Below, piece after piece: positions 1 to 64,000 of a stretch of 64,000 nt of DNA. Below the pieces are notes generated by a model, which saw nothing but the letters and a program-made list of their open reading frames with translations, had not been told where the DNA came from and did no database searches. Positions within the stretch are counted from its first letter, which is position 1. Each line of letters starts with the position of its first letter. Both the position numbers and the translations under genes were made by a program. Location of the stretch: positions 3,632,001-3,696,000 of the forward strand of contig NC_007760.1 in NCBI RefSeq assembly GCF_000013385.1, in the 5' to 3' direction. This stretch comes from Anaeromyxobacter dehalogenans 2CP-C. Lineage in GTDB: Bacteria > Myxococcota > Myxococcia > Myxococcales > Anaeromyxobacteraceae.

Positions 1-648
1 ACCGGCGTCGGGGTCGATCCCGCGATGATCCCGCGCCTGTTCCAGCCGTTCTCGCAGGCCGACACGACCCTCGATCGCCGCCTCGGCGGGCTCGGGCTCG
101 GCCTCGCGCTCGTGAAGGGGCTCGTCGAGACGCACGGCGGCACGATCGCGCTGTCGAGCGGCGGCAAGGGGATGGGCACCGAGGTGACCGTGCGGCTCCC
201 GCTCGTGGCAGCGCCGGCAGGGGTCGCGGTCGCACCGGCGGCGGCGCCGCCGCGACCGCGCCGCATCCTGGTGATCGAGGACAACGTCGATGCCGCGGAG
301 AGCCTGCGGCTCGCGCTCGAGCTGGAGGGCCACGAGGTGGCCGTCGCGCACGACGGTCCGCAAGGGATCCGTCGAGCGCACGAGCTCACGCCGGAGGTCG
401 TGCTCTGCGACATCGGGCTCCCGGAGATGGACGGCTACGCGGTCGCGAGGGCGCTCCGCCGCGAGCCCGGCCTCAGGAACACGCTCCTGATCGCGCTCAC
501 CGGCTACGCGCTCCCGGATGACCATCGGCGCGCCGCCGAGGCCGGGTTCGACGCGCACCTGACCAAGCCCACGACCCTCGAGGGGGTGCAGGAGGCCATC
601 GATCGTGCGCCACCGCCGGCGTCACCGGGCGGCGGCGCGCCGCCGTGA
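1..648 (+). CDS. Hybrid sensor histidine kinase, C-terminal part (HATPase + receiver)
   Basis: The reading frame is open from base 1, so the N-terminus lies outside the window. The visible part starts inside the histidine-kinase ATPase domain: a TGVG-type G1 box, an F-box-like FQPF, then GLGLGLALVKGLVE (G2 box) and a GTEVTVRLPL end strand. A proline/alanine linker leads to a receiver domain with the acidic pair IEDN, the phospho-acceptor Asp in CDIGLPEMDG and the conserved Lys in LTKP. It is therefore a hybrid kinase that would pass phosphate from an unseen His to its own receiver. The input domain and signal cannot be seen. The frame ends with a Pro/Gly-rich tail. Kinase-receiver identity is secure; pathway unknown. 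Confidence 0.93.
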   Translation, partial: TGVGVDPAMIPRLFQPFSQADTTLDRRLGGLGLGLALVKGLVETHGGTIALSSGGKGMGTEVTVRLPLVAAPAGVAVAPAAAPPRPRRILVIEDNVDAAESLRLALELEGHEVAVAHDGPQGIRRAHELTPEVVLCDIGLPEMDGYAVARALRREPGLRNTLLIALTGYALPDDHRRAAEAGFDAHLTKPTTLEGVQEAIDRAPPPASPGGGAPP

Positions 649-670
649 CGCGCGAGGTCGCTCCGCCGGG

Positions 671-874
671 TCACGGCGCGCGGTCCGCGTCCGCGGTGCT
701 CTCCAGCTCCTCCGCGCAGGCGACGAGCGCGTCCGCCATGATCCGGCGCCGCCGTCGATTCCACCAGCGCGCGTGGTCGGTCAGCTCGAGCGCGGCGAGG
801 CGCGCGACGCACGCAGCCACTCGCGTGCCGGAGTCCTGCCCTGCGGAAAAGCTCGTGGCGTCGTAAGCGGTCAT
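671..874 (-). CDS. Small hypothetical protein (67 aa)
   Basis: ATG at 874 is preceded on the minus strand by a good GGAGGG ribosome site about seven bases upstream. The frame runs to TGA at 671. The product begins MTAYDATSFSAG and has an alanine-rich helical centre with a run of five arginines (WWNRRRRRIM) and an acidic end. Composition fits a small soluble helical protein, possibly nucleic-acid binding through the basic patch, but I recognise no family. The same frame stays open far upstream inside the glucan synthase gene; that extension is antisense shadow. It converges with the kinase gene, whose stop is 22 bp away. Confidence 0.5.
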   Translation of the reverse strand: MTAYDATSFSAGQDSGTRVAACVARLAALELTDHARWWNRRRRRIMADALVACAEELESTADADRAP

Positions 875-1087
875 GACCGTCGCCCTCCGGCGGCCTCGCG
901 GCGGAGCAACGGCTTCGGTTCGAGGCGGCCCTGATCTCCTAGCGCCCGGCGCGCGCCCCTGCCCGCGCTTCCCCCTTCGCCGGGCTCGGGGCGAGCGGCC
1001 CGGCGCTGCCGCGCGCGCCGTGTTAGATCCATTGCACAGCCCGCCGCATCTCCCGATGACGCGCCGACTGCGTCCCGGGAGGGTGCA

Positions 1088-4000
1088 TTGTTCGTTGCGT
1101 CCAGGCTCGAGTCGTCCTTCTTCGGCAGGTCGCGCGGCGGCGCGGCCGCCGCTCCCCTGAAGCCGTTCCGCGACGAGCTGCTCAGCCTCGAGCGGCTCGA
1201 CGAGCGCGCCCGCTCGCTCGCCGCGCGCTTCACCGTGGACCCGTCGGGTCGCGCGGCGCGGACCGTCCTGCCGCGCTTCGAGGACAACGTCCGGGCGCTG
1301 CGCGACGGCTACCGCTCGCTCGCCGACGACGTGCGCCGCGGCGAGTTCGTCACGCCCGCCGCCGAGTGGCTCCTCGACAACTACCACCTCGTCGCGTCCG
1401 AGAGCCGCGACGTCCGCCACAACCTGCCGCGGCGCTACTACCGCGAGCTGCCCAAGCTCGCCGCCCGCGAGGAGGCGGGGAACGCCCGCGTCTACGCGCT
1501 CGCGGTCGAGCTCATCCGCCACAGCGACAGCCGCCTCGACCGCGCCCAGCTGGCGCGCTGGCTCGACGCGTTCCAGACCGTCGCGCCGCTCACCATCGGC
1601 GAGCTCTGGGCCTGGCCGAGCATGGTGAAGCTGGCGCTCGTCGAGAACCTCCGGCGGCTCGCGGACGAGACGCTCGTCGCCCGCGCGGCCCGGCGGGCGG
1701 CGGACGCCTACGTGGCGCGCTTCGACGCCGCGGGGCACGGCTCGGCGCCGCCGCTGCCACGCGTGCTGCACCCGGCGCTCGTCGTGCAGCTCCTCCAGCG
1801 GCTGCGCGAGTACGGGCCCCGCCTCTCGTCGGTCCGGAGCGACCTCGACGCGCACCTCGCCGCGGAGCGCCGGACGGCGGAGGAGGCGATCCGGAGCGAG
1901 CACCAGCACGAGGCCGTCGCCCAGGTCTCGGTGGCGAACGTCGTCACGAGCCTGCGCCTCTGCGCCACGCTCGACTGGACCAGCTTCGTCGAGAGCGTGA
2001 GCCTGGTGGAGCGGGTGCTGCAGCGAGATCCCGCCGGCGTCCACGCGCGGATGGACTTCCTCACCCGCGACCGGTACCGCCAGGCGGTCGAGGAGCTCGC
2101 CGAGCCCACCGGAGAGGCCCAGGTCCGCGTCGCGCTCCGCGCGGTCGAGAGCGCGCGGGAGGCGGCGGAGGCCGGAGGGCCGGGCGCGCGCGCCGCGCAC
2201 GTCGGGTCCCACCTCATCGGGAAGGAGCGTCGCGAGCTCGAGGTGGACGTGGCCTGGCGCCCCGGCCCGCGGAAGGCGCTGCGGCGGTTAGCGTTCGCGC
2301 ACGCGACCGCGGCGTATCTCGGCGGGATCGCGCTCGCGACGGCGGCGCTCGTCCTCGCCGGGCTCGCGTACGCGCACCGCGCGGGCGCCTCCGCGCCGGC
2401 GTCGCTCGCGGTGGCGCTGCTCCTCCTCCTTCCGGCGAGCGAGGTGGCCGTCGCGCTCGTCCAGCGCCTGGCCGCGCGCCTCGCTCCGCCCCGGCGCCTC
2501 CCCCGCCTCGACCTGTCCGGCGGGATCCCCGAGGACGCGCGGACGCTCGTGGTCGTCCCGACGCTGCTCACGAGCGTCGAGGGCGTCGAGCGGCAGCTCG
2601 AGCACCTCGAGGTCCTCGCGCTCGGGAACCTCGACCCGCACGTCCACTTCGCGATCCTCGGGGACTTCGCCGACGCCGACTCCGAGGACGCGCCGGCGGA
2701 CGCGGGGATCCTCGCGGCCGCCCGGAGCGGGATCGCGGCGCTGAACGCCCGCCTCGGCGGCGGCCGGGACGACCGGTTCTTCCTGTTCCATCGCGCGCGC
2801 CGCTGGAACCCGGCGGAGGGCGTGTGGATGGGGTGGGAGCGCAAGCGCGGGAAGCTCCAGGAGCTGAACCGGCTGCTCCGCGGCGCGACGGACACGAGCT
2901 ACGACGTGCAGGTCGGCGACGTCGGCGTCCTGCAGCGCGTGCGCTACTGCATCACGCTCGACTCCGACACGCGCCTCCCGCGAGACGGGGCGAAGAAGCT
3001 CGTCGGCATCATCGCGCATCCGCTCAACCGGCCCGTGCTCGACCCGCGCTCCGGCCGCGTCACCGAGGGCTACGGGATCCTGCAGCCGCGGGTCAGCGTC
3101 ACGACCGCGAGCGCGGCCAGCTCGCGCTTCGCCCGGATCTTCGCCGGCCACACCGGCGTGGATCCGTACACCACCGCGGTCTCCGACACCTACCAGGACC
3201 TGTTCGGCGAGGGCAGCTTCACCGGCAAGGGCCTCTACGACGTGGACGCCTTCACCGCGGCGCTCGAGGGACGCGTCCCGGACAACACCCTCCTCTCCCA
3301 CGATCTGTTCGAGGGCCTCCACGCCCGCACCGGGCTCGTGACCGACGTCGAGGTCGTGGACGACTACCCCTCGAGCGTCCTCGCCCACGCGCGCCGCCAG
3401 CACCGCTGGACGCGCGGCGACTGGCAGATCCTCGGCTGGCTCCTGCCGTTCGTGCGGACGACGGCGGGGCTGGCGAGGAATCGCCTCCCGCTCGTCTCCC
3501 GCTGGAAGATCTTCGACAACCTGCGGCGCGCGCTGCTCGCGCCCGCGACCGTCGTCCTCCTCCTCGCCGCGTGGACCGCGCTCCCGGGCAGCCCCGCGCT
3601 CTGGACGGCCGCGGTCCTGGCGTCCGTCGCGCTCCCGCTGCTCCCGCTCGCGCTCGCGGCCCTCCGCGGCCCGAGGCGCCACCAGCCGGTCCGGGCCTTC
3701 CTGCGCGCGCTCGCCGACGACGCGGTGGCCACCTCGGCCCGCGTCCTCCTGCAGGTCACGTTCCTCGCGAACCAGGCGTACGCGATGGTGCACGCGATCG
3801 CGGTCACGCTGATCCGGCTCACCGTCACGCGGCGCGGCCTGCTCGAGTGGGAGACCGCCGCCGCCAGCGCCGCGCGCGGCGCCGGGCTCGAGGCGCGGTC
3901 CTTCCTCGCCGGCATGGCCGCGGGCCCTGCGATCGCGCTCGCCGGCGGGATCCTCGTGTCCGCGCTGCGGCCGGCGGCGCTGCTCCCGGCCGCCCCGCTG

Positions 4001-7000
4001 CTCCTGCTGTGGGCGCTCGCGCCGCTCGTCGCGCACCGGCTCTCGCAGCCGATCGCGGCGCGCGACCGCGGGCTCGGGGAGGAGGACCGGCGCTTCCTGC
4101 TCGGCGTCGCGCGCACGACCTGGAGGTACTTCGACGCGTTCATGGGGCCGGACGACCACCACCTGCCCCCGGACAACGTCCAGGAGGCGCCGGACCGGAT
4201 CGCGCACCGGACCTCGCCGACGAACATCGGGATGGGGCTCCTCTCCACGCTGGCCGCGCACGACCTCGGCATCCTCTCGACCGGCGACCTCCTCCAGCGC
4301 ATCGACGCCACCCTCACCACCATGGAGGGGCTGGAGCGGCTCGAGGGGCACCTCTTCAACTGGTACGACACCCGGAGCCTGGCACCGCTCCCGCCCCGGT
4401 ACGTCTCGACCGTGGACAGCGGCAACCTCGCCGGCGCGCTCATCGCGGTGTCGGAGGGGCTCCGCGGGCTCGCGCGCGCGCCGGCGCCGGCCGGCGCGGG
4501 GCCGGACGGCGCGCCGGAGCGGCTCGAGGGGCTGGCGGGGCGGGCGTCGGCGTTCGCCGACGCGATGAGCTTCCGCTTCCTCTACGATCCGCGCCGGAGC
4601 CTGTTCGCGATCGGCTACCGCGCCGCCGACGCGGAGGGGCCCGGCCGGCTCGATCCCGCGCACTACGACCTGCTCGCCTCGGAGGCCCGCCTCGCGAGCT
4701 TCATCGCGATCGCGAAGGGCGACGTCCCGGAGAAGCACTGGTTCCACCTCGGCCGCGCCGTGACGAGCGTGCACGGCCGGCCGGCGCTCCTGTCCTGGAG
4801 CGCGACGATGTTCGAGTACCTCATGCCGCTGCTGCTCCTGCGCAGCTACCCCGACACGCTGCTCGACGAGAGCTGCCGCCTGGCGGTGCGGCGGCAGCGG
4901 GACTACGCGGCGGAGCGCGGCAGGCCCTGGGGGATCTCCGAGAGCGCCTACGACCTCGTCGATCACCACGGCAACTACCAGTACAAGGCGTTCGGCGTCC
5001 CGGGGCTGGGCCTGAAGCGCGGCCTCGCGGACGAGCTCGTGGTCGCGCCGTACGCGACCGCGCTCGCCGCGCTCGTCCACCCCACCGCGGCGGCGGAGAA
5101 CCTGCGCCGCCTCGAGCGGGAAGGCCTCCTCGGCGCGTACGGCTACTTCGACGCCGTGGACTACACCCCCCGGCATCCGGAGGAGACGGACGCCGCGCCC
5201 GGCCGTGCCGACCGAGGGGGCACCATCGTCCGGTCCTATCTCGCGCACCACCAGGGGATGACGCTCGCGGCGATCGCCGGGGCCCTCCAGGCGAACCGCA
5301 TGGTGGAGCGCTTCCACGCCGATCGCCGCGTGCAGGCGACGGAGCTGCTCCTGCAGGAGCGCGTGCCGCGCCACGCGGCGGTCATCCTGCCGCGTCCCGA
5401 CGACGTGGCGCGCATCGCCGCGCCGGTCCCACCGGCGGCGGCCCGCCGCTTCCGCTCTCCCGACACCGCGTTCCCGCACGCGCAGTTCCTCTCCAACGGG
5501 AGCTACACCGCCGTCGTCACCCACGCGGGCGGTGGCGCGAGCTTCTGCCGGGACCGCGCCGTCACGCGGTGGCGCCAGGACGCGACGCGCGACCTCGGCG
5601 GCCAGTACCTCTACCTCCGCGACGTCCGCAGCGGCCGCGTCTGGTCCGCCACGCACCAGCCGACCGCGCGGGCCGGCGGGGACGAGGTGGTCACGTTCAC
5701 GATCGACAAGGCGACGTTCCAGCGGACGGACGACGACATCGGGACGCGCCTCGACGTCGCCGTGTCGCCCGAGGACGACGTCGAGGTGCGCCGGCTCGAG
5801 GTGACGAACCACGGCGACCGGGCCCGCGAGCTCGAGGTGACGAGCTACGCCGAGATCGTGCTCGCGCCCAGCGCCGACGACCTCGCGCACCCCGCCTTCG
5901 GCAAGCTCTTCGTCGAGACGGAGTACGTCGCGGAGTGCGGCGCGCTCGTCTGCCGGCGGCGGCGGCGCGCGCCGGAGGAGGCCGAGGTCTTCGCGGTGCA
6001 CGTCATCGGCCAGGAGGGCCGGACGCAGGGGCCGGTGGAGTGGGAGAGCGATCGCGGGCGCTTCCTGGGGCGCGGCCGCGGCCCGGAGGATCCGCAGGCG
6101 CTCGACGGGCGCGCGCTCTCCGGCACCACCGGCATCCTGCTCGATCCCATCGTGAGCCTGCGACAGCGCGTGCGGCTCGCGCCGGGCGGCGTGGTGAGGC
6201 TGTCGTTCGCGACCGGCGTCGCGGCGAGCCGGGAGACGGCGCTCGCGCTCGCGCAGCGGTACCACGACCCCACCGCCGCCGCGCGGACGTTCGCGCTCGC
6301 GTTCGCGCACGCCCGGAGCAGGCTCCACCACCTCGGCATCTCGAGCGAGGAGGCGCTCCTCTTCGAGCGCCTCGCCTCGCGCGTGCTCTACGCGGACGCG
6401 TCGCTGCGCCCCGGCCCCGAGATCCTCGCGCGGAACGCGCTCGGCCAGGAGGGCCTCTGGGGACACGGCGTCTCCGGAGACCTCCCGGTCCTGCTCGTGT
6501 GCATCGTGTCGGACGCGGATCTCGCGCTGGTCCGGCAGGTGCTCCAGGCACAGGAGTACTGGCGCCTGAAGGGGCTCCGCGCGGACGTCGTGCTCCTGAA
6601 CGAGCACCCGGTGAGCTACCTCGACGAGATGCACGCGCGGCTCGCGGCGCTCCTCGACGACGGGCCGTGGCGGACGTGGAAGCACAAGCCGGGCGGCGCG
6701 TACCTGCTGCGCGGTGACCGGATGAGCGAGGCCGAGCGCCTCCTCCTCCGTGGGGTGGCGCGGGCCGTCCTCACCGGTGGGGCCGGTTCCCTCGCGCAGC
6801 AGCTCGACGCCGCGCAGGGATCGCGCGAGCCGGCGCCGCTCGCGCTCCCGCGGGCCGGGAGGCGGGGGCCCGCGCTCGCGGCGGCCGCGCAGCCCGAGGT
6901 CCCTCCCCTCGCGCTCTGGAACGGCCTGGGCGGCTTCGCCGGCGGCGGGCGCGAGTACGTGATCGTCCTCGAGGGCGCCGAGGAGACGCCGCTCCCCTGG

Positions 7001-9334
7001 GCGAACGTCCTCGCGAACCCCGCGTTCGGCACGGTGGTCACGGCGTCGGGCGCGTCGTTCACCTGGTCCGAGAACAGCCGCGAGAACCGCCTCACCCCGT
7101 TCGCGAACGACCCGGTGAGCGATCCCACCTCCGAGGCGATCCTCGTCCGCGACGACGAGACCGGCGAGGCGTGGTCGCCCACCCCGGGGCCGCTGCCCCG
7201 GACCGCCGCGTCCGGCCGGTTCGTGATCCGCCACGCCGCGGGCGCGACCCGCTTCGAGCGGGCGGCGAGCGGCGTCCGGCACGCGCTCGACGTCTTCGTG
7301 GACGCCGCGGACCCGGTGAAGCTCTCGCTCCTCACGCTCACGAACGAGAGCGGCGTCGCGCGGTCCCTGTCGGTCTTCTCCTACGTCGAGTGGGTCCTCG
7401 GCCCTCCGCAGGCCGGCCAGCGCCTGCACGTCGTCACCGGGCAGGACGCCGGGAGCGGCGCGGTCCTCGCCACGAACGCCTGGAACCACGAGTTCGCCGA
7501 CCGCGTCGCGTTCGCCCACGCGAGCGAGGCGCTCCGGTCCGCGACCGGCGACCGCACCGCCTTCCTCGGCCGGAACGGCTCGCTGGGCCAGCCCGCGGCG
7601 CTCGGCCTCGCGGCGCTCCCCGCGCGCTTCGGCGCGGGGCTCGATCCGTGCGCGGCGCTGCAGGTCGGCGTCGTGCTCCAGCCGGGCGAGACCCGGCGCA
7701 TCGTGTTCCTCGTCGGCGAGGGGCGGGACGTCGCGCACGTCCGGGCGCTCGTCGCGCGCCACGGCCGCCCCGAGGCCGCCGACGCCGCGCTCGCCGCCGT
7801 GACGGCGGCGTGGGAGGAGACGCTCGGCGCGGTGCAGGTTCGCACGCCCGACGACTCCTTCGACGTCCTCGTGAACCGGTGGCTCCTCCTCCAGGACCTC
7901 TCCTGCCGCATGTGGGCCCGGACCGGCTACCACCAGCCCGGCGGCGCGTTCGGGTTCAGGGATCAGCTGCAGGACGCGATGGCGCTCGCGATGGCGCGCC
8001 CGGCGCTCGTGCGCGCGCACCTCCTGCGGGCGGCCGCGCGCCAGTTCCGCGAGGGGGACGTCCAGCACTGGTGGCATCCGCCGGGCGGGCGCGGGACGCG
8101 CACCCGGTGCTCGGACGACCTCGTGTGGCTGCCGTACGCGGTGGCGCACTACGTCGAGACGACGGGCGACGCCGGCGTGCTCGACGAGCGCGTGCCGTTC
8201 CTCGAGGGCGAACCGCTCGCGCCGGGCGCGCCCGACGCCTACGCCCAGCCGCGCGTGTCGGACGAGCAGGCCTCGCTGTTCGAGCACTGCGTGCGCGCCC
8301 TCGAGCGCGGGCTCACCTCGGGAGTCCACGGCCTGCCGCTCATGGGGACGGGCGACTGGAACGACGGGATGAACCGCGTGGGGAGCGAGGGCCGCGGCGA
8401 GAGCGTCTGGCTCGGCTTCTTCCTCCACGCCGTCCTCTCCGGCTTCGCCCCGCTGTGCGCGGCCCGCGGCGAGGCCGACCGCGCCGCGCGCTACCGCGCC
8501 GAGGCGGCCCGGCTCGGCTCGGCGCTCGAGCGGAGCTGGGACGGGGAGTGGTACCGGCGCGGCTACTACGACGACGGCGCGCCGCTCGGCTCGGCGGAGA
8601 ACGACGAGTGCTCCATCGACTCGATCGCCCAGTCGTGGGCCGTGCTCTCCGGCGTCGCCCCGGCGCGCTTCGCCGATCGCGCGATGGACTCCGTCCGGAC
8701 GCACCTGGTGCGGCGCGGCGCCCAGGTGGTCCTGCTGCTCGCGCCGCCGTTCGACCGCTCGACGCAGGAACCCGGCTACATCAAGGGCTATCCGCCCGGC
8801 GTGCGCGAGAACGGCGGGCAGTACACGCACGCCGCCGCCTGGGTGGTGATGGCGCTCGCGAAGCTCGGGAGCGGAGACGAGGCGGCCGAGCTGTTCCACA
8901 TGCTGAACCCCGTGAACCACACCCGCACCGCCGCGGACGTCGCGCGCTACCGGGGAGAGCCCTACGCCGTCGCCGGCGACGTCTGCGCCCACCCCGAGCA
9001 CGCAGGGCGCGCCGGCTGGACCTGGTACACGGGCTCGGCGGGCTGGCTGTACCGCGCCGGGCTGGAGAGCATCCTCGGGCTGCGCAGGCACGGCGGGACG
9101 TTCGAGCTGGATCCGTGCATCCCGGCGTCGTGGCCCGAGTACGGGATCACCTGGCGCCTCGGCGCGACGCGGTACGAGATCACGGTCGCGAACCCCGAGC
9201 GGCGGTGCCGCGGGATCGCGCTCGCCGTGCTGGACGGCGTCCCGGTCGATCCGTCGGCCATCGCGCTCGCCGACGACGGCCGGACGCACGAGGTCCTGGT
9301 GGTGATGGGGCGGCCGGCCAGCGCCGCGAGCTGA
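1088..9334 (+). CDS. ndvB: Cyclic beta-1,2-glucan synthase (GT84-GH94 fusion)
   Basis: Giant 2748-aa protein, close to the usual size of NdvB/Cgs (about 2800-2900 aa). TTG start at 1088 is chosen because GGGAGGG sits just upstream and no in-frame ATG is near. Layout: a helical N-terminal region (to about residue 400), membrane helices (about 405-465), a processive glycosyltransferase domain with the metal-binding pair LDSDTR (D625/D627) and the QHRW motif at 771, more membrane helices (about 825-1010), then a long glycoamylase-like region and two GH94 (phosphorylase-type) modules, the last carrying [10 protein letters not shown] with the candidate catalytic Asp 2426. In the family, the membrane domain makes linear beta-1,2-glucan on the protein and the GH94 part controls length before cyclisation; the product goes to the periplasm and aids osmoadaptation. 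Family assignment is firm; the product here is inferred. Confidence 0.93.
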
Positions 9335-9571
9335 CGGGGCCGACCGCGGTGGCACCCGCATGACGTCTTCCAGCTCGCGCACGCGGTGCCCGGCGCGCAG
9401 TTCCACGACACGCGCGCCGCCGACGGCCGCACGCCCGCGGGCTGGACCGAGCACCAGGTCCGGACGACGGTGGACTTCGCGCGCTCGAGCCGCGTCCTCG
9501 CCTGGTCCCTGGGCGGCCTCAGCTTCCAGATCGAGCACCTGCGCGCCGTGGGCGCGCCGGCGCCGGCGTGA
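9335..9571 (+). pseudogene. Fatty acid desaturase C-terminal remnant
   Basis: Directly after the glucan synthase stop, an open stretch translates as FQLAHAVPGAQFHDTR, then QVRTTVDFARSSRVLAWSLG and GGLSFQIEHL. This matches the C-terminal part of membrane fatty acid (acyl-lipid/linoleoyl-CoA type) desaturases, which read VFQLAHxV, HQVRTTxDFA and GGLNFQIEHHLFP. The last His box is broken: after FQIEH the frame passes into an unrelated Ala/Pro tail and stops at 9571. The N-terminal His boxes and membrane helices are absent, and no proper start exists before the homology. It looks like a deletion scar that removed both ends of a desaturase gene. Homology is from memory of the family motifs. Confidence 0.72.
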
Positions 9572-9595
9572 GGACCGCCCGGACCGCCTGGCGAC

Positions 9596-10327
9596 CTACT
9601 TCGTCGTCCCAGGCGGCGGCGACGCCGGCGCGTGAGGCGGCGCCCCTTCAGTCGAGCTCCCGGTGCCGGGCGCCGTCTGGTCGCCGCTGCCCATCCCGGC
9701 GCCCGACGCGGCGCCCGATGGGTTCACCGCCACCGTCACCGCCGTCGGCCCGTTGGCGGACGGCTCGTAGACGACGCGCGCTTCGGCGCCTTCGCGGATC
9801 TGGTCCGCTGCCGCGACCCGGCCGTCGATCTGGACCTGCGTCCGGTCGTTCAGCTTGAACCTCATGACGTCGCCCGCGCGAGGCTGCAGCACGATCTCGT
9901 CGGACCGGACCTGCGTCACCACGCCCGCGGCGAGCTGCTGGCCGCGCACGCTGCGCTCCGTCTGCTGGACGAGCCCCCTCTCGGCCGCCCGCTGGTGCCG
10001 CTGCGTCTCCTGCGTCGCCCGGGCGGTCTCCTGCTGCGCCGAGGCCTGGAGCTGCTGGGCCTTCAGCTGCTCCTGCCGGAGCTTCATCTGATCCTGCTCC
10101 AGCTTCGCCTGATCCTCCCGCACCTGCGTCTCCGCCGCCGCAGCCCTCTTCGCCTGCTCGGCCGCCGCGTCCTGCGCGGCCTGCGCGCGCTTCAAGGCCT
10201 CCTGGGACTGCGCCTGCGCCGACGCGACCTCCCGCGTCGCAGGGTTCGGACTCTCGGACGCCTGCTGCCTGCTCGCGCAGCCCAGCAACAGCGCCGTGCA
10301 CGCTACCGCGTAGCTCACCGCTCTCAT
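9596..10327 (-). CDS. Coiled-coil lipoprotein
   Basis: 243 aa from ATG at 10327. The N-terminus is a lipoprotein signal (MRAVSYAVACTALLLGC, Cys 17), so the mature protein should be lipid-anchored. Residues about 30-125 form an Ala/Gln/Glu/Lys-rich heptad-like coiled coil. Residues about 130-200 are a small beta-rich module (VVTQVRSDEIVLQPRAGD, then RTQVQIDGR and ARVVYEP) that resembles the hydrophilic beta domains seen after coiled coils in myxobacterial envelope proteins. The tail is Gly/Ser/Pro-rich and disordered. No enzyme motif is present. It may be an Lpp-like or stress-related envelope spacer, but that is guesswork. It stands alone, convergent with the desaturase remnant. Confidence 0.8.
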   Translation of the reverse strand: MRAVSYAVACTALLLGCASRQQASESPNPATREVASAQAQSQEALKRAQAAQDAAAEQAKRAAAAETQVREDQAKLEQDQMKLRQEQLKAQQLQASAQQETARATQETQRHQRAAERGLVQQTERSVRGQQLAAGVVTQVRSDEIVLQPRAGDVMRFKLNDRTQVQIDGRVAAADQIREGAEARVVYEPSANGPTAVTVAVNPSGAASGAGMGSGDQTAPGTGSSTEGAPPHAPASPPPGTTK

Positions 10328-10840
10328 GGTTTTGCCCCCGATCAGATCTCTGTGGTGCGTCTCGGGTCGGCAACCACCGGCCGGCGACGGGCTCGGTTCG
10401 AGCTCGCTCGCGACCGGGGGTCACCGGCGTCCTGCTGCCGCTATGGTTGGGAAGGCTGACGAGCCCCCCGGGCGCCGGGCAGCCGGGCATCCTCCTGGTC
10501 ACGGCGGTGATCCTGCTCGCGACGACCGGCGTGCTCCTGGCGGGAATGGCCGCGCGGGACTTCCTGGAAGGAAGCTCCGGGCGCCAGAGGGCACTGTCCA
10601 TGGTGCAAGGATGCGACCGCCGGGCGTGGCGCGCAGCCGAGGCTGCCGCCGTGCGTGAAACGGCGCGCGCACACCAGTCCCGTACCGGCGGGACACGCGG
10701 CGGACGAGGCGCCGCGTGGCTGGACTCAGCGTGCACACGCCTCACCCTTCGGGGATGCCGTTGCCCATTGCGGGCGCGCGGCGCGCGTCCTTACGAAGCG
10801 TCCACACCGCCTCACCTTCACCAACAGTCAGCGGGGGAAC
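10328..10840. other. Intergenic, no convincing gene
   Basis: About 510 bp between divergent genes. On the plus strand a hydrophobic segment (GILLVTAVILLATTGVLLAG) follows an ATG at 10447, but the frame runs on unbroken into the protease gene and has no ribosome site, so I do not call it. The last 50 bp should hold the promoter of the secreted-protein pair; GGGGGAAC precedes the ATG at 10841. No repeat or RNA gene was recognised. Confidence 0.4.
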
Positions 10841-11272
10841 ATGCGCCCAACCGTACCGTTCGTCATGGCCGTGGCCGCGCTGCTCGGAGCGCCGGGGATG
10901 ACCCGGGCCCAGCACGCCGCGAAGGAAGCACCGCAGGACCCGAGCGCAGCCGGATCGGCGGCGGCCCAGGCCGCCACCGATCCGCGGACGCGCGCGCTGC
11001 GCCAGCCCACGCAGGCCGAGCTGGAGGAGCTCCTCCGCGGCCTCGAGCCCCTCGTGAGCCAGTCGTCCGACGGCCTCACCCAGGTGGCCTCGCCGATCGG
11101 CGGCGTGGGCATGGACCTGCAGGATCGCTTCCAGAGCGTGTCGCTGGCCCGCGTCGGCCCAGAGGGCGTCCGCACCGAGTGCGTGGGCACGGCGGCCGAG
11201 GCCCGGTCGTTCCTGGAAGGCGAGGCCGCTCCGGCGCACGCGCCGGCCGCCGCGCCGCTGGAGGAGCGGTGA
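10841..11272 (+). CDS. Secreted protein, post-PEP-CTERM-1-like
   Basis: 143 aa. The ATG at 10841 is preferred over upstream in-frame starts because a GGGGGAAC ribosome site precedes it and a clear signal peptide follows (MRPTVPFVMAVAALLGAPGM, cleavage near ARAQ/TRAQ). The mature part has a short acidic stretch, then ELEELLRGLEPLVSQSSDGL, a loop PIGGVGMDLQDRFQSV and a C-terminal RTECVGTAAEARSFL. This layout recalls the small secreted proteins annotated as post-PEP-CTERM-1 domain proteins that usually sit directly before secreted metalloprotease-like genes, exactly as here. The function of that family is not known. Its stop is two bases before the next ATG, so the two genes are co-transcribed and probably translationally coupled. 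Confidence 0.75.
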   Translation: MRPTVPFVMAVAALLGAPGMTRAQHAAKEAPQDPSAAGSAAAQAATDPRTRALRQPTQAELEELLRGLEPLVSQSSDGLTQVASPIGGVGMDLQDRFQSVSLARVGPEGVRTECVGTAAEARSFLEGEAAPAHAPAAAPLEER

Positions 11273-11274
11273 CC

Positions 11275-12978
11275 ATGCGCGCCCGCCGGTCCTCGCTCCT
11301 CCTCGCGCTGCTCGCAGCGCCGCTCCCGGGCACCGCCCTCCCCGCCGCGCAGATCACGATCGTGAACGTCAACGCGCCCGGGGTCGGCTTCAACGACCCG
11401 ACGCCGGCGGCCCCGGTCGGCGGCAACCCCGGCACCACCGTGGGCCAGCAGCGGCTCGTCGCGTTCCAGCACGCCGCCGAGATCTGGGCGGCGTCGCTCG
11501 ACAGCGCGGTCGAGATCCGGATCCAGGCGTCGTTCGTGCCGCTCGCGTGCACGGCCAGCGCCGCCACGCTCGGCTCGGCCGGCGCGATCCAGGTCTTCCG
11601 CGACTTCCCCGGCGCCGGCTTCGAGAACACCTGGTACCACGTCGCGCTCGCCAACAAGCTCGCCCTGGCCGACCTCGCCCCGGGCGACCCGAACACCTCC
11701 GCCGACGACATCCGCGCCCGCTTCAACAGCGAGATCGGCAAGGTCGGGTGCCTCACCGGGACGAGCTGGTACTACGGGCTCGACACCGGGCACGCCGCCA
11801 GCCAGATCAACCTGGTGACCGTGCTGCTGCACGAGTTCGCGCACGGCCTCGGGTTCTCCAGCTTCGCGAACGTCAGCACCGGCGCGTACCTCGTGGGCTT
11901 CGGCGACGTCTACTCGAAGTTCTACTTCGACGGCACCACCGGCATGTTCCGCGACCAGATGACCGACGCCGAGCGGCAGGCGTCCGCCGTCAACCCGCGC
12001 GCGGTGGTCTGGAACGGCCCGCGCGTCACGTTCGCCGCGCCGTCCGTGCTGACCGCCGGGACGCCGCTGCTGCACGTGAACGCCCCGGCGCCCGCCGACT
12101 ACCAGGTCGGCGCGGCCTCGTTCGGCCCGGCGATCGGCTCGCCGGGCATCACGGGCGACGTGGCCCTGGCGACCGACGCGTCGAACCCGACCGGCCCGTC
12201 CCCCACCGACGCGTGCACGGCCATCGACCCCGCCGCGGGCGTCGCGGGCAGGATCGCGCTCGTCGATCGCGGCACCTGCGGCTTCACCGTGAAGGTGAAG
12301 AACGCGCAGGACGCCGGCGCGATCGCCGTCATCGTCGCCGACAACGTGGCGGGCGGGCCGCCCGCCGGGCTGGGCGGGGCGGACCCGTCCATCGTCATCC
12401 CCGCGGTGCGCGTCACGCTCGCCGACGGGAACGCGCTCAAGGCCGCCCTGGCGCAGGGCACCGTCAACGTCACGCTCGGCCTGGATCTCGCGGTGATGGC
12501 CGGGGCGGATCGGGACGGGCAGGTGCTCCTCTACACGCCGAACCCGGTGCAGCCCGGCTCGTCGGTGTCCCACTGGGACACGAGCGCCTCGCCCAACCAG
12601 CTCATGGAGCCGGCCATCAACGGCGACCTGCGGCAGTCGGTGGATCTGCCCCACGACATGACCCGGCCGCTCCTGCGCGACGTGGGCTGGTATCCGGACG
12701 GCGACCTCGACGGCGTCGCCGACGACGCGGGGGACCAGTGCCTCGGCTCGGATCTGCGCGCGAGCGTGATCGTCGGCGGCGAGGACACCGGCGTCGCGAA
12801 CACGCTGTTCACGAACGGCTGCACCGTCGCCGATCTCCTCGGGCGGTGCGACGCCGCCGGGAACCGCGGCGCCGTCCTGAGCTGCGCCGCGCACCTGACC
12901 AAGGCGCTCTCGGACCAGGGCTTCGTCCCGGTCACCAGGATCGGCGCCGTGGAGCGGGCCGCGGCCCGCAACCCGTAG
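11275..12978 (+). CDS. Secreted zinc metalloprotease-like protein with PA domain
   Basis: 567 aa, ATG at 11275 with GGAGGAG about eight bases upstream. Signal peptide in the first 24 residues. Near residue 185 it carries HEFAHGLGF, a HExxHxxGF-type zinc site expected of metzincin-like proteases. Residues about 265-405 contain a protease-associated (PA) domain with the typical TPAAGVAGRIALVDRGTCGF and KVKNAQDAGAIAVIVAD strands inserted after the catalytic region; the segment after it (DLRQSVDLPHDMTRPLLRDVGW) closes the catalytic fold. A Ca-type DGDLDGVADD loop and a Cys-containing C-terminal module (TNGCTVADLLGRC, then SCAAHLTKAL) follow, a tail common in secreted bacterial proteins. Likely an exported protease or adhesin-like binder; peptide substrate unknown. 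Partner of the small secreted protein just upstream. Confidence 0.85.
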   Translation: MRARRSSLLLALLAAPLPGTALPAAQITIVNVNAPGVGFNDPTPAAPVGGNPGTTVGQQRLVAFQHAAEIWAASLDSAVEIRIQASFVPLACTASAATLGSAGAIQVFRDFPGAGFENTWYHVALANKLALADLAPGDPNTSADDIRARFNSEIGKVGCLTGTSWYYGLDTGHAASQINLVTVLLHEFAHGLGFSSFANVSTGAYLVGFGDVYSKFYFDGTTGMFRDQMTDAERQASAVNPRAVVWNGPRVTFAAPSVLTAGTPLLHVNAPAPADYQVGAASFGPAIGSPGITGDVALATDASNPTGPSPTDACTAIDPAAGVAGRIALVDRGTCGFTVKVKNAQDAGAIAVIVADNVAGGPPAGLGGADPSIVIPAVRVTLADGNALKAALAQGTVNVTLGLDLAVMAGADRDGQVLLYTPNPVQPGSSVSHWDTSASPNQLMEPAINGDLRQSVDLPHDMTRPLLRDVGWYPDGDLDGVADDAGDQCLGSDLRASVIVGGEDTGVANTLFTNGCTVADLLGRCDAAGNRGAVLSCAAHLTKALSDQGFVPVTRIGAVERAAARNP

Positions 12979-12987
12979 CGCGGGGGT

Positions 12988-13029
12988 CCGCGTGGCGGGG
13001 CCGGCTGAGCCGCCGGCCTCGCCACGCGG
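12988..13029. terminator. Bidirectional hairpin between convergent genes
   Basis: Two 18-base arms (12988-13005 and 13012-13029) pair perfectly except for one G-U, around the loop TGAGCC. It lies between the protease stop and the convergent DUF2382 gene stop, so it can serve both. There is no strong U-run on either side, so termination strength is uncertain. Confidence 0.7.
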
Positions 13030-13037
13030 TGTCAACC

Positions 13038-13739
13038 CTACGGCAGCTCGTCATCATCCCGCCGCGGCGGGAACGGACCCGGCTCGTCCCCGCGGAGCGG
13101 GCGCGCTCCACCCTCGCCCTCGACGTCCACGCGCTCCTTGCGCAGGTCCTCGTCCGCGGCGCGGTGCTCGGTCACGCGCTCCTTGCGGAGCCGCACCTCC
13201 TCCTTCACCACCGGGCGCTTGCGGATCTCGACCTCCTCCTCGTGCACGGGCACCGAGACGCTGTCCTTCTCGAACGCCCGCTCGCCCGCGCTCATGGCGC
13301 GCTCGCCGGTCGCGGGCGTGCGCTCGACGTGGACCACCTCACGCGTCACCGGGACGTCCACGTGCCTCGTCTCGGTCACCACGTCCTTGCGGAGGCGCAC
13401 CTCGCCCGCATCCCGCTCGCGCTTCACGACGTCGAGCTCCTCCTCGTGCACCGGCACGCGGATGTCCCCGGCGCTCGTGCGCTCGGTGTCCTCGGCACCC
13501 GACACCCCGTAGCTTCCGCTCTCGCGCATCGCGACGAACGCGTCCTTCGTCAGCGCGAGCCGGATCTCGTCCCCCGTGATCTCGGCGATCTCGTCGTACC
13601 GCGCGAGATAGTCCTTCGGGAAGAAGATCCCCTTCTCCACCGTGAAGGTCCGCGCGCCCGTCGCGGCCACCTTGCCGAGCTTCTCCCCGTCGCTGCTGAA
13701 GACGGTCATCCCATCCTGTACGTTCCAGCGGTCGTCCAT
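13038..13739 (-). CDS. PRC-barrel / DUF2382 stress protein
   Basis: 233 aa from ATG at 13739, with GGGAGGGACC in place as ribosome site. Residues about 1-75 form a PRC-barrel-like module (MTVFSSDGEKLGKVAATGAR and the KDYLARYDEIAEI end). Residues about 95-210 are a DUF2382 domain: repeated units of IRVPVHEEELDVVKR, VRLRKDVVTETRHVDVPV and VSVPVHEEEVEIRKR. DUF2382 proteins are known from stress-tolerant bacteria (desiccation, oxidants); the biochemical role is not established. The tail is acidic and Arg-rich. Monocistronic; divergent from the Fur-box gene at 13956. Confidence 0.88.
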   Translation of the reverse strand: MDDRWNVQDGMTVFSSDGEKLGKVAATGARTFTVEKGIFFPKDYLARYDEIAEITGDEIRLALTKDAFVAMRESGSYGVSGAEDTERTSAGDIRVPVHEEELDVVKRERDAGEVRLRKDVVTETRHVDVPVTREVVHVERTPATGERAMSAGERAFEKDSVSVPVHEEEVEIRKRPVVKEEVRLRKERVTEHRAADEDLRKERVDVEGEGGARPLRGDEPGPFPPRRDDDELP

Positions 13740-13919
13740 GGTTGGTCCCTCCCGGCTCGAAACCTGCGTATTGCGCGGGGAGCGGCCTGCCCCGTGGCGC
13801 GAGCCGCGACCGTGCCGGCGACCGCGTGCGCCGTGTTCGCCGCTGGGTCCGCGCCGGCCGGCGACGAGCGGGCCTGGGCGGGTGGTCGCGCCCTGGGGCC
13901 CGGGGGACCGGGCAGGAGG

Positions 13920-13949
13920 TTGACTTCCCTGCTTCCCGCGACGTATCGT
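13920..13949 (+). promoter_or_regulatory. Sigma-70-type promoter, near-leaderless
   Basis: TTGACT (13920-13925) and TATCGT (13944-13949) are separated by 18 bp. The expected start point is about 13955-13957, that is on or next to the first ATG at 13956. The transcript would be leaderless or nearly so, which fits the absence of a ribosome site. The -10 match is moderate; prediction by eye. Confidence 0.5.
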
Positions 13950-13955
13950 CGCCGC

Positions 13956-14525
13956 ATGATGATAATGAGTCGCATTATCGACGCGCCCGGACCGCCGCCG
14001 CCCCCTTCCCCGCGGGCGCTGGACGCCTGCGACCGCTTCCCGGCCCGGCGCGCCTTCGCGGCGCTCGAGCGCGGCGACCCGGCTCCCTCGCCCGAGGGTG
14101 CCCCGCGGCGCATCTGGGAGATCGATCCGTCCACCCTGGCCCTCGTCACCGGAGTGCTGCTCCGCCGCGAGGACGTCGAGGCGCTGCTCGACGGGATCGG
14201 CCATCGGGACCACGCCGGGCTCCGTGAGGACGCGCTCCGCGTCAGGCTCCTCCTGGGCTGCACGAACCCCTGTGCGCTCGCCGAGGCGGTGGAGCACGAT
14301 CTCGCGCAGCGGACGGACGACTTCCGTGCCGCGGTGGAGCGCTGCCCCATGATCCAGCTCGCCGAGTGGTGGTCGCGCGAGCGGGATCGGGCCTCCGGCG
14401 AGGCGCTCGCCGCGCTGCTGTGGCGCCTGGCCTGCGATCCGCGACCGCACCTGGAGCCGCTCGCGTCGAAGATCGGCGGGCACCTCTGCGTCCGGGCCAT
14501 GCAGCTCCTGCGCGACGGCGCCTGA
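13956..14525 (+). CDS. Hypothetical protein behind a Fur-like box
   Basis: 189 aa from ATG at 13956; ATGs at 13959 and 13965 are equally possible and none has a ribosome site. The start region begins MMIMSRIID and is followed by a proline run. The rest is helical and acidic with a central IDPSTLALVTGVLLRREDVE and conserved-looking Cys at LLGCTNPC, ERCPM, LACD and HLCVR. No family is recognised. It is followed 39 bp later by the DUF1858/DUF2249 and DUF438-hemerythrin genes, so it probably belongs to the same iron- or redox-related operon. The four or five Cys could bind metal, but the spacing is not a known motif. Confidence 0.75.
   Translation: MMIMSRIIDAPGPPPPPSPRALDACDRFPARRAFAALERGDPAPSPEGAPRRIWEIDPSTLALVTGVLLRREDVEALLDGIGHRDHAGLREDALRVRLLLGCTNPCALAEAVEHDLAQRTDDFRAAVERCPMIQLAEWWSRERDRASGEALAALLWRLACDPRPHLEPLASKIGGHLCVRAMQLLRDGA
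13961..13979 (+). promoter_or_regulatory. Fur-box-like operator overlapping the start codon
   Basis: GATAATGAGTCGCATTATC: a perfect 7-bp inverted repeat (GATAATG/CATTATC) with a 5-bp spacer. It matches 15 of 19 bases of the classical Fur consensus. It lies just downstream of the predicted -10, inside the first codons, where a bound repressor would block initiation. Regulator identity is inferred from the consensus alone. Confidence 0.6.
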
Positions 14526-14564
14526 GGCGGCGCGGAGCCCGGGGCGGAGCGAGGGAGGAACGAC

Positions 14565-15101
14565 ATGGCCGCGAGGGACGACCGCGCCGCGAACATCACG
14601 CCCGACTCGCGCGTCGGCGAGCTGCTGGAGCGGTGGCCGCAGCTCGAGGAGGTGCTCATCGAGCTGTCGCCGCGGTACCGCGCGCTGAAGAACCCGGTGC
14701 TCCGGCGCACCGTCGCCAAGGTCGCGACGCTTCGCCAGGTCTCGGTCGTGGGCGGCGTTCCCCTCGCCACGCTCATCGAGCGGCTCCGCGCCGCCGCGGG
14801 CCTCGCGCCCCTGGCGGTCTCCGAGGCGGAGGCCGGTGCGCCGGGCGGGCGTCCGGCGTGGGCGGTGGAGCAGGCGGTCACGCGGCGCCACGACGCGCGC
14901 GCCGCGATCGAGGCGGGCGAGCACCCGATGCCGAAGGTGATGGCGGACCTCGCGGCGCTGGGCGAGGCGGACGTCTACGAGCTCGTGACCCCGTTCGTCC
15001 CGGCCCCGCTCGTCGATCTCGCTCGCGAGAAGGGCTTCGCGAGCTTCAGCGTCTCCGAGGGAGACGCGCTGGTGCGCACCTACTTCCGGAGGGCCCGGTG
15101 A
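14565..15101 (+). CDS. DUF1858 + DUF2249 protein
   Basis: 178 aa, ATG at 14565 after GGGAGGAACGAC. The N-terminal 70 residues (ITPDSRVGELLERWPQLEEV, then VLRRTVAKVATLRQVSVVGG and PLATLIERL) are a DUF1858 domain, a small helical fold often fused to hybrid cluster or redox proteins. The C-terminal 60 residues (MPKVMADLAALGEADVYELV, PLVDLAREKGF, then VRTYFRR) look like DUF2249, a TusA-like fold. Such proteins are frequent beside hemerythrin/DUF438 genes and nitrite or nitric oxide metabolism. The last bases overlap the next gene (GTGA), which implies translational coupling. Confidence 0.85.
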   Translation: MAARDDRAANITPDSRVGELLERWPQLEEVLIELSPRYRALKNPVLRRTVAKVATLRQVSVVGGVPLATLIERLRAAAGLAPLAVSEAEAGAPGGRPAWAVEQAVTRRHDARAAIEAGEHPMPKVMADLAALGEADVYELVTPFVPAPLVDLAREKGFASFSVSEGDALVRTYFRRAR

Positions 15102-16363
15102 GCGAGCTCATCAACAACCGCGAGAAGCGCGTCCAGACGCTGAAGGAGATCATCCTCCACCTGCACCGCGGCGAGGCGCCCGCGGCCGTGCGGGGCCGGC
15201 TCGCGGCGCTCATCGCGGACGTGGACGCGAGCGAGGTCGCCGCCATGGAGCAGGAGCTCATGGCGGAGGGCATGTCTCACCAGGAGGTGCAGTCGCTCTG
15301 CGACCTGCACGCGGACGTGCTCCAGGACGTGATGACCCGGCCCGCGACGCCGATGCCGCTCGCGCCGGGGCATCCCGTGCACCAGCTCCGGGCCGAGAAC
15401 CGCGCGCTCGGCGCCGCGGCCCAGACCGCGCGGCAGCGCGTCCGGGAGCTGGCCGCGCTCGCGGACGAGGGACGGTTCGACGCCGAGCGCGTCGAGGCCC
15501 TCCGCGCGTTCGAGGTGCTCTGGGAGGTGGACAGGCACTACCAGCGCAAGGAGCACCTCGTCTTCAGCGTGCTCGAGCGCCACGGCACCACCGGACCGAG
15601 CAAGGTGATGTGGGGGAAGGACGACGAGGTGCGCGACCTGCTGAAGGCCTCGCTCGCCGCGCTGGGCGAGGAGGGCGTCTCGGGCGCGGAGCTGAAGGTG
15701 GTCGCCGAGACGGTGCTCGAGCCCGCGCTCTCCGCGCTCGAGGGCATGATCTACAAGGAGGAGAACATCCTCCTGCCCATGACCCTGGGCCTCTTCACCG
15801 CCGAGGACTGGGGCGAGATCTTCCGCCAGAGCCCGGAGTACGGGTGGTGCCTCGTCCAGCCCGGCACCGGCTACCGGCCGCCCGAGCCGCGGCCCGTGAC
15901 CGACGCCGTGAAGCTCCCCCCTGCGCAGGCGGTGCAGTTCCCGAGCGGCACGCTCTCGTTCGAGCAGCTCCTCGGGCTGTTCCAGGCGCTGCCGGTGGAC
16001 CTCACGTTCGTGGACCGCGACGACCGGGTGGCGTTCTTCAGCGAGGGCCCGGATCGCGTCTTCGCGCGCTCGCGCGCCGTCATCGGCCGCGAGGTGAAGC
16101 ACTGCCACCCGCCGAAGAGCGTCCACGTGGTCGAGCGCATCGTCGAGGACTTCAAGGCGGGGCGCCAGAGCGTGGCGGAGTTCTGGATCGACCTCCACGG
16201 CAGGTTCGTGCACATCCGCTACTTCGCCGTCCGCGACGCGGCGGGCGCGTACCTCGGCACGCTCGAGGTGACGCAGGACCTGACGCGGCTGCGGGCGCTC
16301 GAGGGGGAGCGGCGGCTGCTCGCGTACGACGCAGGGCCGGCTCACGACCCCATCACGCGATAG
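15098..16363 (+). CDS. DUF438 - hemerythrin - PAS protein
   Basis: 421 aa. GTG at 15098 overlaps the upstream TGA by four bases, with GGAGGG just before. Residues 1-70 are DUF438 (KRVQTLKEIILHLHRGEAP and the MSHQEVQSLCDLHADV end). Residues about 85-250 form a hemerythrin-like four-helix bundle with candidate iron ligands in HPVHQL, DRHYQRKEHLVF, ALEGMIYKEENILLP. Residues about 285-400 are a PAS domain (LTFVDRDDRVAFFSEGPDRV, GREVKHCHPPKS, FVHIRYFAVRD). Proteins of this layout are thought to sense oxygen or nitric oxide through the di-iron site. No output domain follows, so it probably acts on the partners upstream. Converges with, and overlaps by 22 bp, the membrane-protein gene on the other strand. 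Confidence 0.9.
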   Translation: MSELINNREKRVQTLKEIILHLHRGEAPAAVRGRLAALIADVDASEVAAMEQELMAEGMSHQEVQSLCDLHADVLQDVMTRPATPMPLAPGHPVHQLRAENRALGAAAQTARQRVRELAALADEGRFDAERVEALRAFEVLWEVDRHYQRKEHLVFSVLERHGTTGPSKVMWGKDDEVRDLLKASLAALGEEGVSGAELKVVAETVLEPALSALEGMIYKEENILLPMTLGLFTAEDWGEIFRQSPEYGWCLVQPGTGYRPPEPRPVTDAVKLPPAQAVQFPSGTLSFEQLLGLFQALPVDLTFVDRDDRVAFFSEGPDRVFARSRAVIGREVKHCHPPKSVHVVERIVEDFKAGRQSVAEFWIDLHGRFVHIRYFAVRDAAGAYLGTLEVTQDLTRLRALEGERRLLAYDAGPAHDPITR

Positions 16364-16824
16364 AACGCGCCCAGGATCCCGCCGAACACGAGGTGCGCGG
16401 CCAGCGTGGTGATGGGCGTCCGGACGCCGTAGTTCAGCGCCAGGAACCCGGGCGGCTCGAGCTGCCGCGTGACGTCGGGCCCCTGCGCCTCGCTCGCCAT
16501 GCGCGGGTGGAGGCCCGGCAGGATCCGCATCCCCGCGGTCAGCACGAACGCGGCGTGCACGAAGCCGATGGCGGCGCCGAGCCAGACCGACGCCCTGCCC
16601 CAGGCCTCGAACGCGGCGACGTACAGGAGCGAGAAGATCCATCCGTTCATCAGGTGCACGCCGAACCCGACGAGCTTCGCGCGGTCGCGGCTCGGCGTGA
16701 GCATCGTCCCGAGCATGTACGGCAGGTTCATGCGGGTGAGCCGGAGCCCCTGGCTCGCCGACATCACCGTCGTGAGCACGACCGTCCCGACGAAGCCCCA
16801 GAGCAGCCAGCTCCCGACGCTCAC
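16342..16824 (-). CDS. Four-TM membrane protein
   Basis: 160 aa; GTG at 16824 overlaps the TGA of the upstream glucoamylase gene by four bases, so the two are coupled. Hydrophobic segments at about 4-22 (WLLWGFVGTVVLTTVMSA), 50-70 (GFGVHLMNGWIFSLLYVAAF), 76-97 (VWLGAAIGFVHAAFVLTAGM) and 134-155 (THLAAHLVFGGILGAFY-like). A conserved-looking HLMNGWIFS, HPRMA and NYG region suggests a small uncharacterised membrane family; I know no function. Link to glucan metabolism is suggested only by the coupling. Confidence 0.8.
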   Translation of the reverse strand: MSVGSWLLWGFVGTVVLTTVMSASQGLRLTRMNLPYMLGTMLTPSRDRAKLVGFGVHLMNGWIFSLLYVAAFEAWGRASVWLGAAIGFVHAAFVLTAGMRILPGLHPRMASEAQGPDVTRQLEPPGFLALNYGVRTPITTLAAHLVFGGILGAFYRVMGS

Positions 16825-18686
16825 GGGCCCACCCCGTCGGCCGCGGGGAGCTCGCGCACCTCGGCGACGGAGGCAGGCGCCTCGCGACGCAGCCGCCGCT
16901 CCAGCGAGAGCGCCGCGTTGATGAGGCCGACGTGCGTGAACGCCTGCGGGAAGTTCCCGACGGCCTCGCCCGTGGCGGGGTCGATCTCCTCCGCGAACAG
17001 CCCGACGTCGTTCGCGAACCCGCACAGCCGCTCGAACGTGGCCTGCGCATCGGCCGCGCTCCCCGCCCCGAGCGCCAGGGTCTCCGCGCCCCAGAAGCAG
17101 CAGATCCCGAACGCGCCCTCGCCGGGCGAGTCGCCGGTGCGGTAGCGGTAGAGGAGGCCCCCGTCCCCCGCGCCGAGCCGCTCGGTGATCCGCCGGTACG
17201 TGGCGCGCATGCGCGGCGCGCCCGCGTCCTCGAACCCGTACCACGGGATGAGGAGCAGCGCCGCGTCGAGGTCCTCGCCGTCGAGCCTCGACGCGTAGCT
17301 GCCGAGCTGCGCGTTCCAGGCCCGCGCCTCGACCTCGGCGCGGATCGCCGCGCGGTTCCGCTCGAACAGGCCCGCCGGCGCGCGCCGCACGTGGCCCTTC
17401 GCGTGCAGCTCGAGCAGGCGGTCCAGGGCGGTCCAGCAGAGGACGCGAGAGTGCGTGTTGTGGGCCGCGCCGGACCGGGGCTCCCAGATCCCGTCGTCCG
17501 GCCGCTGCCAGTTCCGGCAGACGTACTCGCCCAGCGCGGACAGCATCCGCTGGGTCTCCCGGTCGAGCGTGCCGCCGCTGCGGACGAAGTGCGCGACCGC
17601 GTCGATCACCTCACCGTAGACGTCGAGCTGGAGCTGGCCCGCGGCGCCGTTCCCGACGCGAACCGGGCGCGACCCGCGGTAGCCCGCGAGGTGCCCCAGC
17701 GTGCGCTCGGCCGCGGGCTGGTTCCCGTGGACGTCGTAGAGCACCTGGAGCGCCGGCTGGGTGAGGCGCGTCGAGTGCAGGAGCCAGCTCACGAACGCGT
17801 CCGCCTCCTCGCGGAAGCCGAGCCCGAAGAGCGCCCGGACCGTCAGGGCAGCGTCGCGCAGCCAGCAGTACCGGTAGTCCCAGTTGAGATTGCCCCCGAC
17901 CCGCTCCGGGAGCGACGTGGTGGGCGCGGCGACGACCGCGCCGGAGGGCGCGTAGACGAGGAGCCGCAGCGCGAGGGCGCTCCGCACCACCGCCTCGCGC
18001 GCCGGTCCGCCGTAGCGGATCCGCGCCGCCCAGTCGCTCCACCAGCCGACGGTCCGGTCGAGGGCGGCGTGCAGCTCGGCCCCGAGCGGCGGCAGCACCG
18101 CCGGCCACTCGCTCGCGAGCGTGAGCGCGAAGTGACACTCCTCCCCGGTGCGCAGCCGGACCCGCCCGGCCGCGCGCCCGCCCCCGTCGATGCGCAGCGG
18201 CAGCCCGGCGCGCAGCGTGACGAGCCCCGCCCGCGTCTCCATGCGCAGCCCCAGCGCGCGCGCATCGACCAGCCGCGGCGGCTCGCGCCCGTAGCCGGGG
18301 CGCGGCTCGAAGATCGCCTCCAGCTCGACGTCGCCGCGCTCGCAAGCGGCGATGCGCAGGATGGCGTGGTCGGCGAGCAGGAGACGCCGCCGCTCCGGGT
18401 CCGACGCGACGGGCATGAAGTCCGTGACCGAGACCGCCCCCGAGGCCGTCTCGAACCGCGTCTCGAGCACGTTCGTGTCCCCGAGGTAGCGTCGGCTCGT
18501 CCGGAAGGGCTGCGTCGGCGCGACGGTGAAGTGGCCGGCCCCGTCGTCCAGGAGCGCGCCGAGGACGCTCGGGCCGTCGAACCGCGGCCAGCAGAGCCAG
18601 TCGATGCTCCCGCGCCGCGACACGAGCGCCGCCGACCGGCCGTCGCCGATGATGGCGTGATCGTGGATCCGCTCCACCCGCACCAT
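16821..18686 (-). CDS. GH15 glucoamylase-like glycoside hydrolase
   Basis: 621 aa. The frame is open to 19073, but ATG at 18686 gives the family N-terminus (IHDHAIIGDGRSAALVSRRG, then SIDWLCWPRFDGPSVLGALL) and avoids overlap with the opposite VOC gene. The N-terminal 230 residues are the beta-sandwich; the (alpha/alpha)6 barrel follows with GGNLNWDYRYCWLRDA, QLQLDVYGEVIDA, the general acid in DGIWEPRSG and the general base region in FAEEIDPATGEAVGNFPQAF. The family hydrolyses terminal alpha-glucosidic bonds (starch/glycogen dextrins, trehalose in some members). No signal peptide is seen, so it should act in the cytoplasm, for example on glycogen or trehalose. Overlaps the membrane-protein gene downstream. 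Confidence 0.92.
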   Translation of the reverse strand: MVRVERIHDHAIIGDGRSAALVSRRGSIDWLCWPRFDGPSVLGALLDDGAGHFTVAPTQPFRTSRRYLGDTNVLETRFETASGAVSVTDFMPVASDPERRRLLLADHAILRIAACERGDVELEAIFEPRPGYGREPPRLVDARALGLRMETRAGLVTLRAGLPLRIDGGGRAAGRVRLRTGEECHFALTLASEWPAVLPPLGAELHAALDRTVGWWSDWAARIRYGGPAREAVVRSALALRLLVYAPSGAVVAAPTTSLPERVGGNLNWDYRYCWLRDAALTVRALFGLGFREEADAFVSWLLHSTRLTQPALQVLYDVHGNQPAAERTLGHLAGYRGSRPVRVGNGAAGQLQLDVYGEVIDAVAHFVRSGGTLDRETQRMLSALGEYVCRNWQRPDDGIWEPRSGAAHNTHSRVLCWTALDRLLELHAKGHVRRAPAGLFERNRAAIRAEVEARAWNAQLGSYASRLDGEDLDAALLLIPWYGFEDAGAPRMRATYRRITERLGAGDGGLLYRYRTGDSPGEGAFGICCFWGAETLALGAGSAADAQATFERLCGFANDVGLFAEEIDPATGEAVGNFPQAFTHVGLINAALSLERRLRREAPASVAEVRELPAADGVGP

Positions 18687-18896
18687 ACCGTAGTGCCCCC
18701 CGGCGGCTGCCGCCCATGACCGGGCTCGAGGTCTCGCATGGGGCGCGACCGATGAGCGCTTCCCGTTCGCCGGGTCGAATGACGAGCCCCCTTCGAACGG
18801 GTCGTCGTCGGGAGGCCCTTCTTTCACTACCGACCTTGGCGTTTCGACGTCCGCCCTCGCCGGCGGGCGGCAGACGCCCCCAACCGGAGGACGAAC

Positions 18897-19370
18897 ATGG
18901 CCAAGAACACGATCTGTCTCTGGTACGACAAGGACGCCGAGGACGCGGCCCGCTTCTACGCCAAGACCTTCCCCGACAGCGCGGTGGGCCCGATCATCCG
19001 CGCGCCCAGCGACTCTCCCAGCGGCAAGAAGGGCGACGTGCTGGTGGTCGAGTTCACGGTCGCCGGCGTGCACTGCATGGGCCTGAACGGTGGCCCCGCG
19101 TTCAAGCAGACCGAGGCGTTCTCGTTCCAGATCGCGACCGAGGACCAGGCCGAGACCGACCGCTACTGGAACGCGATCGTCGGCAACGGGGGCCAGGAGA
19201 GCGCGTGCGGCTGGTGCAAGGACCGGTGGGGCGTGTCGTGGCAGATCACGCCGCGGGTCCTGATGGAAGCGCTCGAGGCGGGGGGCGAGGAAGCGCGGCG
19301 CGCGTTCGAGGCGATGATGCCGATGACGAAGATCGACGTCGCCAAGATCGAGGCCGCGCGGCGCGGCTGA
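18897..19370 (+). CDS. VOC / PhnB-like family protein
   Basis: 157 aa; ATG at 18897 preceded by GGAGGACGAAC. The sequence (ICLWYDKDAEDAARFYAKTF, PDSAVG, VEFTVAGVHCMGLNGGP, FSFQIATEDQAETDRYWNAI and CGWCKDRWGVSWQITPRVL) fits the 3-demethylubiquinone methyltransferase-like branch of the vicinal oxygen chelate superfamily. Members bind a metal in paired beta-alpha-beta modules, but this branch has no firm activity assigned. First of a cluster of small genes on one strand (VOC, DUF1801, RibD-like, flavin reductase) that often travel together. Confidence 0.9.
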   Translation: MAKNTICLWYDKDAEDAARFYAKTFPDSAVGPIIRAPSDSPSGKKGDVLVVEFTVAGVHCMGLNGGPAFKQTEAFSFQIATEDQAETDRYWNAIVGNGGQESACGWCKDRWGVSWQITPRVLMEALEAGGEEARRAFEAMMPMTKIDVAKIEAARRG

Positions 19371-19398
19371 CCATCTTCCTCACTCCCAGGAGAGCGCA

Positions 19399-19947
19399 AT
19401 GGACAGCAGCGCGGTCGCGAAGAAGGCATCGAAGGCTCGAGGAGCGAAGGCCGCCGGCAAGAAGCTGCCCGCCACGGCGAAGCGGGGCGCCGCGGCGGGC
19501 AAGGGCGGGCGCGCCGCCGCCCGGAAGGCGGGTTCATCCGCGGCCCGGAAGCCGGTCCTGCTCTCGGGCGGCAACCCGCAGATCGCGAAGGCCGACGGCG
19601 ACGCGCCCGTGCAGGCGTACCTGGCGGCGCTGCCGGGCTGGAAGCGCGAGGTCGGCCAGCGCCTCGACGCGCTCATCGCGCGCAACGTGCCCGGGGTGCG
19701 GAAGGCGGTGAGGTGGAACTCGCCCTTCTACGGCATCGAGGGCCAGGGCTGGTTCGTCGGGCTCCACGCGTTCAGCAAGGCGATCAAGGTGACGTTCTTC
19801 AAGGGGACGTCGCTGCGGCCCGTTCCCCCCGGCGGCACGGGCAAGGACGGGCGCTGGATCGACGTCCACGAGGACGATCTCGACGAGGCGCAGCTGGCGG
19901 CCTGGGTGAAGCAGGCGGCGGCCATCCCGGGCTGGGGCAACGTCTGA
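19399..19947 (+). CDS. DUF1801 protein with basic N-terminal extension
   Basis: 182 aa, ATG at 19399 with CAGGAGAG. Residues 1-55 are a Lys/Ala-rich histone-H1-like tail (KKASKARGAKAAGKKLPATA). Residues about 60-180 form the DUF1801 (YdhG-like) domain: VQAYLAALPGWKREVGQRL, VRKAVRWNSPFYGIEGQGWF, HAFSKAIKVTFFKGTSL and the HEDDLDEAQLAAWVKQAA end. The fold is related to frataxin-like iron chaperones; function in bacteria is unsettled. The basic extension is unusual for the domain and suggests DNA association. 28 bp after the VOC gene and 7 bp before the next. Confidence 0.87.
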   Translation: MDSSAVAKKASKARGAKAAGKKLPATAKRGAAAGKGGRAAARKAGSSAARKPVLLSGGNPQIAKADGDAPVQAYLAALPGWKREVGQRLDALIARNVPGVRKAVRWNSPFYGIEGQGWFVGLHAFSKAIKVTFFKGTSLRPVPPGGTGKDGRWIDVHEDDLDEAQLAAWVKQAAAIPGWGNV

Positions 19948-19954
19948 GGACGCG

Positions 19955-20503
19955 ATGGGACTCCTGACCTTCGCGCTCAACGTGACGCTGGACGGGTGCT
20001 GCGACCACCGCGAGGGGATCGCCGACGACGAGATGCTCCGCTACTGGACGCGCGTGATGGACGGGGCGGGAGCGATGCTCTTCGGCCGGGTGACCTACGA
20101 GCTGATGGAGGAGGCCTGGCCGCAGGTAGCGCGCGATCCGAAGGCGAAGCCGGCCGACCGGAGCTGGGCGAGGAAGCTCGAGGCCAAGCCCAAGTACGTG
20201 GTCTCGACCACGCGGCGCGACTTCCCGTGGAGCAACACGCACCTCGTCGAGGGCGACCTGAAACGAAAGGTGAAGGCGCTGAAGAAGGCCACGCCGCGCG
20301 GGATCCTGGTCGGCAGCCCCCAGCTCTCGGCCGCGCTCCAGCGCCTCGACCTCGTGGACGAGTATCGCTTCGTCGTGCACCCCGTGGTGGCCGGCCACGG
20401 TCCCTACCTGTTCTCCGGGCTGCAGGACTCCGCGCGCCTGAAGCTCGTGGCGGCGCGGCGGCTGAGGTCGGGGATCGTGGCGTTGCACTACCGGCGACGC
20501 TAG
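19955..20503 (+). CDS. Dihydrofolate reductase / RibD C-terminal family protein
   Basis: 182 aa, ATG at 19955 after AGGACGCG. Shows the RibD_C/DHFR-like pattern: LTFALNVTLDGCCDHREGIA, AMLFGRVTYELMEEAWPQVA, YVVSTTRRDFPWSNTHLVEG, GILVGSPQLSAALQRLDLVD and a LHPVVAGHGPYLFSG-type segment (VHPVVAGHGPYLF). These proteins are NADPH-binding reductases with no assigned substrate; they are not the folate enzyme. Close 7-bp spacing makes it the third gene of the small-enzyme operon. Confidence 0.9.
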   Translation: MGLLTFALNVTLDGCCDHREGIADDEMLRYWTRVMDGAGAMLFGRVTYELMEEAWPQVARDPKAKPADRSWARKLEAKPKYVVSTTRRDFPWSNTHLVEGDLKRKVKALKKATPRGILVGSPQLSAALQRLDLVDEYRFVVHPVVAGHGPYLFSGLQDSARLKLVAARRLRSGIVALHYRRR

Positions 20504-20632
20504 GGGGCTCTCCCTCGGCCGGACCAACCCGAGGTCGCTGCGGCTGCGGCGCGTAGGCTCCCCCTATGCTCTGGCGCGACGTCCCGGCGGCATGCCCGCT
20601 GCCGGCCCCCCAGGCATTCGGTGGAGGTCCCC

Positions 20633-21205
20633 GTGGCCACGTACAAGGTCGGTTACCTGATCGGCAGCCTCGCGAAGGCATCCATCAACCGCCAGCTCGC
20701 CGGGGCGCTCGTGCGGCTCGCCCCGCCCGACCTGAAGATGACGGAGATCTCCTTCAAGGACCTGCCTCTCTACAGCTACGACTACGACGCCGATTACCCG
20801 CCCGTCGCGCGCGCGTTCAAGAAGGCGATCGAGGACAGCGACGCCATCCTGTTCGTCACGCCGGAGTACAACCGCTCGATCCCCGGCGGCCTGAAGAACG
20901 CGATCGACTGGGCGAGCCGGCCCTGGGGCCAGAACGCCTTCACCCGCAAGCCGTCGGCGATCATCGGCGCGTCGATCGGGTCGCTCGGCACCGCGCTCGC
21001 GCAGCAGAGCCTTCGCGGCGTGCTGGCGTTCTGCAACTCGCCGCTGATGAACACGGTCGAGGCGTACATCCACTTCAAGCCCGGGCTCATCACGCCCGAC
21101 GGCGACGTGACCGAGCCGTCCACCAAGGACTTCCTCACGAACTACATGAAGGAGTTCCACGCGTTCATCGTTCGCGTGCTGACCGTGCTCCCGCGCGGCG
21201 CGTGA
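20633..21205 (+). CDS. NADPH-dependent FMN reductase (flavodoxin-like)
   Basis: 190 aa from GTG at 20633, chosen because GGAGGT lies just before and homologues begin with the equivalent of TYKVGYLIGS; an in-frame GTG at 20621 is the alternative. Flavodoxin-like NADPH:FMN/quinone reductase: GYLIGSLAKASINRQLAGAL (phosphate loop), LPLYSYDYDADYPP, FVTPEYNRSIPGGLKNAIDW (the family signature) and KPSAIIGASIGSLGTALAQQ. Expected to transfer hydride from NAD(P)H to FMN or quinones in the cytosol, a detoxifying role. 129 bp after the RibD-like gene; could have its own promoter. Confidence 0.92.
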   Translation: MATYKVGYLIGSLAKASINRQLAGALVRLAPPDLKMTEISFKDLPLYSYDYDADYPPVARAFKKAIEDSDAILFVTPEYNRSIPGGLKNAIDWASRPWGQNAFTRKPSAIIGASIGSLGTALAQQSLRGVLAFCNSPLMNTVEAYIHFKPGLITPDGDVTEPSTKDFLTNYMKEFHAFIVRVLTVLPRGA

Positions 21206-21237
21206 GCGCTTCGCGCCGCGTAGCGGATGACGCGGCT

Positions 21238-21591
21238 TCACTTCCGGAGGATGCTCTCCAGCTTCTTCCCCCTGGCGAGCTCGTCAACGAGCTTGTCCAG
21301 GTAGCGGATCTTCTGCATCAGCGGATCGGCGACCTCCTCGACGCGCACCCCGCACACGACGCCCGTGATGAGCCCGACGTTCGGGTTCAGCCGCGGCGCC
21401 TTCGAGAAGAAGGTCTCGAGGTCCACCCCGGAGTCGATGGCCCGCTGGAGCTTCGCACCGCGGTAGCCGGTGAGCCACGCGATGATCTCGTCCACCTCCG
21501 CCTTCGTCCGTCCCTTCTTCTCCGCCTTCTGGACGTAGAGCGGGTACACGCTCCCGAACGACATCGTGAAGACTCGCGGCTTCTTGTCCAT
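21238..21591 (-). CDS. DUF2200 family protein
   Basis: 117 aa. ATG at 21591 is chosen over an upstream in-frame start because GGAGGCGAGC is directly before it and the family starts with a short Lys-rich stretch then [20 protein letters not shown]. The rest ([53 protein letters not shown] and [12 protein letters not shown]) is typical of DUF2200, a compact helical family of unknown function. Convergent with the FMN reductase gene. Confidence 0.88.
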
Positions 21592-21713
21592 GCTCGCCTC
21601 CGCCGTGCACGCCTGCCGCACCCTCGAATAGCACCGTTCCGGAGTCGCGTGAGAGTGCTCTGCTCACCGTCGAGCTGGGGAACGTCGCGCGCGAAGGGCC
21701 CGCGCACGCCCGC

Positions 21714-23276
21714 TCAGCCGGCCTCGCGGCGCTTCCGTGCGGCCCGACCATAGGTGATGCCGAGCCGGTTCATCCGGTTCCGCAGCGTGCTCTCGTTCAC
21801 GCCGAGGAGCTCGGCGGCGCCGCCGGGGCCGTGGATCTTCCCGCCCGTCGCGGCGAGGACGTCCTCGATGTGCGCCGCCATGACGTCCGCGAGCGTTCGC
21901 GGCGGAGGGGCCTCGTGGCGCGACGGCGCGCTCCTCGCCTGTGACCGCGCCAGCTCCTCGAACGAGAGCTCCCGGCCGCGCCCCGCGCTTCGCACGAGCT
22001 CGCGCTCGACCACGTTCTCCAGCTCGCGGACGTTGCCCGGCCACGCGTAGGCCTGGAGCCGCGCGAGCGCTCCCGGCGAGATCGTCGGCGTCCCGCGGAT
22101 CCCGAGCCCCCGGCGCTTCACCGCCACGAAGTGCCTGACCAGGGCCGGGATGTCCTCCGCCCGCAGCCGGAGCGGCGGGATGTTGATGGGGAGGACGTTC
22201 AGCCGGAAGAAGAGGTCCTCGCGGAACCGCCCCTCGGTCACCATCTGCTGGAGGTTCTGGTGGGTCGCGGCGATCACGCGGATGTCCACCTTCAGGGGCC
22301 GCGTCCCGCCCACCCGCTCGATCTCGCGGCTCTGCAGGACGCGCAGGAGGCGCACCTGCGCGCCCTTCGGCAGGTCGCCGATCTCGTCGAGGAAGATGGT
22401 CCCGCCGTCGGCGCGCTCGAAGCGGCCGCGATGCGCGGCGCGGGCGCCGGTGAACGCGCCCGCCTCGTGCCCGAACATCTCGCTGTCCACGAGGCCCTCG
22501 GGGATCGCGCCGCAGTTCACCTTGATGAACGGCCCCTCGCGACGCGGCGACGCGTCGTGCAGGACGTTGGCGATGACGTCCTTGCCGACGCCGGTCTCGC
22601 CCAGCAGGAGCACCGTGCTGTTGAGCGGCGCGGCCTGCCGGACCAGCTCCATCACGCTCCGGAGCCCGGTGCTCCCCCCGATCACCTCGTCGGCGGTCGC
22701 GTGGAACAGCTCGCGGTTGAGGAACCGCTTGTCGTCGAGCAGCTCGTCGCGCACCTGGACGAGCTCCTGGTGGGCGAGCGCGTTCGCGAGCGCGACCGCG
22801 CACGGGTCCGCCACGGTCGCGAGGAGCTCGGCGTGCGCGGCGGTGTAGCGGCCCTTCCCCGCGGCGCGCAGCAGCAGGAACCCGAGCTGCGTGGACTCCA
22901 CGCGCAGCGGCACCGCCAGATCCGAGTCGTGCTCCGCCTTGGTGAGGACGCGCATCATGCGCATGTCCTCGCCCGAGGCCTCGTCCATGAGGATGGGCCC
23001 GCGCATCGCGTCCGCCCACCGCCAGAGCCGTGCCGGGAGCGGGATGATCGCCGGCTTCACCTGCGTGATGCGCTCGCCGGCGCGCCCCTGGCCCGCGGTC
23101 GAGACGCGCGCGATCTGGCGAACCGCGCCCAGCTTCCGGTCGAGCACCTCCAGCCGGAGCTCGTCGAGCGGGACCCTGGCGCGGAGCACCGGGAAGACGC
23201 GCTCGATGGCCTTCTGGATGTCGAGCGTGCTGCAGATCCGCAGCGTCAGCTCGCGGAAGAACTGGTCGGTCGCCAT
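21714..23276 (-). CDS. Sigma-54-dependent transcriptional activator (GAF-AAA-Fis)
   Basis: 520 aa from ATG at 23276; the frame stays open upstream but that part is antisense to the cytochrome gene. Residues about 15-165 are a GAF-like sensor (FFRELTLRICSTLDIQKAIE). The AAA domain has Walker A GETGVGKD, the sigma-54 contact loop GAFTGA, Walker B GGTIFLDEIGDLPK, and a RFREDLFFRLNVLPI sensor region. The C-terminal Fis-type helix-turn-helix is AAELLGVNESTLRNRMNRLG. Such proteins bind palindromes 80-150 bp upstream and use ATP to open sigma-54 promoters. It sits divergent to the decaheme gene, with a -24/-12 promoter and two palindromes in between, so that gene is its likely target. What the GAF domain senses is unknown. 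Confidence 0.95.
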   Translation of the reverse strand: MATDQFFRELTLRICSTLDIQKAIERVFPVLRARVPLDELRLEVLDRKLGAVRQIARVSTAGQGRAGERITQVKPAIIPLPARLWRWADAMRGPILMDEASGEDMRMMRVLTKAEHDSDLAVPLRVESTQLGFLLLRAAGKGRYTAAHAELLATVADPCAVALANALAHQELVQVRDELLDDKRFLNRELFHATADEVIGGSTGLRSVMELVRQAAPLNSTVLLLGETGVGKDVIANVLHDASPRREGPFIKVNCGAIPEGLVDSEMFGHEAGAFTGARAAHRGRFERADGGTIFLDEIGDLPKGAQVRLLRVLQSREIERVGGTRPLKVDIRVIAATHQNLQQMVTEGRFREDLFFRLNVLPINIPPLRLRAEDIPALVRHFVAVKRRGLGIRGTPTISPGALARLQAYAWPGNVRELENVVERELVRSAGRGRELSFEELARSQARSAPSRHEAPPPRTLADVMAAHIEDVLAATGGKIHGPGGAAELLGVNESTLRNRMNRLGITYGRAARKRREAG

Positions 23277-23287
23277 GTCGGATGGTG

Positions 23288-23355
23288 ATCGCCGGATTCG
23301 GCGATTCCCGCCGGATCGCCACATGCGGCGGCCTGCGATCGCCTCATCCGGTGAT
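23288..23355 (+). promoter_or_regulatory. Paired palindromic upstream activating sequences
   Basis: Two 18-bp palindromes, ATCGCCGGATTCGGCGAT (23288-23305) and ATCGCCTCATCCGGTGAT (23338-23355), share the form ATCGCC-N6-GGNGAT. Read on opposite strands they match at 15 of 18 positions. Centres are 50 bp apart and about 134 and 84 bp upstream of the predicted sigma-54 start, the usual place for enhancer-binding proteins. A further ATCGCC half site lies between them. Confidence 0.7.
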
Positions 23356-23403
23356 TTCGTCCGACTATCGGCCGTAAGCGCTTGATCCGTCAACCCCTGC
23401 GCG

Positions 23404-23420
23404 CTGGCGCGGGGATCGCA
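23404..23420 (+). promoter_or_regulatory. Sigma-54 (-24/-12) promoter
   Basis: CTGGCGCGGGGATCGCA fits the consensus CTGGCACG-r-NNN-TTGCA at all but two defined positions, with GG (23406-23407) and GC (23418-23419) exactly ten bases apart. Predicted start near 23431, 38 bp before the cytochrome ATG at 23469. Confidence 0.72.
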
Positions 23421-23468
23421 TTGCCACACCCCATGAAGCAGTTCACCAAACGTACATGGGAGACGACG

Positions 23469-25895
23469 ATGACGAGACGTGCGCTGACACTCGGGCTCGC
23501 TGCGATCTTCGCGGCGACCTCCGTCGCCGGCTGCAGCGGTGACGACGGGGACCCCGGATCGCCGGGGCCGGCGGGGCCTCCCGGCGCCGAAGGGCCCGCC
23601 GGGCCGACCGGGCCCACCGGGCCGCAGGGGCCTGCGGGCGAGTCGCCCGTCGCGCCCGAGGCCACCCAGGCGCGGCTCTACGCCCGCATCACCGCGGTGA
23701 GCATCCCCAACGCCGCCACCACCGGCGGCGTCCCCACGGTCACCTACGTGCTCTACCGCGACGCCGCGATGACGAACCCGGTCACCGCCTGCGCCGGCGG
23801 CGCGGCGAGCGGCTATGCGGCGTTCGCGCCGGCCTTCACCATCGCCAAGCTGGTGGACGACCCGGCGAACCCCGGGACGAAGGTCTGGAAGAGCTACCTC
23901 AACAAGCTCCTCGTGAACCCCGTGCACGAGCCCGACGTCCCGGTGGCCGCGGTCGAGGCGTCCAGCGCCACGGTCGGCACGCTCGTGGACAACGGCGACG
24001 GCTCGTGCAGCTACACGTTCCAGGCCGACCTCTCGAAGCAGGTGGCGCCGAGCGCCGCGGTCGCCGTGACCGAGGCCTACGACCCGGCCGCCGTCACGCG
24101 CTTCGCGATCCAGAACAACCTCGCGAACCCGGATGCCACGCGCCCGGTGTTCAACGGCTACGGCGACGTGGTCCCCGCGACCGGCGCGATGGCGACCGCC
24201 GACCCGAGGGCGCTCGTGTCCGACGCCGCCTGCGGCGCCTGCCACGTCCAGCTCGCGGTCCACGGCGCGCGCCGGCTCGAGGTCGCGTACTGCGGGACCT
24301 GCCACAACCCCAGCATGCTCGACCCGGGCACGCTGTCCACGAACAGCATCACGCTCGACCTCGCCGTCATGATCCACAAGATCCACCAGGGCTCGAGCCT
24401 GCCCAGCGTGAGCGGCAAGGACCTCGACGGCACCGCCATCGCCGGCGCCGTGCCGGGCCGCCTCATCATGAACAGCAAGCACGAGTACACCGGCGTGAAG
24501 TTCCCGCAGGACCCCGGCAGCTGCACGGTGTGCCACGACGTCGCCTCGGGCACCGGCTCCGACTACTGGAAGACCCAGGCGTCCGTCGCGTACTGCGGCT
24601 CGTGCCACGACCGGACGGACTTCGCGAACGCCACGCCGGCGGCGGGCTGGACGGCGCACGGCGCCGGCGTCGTCGCCGACGGGAGCTGCGCGGCGTGCCA
24701 CGGCGCCGGCAAGTTCGCCGACGCGACCAAGGTCCACAGCCTCGCCGCCCCGACCCCCGCGACCGAGGTGGCCTCGCTCCAGATCGTGAAGGTGGAGCAG
24801 ACCGCGCCCGGTGAGTCCCCGGCGGTCACGTTCAGCGTGAGCAACCCCGCCGCCGCCGGCGCGGCGTTCGACCTCGCGACCGATCCGCTCTGGACGCTCC
24901 CCACCGCCCGCCTCGGCGTCCACGTCGGCTGGTCCACGGTGGAGGGCGCCAACTGGAACAACGCCGGCGCCGGCACCGCCAAGCCCGGCCAGCCGGTGAC
25001 CATCAACGTGCTCGGCGGCGGCGTGCTCCAGGCGGCCGCCGTGCGGAACGCGGACGGCACCTACACGGTCACGTCCCCGACGGCGATCCCCGCCGACGCG
25101 AAGGCGGGCGTGGCGGTGCTCGAAGGCTCGCCCAGCAAGAACTCGACGCGCGCCAGCCTGAAGTACCGGCTCACCGCCGCCACGGCCACGTTCCCCATCG
25201 GCACCGCCGCCGTCGCCGAGCGCCGCCAGGTGGTGGACGCCGCGAAGTGCAACCGGTGCCACGGCCTGGTGGAGGGGCACGAGGGCAACCGCAGCGGCAA
25301 CCTCGACTCGTGCGTCGTCTGCCACAACACCTCGGCGACCGACGTGCAGAGCCGCCCGACCGTGACCATCGACGGCAAGGCCGAGCAGTCGCTGCAGTTC
25401 GGCGTGATGGTCCACGCCATCCACTCGGGCGCGTCGCTGCCGTACACGCCCGGGATCGTCACGTACCACGGCCCCATCGCTTCCCCGGTGATCGCCGACT
25501 TCCGCCCGGGTGGCATGGCGCTGGGCACGTCGATCGGCCGGTGCGACCTCTGCCACGACGACGCGAGCCCGTTCCCGAGCGCCGACGACGTGGGCCTCAC
25601 CGAGGGCTTCACCACCGGCGGCGACTTCACCAACGCGGACCAGGCGACGTACACCCGCACCAGCCCGATCGCCGGGGTCTGCGGCTCGTGCCACGCGAGC
25701 GCCGCCGCGCTGAACCACATGGCCCAGAACGGCGCGGCCGGCCCGTACACCATCGGCGTCGGCCAGTTCAGCGCGGGGCTCACGCAGCTCGAGCTCGTCG
25801 CCGCCCAGACGTCCGGCGGTCCCGGCGCCGAGGCGTGCGCCGTCTGCCACGGCAGCGGGTCGGTGTTCGATCCGGCGCAGTATCACGGTAGGTAG
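23469..25895 (+). CDS. OmcA/MtrC-type decaheme c-type cytochrome lipoprotein
   Basis: 808 aa. ATG at 23469 is preferred (GGGAGACGACG before it) over an in-frame ATG at 23433. The signal peptide ends in the lipobox VAGC (Cys 22). Next is a collagen-like Gly-x-y stretch of about 11 triplets (residues about 26-57: GSPGPAGPPGAEGPAGPTGP and on). Ten CXXCH heme-binding motifs follow between residues 255 and 794: CGAC, CGTC, CTVC, CGSC, CAAC, CNRC, CVVC, CDLC, CGSC, CAVC, each before His. Beta-rich domains lie before heme 1 and between hemes 5 and 6, the two-pentaheme layout of OmcA/MtrC. Such proteins sit on the outer face of the outer membrane and pass electrons to metals or shuttles. Expression is probably sigma-54 controlled (see promoter). 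No porin partner is visible nearby. Confidence 0.95.
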   Translation: MTRRALTLGLAAIFAATSVAGCSGDDGDPGSPGPAGPPGAEGPAGPTGPTGPQGPAGESPVAPEATQARLYARITAVSIPNAATTGGVPTVTYVLYRDAAMTNPVTACAGGAASGYAAFAPAFTIAKLVDDPANPGTKVWKSYLNKLLVNPVHEPDVPVAAVEASSATVGTLVDNGDGSCSYTFQADLSKQVAPSAAVAVTEAYDPAAVTRFAIQNNLANPDATRPVFNGYGDVVPATGAMATADPRALVSDAACGACHVQLAVHGARRLEVAYCGTCHNPSMLDPGTLSTNSITLDLAVMIHKIHQGSSLPSVSGKDLDGTAIAGAVPGRLIMNSKHEYTGVKFPQDPGSCTVCHDVASGTGSDYWKTQASVAYCGSCHDRTDFANATPAAGWTAHGAGVVADGSCAACHGAGKFADATKVHSLAAPTPATEVASLQIVKVEQTAPGESPAVTFSVSNPAAAGAAFDLATDPLWTLPTARLGVHVGWSTVEGANWNNAGAGTAKPGQPVTINVLGGGVLQAAAVRNADGTYTVTSPTAIPADAKAGVAVLEGSPSKNSTRASLKYRLTAATATFPIGTAAVAERRQVVDAAKCNRCHGLVEGHEGNRSGNLDSCVVCHNTSATDVQSRPTVTIDGKAEQSLQFGVMVHAIHSGASLPYTPGIVTYHGPIASPVIADFRPGGMALGTSIGRCDLCHDDASPFPSADDVGLTEGFTTGGDFTNADQATYTRTSPIAGVCGSCHASAAALNHMAQNGAAGPYTIGVGQFSAGLTQLELVAAQTSGGPGAEACAVCHGSGSVFDPAQYHGR

Positions 25896-25930
25896 AAGGC
25901 GCTCGGCAGTCACCAGCGGGTGAAGTGAGC

Positions 25931-25961
25931 GAGAGGGCGGGCCCACCGGGTCCGCCCTCTC
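25931..25961 (+). terminator. Rho-independent terminator after decaheme gene
   Basis: GAGAGGGCGG and CCGCCCTCTC pair perfectly; with the inner GCCC/GGGT the stem is 14 bp (one G-U) around ACC. It is followed by a short T-rich TTCGTT. Also serves as a stop for the convergent TPR-like gene. Confidence 0.85.
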
Positions 25962-25985
25962 TTCGTTCCCGCTTCGCACCGGGGC

Positions 25986-27212
25986 TCACCGCGCGAGCCG
26001 CTCGAGGCGCTCCATCTCGCGGGACGGGTCCCACTCGCGCCAGGGGCCGGCGAACGGCCACGTTCCGAGGCGCTTCTGCTCCTCCCGCAGCGCGTTCATG
26101 GATGCGCGAGCGCGTTCCACCTCGGCGCGCACCGAGGCGATCCGGCGCTCGTCGCCGCTCAGCCGCGCGGCCGTGTCGGCGAGCCCGAGGGAGAGCATCC
26201 GCTCCAGCATCGTCCCGGACGATTCGAGCCGCTTCGCCGTCGCCGCGAGCAGGACGCTCGCGCGCGCCCGGGCGGCCGGTTCGCAGGTGGCCTCCGCACG
26301 CTTCCAGAGGCGCATCAGCGGCACCGGCGCACCGAGCGCGGCCAGCTGCGCGCGCACGGGGCCATGCTTCGCGTCCAGGCCCGCTGCCATCTGTCGCAGC
26401 TCCGCCAGCAGCTCGCGACGCGGGACCTCGAACCGAGGCCTCGCTACCGCCTCCTGGAGCAGCGCGAGGTCGTCGGCGCTCATGGGCGTGTCGTTCGCCC
26501 CGGAGGCCAACCACCCCGCGAGCACGAGGTAACCGTTCGCGGGATCCCTCGCCGCGACGATCGGCGCCACGCGCGCCGCGACCCGGCGCGCATCCTGCCT
26601 GAGCTCGCCCGGCATCGGCTCGTGGGAGGTGAGCGCCGCCAGGATCTCCAGGTTCACGGCGAGCGGGTTCTGCTCCGCCGTCATCGCTGCATCGAGCGCG
26701 AGGTCCAGGTGCGCTCGACCGTTCGCCGGCCCGTCGTACGCGAAGACCAGCCGCTCCGCGGCGCTCATGCGCTCTTTGACCTCGGCCCCGAGCTCCGGCG
26801 GCAGGATCTCCATCGCCCGCGAATCGAGCGACGGCAGGAGCGGGCTGCTCGCCAGGTCCGGGCGGCCGACCTCCTTCCAGGCCTCGATGAGCGCGTCGTC
26901 GATCCGCTCCCCGGGCTGCGCCCGCCGTCGCGCGATGAGGGCCGCGAGGACGCGGGCCTGCGGAGGAGCCGGCGACAATCCGCCCAGCCTGGACGCGTGC
27001 CGCGCGGCGGCGCCGAGGTTGCCCGCTTCTGCCTCGAGCGCCGCGGCCACGAACAGCGCGGGCGCGTTCGACGGGTGGCTCGCGAGGACCGCCTCGAGCT
27101 CCGTCCGGGCAGACGCCGCCTCTCCTCGCATGTGGAGGAGCGCCGCGTGCTGCGCCGTCGGCTCGGCGGTGGTGCTGCTGATCAGCGTGAGGACGAGCGC
27201 CAGGAGCTCCAT
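25986..27212 (-). CDS. TPR-like helical protein with signal peptide
   Basis: 408 aa from ATG at 27212, preceded by GGGAGGGACC; an in-frame ATG at 27404 lacks a site and would add a random-looking extension. A short hydrophobic N-terminus (MELLALVLTLISST) is probably a signal or anchor. Residues about 20-85 read as TPR-like helix pairs (AALLHMRGEAASARTELEAV, APALFVAAALEAEAGNLGAA). The remainder is helical with no catalytic motif, ending in a basic amphipathic segment (MNALREEQKRLGTWPFAG). Possibly a periplasmic scaffold; not recognised further. Convergent with the cytochrome gene, so no operon link. Confidence 0.75.
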   Translation of the reverse strand: MELLALVLTLISSTTAEPTAQHAALLHMRGEAASARTELEAVLASHPSNAPALFVAAALEAEAGNLGAAARHASRLGGLSPAPPQARVLAALIARRRAQPGERIDDALIEAWKEVGRPDLASSPLLPSLDSRAMEILPPELGAEVKERMSAAERLVFAYDGPANGRAHLDLALDAAMTAEQNPLAVNLEILAALTSHEPMPGELRQDARRVAARVAPIVAARDPANGYLVLAGWLASGANDTPMSADDLALLQEAVARPRFEVPRRELLAELRQMAAGLDAKHGPVRAQLAALGAPVPLMRLWKRAEATCEPAARARASVLLAATAKRLESSGTMLERMLSLGLADTAARLSGDERRIASVRAEVERARASMNALREEQKRLGTWPFAGPWREWDPSREMERLERLAR

Positions 27213-27440
27213 CGGTCCCTCCCATGCGAGGAGACCATGGGTGCACTCCCGGTGTCGACCCCGCGCGCATCCGCGGATGTTCTCCGCTCCGGCCGTGCCG
27301 CAGGTCACTTCGAAGCGATCAGCGCCGAGCGTCGTGGCGAGAGGGCGGGCCCGATCGGCACGTCCATTCTTGGCTGGTGCGGGAGCCGCTTCATCCTTCT
27401 TCACGATCGCGACGCGCTGCGTACACGACGGCTCCGCATC

Positions 27441-27468
27441 ATGCCCTCCGTGAAGATCACGGAGGCAT
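27441..27468 (+). promoter_or_regulatory. Hairpin enclosing the ribosome site of the next gene
   Basis: CTCCGTGA-AGA-TCACGGAG, extended on both sides by ATGCC/GGCAT with one bulged C, gives a stem of about 12 bp. The descending arm contains GGAGG (27461-27465), the ribosome site for ATG 27473, so the folded RNA would hide it. Confidence 0.55.
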
Positions 27469-27472
27469 CGCC

Positions 27473-27928
27473 ATGAACTCGTTCCTGTCCGGCGCCCTCG
27501 GCGCCGTCGTCGTCCTCTTCCTCGCCGGCCTGGTCCGCGTCGTGGCGTTCCGCCGGTGGCGGCACCACCGCGGCGCGCGCGCCGGCTGGCTCCTTCGCCG
27601 GATCGGCGCCTCGCCGGAGCAGGAGCGCGCCGTCCGCGCCGAGCTCGACGCGCTCTCCCAGGCGTTCCTCGCGCTCCGCGCCGACGCGCACCCGCTCCGC
27701 GGCGACCTCGCCGACCTCTTCGTGGCGCCCTCGCTCGACGCCGCGCACGTCCGGGACGCGATCGACGCGCGGCTCGCGAGCGCGGTGGCGCTCCCGGCCC
27801 GCGTCGCCGAGGCGATCGCGCGCGTCCACGACGTGCTCGACCCGGCCCAGCGCGAGCGCCTCGCCATCCTCCTGCGCGAGGGGCCGCGGCGGCACGGCTG
27901 CGGGCGCATGGGTCGCGCGGCCGCGTGA
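27473..27928 (+). CDS. Spy/CpxP-like periplasmic protein
   Basis: 151 aa from ATG at 27473. An N-terminal hydrophobic helix (FLSGALGAVVVLFLAGLVRV) is followed by a basic stretch and then three amphipathic helices: SPEQERAVRAELDALSQAFL, APSLDAAHVRDAIDARLASA and VLDPAQRERLAILLREGP. This matches the LTxxQ-like helical layout of Spy/CpxP/periplasmic heavy-metal sensor proteins, which act as ATP-free chaperones or stress sensors. The classical LTPEQR motif appears as LDPAQRE. The C-terminus HGCGRM carries a His/Cys pair that could bind metal. A hairpin covers its ribosome site (separate entry), suggesting translational control. Confidence 0.75.
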   Translation: MNSFLSGALGAVVVLFLAGLVRVVAFRRWRHHRGARAGWLLRRIGASPEQERAVRAELDALSQAFLALRADAHPLRGDLADLFVAPSLDAAHVRDAIDARLASAVALPARVAEAIARVHDVLDPAQRERLAILLREGPRRHGCGRMGRAAA

Positions 27929-27999
27929 GCGCGGGCGCGGCCGAGACAGGCTCCTCCCCGGCCGCTCGACGGCGCCGCCGGCCCGCGGACGTCGTCCCC

Positions 28000-28596
28000 T
28001 CAGGCCGCCTCGAGCAGGTGCCAGCGCGGGTCCGCGTTCCTCAGCGGGAGCGGCAGCCGTGACTCCCGTGCCCGCTCCGAGCGCACCAGCCGCCACGACG
28101 GCCCGAACGCCGACGTGAGGTCCTCGGCGCTCGCCCCCCGCGGCGCCGGCCCGCGCCACCCCGGCTTGAACGCGAACAGCAGCATCGCCGCGCGCGGCGC
28201 ACGCAGCGCCGTCACGCCCCGCGCGTAGGCCGCTCGCTCCGGGTCCGAGAGCCCGTGGAAGCAGCCCGCGTCGAGGAGGAGGTCGTAGCCCGGCGAGAGC
28301 CCGAGCGTGTCGAGCCGCGTGACGTCGCCGTCCAGGAACTGCACGTCCACTCCGGCGTCCGTCGCCCTCTGGCGCGCCTTCGCCAGCGCTGCCGGGACGA
28401 GGTCCACGCCAGTCACCTTCCACCCGTGGCTCGCGAGGTAGACGGCGTGCGCCCCCCTCCCGCACCCGAGATCGAGCGCCCGGCCCGGAGGACGCGCGCG
28501 CAGCCCCTCGACGAGCGCCGAAAGCTCCGGCGGCAGCGGCTGGTCTTCCCAGGGCGTGAACCCGATCAAGTATGCCAGGCGGTACGAAGTGCCCAT
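28000..28596 (-). CDS. Class I SAM-dependent methyltransferase
   Basis: 198 aa; ATG at 28596 chosen because MGTSYRLAYLIGFTPWED is the family-like N-terminus, upstream in-frame residues look random. Motif I is ALDLGCGRGAHAVYLASHGW, followed by VTGVDLVPAALAKARQRA and the acidic FLDGDV, typical of the seven-strand methyltransferase fold of the Tellurite-resistance/ubiquinone type. FHGLSDPERAAYARGV marks the usual post-III loop. Substrate unknown; small molecule likely. Last clearly chromosomal-looking gene before the accessory region. Confidence 0.9.
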   Translation of the reverse strand: MGTSYRLAYLIGFTPWEDQPLPPELSALVEGLRARPPGRALDLGCGRGAHAVYLASHGWKVTGVDLVPAALAKARQRATDAGVDVQFLDGDVTRLDTLGLSPGYDLLLDAGCFHGLSDPERAAYARGVTALRAPRAAMLLFAFKPGWRGPAPRGASAEDLTSAFGPSWRLVRSERARESRLPLPLRNADPRWHLLEAA

Positions 28597-29054
28597 CGCG
28601 CACCTCTCGGGCGGCGGTCGGTCCTCTATACGCCGCTGCCGGGAGATAGGCGGCGGGCGTGGGGCGCGCTGCTCCCGAAGAGAGGAGGATGTCCGTCCCT
28701 GCCCATGCACTCGGTCGAACCCCTTCAGCAGCGGGGGCCGGCGTGGTCAAGGCTCCTCTCCGCCGCGCCGAAGCATTCGGGCAACATCACGTGCGGGAAG
28801 AGGCGGCGGATCAGGCTGAAGCAGCTCCTGTTTCGCACCTTGCGACTGGCGAACCCAAGCGCATGCTTCAGCGGCTCAGCAGGGCATTGGTGCCGGGGCG
28901 CTGCTCTTCTTCGCGAGCATTTCGGCGGGTCGGGGTGAACGAGCCCACGAGCGCCGCCAGGCGCAGGCCCGCCGCCGAACGATCTTCATCGTGAGCGCTT
29001 CACCCGCCGATCGGCGCGAGCCAGTGCGTCAAGAGGCTCGAGCACAGCGCAACC
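28597..29054. other. Gene-poor junction, degenerate
   Basis: About 460 bp with no recognisable gene on either strand. Open frames exist but have composition typical of shadows. The GC drops towards the right, and the following LysR/SDR cluster looks acquired, so this may be an old integration border. No repeat or att-like sequence was found here by eye. Confidence 0.4.
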
Positions 29055-29948
29055 TCAGTTCCTTCGCTCCTTGAGGAAGTCGATCAACGCGCGGAGCTTG
29101 GCCGGGACGCGTGTCCGGCGCGGGTAGTAGAGGAAGAACCCCGAGAATGGCGGGCAGTACTCGTCGAGCACGCTGACGAGCTTCCCGCTCGCGAGGTGCG
29201 GCGCCCATGTGCGCTCGAGCCCGGCCGCGATGCCAACGCCATCGAGCGCGAGACGCACCATCACGGCCATCTCGTTCGTGTCGACGCGGGCCTCGATCGC
29301 GACCTCGATCTCGCGACCGTTCGAGGTGAACTCCCAGCGATACGGCGCAGGGCGTGAGTACACGCGCCAGCCGATGCACGCGTGCTTGTGCAGGTCGCGC
29401 GGTCGCCTCGGCACGCCGTGGGCGGCGAGGTAGCGCGGCGACGCGACGACGATCTGCCGCTCCTCCCGCGTCACGTTCACCGCCACCATGTCCTGAGCGA
29501 TCACTTCTCCAAGCTGGATGCCCGCGTCGAAGCCCTCCTTCACGATGTCGGTGCCGGTGTCGTCCACCGCGACGTCGAGCCGGATGCCGGGGTGGCGCGC
29601 GAGAAACGCCGCCAGCACGCCCTCGGAGAAGATGGCCTCCGCGACCGACGACACGTTGAGGCGGAGGAGCCCAGCGGGGCGGCCCTTCAGCTCGCCGAGC
29701 GAGTCCACGGTCTCGCGCATCTGAGCGAACGCGGGGCGGAGACCGGCACGGAGGTGCTCGCCGGCTTCGGTCAGCGCGACGCTCCGGGTCGTGCGCGCGA
29801 AGAGCTGCACGCCGAGCCGCTCCTCGAGCTTGTGCACCGCCTGGCTGACTGCGGAGGACGTGACGCCGAGGACCTGCCCGGCCGCGCGAAAGCTCCGGTT
29901 GTCGGCGACGGCAAGAAACGCTTCGAGGGCCGCGAGGTCGCTGCGCAT
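29055..29948 (-). CDS. LysR-family transcriptional regulator
   Basis: 297 aa, ATG at 29948. N-terminal winged helix: LAALEAFLAVADNRSFRAAG, VTSSAVSQAVHKLEERLGVQ and LFARTTRSVALTEAG. The C-terminal effector domain (LLRLNVSSVAEAI, FDAGIQLGEVIAQDMVAVNV and the CIGWRVYSR segment) is of the type common in regulators of neighbouring SDR and aldo-keto reductase genes. Divergent from two SDR genes; the 74-bp gap holds a palindromic operator. It should be activated by a small hydrophobic or carbonyl ligand, which cannot be told from sequence. A similar regulator occurs at 41095, next to reductases again. Confidence 0.95.
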   Translation of the reverse strand: MRSDLAALEAFLAVADNRSFRAAGQVLGVTSSAVSQAVHKLEERLGVQLFARTTRSVALTEAGEHLRAGLRPAFAQMRETVDSLGELKGRPAGLLRLNVSSVAEAIFSEGVLAAFLARHPGIRLDVAVDDTGTDIVKEGFDAGIQLGEVIAQDMVAVNVTREERQIVVASPRYLAAHGVPRRPRDLHKHACIGWRVYSRPAPYRWEFTSNGREIEVAIEARVDTNEMAVMVRLALDGVGIAAGLERTWAPHLASGKLVSVLDEYCPPFSGFFLYYPRRTRVPAKLRALIDFLKERRN

Positions 29949-29962
29949 TGTTTAACGAATAT

Positions 29963-29992
29963 AACGAGTGAATCCACTATTCTCAACTCGTT
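29963..29992 (+). promoter_or_regulatory. LysR-type operator between divergent genes
   Basis: AACGAGT (29963-29969) and ACTCGTT (29986-29992) are perfect inverted repeats, with GAAT/ATTC (29970-29973, 29979-29982) nested inside. A single AT-rich patch in a GC-rich region, 14 bp from the regulator's start. Likely binding site of the regulator for autoregulation and SDR control. Confidence 0.6.
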
Positions 29993-30022
29993 CTGCGGCG
30001 CGTCGATGCGTAGGGTACGCGC

Positions 30023-30784
30023 ATGACCAGCACAAATACGGGTGAAGCCATGAGCGCCAACATCGAGAAGGTCGTCCTCATCACGGGAGCGAGCAGCGGC
30101 ATTGGTGAAGCGACCGCGCGTCTCCTCGCGGAGCGCGGCGCGCGGGTCCTCCTGGGCGCGCGGCGCACCGAACGCCTCGGGACGATCACCTCCGAGATCC
30201 TCGCTTCCGGTGGCCAGGCCGACCAGCGCGCGCTCGACGTGACGAGCCTCGAGGACATGCAGCGATTCGTGGCCTTCGCACGCGAGCGCTTCGGTCGCGT
30301 CGACGTCATCGTCAACAACGCCGGGGTCATGCCGCTTTCGCCGCTCTCGGCGCTGAAGGTCGACGAGTGGAACCGGATGATCGACGTGAACATTCGAGGC
30401 GTCCTCCACGGCATCGCCGCGACCCTCCCCTTGATGGAGGCGCAGGGGTCCGGGCACGTCGTCAACGTCTCCTCGATCGGTGGGCACGTCACCTTCCCGG
30501 GCTCCGCCGTCTACTGCGCGACGAAGTACGCCGTCGTCGCCATCACTGACAGCCTCCGTCAGGAGACGACGAAGGTTCGCGCGACGACCATCAGCCCGGG
30601 CGTCACCGAGTCCGAGCTGGCGAGCACCATCACCCACGAGGGCTCGGTGGCCGCGATGCGCGACTTCCGCCGCGTCGCGATCCCCGCGAGTGCTGTCGCG
30701 GAGGCCATCGCCTGGGCGATCGCCCAGCCGGACGCCGTCGACGTGAGCGAGATCATCGTCCGCCCGACGGCGAGCCTGGCCTGA
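30023..30784 (+). CDS. Short-chain dehydrogenase/reductase
   Basis: 253 aa from ATG at 30023; ATG at 30050 (SANIEKVVLITGASSGIGEA) is an equally good start and is more like homologues. Classical SDR: TGASSGIG cofactor loop, NNAGV, catalytic Ser in NVSSIGGHV, Tyr/Lys in YCATKYAV. An Arg after the glycine loop (GARRTERLG) favours NADP(H). Substrate unknown; this subgroup reduces small carbonyls. First of three co-directional genes divergent from LysR, so probably induced with them. Confidence 0.93.
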   Translation: MTSTNTGEAMSANIEKVVLITGASSGIGEATARLLAERGARVLLGARRTERLGTITSEILASGGQADQRALDVTSLEDMQRFVAFARERFGRVDVIVNNAGVMPLSPLSALKVDEWNRMIDVNIRGVLHGIAATLPLMEAQGSGHVVNVSSIGGHVTFPGSAVYCATKYAVVAITDSLRQETTKVRATTISPGVTESELASTITHEGSVAAMRDFRRVAIPASAVAEAIAWAIAQPDAVDVSEIIVRPTASLA

Positions 30785-30836
30785 GGAGAATCGCATCGGC
30801 GCATCGTCAACGTTCAGCGCGAAAGGAAGTCATGCG

Positions 30837-31688
30837 ATGAGCAACACTTCAAGAGTCTGGTTCATCACCGGAGCCTCCAAGGGCATCGGCCGGATCCTCG
30901 CCGACGCTCTCCTGGCCGACGGGCACCGCGTCGCGGCCACGTCGCGCGACAGAGCGGCTCTCGAGAAGAGCTCTCCGGAAGCGAATGGCCTGCTCGCTCT
31001 GGAGACAGACCTCACGAACGCGGCCAGCGTGAAGGCCGCGATCGATGCGACGGTCGAGCGTTTCGGCGCCATCGACGTCGTGGTCAACAACGCCGGCTAC
31101 GGCCAGCAGGGCACCGTCGAGGCGCTCAGCGATGCCGAGTATCGCCGGAACTTCGAGGTCAACGTGTTCGCGCCGCTGCAGGTACTGCGGCACGCGCTTC
31201 CCCATATGCGGCGCCAGCGCTCGGGTCATATCGTCAACATCGCCTCGATCGTCGGCATCCAGGGCGGCTATGCGGGCTGGAGCAGCTATGCCGCGACCAA
31301 GTTCGCACTCGCTGGCCTTACCGAGTCCCTGGCAGCCGAAGTCGCTGAACTCGGGATCAAGGCGACCGTCGTCTATCCCGGACCGGTGCGGACCGATTTC
31401 CTCTCCACCGGCAGCCTGGCCGTCGCCGAGCACAGCATCGACGAGTACACCGAGGCAAGGGCCTCTCTCGACCTTCACCTCAACCAGCTCGATGGGAAGC
31501 AGGCAGGTGATCCCGAGAAGGTCGCTCGGCTCATCATCGATGCCGTCGTGGCAGCCGAACCGCCGCTGCACCTGTTCGCCGGCAAGATCGCCAACCAGCT
31601 CGCCGAAGCAAAGATGTCCGGCATCCGGAAGGATCTCGATGCTTGGCGAGAAGCCTCGGCGGCCACCGATTTTCCCGAAGGGCTCTAG
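30837..31688 (+). CDS. Short-chain dehydrogenase/reductase (oxidoreductase)
   Basis: 283 aa, ATG at 30837 with GAAAGGAAG upstream. SDR motifs: ITGASKGIGRILADALLADG, NNAGYGQQG, NIASIVGIQ, YAATKFALAG. The longer C-terminal part (DEYTEARASLDLHLNQLDGK, ADPEK-like QAGDPEKVARLIIDAV) matches the SDR branch with a LDxxxxxGDPxKxA pattern often labelled 'oxidoreductase, SDR family'. 52 bp after the first SDR; same operon. Codon use is less GC-extreme than in the core genes, in line with recent acquisition. Confidence 0.93.
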   Translation: MSNTSRVWFITGASKGIGRILADALLADGHRVAATSRDRAALEKSSPEANGLLALETDLTNAASVKAAIDATVERFGAIDVVVNNAGYGQQGTVEALSDAEYRRNFEVNVFAPLQVLRHALPHMRRQRSGHIVNIASIVGIQGGYAGWSSYAATKFALAGLTESLAAEVAELGIKATVVYPGPVRTDFLSTGSLAVAEHSIDEYTEARASLDLHLNQLDGKQAGDPEKVARLIIDAVVAAEPPLHLFAGKIANQLAEAKMSGIRKDLDAWREASAATDFPEGL

Positions 31689-31722
31689 CGATCGCCGGGA
31701 TCAAACGGACCAAGGTTCACGC

Positions 31723-31965
31723 ATGGACCAGAACAAGTACGTCGGGATGTGGGTCACAGCGGACGGCTACGTCCGCCACGAGCTCCTGCCGAACGGCCGC
31801 TACGACGAGGCACGCGGCGACCGGAAGAGCGCCTACCAAGGGCGCTACACGCTGACGGGCGATCACATCGACTACGTCGACGATACCGGCTTCACCGCGG
31901 ACGGCGACTTCATGAACGGCGTGCTCCACCATGCGGGCATGGTCCTGTGTCGGGTGAAGCCCTGA
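31723..31965 (+). CDS. Atu4866 domain protein
   Basis: 80 aa, ATG at 31723 (weak AAGG upstream). The whole protein (YVGMWVTADGYVRHELLPNG, RYDEARGDRKSAYQGRYTL, GDHIDYVDDTGFTADGDF, HHAGMVLCRV) is an Atu4866 domain, a small beta-barrel of unknown function that often rides behind SDR genes, as here. 34 bp after the second SDR. A cytosolic ligand-binding role is possible but unproved. Confidence 0.85.
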   Translation: MDQNKYVGMWVTADGYVRHELLPNGRYDEARGDRKSAYQGRYTLTGDHIDYVDDTGFTADGDFMNGVLHHAGMVLCRVKP

Positions 31966-32053
31966 GCGCCACCATCGAGGAGGTTGCCGGCACCGGGGTC
32001 GGCGCGTGATACGCACCCACCGTCCGTTGTGGCGCGCGACGCGGCAGCGGTCG

Positions 32054-32165
32054 TTCGACCCGGACGTGGACCTGAAGCGCGGCGCCCTCACGGTCCGGCG
32101 GTCGGGGTGGGAAGGGGCGCCTCACGGTCCCGAAGTCCGGCCGCGAGCGGAAGGTCGCCGGCTTC
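32054..32165 (+). pseudogene. Tyrosine-recombinase (integrase) remnant
   Basis: In frame 2, DVDLKRGALTVRRSGWEG, then after a one-base shift near 32114, GRLTVPKSGRERKVA. Together they read like the conserved DVDL-xRG-LTVRRS-xW-G-xxTPKSGRxRxV segment of phage-type integrases before the catalytic domain. Nothing of the Arg/His/Tyr catalytic part remains. Lies just left of the tRNA fragment, where an integrase would be expected. Short match, recognised from memory. Confidence 0.45.
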
Positions 32166-32194
32166 TACCCGCGAAGAAGGAGCCAGGAACGACG

Positions 32195-32236
32195 AAGGCC
32201 GCGACCCGACGGTTTCCCGTGCGAAGTCGCGGCCTT
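32195..32236 (-). terminator. tRNA-type terminator hairpin, left copy
   Basis: AAGGCCGCGAC (32195-32205) and GTCGCGGCCTT (32226-32236) pair over 11 bp. In minus-strand orientation it directly follows the tRNA-Pro 3' half, as a natural terminator would. Confidence 0.75.
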
Positions 32237-32237
32237 C

Positions 32238-32285
32238 TGAGTCGGGGAGACAGGATTTGAACCTGCGACCCCTTGGTCCCGAAGG
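32238..32285 (-). repeat. tRNA-Pro(CGG) 3' half, attachment-site copy 1
   Basis: 48 bp identical to 43590-43637. Reverse-complemented it starts in the anticodon loop (TTCGGGA, anticodon CGG), then the variable region, a T arm with loop TTCAAAT, the acceptor strand CTCCCCG and discriminator A. The D arm and acceptor 5' strand are absent, so it cannot be a working tRNA. Such 3' halves are left when integrases recombine into a tRNA gene. Confidence 0.85.
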
Positions 32286-32498
32286 GCGGCATGGCCGATC
32301 GCGACCGTCTGCCATGCGGCGCATCGACTGCTACTCGCGCGTAACCACTGCGGTCGTAGCAGAGCGCGTCCCGCGCATAGCGCGCACCGAGCGTACGAGG
32401 AGCCTCACGGTTTCCGGCGCCATTCAGGCGCGAGAACATGCACCGTCCGTGCGCCTCGGTCGCCGCGGCGCAGCGAGGGCGCGCCGGGGAGACGCCGC

Positions 32499-32813
32499 TC
32501 AGCCGAGCAGCACTTCCGGATGCGCCTTGGCAACGGCGAGAAGCTTCAGCGCCGCATCGGAGGGACGACGGGCGTCCGTCTCCCACGCCTGCACCGTCCT
32601 CGGGCTGACGTTCAGGATTCGCGCGAAAGCGGCTTGCGAGACGCGCATCCGGGTCCGGACTGCGAGCACCTCCTTCGCGCCCATCGGGGCCGGCGGCTTC
32701 AGCTCCACGTCACGAACCGTGAGCTGCCGGTCCCCAGCGTGGAAGGCGATCGCGTCCTCCAGCCCTGCCTTGATCTTGGCGAACGCGGACGTGGTCCTTC
32801 CCTTCCTCTTCAT
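32499..32813 (-). CDS. higA: HigA-type antitoxin (Xre HTH)
   Basis: 104 aa, ATG at 32813, overlapping the toxin stop by four bases. The C-terminal half is a Xre-type helix-turn-helix: VLAVRTRMRVSQAAFARILN, VSPRTVQAWETDARRPS and DAALKLLAVAKAHPE. The N-terminal half (KIKAGLEDAIAFHAGDRQLT) is the usual toxin-binding extension of type II antitoxins encoded after their toxin. It should neutralise the toxin and repress the pair through the palindrome at 33175. Gene order toxin-antitoxin is the HigBA hallmark. Confidence 0.88.
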   Translation of the reverse strand: MKRKGRTTSAFAKIKAGLEDAIAFHAGDRQLTVRDVELKPPAPMGAKEVLAVRTRMRVSQAAFARILNVSPRTVQAWETDARRPSDAALKLLAVAKAHPEVLLG

Positions 32814-33160
32814 GGCTCCTCCTTCAACTGGCGCACGAGCGCGGCGACTGCCTGTCGCTCTGCCCTCGAGAGGTCCGACTTCTCGCGCTTCCCGAAGATC
32901 GCGACCAAGTGCGTGACGCCGCGCCGCGGGAGATCCAGGTAGTAGACGCGGACCCCGCCGCGCTTGCCGCGCCGGACCTCGCTCTGCGCGGCCCGGACCT
33001 TCCGCAGGCCGCCAGTACCCGGCACGAGGTCGCCGACCTCGGGGTCTGCCAGGATTCTCTGCTCCAGCGCCACCATGTCATCGTGCGAAAACTCCCGGAC
33101 ACGCTCGAGGCGCCTCCGGTCCTCGCTGAACCCGCGCGACTCCACGAACAGCCGTCTCAC
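32810..33160 (-). CDS. higB: HigB-type (RelE superfamily) toxin
   Basis: 116 aa from GTG at 33160. RelE-fold pattern: FVESRGFSEDRRRL, LEQRILADPEVGDLVPGTGG, LRKVRAAQSEVRRGKRGGVR, VYYLDLPRRGVTHLVAIFGK. Expected to cut mRNA on the ribosome when free. First gene of the pair; its start lies only about 15 bp from the palindromic operator, so the leader is very short. Toxin-antitoxin pairs of this kind often stabilise islands, consistent with its place beside the att-like copy. Confidence 0.88.
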   Translation of the reverse strand: MRRLFVESRGFSEDRRRLERVREFSHDDMVALEQRILADPEVGDLVPGTGGLRKVRAAQSEVRRGKRGGVRVYYLDLPRRGVTHLVAIFGKREKSDLSRAERQAVAALVRQLKEEP

Positions 33161-33174
33161 CGCGACGAGCCTAC

Positions 33175-33193
33175 CATACTACTAAGTCGTATG
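33175..33193 (-). promoter_or_regulatory. Palindromic operator of the HigBA pair
   Basis: CATACTACTAAGTCGTATG is an 18-19 bp palindrome with mismatches only at positions 6, 10 and 14. It covers a TAGTAT -10-like box on the minus strand just ahead of the toxin gene. Fits HigA autorepression. Confidence 0.65.
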
Positions 33194-33392
33194 CCCACGC
33201 GGCGCAAGGGGGCGTCACCGCCGCGCTGTCTTCTGGAGACCGAGGGCTCTCCGCAGCACCGACACGTCGAACCGCTGTGCCGCCGTGGCGGATCATGGTC
33301 GACCACCCGGAAGCATTCGCACGCGCGAGGCGAGAGAACCGTTGGAAGACGCATGGGCTGTGAAGAGAACCTTCACCGCGGATCTGCCTGGC

Positions 33393-34604
33393 TCAGCGCG
33401 TCTGCTCGGCCGCGCGATACTGTTCGTCGCTCACTTGCTCCATCCACTCAACGGTGTTGTCGTCGAGTCGCTCCTGAACGGCCATGTGCGTCATCGCGGT
33501 GGTCGTCGTCGCTCCGTGCCAGTGCATGACCGCCGGAGGGATCCACACGACGTCGTCCTCCCTGATCGCCTTGGCCGCCTCCCCCCGCTGCTGAACCCAG
33601 CCCGTTCCGGCGGTCACCACGAGCACCTGGCCCAACGGGTGGGCGTGCCACGCCGTCCGAGCGCCAGGCTCGAACGTGACCGAGGCGCCCGATGCGCGCG
33701 CTGGATCGCTGGCCTGGAAGAGCCGCCGGATTCGAACCGTGCCCTTGAAGTGTTCCAGAGGTGCGCTCTCGACGAGCTGTTCTTGGCGCACGCGGATGCT
33801 GATCCGCGCCTCGGCTGACGAGCCGCGCCCGGTGGAGAGCACGGTGTCCGGATGCGACATGCCCGGCCTCTTGCCGATGACCTGCGCCAGCAGGTGGCGA
33901 GCGTTGTCTCCACGAGCCTTCCCGACGGCGTCGTCGATGGCGAAGGTCACGCCCCTCAGCTGCGCCTCGGTGAGGCCGGTGTTGAGGCCCACGTTGAAGT
34001 GGGACGTCAGCTGGGGATTGACCCCCTCGAGAGTGGCCAGAGCCGAGATGGTGGCGATCTCTCGGCTCTGCACGTCCAGGTTGTCGCGGCCCAGGATGTC
34101 TCCGAAGAGATGCCCTTTCAGAAAGGCATCGATGCCCGGACAGAATGCGACGTATCGGCCCGTCGCAGGCCCTCCCACCAGCTTCGTCTGGATCTCGGTT
34201 CCGAGTTCGATGCTGCTCTTGTGAGCCGGCATGGGGCTCGGTTCGCGGCCCACTTCGTCGGTGATGCCTCTTCGCTGCCGGTCATCGAGGACGTCGATGA
34301 ACGTGTTGAGCCCGTTCAAGCTGCGCGGGAACCCCGCGTAAGCGTACAGCTGAACGAGGACCTCCTTGATCTCGTTGATGGTCCAGCCAGCATCCAGCCC
34401 TCCGGCCAACGCCGTGCTCAGTTTCGGCAGGTTGCCGTTGGCTGTGAAGGCGGCGATCGCCACGAGCCGCTGCTGCTTGACGCTCAGCCCGTCAGTTGTC
34501 ACGGTCGTTCCTCTCGAAGTCGCCTGCTGATGCGCGCACCCGTGCACGAACACCGCCATCGCCAAGAGGACGAGTGGCGGAAGCATCCTGAGCGATCTCG
34601 TCAT
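33393..34604 (-). CDS. Carboxymuconolactone-decarboxylase-like / cupin fusion lipoprotein
   Basis: 403 aa, ATG at 34604. Lipoprotein signal ([11 protein letters not shown], Cys 23). Two CMD/AhpD-like repeats follow: residues about 40-120 ([40 protein letters not shown]) and about 165-245 ([33 protein letters not shown]). The C-terminal 110 residues are a cupin with the HAHPLGQ-type metal box ([14 protein letters not shown]) and [11 protein letters not shown]. The first repeat lacks the usual Cxx[11 protein letters not shown] carries a single Cys. This CMD-CMD-cupin layout occurs next to aldo-keto reductase clusters and may deal with quinone or peroxide products in the periplasm. Ends an operon with the hydrolase genes, or is separately transcribed. 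Confidence 0.85.
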
Positions 34605-34641
34605 ATGCCGCGCTCCCGCTTCGCGGGCGGTCCGAGCCTTC

Positions 34642-34977
34642 TCAATCCAGGTGCTTCTGGGCGAGGAAGCTCGAGAGCAGGTCCGCGATCTGGGGGTTGT
34701 TCAGATCCGAGAACATGAAGTGCGTGTTCCCGCGGATTCCGAGGTCCGGGGGATGAACGAGCGAGACGTCGCCCCCGTGCCCGGTTGACGGCGTCGCGGC
34801 ACATCCGCGCCATCTCGATTCGAACGCGCCAGTTAGAAGCAGCCCGGGCGATCCCGGAAGCGTCGAGGCCGGCCCGTCGCTTCGCGCGGCTCTCACGCAA
34901 GCGCTCGCCCCGAGGAGAGACGCGGCGAGCCACAGCCGATTCGACGAGGAAGAAGATCGGGTCCGCATGAGCATCAC
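34642..34977 (-). pseudogene. Alpha/beta hydrolase deletion remnant
   Basis: GTG at 34977 (ATG at 34974 overlaps the upstream TGA). The 111 codons begin with a signal-like LWLAASLLGASAC and end in GDVSLVHPPDLGIRGNTHFM then [20 protein letters not shown]. That end is the C-terminus of secreted alpha/beta hydrolases, with the catalytic His in GNTHF. The central 200 residues with the nucleophile are missing. So the gene appears fused from its two ends by an internal deletion, or frame-damaged. Probably non-functional. Confidence 0.65.
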
Positions 34978-36032
34978 TTCCTGAGGGACCTTCCGAAGAA
35001 CTCCGTCAGCTTGTTCATCGCAGCGTCCACATGCTTGGGGACCCAGTACGTCTCGATGTGCGTGGCGCCGTCGATCTTGAAAAGCTCCTTGTTCTTCGTG
35101 CCGGTGGCCTTCGCGAACGCATCCTCGGTCATGTACAGGCTGTCGGCCTTGCTGCCCGCGATCATGAGCAAGGGTTTGTCGAGCAGCTCGAGTCGGTCGG
35201 TGGCATCGAAGCTCATGAGATCCAGCAAGCTGCTCGTCGTGTATTTGAACGTCGAGCCGGGGTGCGCGTGCGTCTTCCAGTAGTACTCGTAGCCCTGCCG
35301 GTACAGGTCGAACGGCAACTTGGCGATCTGCTCATCGGTCAGGTTGGCGTCGCCTGAATAGAGAATCTCCCCGCCGGCTGCCTCCTGGGCGCGGGCGTCC
35401 GAGGCCTGCTGCAGGCGTACCTGGATGGTGGACAGCTGCGAGTCGTTGTAGCCGTTGCGACGCGCTCGCCCGGAGTTGAACATGCTCAGCGTCGCGATGG
35501 CCTTGAAGCGCTTGTCCGTTTGCGCCGCCTTCAACGAATAGCCGCCGCCACCACAGATGCCGAGCAACCCCAGGCGCGCGACATCGACACCCGGATAACG
35601 GGCGATGAAGTCCGCCATCCCGTGGATGTCCTCGATGCGGTATGCGGGCTTGTCCACGTTGCGGGGCTGGCCGCCGCTCGCGCCTTGATAAGCCGCATCC
35701 GCGGCGATCGTGATGTAGCCCTGCTCCGCGAGGCGCTGGGCATAGAGGCCCGCGACCTGCTCCTTCACTCCGCCGTTGGGGTGCGCCACGACGACCGCCG
35801 GGTATTGCTTCGACGGGTCGTAGTTTGCCGGCGTGTAGACGTTGGCCGAGATATCCAGGTTATTGAGCTTGTACGTGACCGGATGGATGTTGACCTTGCC
35901 CGGCTCATTCTTGGTGATCGCACCTTCGTAGACCAAGGTGAACGGGTTTTGCTTGTAATCCGCCGCCCCGACCTTGCCAGCCATGAGCACTCCCATCGCC
36001 GCCCAAAGGGTGGCCTTCCAAGTGCTTCCCAT
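34974..36032 (-). CDS. Secreted alpha/beta hydrolase (dienelactone hydrolase-like)
   Basis: 352 aa, ATG at 36032. Signal peptide (MGSTWKATLWAAMGVLMAGK, cleavage near GAA). Alpha/beta hydrolase core: AVVVAHPNGGVKEQVAGLYA (oxyanion strand), the nucleophile elbow GICGGGGYS, where Cys replaces the usual Ser as in dienelactone hydrolases, the acid in MIAGSKADSLYM and His in KIDGATHIETYWVP. Likely hydrolyses a lactone or ester in the periplasm. 4-base overlap with the remnant gene downstream. Region is less GC-rich than the core chromosome. Confidence 0.88.
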   Translation of the reverse strand: MGSTWKATLWAAMGVLMAGKVGAADYKQNPFTLVYEGAITKNEPGKVNIHPVTYKLNNLDISANVYTPANYDPSKQYPAVVVAHPNGGVKEQVAGLYAQRLAEQGYITIAADAAYQGASGGQPRNVDKPAYRIEDIHGMADFIARYPGVDVARLGLLGICGGGGYSLKAAQTDKRFKAIATLSMFNSGRARRNGYNDSQLSTIQVRLQQASDARAQEAAGGEILYSGDANLTDEQIAKLPFDLYRQGYEYYWKTHAHPGSTFKYTTSSLLDLMSFDATDRLELLDKPLLMIAGSKADSLYMTEDAFAKATGTKNKELFKIDGATHIETYWVPKHVDAAMNKLTEFFGRSLRK

Positions 36033-36193
36033 CTGGAAAATCCTCTCGTTGACCTGTCAGCAACTTCCATTTGGCGCAGCCGACTGCGTACGTCACAACC
36101 CGATGCCACGGTCGCCCCCGGCGACCAAGAGCGACCTTTCTGTCCCGTTCCTCTCCATGCTCCTCTGGTCGCGAGAGCTCCGAGGCCTTCGCG

Positions 36194-38379
<2,186 letters not shown>

Positions 38380-38393
38380 GTGCCGCGGCTCCC

Positions 38394-39206
38394 TCAGTGC
38401 CGATTGATCAGAACGTTCAGGTCGTCGCGCACGAGCTTTGGTTCGCTCTCGAGCGGCATGTTGGCGATGTCACGCACGCCGTCCAGCGCGCCCGGAGGAT
38501 CCGCATCGAGCGACGCAAACAGCGCGTCGACGTCCTCTGGAGCCCGTCCCGTCGTCGCGACGAGCTCGAACGTCTTGCGCACTGCACTTGGCGAGCTGAG
38601 GCTGCGCACCAGGACCTCCGCGATCTGGCGGCGCGCAACGACACCGTCGCTCGGATCACCGGCGTGGCGTGTGTCTCCCTGTAGCGGGACGAGCCGATGC
38701 TGGCCCGGACCGTTCATGTCGAACCAGCCGGGTCGCACGATCGTGTAGGGCAATCCGCTGGCGCGCACGAGCCGCTCCGACCGGCGCTTCCAGTCAGGGG
38801 CCCCGGTGCTGCGGTTGTAGTCGCCCTCACGATTGGTGACCCCGATGGCCGTCATGAGCGCGATGCGCACCCGCCGCGACCCGAGCGCGCGGAGCACGTT
38901 CCGCACGCCACCGTAGTCGACACTCTCGAACCCACCCTTGCCGCCCGTCGAGCCGTGGGTGAACACGATCGCGTCGACTCCGTCGACCGCCGCCGCCAGC
39001 GTGTCGGGCCGGGTGAGGTCGCCACGGACGACCTGCGCTTCCGACGGGAGCTGACGAACGTGGCCGGGATTCCGCACCAGGGCCCGGACGTCATGCCCTT
39101 GGCGGATGGCTTCCGCGACAGCAAGACGCCCGATGCTGCCGGTCGCGCCGACGACCAGCACGGTCCCCCGGTTTTCGGTCACGATGTCTCCTGCTCGCGT
39201 GCCCAT
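38394..39206 (-). CDS. NAD(P)-binding NmrA/SDR-a-type protein
   Basis: 270 aa; ATG at 39206 shares one base with the upstream TGA (TGATG). Rossmann loop VVGATGSIGRLAVAEAIRQG; second motif LVRNPGHVRQLPSEAQVVRG; DGVDAIVFTHGSTGG and LPYTIVRPGWFD are typical of atypical SDRs of the NmrA/YesF group. No classical YxxxK. Such proteins bind NADPH as redox sensors or reduce quinones. Co-transcribed with the SDR upstream and the AKR genes downstream. Confidence 0.9.
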   Translation of the reverse strand: MGTRAGDIVTENRGTVLVVGATGSIGRLAVAEAIRQGHDVRALVRNPGHVRQLPSEAQVVRGDLTRPDTLAAAVDGVDAIVFTHGSTGGKGGFESVDYGGVRNVLRALGSRRVRIALMTAIGVTNREGDYNRSTGAPDWKRRSERLVRASGLPYTIVRPGWFDMNGPGQHRLVPLQGDTRHAGDPSDGVVARRQIAEVLVRSLSSPSAVRKTFELVATTGRAPEDVDALFASLDADPPGALDGVRDIANMPLESEPKLVRDDLNVLINRH

Positions 39207-39967
39207 CACAGCTCCTGCCGAGTCGGGCGGAAGAGGATCTCGTTGATGTCCACGTCCTCGGGCTGCTCGATCGCGAACGCGACGGCGCGAGCGAACGAGG
39301 ACGGAGGGATCGCGTACTCTCTGTAGAACTGCGCGATGCCCTGCGCGACGTCCGGCTCCGTCACGCTCTGGGGCAGCTCCGTCGCGACCGCGCCCGGCGA
39401 GATGATCGTGGAGCGGATGTTCCAGGGCTTCACCTCCTGCCGTAGCCCCTCCGAGATCACGCGCACCGCGGTCTTCGTCGCGGAGTAGACCACTCCCGCC
39501 GGACCGACCCGGTGGCCCGCGACGGACGAGACATTGATGAAGTGGCCGCTCTTCTGCCGCTGCATGTGCGGCAGCGCGGCGGCGATGCCGTAGAGGACGC
39601 CCTTGATGTTGACGTCGATGGTACGGTCCCAGTCGGCGATCTTCCGGCGCTCGAGCGGCGAGTGCGGCATGAGCCCCGCGTTGTTGAGCATGACGTCGAC
39701 GCGCCCGAAGCGCTCGACGGCCGCGTCGACCAGGCGCTGGACCTGCACGGCGTCGGTGACGTCGGTGGCGAGGGCGAGCGCCTTGCCGCCGTCCCTCGTG
39801 ATCTCGCCCGCGAGCGCTTCCAGGCGGTCCACGCGACGGGCGCCGAGCACGATGATCGCGCCTCGGTCTGCGAGATGCCGGGCCGCCGCCTCGCCCATGC
39901 CGCTGCTGGCGCCGGTGATGATGACGACCTTTCCCGAGATGTTGGTGCCGTTCACGTGTCCGTTCAT
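39206..39967 (-). CDS. Short-chain dehydrogenase/reductase
   Basis: 253 aa from ATG at 39967 (AGGAG ribosome site); an upstream ATG at 40003 lies inside the preceding gene. Classical [34 protein letters not shown] (NADP preference), [27 protein letters not shown]. Strikingly similar to the SDR at 30023 (same NNAGVMP/LSPL layout and FRPT/VRPT ending), so the two clusters share ancestry. Third gene of the operon running from 40887. Confidence 0.93.
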
Positions 39968-39999
39968 GTCGAGCTCCTGTCGCTGATGCCGCGGTGGAG

Positions 40000-40887
40000 T
40001 CACGCCTCGGGGATCGGCCTGCCGTAGCTCTCGAGGGTGATGGTTTCAGGCTCGGGTCCGCCGCGGACGCCGGTGTCGAGCGCGTCGATCGCCGCCAGTT
40101 GCTCCCGCGTGAGCTCGAAGTCGAGCACGGCGAAGTTCTCGGCGATGCGGGCGGGCTTGACGGACTTCGGGATTGCCGAACGGCCGTGCTGCAGGTGCCA
40201 CCGCAGCATCACCTGGGCTGCCGACTTCTCGTGCTCGCGCGCAATCTCGAGTAGCTTCGGGTCCGCGAACGAGTTCTTCTCGAGGCCTCGATAGGCGGTG
40301 ATCCCGCCGATCGGCGACCAGGCCTGCGTCGTGATCCCGTGCTTGGCGTGGACGCGCTGCAGCGCCTTCTGCTGGAAGAAGGGATGCACCTCGATTTGGT
40401 TCACGGCCGGCACGACGGACGCGGAGCTCAACAGCCGCTCGAGGTGCTCGGGCATGAAGTTGCTGACGCCGATAGCGCGCACCCTGCCGTCTGCGAGTAG
40501 CTTCTCGAGCGCGCGGTACGCTTCGAGGGTGCGGTCGAACGCCGACGGCAGCGGCTGGTGGAGGAGCAGCAGGTCCAGCTGGTCGACACCGAGCTTCCGG
40601 GCGTTCTTGTCGAACGCGTGCAGTGTGGCGTCGTACCCGTAGTCGCTGATCCAGACCTTCGTCTCGATGAACACCTCGTCGCGCCCGACGCCGGAGCGAC
40701 GGAGGCCCTCGCCGACCTCGCGCTCGTTGGCGTACGCGGCGGCAGTGTCGATGAGCCGGTAGCCGGTCGCGATGGCGGCCTCGACGGCTCCCGCGGTTTC
40801 GGCCGGCGGGCTCTGGAAGACGCCGAGCCCGATGACCGGCAGCTGGACCCCGTTGTTGAGAGTGATGGAGGGACTCTTTGCGCTCAT
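40000..40887 (-). CDS. Aldo-keto reductase (2,5-diketo-gluconate reductase-like)
   Basis: 295 aa, ATG at 40887 (GAAAGGAAA upstream). AKR5-like: [85 protein letters not shown]. Asp/Tyr/Lys/His tetrad present. Members reduce methylglyoxal, beta-keto esters and diketogluconate. First gene of a leftward operon, divergent from LysR at 41095, which is probably its regulator. Confidence 0.95.
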
Positions 40888-40891
40888 ATCG

Positions 40892-40955
40892 GGTTTCCTT
40901 TCGGGTGCGCGGCTTCTCGCGGCGGCTCGAGGCTTCGCGCTGACCGAAAGGAACC
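40892..40955. promoter_or_regulatory. Inverted repeat between AKR and LysR genes
   Basis: GGTTTCCTTTCGG (40892-40904) and CCGAAAGGAACC (40944-40955) pair with a single bulged T over 39 bp of loop. The left arm contains the ribosome site of the AKR gene. It may be a regulator site or fold in the leader RNA. Confidence 0.45.
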
Positions 40956-41094
40956 TAGCCCCCGCGTCCGCCGGGCAGTAGACGCGAGACGGGAATGGGC
41001 TTTTAAGCTGTGCTTGAAGATCGCCCCCCCCGCAAACGCGCTACGCTCTACGAGGCCGGGAAGCGGGCTCCCTTCCCCACCTCCGAGCCACTCC

Positions 41095-42000
41095 ATGAAG
41101 ACGACGCTTCTGCCCCAGCTCCAGACCTTCCTCGTGGCGGCCCGCACCAGGAGCTTCAGCGCGGCTGCACGCGAAATCGGTGTCTCACCGGCGGCCGTGA
41201 GCCAGTCGGTTCGTCAGCTCGAGGATCAGCTGCGCGTCGTGCTCTTCACCCGGACGACACGTACCGTCGCGCTCACGGACGCGGGGCGACGGCTGCTGGA
41301 AGGCGCCGGACCGGGCCTCGGACAGGCGCTCGCCTCGCTGCAAGAGGTGTCGGCGCAGCCCGGGGAGGCGGTGGGTCGGCTGAAGCTGACCGTGCCGGAG
41401 GTCGCGGTGCCGTACGTGGTCACCCCCGTGCTGGCTGCCTTCCGCGCCCGTCACCCGCGCGTCGAGGTGGAGATCGTCGTCGAGAACCGCTTCGTGGACA
41501 TCGTCGCGGATGGTTACGACGCCGGCGTACGCCTGCACGAGGCCATCGAGCGGGACATGGTGCAGGTGCGACTCACCGACGCGTTCCGCTTCGTCGTGGT
41601 GGGGGCCCCCTCGTATGTCGAGCGGTACGGCACACCCCGGCGCCCCGAGGACCTGCTGCGGCACGAGTGCTTCACGTTCCGCATCCCGTCGAGCGGAGCG
41701 CTGTTCGCGTGGGAGCTGGAGCGTGGTCGCAGGAATTGGCGGGTGCCGGTCCGAGGCAGCGTCGTGACGAACGACCGCCGGCTGACGCTCGCCCTGGTGG
41801 AGCAAGGGCTGGGGCTCGCGTACGCCTTCGAGCCTGCCGTAAGGGAGGAGCTGCGCACCGGGCGGCTCGTGCGCGTGCTCGAGGAGTACGCGCCGACGGT
41901 TCCTGGGTTCTTCCTATATTTCCCGAGCCGGGCGCAGCGCTCTGGACCGTTGCGCCTCTTCATCGACGTGGCCAGGGAGTTTGCGACGAAGGAGCCGTGA
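41095..42000 (+). CDS. LysR-family transcriptional regulator
   Basis: 301 aa, ATG at 41095. Winged-helix motif: LQTFLVAARTRSFSAAAREI, VSPAAVSQSVRQLEDQLRVV, LFTRTTRTVALTDAG. Effector domain includes FVDIVADGYDAGVRLHEAIE and FRIPSSGALFAWELERG, in the same subgroup as the regulator at 29055. It lies divergent to the reductase operon with an inverted repeat between. Its stop overlaps the ATG of the following hydrolase by one base (TGATG), so regulator and hydrolase are made together. Confidence 0.95.
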   Translation: MKTTLLPQLQTFLVAARTRSFSAAAREIGVSPAAVSQSVRQLEDQLRVVLFTRTTRTVALTDAGRRLLEGAGPGLGQALASLQEVSAQPGEAVGRLKLTVPEVAVPYVVTPVLAAFRARHPRVEVEIVVENRFVDIVADGYDAGVRLHEAIERDMVQVRLTDAFRFVVVGAPSYVERYGTPRRPEDLLRHECFTFRIPSSGALFAWELERGRRNWRVPVRGSVVTNDRRLTLALVEQGLGLAYAFEPAVREELRTGRLVRVLEEYAPTVPGFFLYFPSRAQRSGPLRLFIDVAREFATKEP

Positions 42001-43010
42001 TGCGACGCGACACCAGACGCGGCGCCGCCGCCGCGATCGTGTTGGTTGCGTCATTGCTCGTGCTGGCGCCGGTTCGTGGACTGGCGAGGGAGATCGAGGT
42101 GGGTGGAAGGACGGGCAGTCATCTCACCCCTCGCAGCAGCCTGCGAGATCTCCTGAACCACCCGGCGTTCGCAGGGTTTGGCGACCTGCTGTTGCCGTGG
42201 GACGACCGCGCTTACGACGAGCACATGCCGCTGACGGCCATCGGCTCGCTGCTCCCCTACCACAGCCATGTCGATCCGGAGACGGTGACGAGCGCTCTCA
42301 ACCGCATGATCGACGATGTCGGCGGCGGCAAGACCGTCTTCTACCGCTTCTACACCGAGGCCCAGCGGCGGGAGCAGCCCGAGCGAGAGCGGACGGGCCT
42401 GTTCTTCCTTCGTGGACGGCCCGGCGCGCCGTTCGCCGTGATCTGTCCGGGCGGCGGGTTCTCCTACGTCGGCAGCGTCCACGAAGGCTTTCCCTACGCC
42501 GCGGAGATCAGCCGCAGGGGGTACAACGCGTTCGTGCTGAGGTACCGAGTTGGACACGGCGGCACGGTCGCCACCCAGGATCTGGCCGCCGCGCTCACGT
42601 ACATCTTCGAGAACTCGAAGAGGCTCGGCGTCAGCGCGTCCGACTACTCGCTCTGGGGCAGTTCGGCCGGAGCGAGGATGGCGGCTGCCATCGGATCGCA
42701 CGGCGTGGCCGCGTATGGTGGCAGCAAGCTTCCGAAGCCGGCCGTCGTCGTGATGGCGTACACGGCGCATTTGGACCACTCGTCGGACGAGCCGCCCACG
42801 TTCGTGGTCGTGGGCGATCGAGATGGCATCGCTCCTCCATCCCTCATGGAGCGGCGCGCCATGGCGCTGCGTCGATCCGGAACGGACGTGGAGTACCGCA
42901 TGTATCCGAATCTCGGCCATGGGTTCGGACCCGGCGTCGGCACGAGCGCCGAAGGATGGATCGGGGACGCCACCCGGTTCTGGGAGGGGTTCATGCGGAA
43001 GAAGAACTGA
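42000..43010 (+). CDS. Secreted alpha/beta hydrolase (BD-FAE/acetyl-esterase type)
   Basis: 336 aa, ATG at 42000. Signal peptide (AAAAIVLVASLLVLAPVRGL). Esterase core: VICPGGGFSYVG (HGGG-like oxyanion loop), nucleophile elbow GSSAGARMAAAIG, acid in VVVGDRDGIAPP, His in YPNLGHGFGPG. The family cleaves acetyl or feruloyl esters of carbohydrates. The N-terminal 100 residues (LLNHPAFAGFGDLLLPWDDR, LLPYHSHVDPETV) form an extension seen in esterases next to LysR genes. Translationally coupled to the regulator upstream. Confidence 0.88.
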   Translation: MRRDTRRGAAAAIVLVASLLVLAPVRGLAREIEVGGRTGSHLTPRSSLRDLLNHPAFAGFGDLLLPWDDRAYDEHMPLTAIGSLLPYHSHVDPETVTSALNRMIDDVGGGKTVFYRFYTEAQRREQPERERTGLFFLRGRPGAPFAVICPGGGFSYVGSVHEGFPYAAEISRRGYNAFVLRYRVGHGGTVATQDLAAALTYIFENSKRLGVSASDYSLWGSSAGARMAAAIGSHGVAAYGGSKLPKPAVVVMAYTAHLDHSSDEPPTFVVVGDRDGIAPPSLMERRAMALRRSGTDVEYRMYPNLGHGFGPGVGTSAEGWIGDATRFWEGFMRKKN

Positions 43011-43541
43011 ACCTGGACGAACCGGCAATCATCGCGGTCCCGGTTCCGTGGTTTCAGCGGCTGGACGGCCCGTCGGGCGACATCGAAGGGGGCCTCGACA
43101 TCCGCGCGTGAGCCCCGCTGAGTTCGGTAGCGCAGCACGCACCGTGAAGTCCGTGGCGTACTCAACCTGTCCGCCGAGCCCGATCAAGCCCACACCCCGG
43201 CGGCGGCTGCGAACGCGTCGAGCGCCGCGACCGGGACTCTCGCGACGATCGCGCGCCACGTCGTAGTGACCGGCGCGTGTGCGATCGACAAGGGCGCGTT
43301 TCGCCGTGAGGCGGTCGGCCCCATGGCTCATCTCTGGAAGGCGCGGCACCTGAAGCGCAGCGATTTCGCCGAATTCCTTGGCGAAAACGGGCACGGCACC
43401 CCGCGTACTTCGAGCCAAGTGGTCGGGCCTTAGTGCGCGCCTTGTCTTAAATGAATCCGGCGGCTTGGCGCTTGGCGTCGCACCCAGTAACCGGCTCCTC
43501 CGGCGGCGCGCGTCCGGCGCCATCCAGGCGCCGAAAAGAAG
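43011..43541. other. Gene-poor stretch left of the second att copy
   Basis: About 530 bp with no recognisable gene. Frames exist on both strands but none has a ribosome site or family motif. GGCGCCATCCAGGCGCC near 43515 resembles GGCGCCATTCAGGCGC near 32418, suggesting shared island-end sequence. Possibly decayed integration genes. Confidence 0.4.
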
Positions 43542-43586
43542 AAGGCCGCGGAGCTGCTCATGTTTCATGAGCAATCCCGCGGCCTT
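43542..43586 (-). terminator. tRNA-type terminator hairpin, right copy
   Basis: AAGGCCGCGG (43542-43551) pairs with CCGCGGCCTT (43577-43586); nested TGCTCATG and CATGAGCA pair around TTT. Same outer arm as the hairpin at 32195 but a different inner stem. Follows the tRNA fragment on the minus strand. Confidence 0.78.
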
Positions 43587-43589
43587 GAT

Positions 43590-43637
43590 TGAGTCGGGGA
43601 GACAGGATTTGAACCTGCGACCCCTTGGTCCCGAAGG
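43590..43637 (-). repeat. tRNA-Pro(CGG) 3' half, attachment-site copy 2
   Basis: Identical over 48 bp to 32238-32285, in the same orientation. Flanking DNA to the right differs completely, so the identity ends exactly in the anticodon stem. The two copies delimit an 11.3-kb segment. Confidence 0.85.
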
Positions 43638-43686
43638 CTCACCGCCGGGATCCGATACGGTCGGCTCCGATCCGACGGCGCCCGAT

Positions 43687-43935
43687 GTGCCCGAAACTGC
43701 TGAGGATGGCTGCGGCGAGCGATCCGATACAGACCGGGTTAGCCGGCCCCGACCGGCCGCCTCAGTCACGTTTCAGGCACAGCGTACTCTCGGTGCGACT
43801 CGCCTCCTGACCGTCCGCGAGGTCGCTGAACGGCTCCGGGTCTGCAGGGCGACCGTGTACCGGTTGGTCGCGAAAGGGGCGCTCGCAAGCATCAGGGTCT
43901 CGTCCGGCGCCATCCGAATCGTCGCGGCATCCTAG
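43687..43935 (+). CDS. Excisionase-like helix-turn-helix protein (copy A)
   Basis: About 82 aa if GTG at 43687 is used; the start is uncertain and none has a good ribosome site. The C-terminal half LLTVREVAERLRVCRATVYR, LVAKGALASIRVSSGAIRI is a MerR/AlpA/Xis-type winged helix (HTH_17). It is about 75-80 percent identical in DNA to the segment near 51400-51560. The frame extends upstream through the tRNA scar, giving a false QDLNLRPLGPEG peptide; I reject that part. May be an excisionase or regulator of the defence genes, or a decayed copy. Confidence 0.55.
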   Translation: MPETAEDGCGERSDTDRVSRPRPAASVTFQAQRTLGATRLLTVREVAERLRVCRATVYRLVAKGALASIRVSSGAIRIVAAS

Positions 43936-43979
43936 GCAACCGGGCGCCAGCGGAAAGTGCGGTCAACACATCCGGTCTG

Positions 43980-45755
43980 CTACGCCTCCACTAGAACGGC
44001 TTCCTCAACGCCTTGGCGCGCGATGGGGTCGAGTACGCAATGGGCGCCGTCTCGTGAAGCGAGGGAATAGACGCGAGACGCGTATTCATTCGGTGCCGCG
44101 AGCACAAGTAACCGCTGCGCCCTCGTCGCGGCAACGTAAAGAACCGCTCTCCCCTCCGAGTCTTGGCGGGTCTCCCACTCGTCCAACAGTTGCTTCGTGC
44201 GCTTCCCGGGCGGCAGCACGACCATGACACCTGGGTACTCGCGTCCCTTCGCCGCGTGAACGGTGGTCGCGGTGCCGCGAAATTCGCACGGCGCCTCAGG
44301 CACCCGCCACTCCTTACCTGCCTTCTTCAGCACTTGCCCGGAGGCGCACGTGGTGCCCGTTGGCAGCAGCATGTCCGCACGGTCAAGCGCACACCGAGCA
44401 CGTTCGAGCCAGGATGCGTCGCCGATCCCAATGGACTCCTTCGCTAGCGAGCACAGGATGCGCAAGGCTTCTGTCCGTAGGGCAACTGAATCGATGCCGT
44501 TCCGTTGCGCGACCTCCTTCGGTAGGGCCGAGCTGCACTTGAGCCCGTGCTTCGCCAGTAGAAGGCTTTCGGCGTGCTCAGTCGCTGCGAGCAAGTCCGC
44601 AGGTCTGGGCGCTGCCGATCTGAACACCTCGATCGCAGAGGCGAGCTTCGCTACGCGTGAGGCTCCAGCGTCCTTGGTTCTTCCGACCGCTGCGAGGGCG
44701 TCTGCCTCCTGGTACGCCAACACCGCCCCATCCTCGGCGCTGATTCTGAGGGCTCGCAGCCGCACAACGAAGGCGTCGCCGAGACCGGCGTCGAGGGGCG
44801 GCTCGTAACCAAGGACGACAACCGGCGAAACCTCAGCCCCGTATCTACCGACAGCCGTGTCTGACCCAGCGGCGAGCTTTACACTGGATGCGAACCTGCA
44901 GATGTTCTCGGTACTCCTATGATTCCCAGTCAACGAAAGCTGGCTTGCGCTTACGAAGAGCCTCGCTGCGCGCCGTCCGTCAGCCCCACGAAATCGGTAG
45001 ATGTCCTGATTCGGATCTCCGACCGCGAGAGTCCGAACACCCGCAGCCATCAGCCGCTCTAGTATCTCGAGATCGGCGCTATTACAGTCCTGCACCTCAT
45101 CGACAATCGCGACGGGGAACCGAGCTGCAATCGCCTTGAGAACGGGCTGCCCGCGCGCCTCTCGCACGCGACTCAGAGCGAGCGCCCGTCCGTCCGCGCA
45201 CGTCATGTAGCCCCGAGCCAACAACTTCCCTCTGAGGGCGTTGGCCTCTGCGTTGAGCGCGTCCAGATGCTGCGCTGCGGCCTTCCGAAACGCGTACTCC
45301 ACGTTTCGGGGCTGGAGGGCGACGGCGTCGACGTCCTTGAGCTCGAACGCGCTCAGAGGAATCGGCGGCGGCGCGTTCTTCAGACGAAGATGAACCTTCA
45401 CTCCAAGCCGATCCCAAGAATCCAGGTACGTGACCGGCCTGCCGGGACACCATCTGTTCCTGAACGGCGCCACGAGGAATCGGCTGACGAACGCATCGAA
45501 GGTATCTACGAAGTGCGGATACTCGAATGCACTGGCGCGCCCTTCGCGCACGCAGCGCTTCCGAATTTCGTCGGCAGCACATCGGCTGAAAGATAGGACC
45601 AGCACCCCATGAGCTGCCTGAGCCCGCCCTCCCTCACGAAGGAAAGCTTCGACGATCACCCTCGTCTTTCCTGCTCCGGGGCATGCCGTAACGAACACCG
45701 TCTTGTCGCTTAGGACGACGGCTTCCTGTTCTGCCGTAAGGGCAGCGAACGTCAT
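43980..45755 (-). CDS. gajB: Gabija GajB-like UvrD/Rep helicase
   Basis: 591 aa, ATG at 45755, overlapping the GajA stop by four bases. Superfamily 1A helicase motifs: Q-motif LTAEQEAVV, Walker A ACPGAGKT, motif II VAIVDEVQDCN, motif III LAVGDPNQDIYRFRGA, motif IV-like LTGNHRSTENICRFA, motif V TTVHAAKGREYPGVMVVLP and motif VI VLYVAATRAQRLLVLAAP. In Gabija, GajB senses DNA ends made by GajA and hydrolyses (d)NTP/ATP during phage attack; it is about 100 residues longer here than the Bacillus protein. An OLD nuclease followed by a UvrD helicase in overlap is the Gabija signature. Confidence 0.9.
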   Translation of the reverse strand: MTFAALTAEQEAVVLSDKTVFVTACPGAGKTRVIVEAFLREGGRAQAAHGVLVLSFSRCAADEIRKRCVREGRASAFEYPHFVDTFDAFVSRFLVAPFRNRWCPGRPVTYLDSWDRLGVKVHLRLKNAPPPIPLSAFELKDVDAVALQPRNVEYAFRKAAAQHLDALNAEANALRGKLLARGYMTCADGRALALSRVREARGQPVLKAIAARFPVAIVDEVQDCNSADLEILERLMAAGVRTLAVGDPNQDIYRFRGADGRRAARLFVSASQLSLTGNHRSTENICRFASSVKLAAGSDTAVGRYGAEVSPVVVLGYEPPLDAGLGDAFVVRLRALRISAEDGAVLAYQEADALAAVGRTKDAGASRVAKLASAIEVFRSAAPRPADLLAATEHAESLLLAKHGLKCSSALPKEVAQRNGIDSVALRTEALRILCSLAKESIGIGDASWLERARCALDRADMLLPTGTTCASGQVLKKAGKEWRVPEAPCEFRGTATTVHAAKGREYPGVMVVLPPGKRTKQLLDEWETRQDSEGRAVLYVAATRAQRLLVLAAPNEYASRVYSLASRDGAHCVLDPIARQGVEEAVLVEA

Positions 45756-47599
45756 AACGTGACGAGCGCACTCAAGACCGCCTCGACCGACGACGGCACC
45801 GGCACCTGTGGCGTTATGCGGCGTGCGATCTCTTGAGCGTAGTCGCCCTTCCCAATTCCAGAGTCCTTGAGTCGCCGCACTAGGCAGGCACCTCGGTGTC
45901 CAGGGGGAGAACTCGCTACATCACGGTCCCACAGCAACGCGGACCTCGGCCTGAGTGCAAGGAACGAGTCACGCAGCACTTGCTCCATTTGCACGCTGGG
46001 TGGATTGCCGAGCAAGGCCGCCTCGAAGGTGATCGGCGAAAGCTGGACCGAGAGCCGGTCCGCGGCCTCAAGGCTTTCGGAGACTTCCTTCAGTGCTCGC
46101 CGGCGCTGAACGCCGCCCGCGCCTTCAAGATCGATTTCCTGTTTCGCTGTCTCGGATGCGGGGTCTTCGTCGGTGAGGACGACCACGAGGTCTGCGACGC
46201 GTTTGCCGCTCCCAGGATCAGGAGTGAGCAGGAGACGAACGTAAGGCTCGAAATCGACGCCGCTGATCGGCACGATCGTTGAGGCGGTCAGGCGCGCGAG
46301 TTCAGTAGACTTTCCTCTGTAGAGAACCTTCCCGAATGCGGGGATTAGCAGCGCCTCAGAAATGCCCTCGACCAATAGTACCCGGCGCGAAAAAAGCATC
46401 GCAGAGCGGGTAACGTCGAGGTAGCGGTCTATCTTCTCGCGCTCGTCTTCTCGCAACCGGATCTGCGCGAGCGATACTGCTGCCGAGAACGAGGACGCTG
46501 ACGCCGCCTCCCCGCCCCTGCCCGCAGCACCAGCGGGCGCCACCTCGGGCGAAACGTCGGGCCCAGCTTGCGTCCTAAGGATCACCACCTTCTTGGATCC
46601 CACTGCCGACGTGAGGTGAGGTGAGTGCGTTGATACGATGACTTGGATACGCCCCGCGTATTCCCCGGGACTCCTCGCTCTCCGCTGCGATTCCTCCGCC
46701 TTATCCCGCAGATACTCAAGCATCACAGCCTGAAGCTGAGGGTGCAGGTGTGCTTCCGGTTCCTCTACGAGGAAGAGCGTGAGGTCCGCATCCGCCGTAT
46801 TCGCAAGTTCGACGACAACGAGCGCAAGGAACAGCACGTTCGCGTAACCAAGACCCGACTCGTACAGATCCGCTGCAGGCATTCCAGCGAGTCCGAGCCG
46901 GAGCCGCAGGTCGCGCGCGAGGTCAGTCAGAGTCGGGTCCGCGAACCCGAGATGCGCTTCATGCGGGTGAACCCCCGCCGTGAGTGCGCGCACCCCCTCC
47001 TGCACCTGCGCTTCTGCGGCCCCAATGACTGGGTCTGCCTTGAGCAGCTCTAGCGCCTGCCTCGCCTTCGCGACAAGTGCTTCTCGCTGCTCGTCCGTAG
47101 CAGTCCGGCGCAGGAGGTGTTCAATCCTCCCAGGCGCGCTCGAGGCCAGTTCGCGTGACGCGTCTCGGAGCGCGGGCAGGTGTACGTGTCGGACGAGTTC
47201 CCTAGCTTTCGGCTCGATCTCCGGTGCATCGAGAGGCCCCACCACCCGACTCCGCTCCCCCCTTCGCTTCCCAGGCACTTCCGCATATTGGAGGCCGAGC
47301 GAGGCTGAGTCCGACGTTGGGCCACGCAGGCATGTGAGAAACGAGCCGCGCTGCCGATCATCAAGCGCAGAGTAGGTACCTCGAATCGAGAATGACTCGA
47401 AGCCTCTCGTAATGTCGCGTGGCTCGGGCCACCTCACTACGCGTCCATCGCTGGGCGGAGTCAGAAGACGAAGCGCTTCGAGTACATTCGTCTTGCCGGA
47501 ATTGTTTTCACCGGCGAGCACCGTCAGTGTTTCGTCGAAGTACACGGTCCCGTCGCGGAACGACCGGAATCGCGTCAGCTGCAAGCTCGACAGGTACAT
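45752..47599 (-). CDS. gajA: Gabija GajA-like OLD-family ATPase/TOPRIM nuclease
   Basis: 615 aa, ATG at 47599. ABC-type ATPase at the N-terminus: FRSFRDGTVYF, Walker A GENNSGKT (30-37), ABC-signature-like YESGLGYANVLFLALVVVEL, Walker B TLFLVEEPEAHLHPQLQ, then VIVSTHSPHLTSAV. TOPRIM domain with VLLVEGISEALLIPAF (Glu), ISGVDFEPYVRLL and LVVVLTDEDPAS (DxD). OLD-family enzymes nick or cut DNA; in Gabija the nucleotide-regulated GajA cuts phage DNA. Length agrees with GajA (about 580). 212 bp downstream of the CD-NTase gene and co-directional. Confidence 0.92.
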   Translation of the reverse strand: MYLSSLQLTRFRSFRDGTVYFDETLTVLAGENNSGKTNVLEALRLLTPPSDGRVVRWPEPRDITRGFESFSIRGTYSALDDRQRGSFLTCLRGPTSDSASLGLQYAEVPGKRRGERSRVVGPLDAPEIEPKARELVRHVHLPALRDASRELASSAPGRIEHLLRRTATDEQREALVAKARQALELLKADPVIGAAEAQVQEGVRALTAGVHPHEAHLGFADPTLTDLARDLRLRLGLAGMPAADLYESGLGYANVLFLALVVVELANTADADLTLFLVEEPEAHLHPQLQAVMLEYLRDKAEESQRRARSPGEYAGRIQVIVSTHSPHLTSAVGSKKVVILRTQAGPDVSPEVAPAGAAGRGGEAASASSFSAAVSLAQIRLREDEREKIDRYLDVTRSAMLFSRRVLLVEGISEALLIPAFGKVLYRGKSTELARLTASTIVPISGVDFEPYVRLLLTPDPGSGKRVADLVVVLTDEDPASETAKQEIDLEGAGGVQRRRALKEVSESLEAADRLSVQLSPITFEAALLGNPPSVQMEQVLRDSFLALRPRSALLWDRDVASSPPGHRGACLVRRLKDSGIGKGDYAQEIARRITPQVPVPSSVEAVLSALVTL

Positions 47600-47811
47600 T
47601 ATCCCCCAAGCCTTTGCGGGCCTGAATCAGCGTACTCCGCGGGCATGACGCTGTCCCGAAACTACCCTACTCGGTCACTCCTGCTGCGCACACGATGAGA
47701 GGCGGCAGCGAGGCGTGTCGCGCACTACGCGTCCTCTTGGCCTGCGGAAGCGTGCGCGAGGTCTGCGGACCCTGGGACATATGCGATTTGCTCGGGCAGA
47801 AGCACTGGTCC

Positions 47812-49269
47812 TCATGAGATCCGCACAAGCCGTCGCCCGGTCCTCACAACACACGCCCCCCGCTTCACAACGAACGCCTCGACCCAGTGAGTTCCGCGAT
47901 ACTTGGTATCCTCCCACTTCGACATGGCTCCGAGCTCGATACCTCCTCTGAGCCCCTTGGCCGCAGCGGCCTCCGATCCGGTGTTCACGACCTGCCAGTA
48001 AACGTCGCACGGCGGAGGTACATCTGTTTCCAGCTGAAAAAGAATGCTCACGTGCTTGGGCAGCAACTGGTCGGCGAGTTCGCTGATCTTCGGTCCTCCT
48101 CGACTGCGGTGAACCGCCGCAGACAGGCGGGCGTTCGACCCGAGTATCAGGGGCCACGGCGGCACCTGCGCATGAGGGATATCTTCACCCTGGGACCGAG
48201 CGGCCGCGGCAAGCGTACTCGCCGTAGACACCATCCCGAACCGCTCCTCGGCCGTTCTTGCAGCACGCGTAATCTCTTCTTTCCCGAGCCCTCGCTCAAG
48301 TAGCGGATATGCTTTCTTCAACTCGGTGGAGTGCACCCATTCCGAAATGTCTGTCCGCAGCGTATTCAACCAGCTCAGGAACGCCTGGCGCCGCTTCGGG
48401 TCCTCGTTCCAGCGATCTGCGAAGTTTTCGCTTGGCTCCGCCGGGTTCATGACGAAGAACTTTCCGTCCCTCACCTGGATGTACTGGGGCATCTTCTCAA
48501 CGATCGCGATTAGCGCATCGACCAGATCTGGCTCGTTGTCGTACGACAGCGCGGCGAGGGTGGTCAGAATGATCGACAGCGGCTTCTGATCCTCCTCCCC
48601 GCTAAATGTCTGATCGCGGTGCCGCTTCAACACCTGGACAGCCCGCTGCAGCGGCGTCCGAACCCGCCATTCCGGAACGTCCTCAACGCTCGCCCCGAGG
48701 GACTCCGCGAGCGCCGCCCTCCTTTCCCTCAGCGCGACGCGCATACGCTCTTTGAACCAGTCCGCGTACCGGATCGGATCGCTCTTCTGCCACTGAGCCA
48801 GCTTCTTGTCGCCCAACAAGATACCCGTGGGCTGTGCCTCTACGTTCGGAATCGATGGAAGCACATCCATGTGAAAGCTCTTCGACCAGTCAAGCGTCCA
48901 GCACCGAGTCGATGGCACTGTCAATGCGCCGAACTCTGGGTTCAGCTTTAGACGGCCGCCGACAAGCGACCACACGTCGCGCTGCGTTATCTCGTCCTTC
49001 GCGACTAGGAGCTCGCAGACCAAGTCGATGTCGTAGGCGCCGTTTCGGTTCATCGGCCGCACAACGGTCCCGAGCCGGAATGACCCCTGAGGGAAGACTT
49101 TGGGCTGGAATGGCTGGAGTTCCGAGTCCTCGGTCGCCAGCCAAGCACCAACCGCCTCGTATCTCTCGACGGCCTGATTCCGAAGTGGCTCCGGGATGTC
49201 CAAAGATTGCGTGACTTCGCTCAGGAGCGTACCGAGGAATTCCTGATTTCGACTACTCAGCGTCGCCAT
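47812..49269 (-). CDS. CBASS-like CD-NTase with C-terminal sensor domain
   Basis: 485 aa, ATG at 49269. Nucleotidyltransferase: PQGSFRLGTVVRP (G62/S63), YDIDLVCEL (D80, D82) and a third acid D135 in FHMDVLPSIP, all intact, so catalysis is likely. The helical part (TPLQRAVQVLKRHRDQTF) follows. The C-terminal 130 residues (GGPKISELADQLLPKHVSIL, then CDVYWQVVNTGSEAAAAKGL, TKYRGTHWVEAFVVKRG) look like the adenylyl/guanylyl-SMODS C-terminal sensor (AGS-C). In CBASS such enzymes make cyclic oligonucleotides on phage infection. An effector with SLATT fold sits next to it. Confidence 0.88.
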   Translation of the reverse strand: MATLSSRNQEFLGTLLSEVTQSLDIPEPLRNQAVERYEAVGAWLATEDSELQPFQPKVFPQGSFRLGTVVRPMNRNGAYDIDLVCELLVAKDEITQRDVWSLVGGRLKLNPEFGALTVPSTRCWTLDWSKSFHMDVLPSIPNVEAQPTGILLGDKKLAQWQKSDPIRYADWFKERMRVALRERRAALAESLGASVEDVPEWRVRTPLQRAVQVLKRHRDQTFSGEEDQKPLSIILTTLAALSYDNEPDLVDALIAIVEKMPQYIQVRDGKFFVMNPAEPSENFADRWNEDPKRRQAFLSWLNTLRTDISEWVHSTELKKAYPLLERGLGKEEITRAARTAEERFGMVSTASTLAAAARSQGEDIPHAQVPPWPLILGSNARLSAAVHRSRGGPKISELADQLLPKHVSILFQLETDVPPPCDVYWQVVNTGSEAAAAKGLRGGIELGAMSKWEDTKYRGTHWVEAFVVKRGACVVRTGRRLVRIS

Positions 49270-49399
49270 TCGCTACTACCTTTCCAGGCTCCGGATCCCA
49301 GAACTCGGCCGGCTGCGCCCACCTGCCGACTCCGAAACTCGGGCAGCTTCGCCGCGCCGCCTACAAGCGCGGAATCTTCGCGACCGCTTGGCAGCGATC

Positions 49400-49897
49400 C
49401 TACACATCGACGCTGTACGTCGCCTCGCCCGCCTCAATGCCTTTTCGCGCGCGCTCGAACGCCCACCTAGGAATTCCTGGACTCGATCGGTTCAGGTCAT
49501 CACGTCGCCCGCTCAACTCCTTGAGTAGCTTGGTCGCACGTGAGTCGTCAGCGACGGCCGCCGCGTCGATTTCGTAGAAGGTACGGGCCTTGTTCCTCAA
49601 TTCGTGGAACGCTGCAGCGGCGAGTCGATGCGAGTTGGCGCGTCTCTCTGGGTTGAGGAACGTACCTACGGACGTCAGGGCAGCCACGAATATTGCTAGA
49701 CCCGCGGCGAGCGCCTCATGGCTCTTCAGCGCTGACACCCCTGCTACTGCAGAGGCGAACGCCGCAGGCAGGCCGATGCACAGATGGGCGTAGCTCCAAG
49801 CATCCGCAGCGTTGTAATGGGCCTTGGAAGAATAGGCGCAGTCCTCCTCGACACGCTTCGCCTCGCGAACGAGAGCATCTCTGAGTCCATCAACCAT
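49400..49897 (-). CDS. SLATT-domain two-TM protein (putative effector)
   Basis: 165 aa, ATG at 49897. Two membrane helices (about 37-56 and 62-81: AHLCIGLPAAFASAVAGVSA, LAAGLAIFVAALTSVGTFLN) with NPERRANSHRLAAAAFHELR and RARTFYEI-like KARTFYEI after them, the SLATT (SMODS/SLOG-associating two-TM effector) layout. In predicted conflict systems SLATT proteins form pores when activated by nucleotide signals. The N-terminal AKRVEEDCAYSSKAHYNAAD is the usual soluble part. Lies between two CD-NTase genes: 130 bp before the first, 30 bp after the second. Confidence 0.82.
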   Translation of the reverse strand: MVDGLRDALVREAKRVEEDCAYSSKAHYNAADAWSYAHLCIGLPAAFASAVAGVSALKSHEALAAGLAIFVAALTSVGTFLNPERRANSHRLAAAAFHELRNKARTFYEIDAAAVADDSRATKLLKELSGRRDDLNRSSPGIPRWAFERARKGIEAGEATYSVDV

Positions 49898-49927
49898 TAT
49901 GATTACCCCACGCAGAAAGGTTCGGCC

Positions 49928-51271
49928 TTATGCAGGGAACGCTCGATTGAAGAAGCGGCGCCATGCGCGCCTGGCCGCCACCAGGTCGCCGGCGCGTTCG
50001 GAAGCCAGAGCGTCCGTGGCAAAGCCGAGGCCTGATCTGATCGCGTCGACCGCTGCCAACCTCTTTGCATCCGTAGAGCAAGCGGGCACTTCGCCAGAAA
50101 TGCCGAGCGGGTCGGCGATAGGCTGACAACCAGTAACATGAAACCTTTCCAGCGTGGCGGCGATGCATTCCGCATAGGTCATCCCAACACGACACACGCC
50201 GGCGGCGGCAAGCTGCAGCTCGAGATGGAAGGACTGAATCGGAACGGCGGTAGCGCGACAGTTGCGCCAGTGCTTCAGGAGCAGTGCAGTACCTCTAAGC
50301 TTCCGGCCGCTTCTCTTGTCCGCATCGTGAATGTACTTGTTGTGGCCTTCCGGACTTGTTTCGAGCCACCCTCCCTTTCCGTTCGGGATCCGATACAGCG
50401 GTCTAGAATTGGCCGACATCCCGAGAAACACGGCGGGAACGACGTCGACAGGATCTTCGCCGTCTGCGAACCTCACGACCACGGCTTGAAGGTCTCTCCT
50501 AATTTCCGTGTTCTTGAACTTGTCCTGAAGAGCGATTCGAACGTTCTTCAGTACGGTCTCCGAACTGGTGTAGGCGTCGCCCCACCGCACGTCGTCGCGG
50601 GCGACGACGGCGAAGTAATCGACATCACTGCTCGCCCTTACGGCAGTCCCACGGGAGTGGCTCCCGACGACCGACAGTCTGTTAACCGAAAAGGACTCTC
50701 TCAGCGCTGTCTCAATCGAATTCGCGTGTGATTGCGCCCTGCCGAAGTCAGCATCAGTGGGCTGAATGGAAGCAAGCAGTTCGGTAAACAGAGCCGAGAT
50801 CCCGTCGCGCGCCGCGTCAGCGTCGGCGCTGGTTGCACTGCGAGTAGTGGCTTGGGCCGCAGGTTTGGGGTCCGGCAGCGACCGAGGACCGCAGCCGTCC
50901 GGCTCGGGTTCGATTCTCTGCCGCTCCGCAGCACGGGCAACGCCGGCTACGAGGACGACGAAGGCGACCACGAGAATCCCGCCGACCAGTACGGCTGCGA
51001 TGGGGTGCTCAGAGGCCCACTCCTTCGCCCTCCGGAGCGCCGCTTCGAAGCGGGTCGGCATCCAGACCTCCGCGACGAACTTCGAACCGTTCGGTGCTGC
51101 TTGTGTCACCACCAACGTCCGCCCATCGTCGAACGCGCGGACCCAAGCGTTCTCGGCACGTTGCATGCCGCCCCAGTCCGGAGGGGGTAGCCACTCAGGC
51201 ACGTGCACTCGCTTGCCTGAGATCAACTCAGGCCAAGCGCTGCTCAGCCAATGGTCCCAAGCCATTCGCAT
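49928..51271 (-). CDS. Membrane-anchored CD-NTase/SMODS-like nucleotidyltransferase
   Basis: 447 aa from ATG at 51271, with GGGGACC upstream; the longer frame to 51400 is not supported. Residues 1-90 are a soluble beta-rich domain (WPELISGKRVHVPEWLPPPD, VVTQAAPNGSKFVAEVWMP). A single TM helix spans about 91-113. The nucleotidyltransferase starts at about 150: VVGSHSRGTAVRASSDVDYF (G203/S204, D216, D218) and D276 in DPVDVVPAVF; then LRGTALLLKHWRNC. All catalytic positions are kept. A TM between an extra N-terminal domain and a cyclase is unusual for CBASS. It shares the strand and close spacing with SLATT and the other cyclase. Confidence 0.85.
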   Translation of the reverse strand: MRMAWDHWLSSAWPELISGKRVHVPEWLPPPDWGGMQRAENAWVRAFDDGRTLVVTQAAPNGSKFVAEVWMPTRFEAALRRAKEWASEHPIAAVLVGGILVVAFVVLVAGVARAAERQRIEPEPDGCGPRSLPDPKPAAQATTRSATSADADAARDGISALFTELLASIQPTDADFGRAQSHANSIETALRESFSVNRLSVVGSHSRGTAVRASSDVDYFAVVARDDVRWGDAYTSSETVLKNVRIALQDKFKNTEIRRDLQAVVVRFADGEDPVDVVPAVFLGMSANSRPLYRIPNGKGGWLETSPEGHNKYIHDADKRSGRKLRGTALLLKHWRNCRATAVPIQSFHLELQLAAAGVCRVGMTYAECIAATLERFHVTGCQPIADPLGISGEVPACSTDAKRLAAVDAIRSGLGFATDALASERAGDLVAARRAWRRFFNRAFPA

Positions 51272-51325
51272 TCGGTCCCCGCCTGCACGCGGCACGCGCG
51301 CGTCCTGCGAGAGTACACGGCGGGA

Positions 51326-51580
51326 GTGACACGGGACGGCCGTGCGGCTCGTGACGGATGGACGTCCGCAACTGCACGCGGGGCGTTCTCGGGTCGGCAT
51401 TCAGGCACAGCTACTCTCGGTACGTCCCGCCTCCCGACCATCCGCGAGGTCGCCGAGCGACTCCGTGTGAGCAGGGCAACCGTGTACCGGCTGGTGGCGG
51501 AGGGACGAATCCCATCCGTGAGAGTGTCGTCCGGAGCGATTCGCGTGGCACCCGACTGGCCTGCCTACCGAGGAAGGTAG
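51326..51580 (+). CDS. Excisionase-like helix-turn-helix protein (copy B)
   Basis: 84 aa if GTG at 51326 is the start; uncertain, no ribosome site. LPTIREVAERLRVSRATVYR, then LVAEGRIPSVRVSSGAIRV form an HTH_17/AlpA-type domain, paralogous to copy A at 43687. DNA similarity starts at TTCAGGCACAG in both, upstream of the HTH. Divergent from the membrane cyclase gene, so could control it. The pair brackets the Gabija and cyclase genes exactly. Confidence 0.6.
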   Translation: MTRDGRAARDGWTSATARGAFSGRHSGTATLGTSRLPTIREVAERLRVSRATVYRLVAEGRIPSVRVSSGAIRVAPDWPAYRGR

Positions 51581-51713
51581 CCGTCTAGGCATTCCGATCC
51601 TCCTCTCGCCTGCGGTCAAGCTGGGTCCACGGCCGGCCCCGCCGCACCCCGTCGCATCTCGGCCGCCTCCTGCTCGGAGCGAACCATCGGGTGAGGACCG
51701 ACCGCTCGGCGCC

Positions 51714-52613
51714 TCATGGGCGAACGGCCTCTCCCCACGGATCGTCTACGAACAAGTCGTTCGTGATGTCACCTGCTCGGACGCGGCGGGAGTAATCCTC
51801 CGCCAGCTCGCGTGTCACCGTATAGGCGCAGCTCAAGCACGACCGAAAGACAGAGTCGTTGTACTCGCGCACGCGCCGCTCGTCCCACTTCCCTGGGATC
51901 ACGATTGTGTCGTCGGAACCCGCGGGGATGCTCGTGTTCACGTAAAGGACATGTCTCGGCGAGACGCTGACTACGTAAGCTGACCTCCGTGCCTCCAGCT
52001 CTGGCCCGGAAACGCCACGCCTCTTGAGTTCGTCGATGAACGACATGTTCGACGGATGCTTTCCGACGCCGATCGGATTGTCACTTGTGATGAACGGAGC
52101 TGCCGCGTCGGCCCGCACCAGCATCCACACCGACTGCAGCAAGAACGGCTCCAACCCGAAGGCGCTTATCGCGGTGCCAAGAAACCCATGAACGACCTGT
52201 GCGTTGACCTGCGCCTGCTCTTCACGCGCGAGCGGCTGGTCCGTCCGCCTCTGCATGTCGCGGTAGTAGCGACGCGAGATCGGAACCCGATGCAACTGGA
52301 CGGCTACGAATGCCGCCAGTTTCCTCTTATCTTCAACCGTTAAGACGCCGGCCTCCAAGCGATCGAGCGCAGCGGTCAGATCATTCTCGAACAGCCGCTG
52401 AAACTCATTCTCGATTTGCTTTTCATCGACGAGTTCCAGACCTGGGACCTGATCGATGTCCTTGAGTACGTACCAGTCCTCGATCTGCGAAGTGGACTTC
52501 GCCGCCTTGGCCTTCGTGGGACCGAACTCGCGATGGAAGTCGAAACACTCGAGCTTGTTCTCCGAGTTCAGGAATCGCCGCAGATACGACTGAGGCACGA
52601 AGTGACAGCGCAT
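51714..52613 (-). CDS. DUF4238 protein
   Basis: 299 aa, ATG at 52613. Opens with MRCHFVPQSYLRRFLNSENK, the hallmark of DUF4238, and shows conserved FVAVQLHRVPISRRYYRDMQ, FITSDNPIGV and CLSCAYTVTRELAED. DUF4238 proteins are found mostly in genomic islands; function unknown. The HFVPQ motif and the FITSDNP loop recur in all members I remember, so an enzyme is likely, perhaps a nuclease or protease. 73 bp after the HEPN-like gene; last gene of the BREX-side transcript. Confidence 0.85.
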   Translation of the reverse strand: MRCHFVPQSYLRRFLNSENKLECFDFHREFGPTKAKAAKSTSQIEDWYVLKDIDQVPGLELVDEKQIENEFQRLFENDLTAALDRLEAGVLTVEDKRKLAAFVAVQLHRVPISRRYYRDMQRRTDQPLAREEQAQVNAQVVHGFLGTAISAFGLEPFLLQSVWMLVRADAAAPFITSDNPIGVGKHPSNMSFIDELKRRGVSGPELEARRSAYVVSVSPRHVLYVNTSIPAGSDDTIVIPGKWDERRVREYNDSVFRSCLSCAYTVTRELAEDYSRRVRAGDITNDLFVDDPWGEAVRP

Positions 52614-52686
52614 CCGCAGTCTCCGAACCGGGAAGCACGCGGAGCGCTTGCTTCCCGAACAAAGGTCCGAACCGAAGAACCGGCAG

Positions 52687-53565
52687 CTAGGAGTTATCGC
52701 TGTTGATGTAATCCTGACAGCCGTCGCACAAGTCCCCGCCCCCGATCACGGGAGCATAGCAGCGCATGCATTCGCCCACCGTCTCAATAGCTCGGCACTC
52801 GGGATTGGTGCACACGGCTATGCCGTTCTCCACACAAACAAGCGACTCCGTTCCGCAGCTGTCACACCACTGAGCATCCACGGGATCCGGATTGTGTTTC
52901 GGATGGTAGGGCTCAAGTTCCTCACGGATGGCGATTAGATCTTCGCTGCTCAGTTCCCGGTACTTAGCGGTCCGGCGAAGCCACGCCTCGTGGCGCTCCT
53001 GCTCTAGCCGGCGAGCGATTTCGCGGAGGTCCCGGAGCCGTTCCCAAACCTCGGGGGAAAGATGTCTCTCCAGGTCCGTGGCCAAGTTGTCCCGAAGGAA
53101 CAGGTACGTGAACTCAGAGAGTCGCCCGATGAGGTTCTGCGACTCTTGCAGGTTCAACTCGAACTCGTAGTGTTCGAGACGGTTCCTCAGCAACTGGGCC
53201 TTCCTGAGGAGTTTCGCGTCTCGATCGCTAATCCGGATCTTCGAGCAGGACTTCAAGCGCTGAAGCGCTTCATCGAAATCAACCGTCTTCGCGTCAGATT
53301 CACCTGCTCGCGCCACATCCTTGAAGATCAACGACCAGTGCTCTTGCCTGAGCCGCTCCTTGAGCAGCAGCAGCACGCCCGCGAATAGATGCAAGATCGC
53401 GTACTTGTGAGATCGCGGATCCGGATCGTCCTTCAGGAAGAAGTGCTCGATCCCCGACTGGATGAAGTCGATGCCGTTGCTGAGCAGGCTCAGCTTGAGA
53501 CCAGGAGGCGCCTCGTGCTTCGCCCCCTTGGTTGCTGCCTTCACTGGATCCCCGATGTCCGACAT
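52687..53565 (-). CDS. HEPN-like zinc-ribbon protein
   Basis: 292 aa, ATG at 53565. The N-terminal half is helical: residues about 25-140 include LLSNGIDFIQSGIEHFFLKD and an RNRLEH (R127-x4-H132) matching the HEPN ribonuclease motif. A central amphipathic region is followed by a C-terminal Cys cluster (WCDSCGTESLVCV, CTNPECR, CMRCYAPV, LCDGCQDY) able to hold two zinc ions. HEPN proteins with this motif cut RNA in toxin and abortive-infection systems. The HEPN assignment rests on the motif and context; the exact family is not recognised. 126 bp downstream of the PHP-ATPase. Confidence 0.65.
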   Translation of the reverse strand: MSDIGDPVKAATKGAKHEAPPGLKLSLLSNGIDFIQSGIEHFFLKDDPDPRSHKYAILHLFAGVLLLLKERLRQEHWSLIFKDVARAGESDAKTVDFDEALQRLKSCSKIRISDRDAKLLRKAQLLRNRLEHYEFELNLQESQNLIGRLSEFTYLFLRDNLATDLERHLSPEVWERLRDLREIARRLEQERHEAWLRRTAKYRELSSEDLIAIREELEPYHPKHNPDPVDAQWCDSCGTESLVCVENGIAVCTNPECRAIETVGECMRCYAPVIGGGDLCDGCQDYINSDNS

Positions 53566-53691
53566 AGAGTACGCCTCAGAATGATCGAGTTCTGTTAACG
53601 ACGATGGCTCACGGTGACGTCAACGAGGCGTGCGCGTGCAAGGCGTTCCCACCCTTGGTGCGAACGGCCTCGGAGGAACCAAGCTCGAAGC

Positions 53692-56382
53692 TCAGAACCC
53701 ATACTTCTGTCGCCGGAGCTCGAACGCGCGGCGGCCGCCTTCGAGCACCTCCTCGACGAGTTCGCGAACGCCGCGGGCGTCGATCGCGCCCATGTGCTTC
53801 GTCGGGAGCGGGCCCTCAGGGTCGCCCGCGCCGCTACGCGGTGCGAGGCCAACGATTAGCTCGGCGTCGCCGAGCACCGGGATGTTGGCATTGTGCGTGG
53901 AGAATACGAACTGCCGACGCCGCTTCTCCTCGCGCATCTTGGGGACGATGCTCTCGGTGATGAATCGATTGTCGAGGTCATCCTCCGGCTGATCCACCAC
54001 CAAAGGGGCGTCGGACTCCAGGAGCAGCAAGAGGAGCACGGCCGTGGCCTTCTGGCCCGTCGAAAGGTCCTCGAGCTTCTGCCAGCTCGCCTCGTCGCCA
54101 TCGGGTGCGGTGTTCAGCTCGATGGTCGTCGTGGCTGGGAGGTCCAGCTCTTCGACCTCCATCCACACAGACTCGGGAGCCTGCGCAAGCTTCTCGGCCT
54201 GCGTCGGGAGCAGGCCATATTTCGAAACCAGGGCCTCCTTGCCGCTGCGACCAGCAGCTGCGAGCTCGCTGAGTGAAAGTTGCTCGACCATCCGCAGGGT
54301 CTCAAGAGCCTCTGAAAGCCGCCCGCCAACTTTCTCCTTCAGCACGGTCATCAGCTGCTCGCGCCCGGCGGCGAAGCTGACGCGAACGCGGACGCGTCCC
54401 TCCAGCCGCTTCGTCACCTTCTTTGCCGCGCGCTCGAGAGCGCGGAACTGCTCGGCCTTAGCGTTGTCCCAGTCAACCAAACGGATCCTGCGCGCCTCAC
54501 GCTCCCCGGAGAGACGCTTCTCGAGCACGGTTCGCTGCTCGCGAAGGGGCCGCAGTTCCTCGATCTGCTTCTTGAGGCGAACGAATTCGGCACCGTCGAT
54601 CTTCGCCTTTTGAAGCTCGCGAAGCGTCTTCTCGTACGCTTCGTCGATAACCTTCTGATGCTTGTCCCACTCGGACTGGAACGATGTCCGCTCAGCGTCG
54701 ACGGCTGTCACGGCCCCTTCGATGGCGGCCGCTGCCTGCTCGATGACTTGCTGCAAGGTCGCGAGCGTCGCCTTCAGGCCGCGCAGCCTCTCGGCGTTCG
54801 GGAGGTCATCCGTGACGCTGTCGAGGAATGACACGTCCAGCGGCACTGCGGCGCGAAGTCCCGTCGCCAAATGGCGCACCCGATTCACCACGCCGTCCGC
54901 CTGCTTCAAGAGCTGCTCCTCACGAATGAGGACGCTTTTGTCCTTCATCTTCTCTTCGAGGCCCGCTTCCTGAAACCGTTTGAGGGTTTCCTCCAGCTTC
55001 GGAAGCGCTGCAAGCCTCTCGTCGACCTTCGTGAGCTCCTCGGCAGCACTGGCGACGCTCTTCCGCGATTCGGCAAGCCCGTGCTTCTTTTCGGCCTTGT
55101 TCACCTGTGCCGCGTCGTCCGGTGCGATGAACCGGTCGAGGAGCCGCGTCAGCTTCTCGCCATCCTTAGTCAACTCGGAGATCTCGTGCTGGCCGAACAC
55201 CTGCGCGCGCGGCACCACGTCGATCGGCCTGTACGGGAGCGTCTGCCCTGCGTCATCTTTCACCACCGCCGCGTTCGGAACAGTGCGCTCGATGACGTAC
55301 TCACGCCGCGCGGGATGGTGAACGCGAACCACAAGCGAGATGCGCGTGCCGTTCTTCAGCACGTGCTTCACGATTCCATCGTGCGCAACCTTCGCGTCCT
55401 GCCCGAGCGGCTCGAGGTCGAGCACGTGGCGAAGGCTCTCGATGACAGTCGACTTCCCCGTGCCGCGCCCGCCGATCAGCACATTCAGGTTCTCGTTGAA
55501 GCAGATCGCGCGGCCGTCGAGGAAACCACCCTGCCAACTCATCGCGACGAACTCGGCGTGCGCCTCCGGAACGGGGTCGCTCCCTAGCCGAATGCGCGAG
55601 ACCGGATCGAGGAACGCCTGGCGGAGCCCCTCAAGCGATGGCTCCGTCATTTTCACCCAGCACGTCGATCCGGGTGCCGCGAGGTCTTCGGGCTTCGTGA
55701 CGTCGCCCGCGTTCACGATGGCGACCGCCGTCGTCGCGTCCGGGCTCGTCTCACGTCGATAGTCGGCGTTCTGGTTCTTGAGGATGGGGCGTTTGTCTTC
55801 GGGCGCGTCATCAACCGAGCCCGGGATCTGCACGCAGACGAGGTTCGGATCACGCCAGGCGTTGACGCGTGCCTGGCCGTGCAACGTATGAAGAAGTCCC
55901 TTGTCGTGGGTGACGTGTGCGGCGATCGTGACGCCCCCTTGCTCGCGCACGCACTTGAGCAGGTCCGAAAACGACTTCTTGCTGAGCGAGGTCGACGGCT
56001 CGGGTTTCGTGATGTCGAGCTGGCCCAAGTAGCGCTGCAGTGCGCCGTCTGTCGTTTCGGGCGAGTACAGGCAGAGCACGTGCACGCCCTCGCTCGAGGC
56101 AACCTCGAACCCGGGGAAAACCGTGATGCCGCGCGGCCTGGCTTCCTCTTGGAAGATGGCGATGGACCCGGCGTCGTTGTGATCCGTGACCGCGATGACC
56201 TCGATCTCGAGATCGATGCAACGGTCCAGCAGCTTTCTGACGTACGTGCGCTCGTCCATCCCGTGGTCGCTGCCCCGGAACGTCTGTGAGTAGTGGGCGG
56301 GGTTCACCTGAAAGGCACAACGGCAAAACCTCGCGCCCTTGGGGAGCGCACTGGCGTTCTGCAGCGGCGACGTTTCGGGCAT
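53692..56382 (-). CDS. TrlF-like PHP-AAA ATPase, BREX-associated
   Basis: 896 aa; ATG at 56382 chosen because GAGGCGAGC precedes it and the extended frame lies inside brxL. The N-terminal 250 residues are a PHP-type phosphoesterase (IEVIAVTDHNDAGSIAIFQE, ITVFPGFEVASSEGVHVLCL, GGVTIAAHVTHDKGLL); the first HxH motif is replaced by FCRCAF, so it may be inactive or altered. Then comes an SMC-like ATPase: NVLIGGRGTGKSTVIESLRH, a long coiled coil (about 470-700), the signature LSTGQKATAVLLLLL and Walker B LVVDQPEDDLDN, ending in the FSTHNANIPVLGDA switch. This fits TrlF-type ATPases. Ten bp from BrxL, so it belongs to the BREX operon. Confidence 0.82.
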   Translation of the reverse strand: MPETSPLQNASALPKGARFCRCAFQVNPAHYSQTFRGSDHGMDERTYVRKLLDRCIDLEIEVIAVTDHNDAGSIAIFQEEARPRGITVFPGFEVASSEGVHVLCLYSPETTDGALQRYLGQLDITKPEPSTSLSKKSFSDLLKCVREQGGVTIAAHVTHDKGLLHTLHGQARVNAWRDPNLVCVQIPGSVDDAPEDKRPILKNQNADYRRETSPDATTAVAIVNAGDVTKPEDLAAPGSTCWVKMTEPSLEGLRQAFLDPVSRIRLGSDPVPEAHAEFVAMSWQGGFLDGRAICFNENLNVLIGGRGTGKSTVIESLRHVLDLEPLGQDAKVAHDGIVKHVLKNGTRISLVVRVHHPARREYVIERTVPNAAVVKDDAGQTLPYRPIDVVPRAQVFGQHEISELTKDGEKLTRLLDRFIAPDDAAQVNKAEKKHGLAESRKSVASAAEELTKVDERLAALPKLEETLKRFQEAGLEEKMKDKSVLIREEQLLKQADGVVNRVRHLATGLRAAVPLDVSFLDSVTDDLPNAERLRGLKATLATLQQVIEQAAAAIEGAVTAVDAERTSFQSEWDKHQKVIDEAYEKTLRELQKAKIDGAEFVRLKKQIEELRPLREQRTVLEKRLSGEREARRIRLVDWDNAKAEQFRALERAAKKVTKRLEGRVRVRVSFAAGREQLMTVLKEKVGGRLSEALETLRMVEQLSLSELAAAGRSGKEALVSKYGLLPTQAEKLAQAPESVWMEVEELDLPATTTIELNTAPDGDEASWQKLEDLSTGQKATAVLLLLLLESDAPLVVDQPEDDLDNRFITESIVPKMREEKRRRQFVFSTHNANIPVLGDAELIVGLAPRSGAGDPEGPLPTKHMGAIDARGVRELVEEVLEGGRRAFELRRQKYGF

Positions 56383-56392
56383 TGCGCTCGCC

Positions 56393-58447
56393 TCACTCGA
56401 CCAGCGACTTGAAGACCGCGTCGGACGCGTCCTTGTAGAACTCGATGTTGAGCTTGGTCCACAGCTCGTCGGGCAGGTCGTTGAGCTGGCGGCGGGCGGC
56501 CACGGGCATGAGGAGCGTCTGCGCCTGCTTATCAACCGCCAGCTCGGCGACGCGGACGGCGTTCGGGATCATCTCAATCGACCCGCCGAGGTTCAGCGCG
56601 CCAACGACGACCGTTCCCCCGCGCGTGTTGCGGCCAAGAAGTGCTCCGCACAATGCGACGAGCACCGGAATGCCAAGGCCCGCGCCAGTCTTGTCGGTAT
56701 CCAGGGCGCGCATCTGGATCGAGAACTCGTGCTCTCGAGGGTTTCGGTCGCCGACGAGCTCCTTCGCACGTGTGTAGAGGTTCTGCTCGCCGACCTTCAC
56801 ACTCTCTCGGAACGTGGGCGGCGTCGGCTGGTTCAACACCTTCACGCCCGCGCCCGGGCCACAGGTGACCTCGACGCGATACAGGCCCGGGCCCGCGTCC
56901 GGGCTCGATGGGCTCACAGCCCACACCTGGCCAGGCGGAAGCGGGTCGCTCTCGATGGCCTCGTCGCTGTGGAGTTCGGGTGTCGAGACGAACTGCTCCA
57001 CACCTTCGGAGCCGAGCATGTAGCTGAAGTGCGTGTTGCGGAACTCGCTCTTGAAGCAGCGCTTCTGCTGCTCCTTGACGCGGCGGCGTGACTCGAGCGC
57101 GATGCGCGCGATCCACTCGAGATCCTCGTCGGGAACGGTCGCCTCAGGATCCGGGAAGAGCAGCTTCGTCAGGCCGCTCACCGTCTTGTTCACCGCCTCG
57201 ATGTCACGACCCGACAGCGCGCCACCGAGGTGAACGCGTCCCTGCATCACCGAGACGCGGTTGCCCGAGCGCAGCTTGCTCCAGCATTCACTCAGGAAGT
57301 CGCTCACAAGGCCGAAGTGATCGGTGAAGTGGTCGTTCGGGTTGAGCTTGGGGAAGTCCCAGCCCGGTACGAAGGCGTGCAAGCGGTCCATGAACGCCGT
57401 GTCGTTGCGCATCTCGGGAGGGAGCGGGCTCAGCAGGTGCGCCACGCGCTGCTGCTGCTCGACATCAACGTCGAAGTTGCCGACCATCACGATGCCGCCT
57501 TCGGCGCGGATGTTGTCCTTGCCGCGGCTGAACTGGCCGGAGGCCATGTAGCCCTTCATGATGTTGACGCCGTCCTTCTGATCGAAGGAGACGCCGGACA
57601 CCTCGTCGAAGCACACGACGTCATACTGGCAGACCAGACCGCGCTGGCCAGTCGCGTTGTTCACGAACATCTTGGCGACCGTCGCCTTGCCGCCGGAGAT
57701 GAGGTGCGCGTAAGGCGAGATCTGCTGGAACAGGTGGCTCTTGCCCGTGCCGCGCGGCCCAAGTTCCACGAGGTTGTAGTTGCGCTCGACGAACGGGACC
57801 ATGCGTAGGATGGCCACACGCTTCGCACGCTCGGTCAACGAGGAAGGTTCGAGACCAATCGAGCGGATGAGGAAATCGACCCACTCCTGTGTCGTGAACG
57901 CGCGGCGCGCCTTCCCCATCACCTCGAGCACGTCAGACTTCGACATCTGAATCGGGCGCATCGACTCGATGGAGAAGGGGCGCCCTCCCTGCTCCTGGGC
58001 AGCGACTCCGTCGTAGGCCAGCGTCACCTCGGCGTAGAAGCCGTCGGTGAGCATTCGCTCGTTCTCACGCACGAACTGGTCGTCGATGAGAACGTCGCGA
58101 AGCGCCAGACTGGGCAACTCGGCGACGAACCGATCGTTCTTCGCATCGAGACGCGCCTTGACGATGTCGATGAGCTTGACGGTACCGCCCTCCTTCGCTC
58201 GGGCCTTGAACAACTCTTCCTCGCCGGTGCGGACGGTGCGATCGCGGAGCTGCTTCTCGACGATCTGGAGTCCCTCGGCGATCTCCTTCTCGTCCGTACT
58301 CGCGCAGTAGCGGCCGAGAAGGAACTCGACCACGTAGGTCGGCACCGGATACTGGCGCGCGTACTTACGAACGAGATCCTTCCGAACGAGGTAGCCGTCG
58401 AAGACTTCGGCCGCCCGCTGGTCGAGATGATCCAGGGTCATGGTCAT
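56393..58447 (-). CDS. brxL: BREX BrxL (Lon-like ATPase)
   Basis: 684 aa, ATG at 58447, overlapping the PglZ stop by four bases. Standard BrxL length. N-terminal domain (YLVRKDLVRKYARQYPVPTY, EFLLGRY), AAA+ core with Walker A LGPRGTGKSHLFQ, Walker B VVCFDEVSGV, and EGGIVMVGNFDV; C-terminal Lon-like domain (HEFSIQMRALDTDKTGAGLG, GTVVVGALNLGGSIEMIP, TLLMPVAARRQL). The Ser of the Lon dyad seems replaced (DKTGAG in place of DGPSAG), fitting a non-proteolytic role. BrxL is part of type 1 BREX and acts in phage exclusion after modification of host DNA. Confidence 0.93.
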   Translation of the reverse strand: MTMTLDHLDQRAAEVFDGYLVRKDLVRKYARQYPVPTYVVEFLLGRYCASTDEKEIAEGLQIVEKQLRDRTVRTGEEELFKARAKEGGTVKLIDIVKARLDAKNDRFVAELPSLALRDVLIDDQFVRENERMLTDGFYAEVTLAYDGVAAQEQGGRPFSIESMRPIQMSKSDVLEVMGKARRAFTTQEWVDFLIRSIGLEPSSLTERAKRVAILRMVPFVERNYNLVELGPRGTGKSHLFQQISPYAHLISGGKATVAKMFVNNATGQRGLVCQYDVVCFDEVSGVSFDQKDGVNIMKGYMASGQFSRGKDNIRAEGGIVMVGNFDVDVEQQQRVAHLLSPLPPEMRNDTAFMDRLHAFVPGWDFPKLNPNDHFTDHFGLVSDFLSECWSKLRSGNRVSVMQGRVHLGGALSGRDIEAVNKTVSGLTKLLFPDPEATVPDEDLEWIARIALESRRRVKEQQKRCFKSEFRNTHFSYMLGSEGVEQFVSTPELHSDEAIESDPLPPGQVWAVSPSSPDAGPGLYRVEVTCGPGAGVKVLNQPTPPTFRESVKVGEQNLYTRAKELVGDRNPREHEFSIQMRALDTDKTGAGLGIPVLVALCGALLGRNTRGGTVVVGALNLGGSIEMIPNAVRVAELAVDKQAQTLLMPVAARRQLNDLPDELWTKLNIEFYKDASDAVFKSLVE

Positions 58448-60801
58448 GATGCTTCTCCGACGGTCGTAGTCTTCCGGTCGAGGACGCTCCCAGCGCCGTC
58501 CACGACGACGACGGTCGCCGCAGCTCCTTCGTGAGCGTCATCGGCAACGGCGAGGCTCGCTTCGCCAGCTGGGCCGACTTCCTTGTCCGAGGCCACGATG
58601 CTGGTGTTCGCCTGCTTCCAATTGAGCCGCAGATCCACGCGCACCTCAGGGTCGTTCGTCGCCACCGACACGCGACAACGCATTCCACGCCACGACACCG
58701 CGGTAATCGACGCGGTCGCACCGCCACCTCCGCGCTCTACGACGAGCTCGGGAACGATGCACTCCTGCGGGCTGATGCCACCGTGCGAGTACTCCGTGTT
58801 CGCGGCAAAGCTTGCGACCCCCGGCGGCGACGCGATGCGGACGTGCGGGTTCCAGTACCACGGATAAACGGGGACGCCGGGCGTCGCGTCGCCTTTCACC
58901 GTGGCGGCGCGCGACCACTTGGTCACCGTCAGGTGCTTGGGCAGGGCGACAGTGGGCAGCCCCCCCGGCACCAGAAGCCAGCCATGGTCCGTGACGATTC
59001 GGATGCGCGTCCAGCCCGCTTCGACGAGCCCGGTGACCTGGTCGACAAGGGTGTCGAGTTCCGATTCAATCTGCGCGGCGAGACGCGCGCCCAGCTTGTG
59101 GCCGAGCTCGTCGAGCTTGCCGGTTTCGACCCAGCCGCCCGTCGTCCCTTGCTTCGCGGGCCGAATCTCATCCCCAAGCAGGTCTGTGCCACGGCTCGCC
59201 ATGTCCTCTCGCAGCCGCTGGGCGTTAGCCGCTTGAGGGCTGTCCTTGAAGCGCGGGTTGAAGTCGATGACGTCCTCACCGCCTTCGAGTCGATCGTGCG
59301 AAAGCGTCGCGAATGGCTTGGCGGTCGACGTCACGGTTGGCAGTGGCGCGAGGCGGTGGTTCAGGCGCGTGCGGTAACTCTTCGCCTCGAGGCGCTCCGC
59401 GAGCATGCCCGCGACGTCGTAACGCAGGCCGTCCGCGAACATGAGGCACGCGTCCTTCTCGTACTGGCTACCAGACACCTTGGCGCGCAGGACGTTCCCG
59501 GCGCCCTCGATCAGGCTCTGGAAGTGTCGCGCCGAGGCGTCGAGCCACGGCAGGTAGAGGGCGCGCACGACGCTCTGGATGAGCGCCACGTCCGCGGGCT
59601 GCTTCACTGTGGCAAGCGCTTCAAGTGCGGCGCGGTCGCAGCGCCAGCCCTCGTTCACGTAGGCGTTGATCGCCGCATCCACGGTGGCGCCGCCGACCGT
59701 CGTAGCCGCCGCCCTGGCGAGCTTCGCGAGGGGGGCGAGGGCGCCGGCCAGCGGACTCTCGCCGAGTTCGGCCCACACCCACTCACGGCGCTTGCCGTGC
59801 GCCGCTTCAAGCGCCGCCACGTCGGCAAGAGCTGCGGCGTGAGGCTTGTTCGCGAGCGCTGCGAGCCCAGCACGCAGCTCCTGTTCCGCCTTGGCGTTGC
59901 CGCCCGCGTCTCGTTCGCTTCCACGATGGAGGAGCGGCGTGGCGGTGTCGCGCAGCAGCTTGGCGACCTCGGGATAGAGCTTCGGCGCCTCCTTGAATCG
60001 CTGCCAGACGTTGACCCACTTGCCGTTGCCCTCGACCAGCGCGTTCGCCGCGTCGGCCGGAGACTTCTTGTCCGGGTCGAACTTGAAGTCCGACGTGCAG
60101 ACACCGCAGAACGCCTTCCAGCGTCCTTGCCCTTCAGCCTTGAGAAGCGCGTCACCCGCGCCCATCCAGCGCAGCAGGTCGCGTGTGGGATCGCTTACCG
60201 CCAGACGATCGAAGTCGTCCGCCTCGAGGCGGTGACCGCGGAGGCCATCGAGAGGCGTCTCCGCGAGTAGCGGCAGGCTGCGCAGCGCGGCATCGCGCGT
60301 CTTGGCGTCCTGGGCCACGTCCAACTGGAGCCCGTCCTCAGACACCAGAAATGCTTCGACCGTCCAATCGCGACCGTTCTTCTGGTGCCAGACGCGACCG
60401 CGGTACTGCAGCTCCACGAGCGGCCGCAGCTCGCGCGGGCACTCGTCTCCCGCACGCAGCGACTGCCGGGCAATGCCCGGCAGATAGAGGATCGGTACGA
60501 CACCTGGCTCGAGCGCCACGTCCTCGAGCACGCGGTCGACCACGCAGCGCAGCCAGATGGCCGGCCCCGTGCGTCGGGCGGCGTCGTATGCGCCGAGGAC
60601 GAACAGGTGTGGCAGCGCAGTCTGCAGGCGCGCCATGAGGCCCGCCCACTGCCTTTCCGTGTCGGCCCAGATCAGCGCTGCAGGGGCGGCCTCTCCCTCC
60701 GCCTGTCGCAGCGCGTGAAGGAACGACTGTTCCAGGGCATCGACGAGGTTACGCGCACGTGCCGGCGCGCCAGCGCGCCGGCGAGAGGGGGGCGCGTTCA
60801 C
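58444..60801 (-). CDS. pglZ: BREX PglZ alkaline-phosphatase-like protein
   Basis: 785 aa; GTG at 60801 overlaps PglX's TGA by four bases and has GGGAGGCAAG upstream, preferred to the longer ORF at 60822. The C-terminal half is a PglZ domain: YEKDACLMFADGLRYDVAGM (metal site), IRIVTDHGWLLVPGG and EYSHGGISPQECIVPELVVE. N-terminal 350 residues are helical and variable (WADTERQWAGLMARLQTALP). It resembles the PglZ 'type B' group used with BREX-1. It is essential for BREX defence in known systems, though the phosphatase substrate is unknown. Overlaps the BrxL start at its end. Confidence 0.92.
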   Translation of the reverse strand: MNAPPSRRRAGAPARARNLVDALEQSFLHALRQAEGEAAPAALIWADTERQWAGLMARLQTALPHLFVLGAYDAARRTGPAIWLRCVVDRVLEDVALEPGVVPILYLPGIARQSLRAGDECPRELRPLVELQYRGRVWHQKNGRDWTVEAFLVSEDGLQLDVAQDAKTRDAALRSLPLLAETPLDGLRGHRLEADDFDRLAVSDPTRDLLRWMGAGDALLKAEGQGRWKAFCGVCTSDFKFDPDKKSPADAANALVEGNGKWVNVWQRFKEAPKLYPEVAKLLRDTATPLLHRGSERDAGGNAKAEQELRAGLAALANKPHAAALADVAALEAAHGKRREWVWAELGESPLAGALAPLAKLARAAATTVGGATVDAAINAYVNEGWRCDRAALEALATVKQPADVALIQSVVRALYLPWLDASARHFQSLIEGAGNVLRAKVSGSQYEKDACLMFADGLRYDVAGMLAERLEAKSYRTRLNHRLAPLPTVTSTAKPFATLSHDRLEGGEDVIDFNPRFKDSPQAANAQRLREDMASRGTDLLGDEIRPAKQGTTGGWVETGKLDELGHKLGARLAAQIESELDTLVDQVTGLVEAGWTRIRIVTDHGWLLVPGGLPTVALPKHLTVTKWSRAATVKGDATPGVPVYPWYWNPHVRIASPPGVASFAANTEYSHGGISPQECIVPELVVERGGGGATASITAVSWRGMRCRVSVATNDPEVRVDLRLNWKQANTSIVASDKEVGPAGEASLAVADDAHEGAAATVVVVDGAGSVLDRKTTTVGEAS

Positions 60802-63800
60802 GACTTGCCTCCCTTCGCGCACTCACGCGCGGCGAGCTTCGCAGCGCGCGTGTAGTGGAGGTCGTTCCAGCGATTGCCGTCGAACTCCTTGCCACCCGCG
60901 AAGTCCTGCGCGCTCTCGTCCCAACCCCAGAACCACGGGAAGTCCGCCTTTTGGCGCGTCGGCTCCTTGCCCTTGTCCTTGCCCCACCGAATGTCTGGAG
61001 TTACCCGGAGGATACACGCGGCTCGTGCGCGCACCGTCAAGGGACGCGCGGCAACAAACGGACGAATGTTGACGCGCACACCATCATCGATGTCCGGCTC
61101 CCAACCGACGGGCTGCTGCTGCAGTCTTTTCCAGCGGACGAAGAGATCGAAGGGCGGCTCGCCCTCGATGATCTTCTCCAACTCGCGTTTCAGGTGCTCA
61201 GCGGCCGCCACGCGGCCGTCGGCTCCCTCGATGCCCGCCTTCTGGTCTGCGCGCTGACGGTCAAGCCAGTCGCCGAGATAGGTATGCGTCAGCTTCTCGA
61301 GGATGCGACGGCCCTCGCCGTTGGGCGCAGCCAGCTGGTGATAGTTCACGAGCGCGGAGAAACCGTCCTTGCGACCGTCCCAGATCTGCCAGACAAACGG
61401 GCGCCGTTCGAACAGCTCGCAGTGCTGTTCAAAAAAGCCGTCGCGAAGCCAGTCATCCAATGACTTGCCGCCGAAATCCACGGCGGCGAGCAGCTCACTC
61501 AGCTTGTTTGCCGACCACTCCGCGCCGAAGGCGTCAGCAAGGAGCGCGCGAACACGCTCGGCAGCAGGAGCCTCTCCGCGAAGCGAAGGCAAACACACGA
61601 TACCGTCGTCATCCACATGTCGTTCTAGGCCGTCCGGTCCGAGTGCAGGAAAGCCGAGAAACGTCGCCTGCCGCTGTCGAGGCCATCGATAGCCAACGAG
61701 TCGTGCGACAGCGACCTGGAGAGGATTTGAGGCACCTCGCGGATGTCCTCCGAAGATCCACTGGGTCGGATCGAGCGCGTGCGGAACAGGGAGCACGGCG
61801 CCGGACCAAGCGCCGATATCGAACGGCACCTCGATGAGTGGACCCCGCACTTTCAGCGCCTTGTCGATCCGACGAACAGCGTCGTGGTACCCGGTATCGC
61901 TCATGAAGGCCCAGATCGGCGCCAAGTGCGATTCACTCGCGGGAACGACGGCGACGGTATTGTCGTCGAACAGCGTGCCGAGATAGAGCGAGACGTTCAG
62001 CGACCCCATAGCGCTCACGAGCACGCCTCGTCGGCCCCACACCTCCTTGCCCCTCAAGACCGTCTGACGCGATGCATTTTCGGCGGCTTTCGCTAGGCTC
62101 CCTGCTCCGTTCTCCCACAGAATTGCCTGTGACATGCCGCCATACGAAGTGGTTGCATCGACCGTGGTTTGCTGCGCAGCCCATCGCTCGTCGAGCGCGG
62201 GCAGCTCCCAGAATGAGCGCAAGTACCGAGGAGAATCGCCCGTCTGAATCCCGTTCGAGTAGATGGTGAACTTCGAGAGCCGCGGCTCAGCTGACGCCTC
62301 CTCCATGCTGATCCGGCACTTTGGATTGATGAGTTGGCGTGCTTGGTTGACCTTGTGGAGGGCGTCGGCGCACAGGGCTGCGGCCTTGTCCACTGCCGAC
62401 GCGAAAGGAGTCGTGTCAATCGCCAAGAACTCGTGGGCTGCATCGTGACTGCGCCCGCTCAGAATGATCAGCAGGGGCTTCACGACTTCCCCCGAGATCC
62501 CAGAGAAGGCGCCGGGCCCGAGCTGACCAGCAAGCTCGAACCGTGCGTCGCGCAAGAGCCTCTTGCGGTACGACGCGTAGTAATCTTGGGACAGCCAGTT
62601 CTGAGGGGTCACGAGAGCCGCTGCCCCGAAGGGCGCCAACAACGACCGACACCGCTCGATGAAACAGGTGGCCAAATCAGTCTTCGCATCGGCGAAGTGC
62701 GATTCACAGTGCTGCGCAAGCACATCGGACTGATTTCCACGCGCGAGATACGGCACGTTTGTCGCTACGAGGGTGTACTTTACGGCCAAGAGCGTTGCCG
62801 CGCGCGCAAGTCCTTGTGCGACCACGGCGAGCTCAGCGTCCTCGGATTTCTCCGAAGCCAACGCTGAAGAGAGGAGGTTTCGAATCTTGTCAAACTGAGC
62901 AACGAACAACTCACCGCCGACGCGCGTCGGATCGATGAGCGAGCCCAGGGTCGGAGCCTGCCGGAACAGCTCGTAGAGCTGCTTCATCGCCTGCTCCGCG
63001 GGCCGATCGCCTGCCGCCAACGCCGTCCACTCCGACACCGGAGCGTTGATGCCAAGCCCGGCGCACGCGAGGTTCAGCGCCGGCAACGGCCGATAGCCCG
63101 CGAGCTTCCATGCCGTGAGCCCAACGTTGAACGCGGCGATCTGAGTGCAGCGCGGATCAAGTTCGAGCCCGAACAGGTTGTCGCGCAGCACGGCGTCCAC
63201 GGCCTCGGCGATCGACAGCTTCTCTTCGGCCTGCCGCAGCGCGACCAGGATCGGCAGCGCGAATGCGAGGAAGTGCCCGCTGCCCATGCACGGGTCGAGC
63301 ACCGTGAGACCCTTCGCGGCCCTCGGCCAGCCCGAGAACGTACCCGGCGCTGGCCGCCAGGCGTCCCCCTCGCGTACGAAGCGCAGGTATCGCCACTCGA
63401 TGCCCTGGACGGCGCAGGCCGCGCGGCACTCGTCCTCGGATACTGCCGTGCGCGCGAGCTCCGGCTTCGCCGCGAACACCTTGCCGGCCCACCACGCGCC
63501 GACCGTGTTGTGCAGCAGGAAGAGGACCATGTAGTCCTCGGTGAAGAGCTGCGTCACGGCCGGCAACTCGTCCGCGCCGATCTTGTGCTCCGAGGCGTTG
63601 ACTGCGTCCTTCTGGTCCGCCTGCCAGAACTGGTACACCCATCCAAGGCTGTCGTCCGCCGTGAACACGGCGCGCGGCAGCCTTTCGAGGATCGCCTCGA
63701 GCTCCTGTCGCTTCTCGGGAGGTAGCGCCACCTCGAGCACTGGATCGCCGGCGCGGAAGATCTGCGGGAGCATCCGCTGAGCGAAGTCGCTCGCCAGCAC

Positions 63801-64000
63801 CAGCCAGTCCTTGCCCTGCTCGCGCGCAAGCTCGCGGCACTCGTCGAGCGACAGCGCCATGCCCGACTCCGGCTCGACGAGGAGGTCGTTCTCCGCGAGG
63901 AAGCGCGCGAACAGGAGACGATGCCAGTGCTCGTAGGCGGACTCGCGGGTGAGCCGCTCGGTGGTCTGGGTTCCTTTGCGCTCCTCGAGCTTGTCGCCGA
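60798..64000 (-). CDS. pglX: BREX PglX adenine methyltransferase, N-terminus outside window
   Basis: The frame is open to the right edge; beyond an internal Met at 63860 it reads AYEHWHRLLFARFLAENDLL, a typical PglX segment, so the gene starts outside. Methyltransferase motifs: SAM site VLDPCMGSGHFLAFALPI, and motif IV NVPY (in LVATNVPYLARG), a variant of NPPY. C-terminal third carries the specificity region and ends HYTRAAKLAARECAKGGKS. In BREX, PglX methylates adenine in an asymmetric site on host DNA; phage lacking the mark are blocked. First visible gene of the operon pglX-pglZ-brxL-trlF. Confidence 0.93.
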   Translation of the reverse strand, partial: GDKLEERKGTQTTERLTRESAYEHWHRLLFARFLAENDLLVEPESGMALSLDECRELAREQGKDWLVLASDFAQRMLPQIFRAGDPVLEVALPPEKRQELEAILERLPRAVFTADDSLGWVYQFWQADQKDAVNASEHKIGADELPAVTQLFTEDYMVLFLLHNTVGAWWAGKVFAAKPELARTAVSEDECRAACAVQGIEWRYLRFVREGDAWRPAPGTFSGWPRAAKGLTVLDPCMGSGHFLAFALPILVALRQAEEKLSIAEAVDAVLRDNLFGLELDPRCTQIAAFNVGLTAWKLAGYRPLPALNLACAGLGINAPVSEWTALAAGDRPAEQAMKQLYELFRQAPTLGSLIDPTRVGGELFVAQFDKIRNLLSSALASEKSEDAELAVVAQGLARAATLLAVKYTLVATNVPYLARGNQSDVLAQHCESHFADAKTDLATCFIERCRSLLAPFGAAALVTPQNWLSQDYYASYRKRLLRDARFELAGQLGPGAFSGISGEVVKPLLIILSGRSHDAAHEFLAIDTTPFASAVDKAAALCADALHKVNQARQLINPKCRISMEEASAEPRLSKFTIYSNGIQTGDSPRYLRSFWELPALDERWAAQQTTVDATTSYGGMSQAILWENGAGSLAKAAENASRQTVLRGKEVWGRRGVLVSAMGSLNVSLYLGTLFDDNTVAVVPASESHLAPIWAFMSDTGYHDAVRRIDKALKVRGPLIEVPFDIGAWSGAVLPVPHALDPTQWIFGGHPRGASNPLQVAVARLVGYRWPRQRQATFLGFPALGPDGLERHVDDDGIVCLPSLRGEAPAAERVRALLADAFGAEWSANKLSELLAAVDFGGKSLDDWLRDGFFEQHCELFERRPFVWQIWDGRKDGFSALVNYHQLAAPNGEGRRILEKLTHTYLGDWLDRQRADQKAGIEGADGRVAAAEHLKRELEKIIEGEPPFDLFVRWKRLQQQPVGWEPDIDDGVRVNIRPFVAARPLTVRARAACILRVTPDIRWGKDKGKEPTRQKADFPWFWGWDESAQDFAGGKEFDGNRWNDLHYTRAAKLAARECAKGGKS

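Follow-up and report, generated by a model that had tools for sequence, protein, structure and literature searches.

A type I CBASS-like locus of Anaeromyxobacter dehalogenans in which two different CD-NTases flank one SLATT protein

A 64,000-nucleotide stretch of Anaeromyxobacter dehalogenans 2CP-C (NC_007760.1, positions 3,632,001 to 3,696,000; here, the window) carries three minus-strand open reading frames in a row, cyc2, SLATT and cyc1, separated by intergenic gaps of 30 and 130 bp (Table 1). Judged from its sequence, we classify the locus as a variant form of type I CBASS with two cyclases, and our leading, although still tentative, reading is that each cyclase is a sensor of its own and that both act on a single pore effector. 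In the usual picture, CBASS consists of one sensor enzyme, one signal, and one killer. Were several cyclases to share one killer, CBASS would be a circuit with multiple inputs. This would matter for how these systems survive phage sponges and nucleases by which one signal is destroyed, and for how a small pore effector with no evident sensor domain recognizes its trigger.

Table 1. Predicted features of the two-cyclase locus, by position in the window
Feature	Position	Strand	Basis
Divergent HTH_17 ORF	51251..51580	+	PF12728 2.7e-10, above cut-off; predicted ORF
cyc2: N-terminal domain, TM helix, and CD-NTase, P. aeruginosa CdnD-like, 447 aa	49928..51271	-	SMODS 9.5e-17, PADLOC PDLC00776
cyc2 N-terminal alpha+beta domain, residues 1-72, no known-fold match	51056..51271	-	AlphaFold models, Foldseek, small homologues
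cyc2 predicted TM helix, residues 91-109	50945..51001	-	hydrophobicity, model, A. soli conservation
cyc2 catalytic core, residues 158-447, GS..DxD..D intact	49931..50800	-	alignment and motif check
SLATT, 165 aa, predicted pore effector with two TM helices	49400..49897	-	NCBIfam NF033632, PADLOC PDLC00712
cyc1: CdnG/cGAMP-synthase-like CD-NTase, 485 aa, AGS_C sensor at the C terminus	47812..49269	-	SMODS, AGS_C, PADLOC
AGS_C domain of cyc1, residues 365-484	47818..48177	-	PF18134 6.5e-24

The ORF check agreed with an earlier sequence-only reading of this DNA on the coordinates, common direction, and spacing of the three genes. Complete GS/DxD/D sites in both nucleotidyltransferases, a two-TM SLATT protein between them, a C-terminal sensor on one cyclase (AGS_C, on cyc1), and a TM helix on the other were likewise recovered. 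The N-terminal beta domain claimed for cyc2 held in part: the domain is present, but rather than all beta it is mixed, a long helix being followed by a small, mostly beta part. The divergent HTH_17 ORF and the defense island around the locus are additions to that reading.

The SLATT protein scored 139.7 bits with NCBIfam SLATT_4 (cut-off, 55) and 1e-61 with the PADLOC 2TM effector model, and just below the cut-off with Pfam SLATT_4 (24.2 versus 27 bits). Kyte-Doolittle analysis gave two hydrophobic stretches, so that both marks of the family, two TM helices and a score over a curated cut-off, were found. No solved structure was retrieved by sequence (best E value 0.18, an aldolase). Among 11 SLATT sequences compared, those of the window and of Anaeromyxobacter soli were mutual best hits (46%). 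The SLATT lineage was rejected as proof of a TM-cyclase-plus-SLATT core, the tree leaving the relation between these two unresolved.

In cyc1, we found a SMODS match of 2.3e-9 next to the AGS_C match, intact active-site motifs (GSFRLGTVVRPMNRNGAYDID and MDVLP), and a PADLOC cyclase match of 3.7e-151; the NCBIfam equivalog for CBASS cGAMP synthase scored 78, below its cut-off of 150. The nearest solved sequences were clade G CD-NTases (SmCdnG and Bradyrhizobium CdnG) and the cyclic GMP-AMP synthase of PDB 9woo, from which cyc1 differs in adjoining a SLATT gene. Enzymes resembling cyc1 are rare in Myxococcota (3 of 189 genomes at an E value of 1e-15), suggesting that it is probably a recent arrival. 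A phage scan with cyc1 yielded one unannotated record.

The SMODS match of cyc2 covers residues 159 to 316, the PADLOC cyclase model scored 7.7e-64, and the active-site motifs (GSHSRGTAVRASSDVD and VDVVP) are intact, while the NCBIfam equivalog CBASS_cyclase_b stayed below its cut-off (110.4 versus 200 bits). By profile as well as by fold, the nearest solved relative was 6p8u; the solved fold closest to the catalytic domain was that of Pseudomonas aeruginosa ATCC27853 CdnD (TM-score 0.80 by target length, 20% identity), from which cyc2 differs in lacking adjacent HORMA and TRIP13 genes and in having an N-terminal domain and a TM helix instead. The reading frame is open up to 51400, but the aligned A. 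soli protein favors the ATG at 51271 as the start. An initial genome scan with cyc2 alone as the query returned no relatives, nor did viral scans with cyc2, SLATT, or the N-terminal domain or a phage scan with cyc2.

The N-terminal domain of cyc2 was modeled by AlphaFold with block-mean pLDDT values of 75 to 86 over residues 1 to 70, and of 83 to 91 when folded alone. Foldseek against the PDB gave no match below 0.001 (best E value 0.36), and a Pfam scan gave sub-cut-off matches only. It has relatives that are small separate proteins in two myxobacteria, with none in a plasmid scan. The one strong hydrophobic stretch of cyc2 starts at residue 91 (mean Kyte-Doolittle value 3.11), in a region modeled as a helix (residues 90 to 116; block pLDDT below 60) and kept in the A. 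soli homologue. The ratio of K+R to D+E flanking this stretch is 3/3 on both the N and C sides in the window, and 4/1 and 3/1, respectively, in A. soli, values that give no clear orientation by the positive-inside rule. With a cytosolic N-terminal domain, one membrane-crossing helix would leave the cyclase on the outer side, where it could not function; either the domain would therefore be periplasmic, or the helix would do something other than simply cross the membrane. Apparently, cyc2 is membrane anchored via its N-terminal domain and one TM helix; a membrane-anchored CD-NTase, if true, raises the question of CD-NTase sensing at the envelope.

Type I CBASS usually has one cyclase per operon, as stated in the available extract of PMC10419184. 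The locus shares with it intact GS..DxD..D CD-NTases beside an adjacent, co-directional SLATT/2TM or S-4TM type of predicted pore effector, for which killing is predicted, and differs in having two cyclases of different clades, one membrane anchored, per effector. No ubiquitin-like, HORMA, TRIP13, or QueC-type gene, and hence no type II, III, or IV ancillary gene, was recognized among ten proteins scanned at 43980-60822, which sets the locus apart from type III CBASS (CdnD/CdnC with HORMA and TRIP13). Panoptes (OptS/OptE) also joins a nucleotide synthase to a TM effector, but its synthase is an mCpol, its effector an S-2TM protein with a beta-barrel, and its logic inhibitory (PMC12657218, in the extract available); neither component has a homologue among the three genes. 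A dead paralogue was ruled out by the intact motifs of both cyclases, and a recent duplication by the absence of any mutual BLASTP match even at an E value of 10.

No second instance of this exact trio turned up in the sequences searched, but its parts recur. The TM cyclase and SLATT share a locus in both A. soli and A. terrae, where the second cyclase is of another kind (PDLC00823 type in A. soli, as against CdnG-like in the window); in A. soli it lies between cyc2 and SLATT, within the operon, and the gaps in both species are 16 and 3 bp with the middle gene read from its likely start. Elsewhere, cyc2-type cyclases pair with 4TM effectors where they are the sole cyclase. On Rhodococcus pPE111, a lone cyc1-type cyclase pairs with a PDLC00712 SLATT across 476 bp, and at another locus (L115) a lone PDLC00770/AGS_C cyclase is paired with another SLATT.

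Two co-directional CD-NTases also flank one TM effector, tightly spaced, on plasmids pRspNXC24a of Rhizobium sp. NXC24 (an AGS_C cyclase, a 4TM protein, and a small cyclase; gaps of 15 and 19 bp) and pJ349-116 of Arthrobacter sp. J3.49 (gaps of 8 and -4 bp). These loci differ from ours in carrying 4TM/S-4TM effectors rather than SLATT, and no hydrophobic N-terminal domain was recognized on their cyclases, as judged from cyclase lengths and, for Arthrobacter, sequences. Further downstream in Rhizobium, a gene encodes a 172-aa protein that has a single hydrophobic segment near its N terminus and matches no family; it is a candidate second effector. Two cyclases surround one TM effector in a proteobacterial MAG (L057; one gap of 523 bp), and three cyclases accompany one effector in an acidobacterial MAG (L062; gaps of 162 and 215 bp). 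Single-cyclase pairs are the rule (in the PDLC00719 4TM family, two cyclases occurred in 2 of the 8 loci viewed), and the two-cyclase layout is rarer but recurrent. A literature search for two-cyclase or tandem CBASS loci found no description, although an earlier mention in Burroughs 2015 or Millman 2020 is possible.

Close SMODS pairs were surveyed in 48 SMODS-positive Myxococcota genomes and 40 others (28 Pseudomonadota and 12 Acidobacteriota), two seed genomes being excluded; counts were read by eye, and the genomes are related, many holding one common cluster. Same-strand pairs within 5 kb occurred in 7/48 Myxococcota versus 1/40 others, which was not significant (P = 0.067, or 0.17 with a divergent pair counted). 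Within 12 kb, the figures were 14/48 and 1/40 (P = 0.001, with genomes that are not independent). Such surveys undercount, since one genome gave one match here and two in a separate scan. The scarcity of close pairs in the sampled non-Myxococcota genomes counts against two inputs.

In the reading we prefer, cyc1 (CdnG-like, with AGS_C) and the anchored, CdnD-like cyc2 would both be catalytically active, each sensing a different infection cue, the N-terminal domain serving this role in cyc2, and each making cyclic oligonucleotides. Either signal would suffice to trigger the one SLATT, which would permeabilize the membrane and cause abortive infection. In favor of this are the intact motifs of both cyclases, the one recognized effector per two or three cyclases in the TM-effector loci found, the presence of a second cyclase in both branches of the TM-cyclase lineage although the enzyme differs between them, and the pairing of each cyclase type, when alone, with effectors of these kinds. 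Because similar arrangements recur in unrelated bacteria, two inputs to one switch are probably a better account than chance neighborhood. The functional link between the genes that had been proposed earlier gains support from these loci and from the recurrence of TM cyclase with SLATT; as regards co-occurrence, each cyclase type was found with SLATT elsewhere, but the full trio was not. Against the reading stand that uniqueness in the searched data, the wide 130-bp gap before cyc1, which may hold a promoter, and the wide gaps of L057, L062, and the Rhodococcus pair, the candidate second effector of Rhizobium, and the minority of two-cyclase loci in PDLC00719. Moreover, if cyclase products follow clade, one small SLATT would have two different signals to recognize.

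The main rival, which we consider rather unlikely, is juxtaposition by chance: the TM cyclase and SLATT would form an ordinary CBASS with cyc1 separate or effector-less, or cyc1 and SLATT would do so with cyc2 as an add-on. It fits the surroundings in this soil bacterium, a dense defense island with BREX, TrlF, DUF4238, and Gabija, as well as the gap before cyc1, its probable recent arrival, and the placement of cyc2 and SLATT relative to the second cyclase, which differs between the window and A. soli. Tandem CBASS loci are also known from plasmids and one genome examined, but each of those seen carries its own effectors, while the window locus has one. Also against juxtaposition, a second cyclase is present in the A. 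soli lineage too, within the operon, and in 14 of the 14 Myxococcota genomes with at least two SMODS matches within 12 kb these lay on the same strand (by eye; several share a cluster and are not independent).

Two further schemes seem improbable to us. By analogy with Panoptes, in which a decoy cyclic nucleotide restrains a TM effector according to the same extract of PMC12657218, a constant signal from one cyclase might keep SLATT shut or bait phage sponges, the other cyclase being the trigger. Cyclases of different clades would suit two opposing ligands; however, the mCpol synthase and beta-barrel effector are both absent, and family scans revealed no separate ligand-binding domain in SLATT. 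Equally doubtful is a relay or AND gate, in which the membrane cyclase would sense an envelope event and, through its product, by docking, or in a hetero-oligomer, license the soluble cyclase, with SLATT opening only afterwards. The anchor and unmatched domain of cyc2 are in line with this, as are the HORMA partners bound to solved CdnD/CdnC enzymes (from structure titles), such partners being absent from the ten neighbors scanned, but the change of partner type between the window and A. soli does not speak for a specific interaction. The relay, restraint, and feeding models of the sequence-only reading were not supported, the sequence favoring none of them over two parallel inputs.

A broader and rather unlikely proposal is that two- and three-cyclase CBASS is a recurrent, so far unrecognized layout in which one pore effector serves several CD-NTases from different clades, the Anaeromyxobacter version adding an anchored CD-NTase that would watch the envelope through its N-terminal domain, so that one suicide switch would sense phage entry and replication separately.

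No consensus sigma-70 site was found in the 30-bp or 130-bp gap, an absence that carries little weight. The divergent HTH_17 ORF overlaps the 5' end of cyc2 and is a possible regulator or an excisionase-like remnant.

The three genes are all encoded on the minus strand: cyc2 (the CD-NTase with an N-terminal domain and a TM helix) comes first, then SLATT after 30 bp and cyc1 (the AGS_C CD-NTase) after a further 130 bp. The GS, DxD and third-Asp motifs are intact in both cyclases, and the three-gene layout described by the sequence-only reading is confirmed. The catalytic core of cyc2 is nearest to P. aeruginosa CdnD (6p8u; profile 5.8e-29, fold TM-score 0.80 by target length) and is predicted to be preceded by an alpha+beta domain about 72 residues long, then a hydrophobic helix (residue 91) and a low-confidence linker. 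For cyc1, which bears the AGS_C domain, the nearest solved structures are PDB 9woo (cyclic GMP-AMP synthase), SmCdnG and 7ljn (Bradyrhizobium CdnG). SLATT is a predicted 2TM effector, and according to PMC7159879, citing Burroughs 2015, earlier work predicted that SLATT forms a pore in response to nucleotides. Neither a consensus promoter nor a minus-strand terminator was found between 47500 and 51800, an absence that carries little weight. The HTH_17 ORF at the 5' end of cyc2 is possibly a regulator or a mobile-element remnant.

The N-domain of cyc2, whose model was folded from two sequences with good confidence, matched no solved structure and no Pfam family above threshold. Relatives occur as separate small proteins of about 121 and 126 residues in genomes G101 and G115, respectively (E about 1e-5, 35%). 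The hydrophobicity of their C-termini (best 19-residue mean, 1.72 and 1.44) is weaker than in cyc2 (3.11), making a TM tail a likely feature of the G101 protein and a doubtful one of the G115 protein; the HTH_3 gene that follows in G101 has a hydrophobic segment of its own (2.05). Since a single TM helix places the N-domain and the cyclase on opposite sides of the membrane, and NTPs are available in the cytosol only, the topology of cyc2 is a puzzle.

Among 195 Myxococcota genomes, cyclases with the N-domain and TM helix were found beyond the window's genome only in A. soli SG29 and A. terrae SG22 (57% identity), which count as one observation because a single residue of 451 distinguishes their proteins. 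Both have the order TM-cyclase, soluble PDLC00823-type cyclase (a PADLOC model) and SLATT (46%); the intervals of 16 and 3 bp between these genes assume the chosen start of the middle cyclase, whose ORF is open further upstream. The three-gene order looked for elsewhere was recovered in part: the TM-cyclase and SLATT do occur together, but the second cyclase is of the PDLC00823 type and lies between them. Counting the window's own genome, SLATT relatives are present in 5 of 195 Myxococcota genomes (E 1e-6), and those of cyc1 in 3 of 189 (E 1e-15).

A genome scan for the cyc2 family gave 11 loci, or 12 with the window, and multiple cyclases occur in five of the 12, namely the window, A. soli and A. 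terrae (whose loci count as one event), the proteobacterial MAG locus L057 and the acidobacterial MAG locus L062. In L057, a 4TM PDLC00719 protein lies between a cyclase related to cyc1 (29% over 382 columns, without AGS_C) and a cyc2-type cyclase. L062 contains three cyclases together with a single TM protein, which is akin (about 1e-13 to 1e-14) to effectors of relatives that have one cyclase. The remaining seven have one recognised cyclase each; no TM effector was recognised in one of these, L060, and L058 starts at a contig end, its upstream side lying outside the view. On plasmids, 32 records matched cyc2, and two of the 13 viewed (Arthrobacter J3.49 and Rhizobium NXC24) carry two cyclases around one effector. 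The other 11 have one recognised CD-NTase each, adjoined by S-4TM or SLATT in six; in a Streptomyces plasmid an AbiEii-type nucleotidyltransferase takes that place. Among 133 plasmid records matching cyc1, the nine viewed comprise one twin locus (two cyclases, one effector; Rhizobium), two tandem CBASS (Jannaschia, Shewanella), five with one CD-NTase and Rhodococcus pPE111, with two separate NTase/SLATT pairs. Each of three plasmid SLATT relatives adjoins one NTase.

As a control centered on the effector, we followed the 4TM family shared by Rhizobium and L057. It matches 17 plasmid records, six of which were viewed; of 398 proteobacterial genomes it matches two, including that of L057 itself. 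Two cyclases were present in two of eight viewed loci (Rhizobium, L057), one in two (G531, Priestia) and none within 3.5 kb in four, indicating that twin loci supplement the one-cyclase pairs repeatedly, though as a minority. Partners from the same locus were never sisters in a tree of 34 cyclases, and their origin as fresh duplicates was therefore rejected.

Of 195 Myxococcota genomes, 48 have SMODS (CD-NTase domain) genes and, in 14, at least two lie within 12 kb, all on the same strand as read by eye; several of the 14 share one cluster, so that these counts are not independent. The 14 include the following clusters. In L064, two adjacent cyclases are flanked by SAVED-M48 on one side and E1-E2 (ThiF) on the other; L065 is alike by gene size, families being typed in L064 only, and has a third cyclase following its E1-E2-like gene. 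L070, from another Anaeromyxobacter (G033), has four successive genes for a cyc1-like cyclase, SAVED-HNH, a second, small NTase and an Mrr-like protein. L072 carries a cyclase, SAVED-CHAT, an ECF sigma factor, a zf-HC2/TPR/CHAT protein and a C25-peptidase-like protein. This cluster, which we describe as a CBASS-like system coupled to a sigma factor, recurs at L071 and L073 and partially at L067-L069, with a second cyclase in L071-L073 (PDLC00822 type in L072). Family typing covers L072 alone, and the other loci were assigned by gene size and N-terminal similarity.

Coordinates of features in the window and at the viewed loci
Feature	Position	Strand	Remark
GajB + GajA (Gabija-like)	43980-47599		defence island, beside the three genes
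HTH_17 ORF (excisionase/MerR-like)	51251-51580	+	divergent, overlaps cyc2 start
DUF4238	51714-52613		defence island
TrlF-family ATPase	53692-56535	minus	after BREX genes
BrxL	56393-58447	minus	BREX
PglZ	58444-60822	minus	BREX
PglX	60798-63860	minus	BREX
N-domain relative (G101)	L078:1495-2172		small separate protein + following HTH_3 gene
N-domain relative (G115)	L079:1504-1884	minus	small separate protein
SAVED-M48 cluster	L064:4368-9875
Similar cluster	L065:3583-10630
SAVED-HNH cluster	L070:4485-9821
SAVED-CHAT cluster	L072:3061-12564
Rhizobium NXC24 neighborhood	L045:10005-13308
A. soli helicases	L037:3-7805
Third CD-NTase	L074:6129-9211		G000:C1, about 1,997,000-2,000,200

The most likely reading, a tentative one, is that cyc1 and cyc2 would both be live sensors with SLATT as their single common effector. 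The anatomy, the intact motifs and the recurrence are observed; activity, sensing and sharing are inferences. The product of P. aeruginosa CdnD is cyclic tri-adenylate, and CdnG enzymes make guanine-containing dinucleotides. If the product follows the clade, the signals of cyc1 and cyc2 differ and each would have to act on SLATT, a requirement that is the weak point of the two-sensor reading. Chance juxtaposition of the genes is the main rival, though less likely, and a guard model, by analogy with Panoptes (PMC12657218), and an AND-gate model are each improbable; the functional link, proposed from gene spacing, is now better supported than sequence alone allowed. The locus is a recurring variant of type I CBASS and no unique invention. 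According to PMC10419184, the majority of CBASS operons carry a single synthase with a single Cap gene. A literature search found no paper on two-cyclase CBASS; the main CBASS surveys lie outside its coverage and an earlier description is possible.

The window occupies 3,632,001-3,696,000 of a 5.01-Mb single-contig genome. The defence island, which also includes a PDC-S64-like protein, takes up its right third, with a GC3 of about 0.67-0.86 versus mostly 0.8-0.98 in the called genes leftward. In Rhizobium NXC24, Gabija-like genes and DUF4238 adjoin the two-cyclase locus as in the window, DUF4238 there overlapping a helicase gene (gene names from existing annotation); these may merely be usual defence-island neighbors. 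Two large helicases, DpdE- and DruE-like, lie downstream of the two-cyclase operon in A. soli, placing this locus also in a defence island, with other neighboring systems than in the window. The third CD-NTase of the window's genome lies near a SAVED-PDDEXK effector gene and is probably a separate CBASS.
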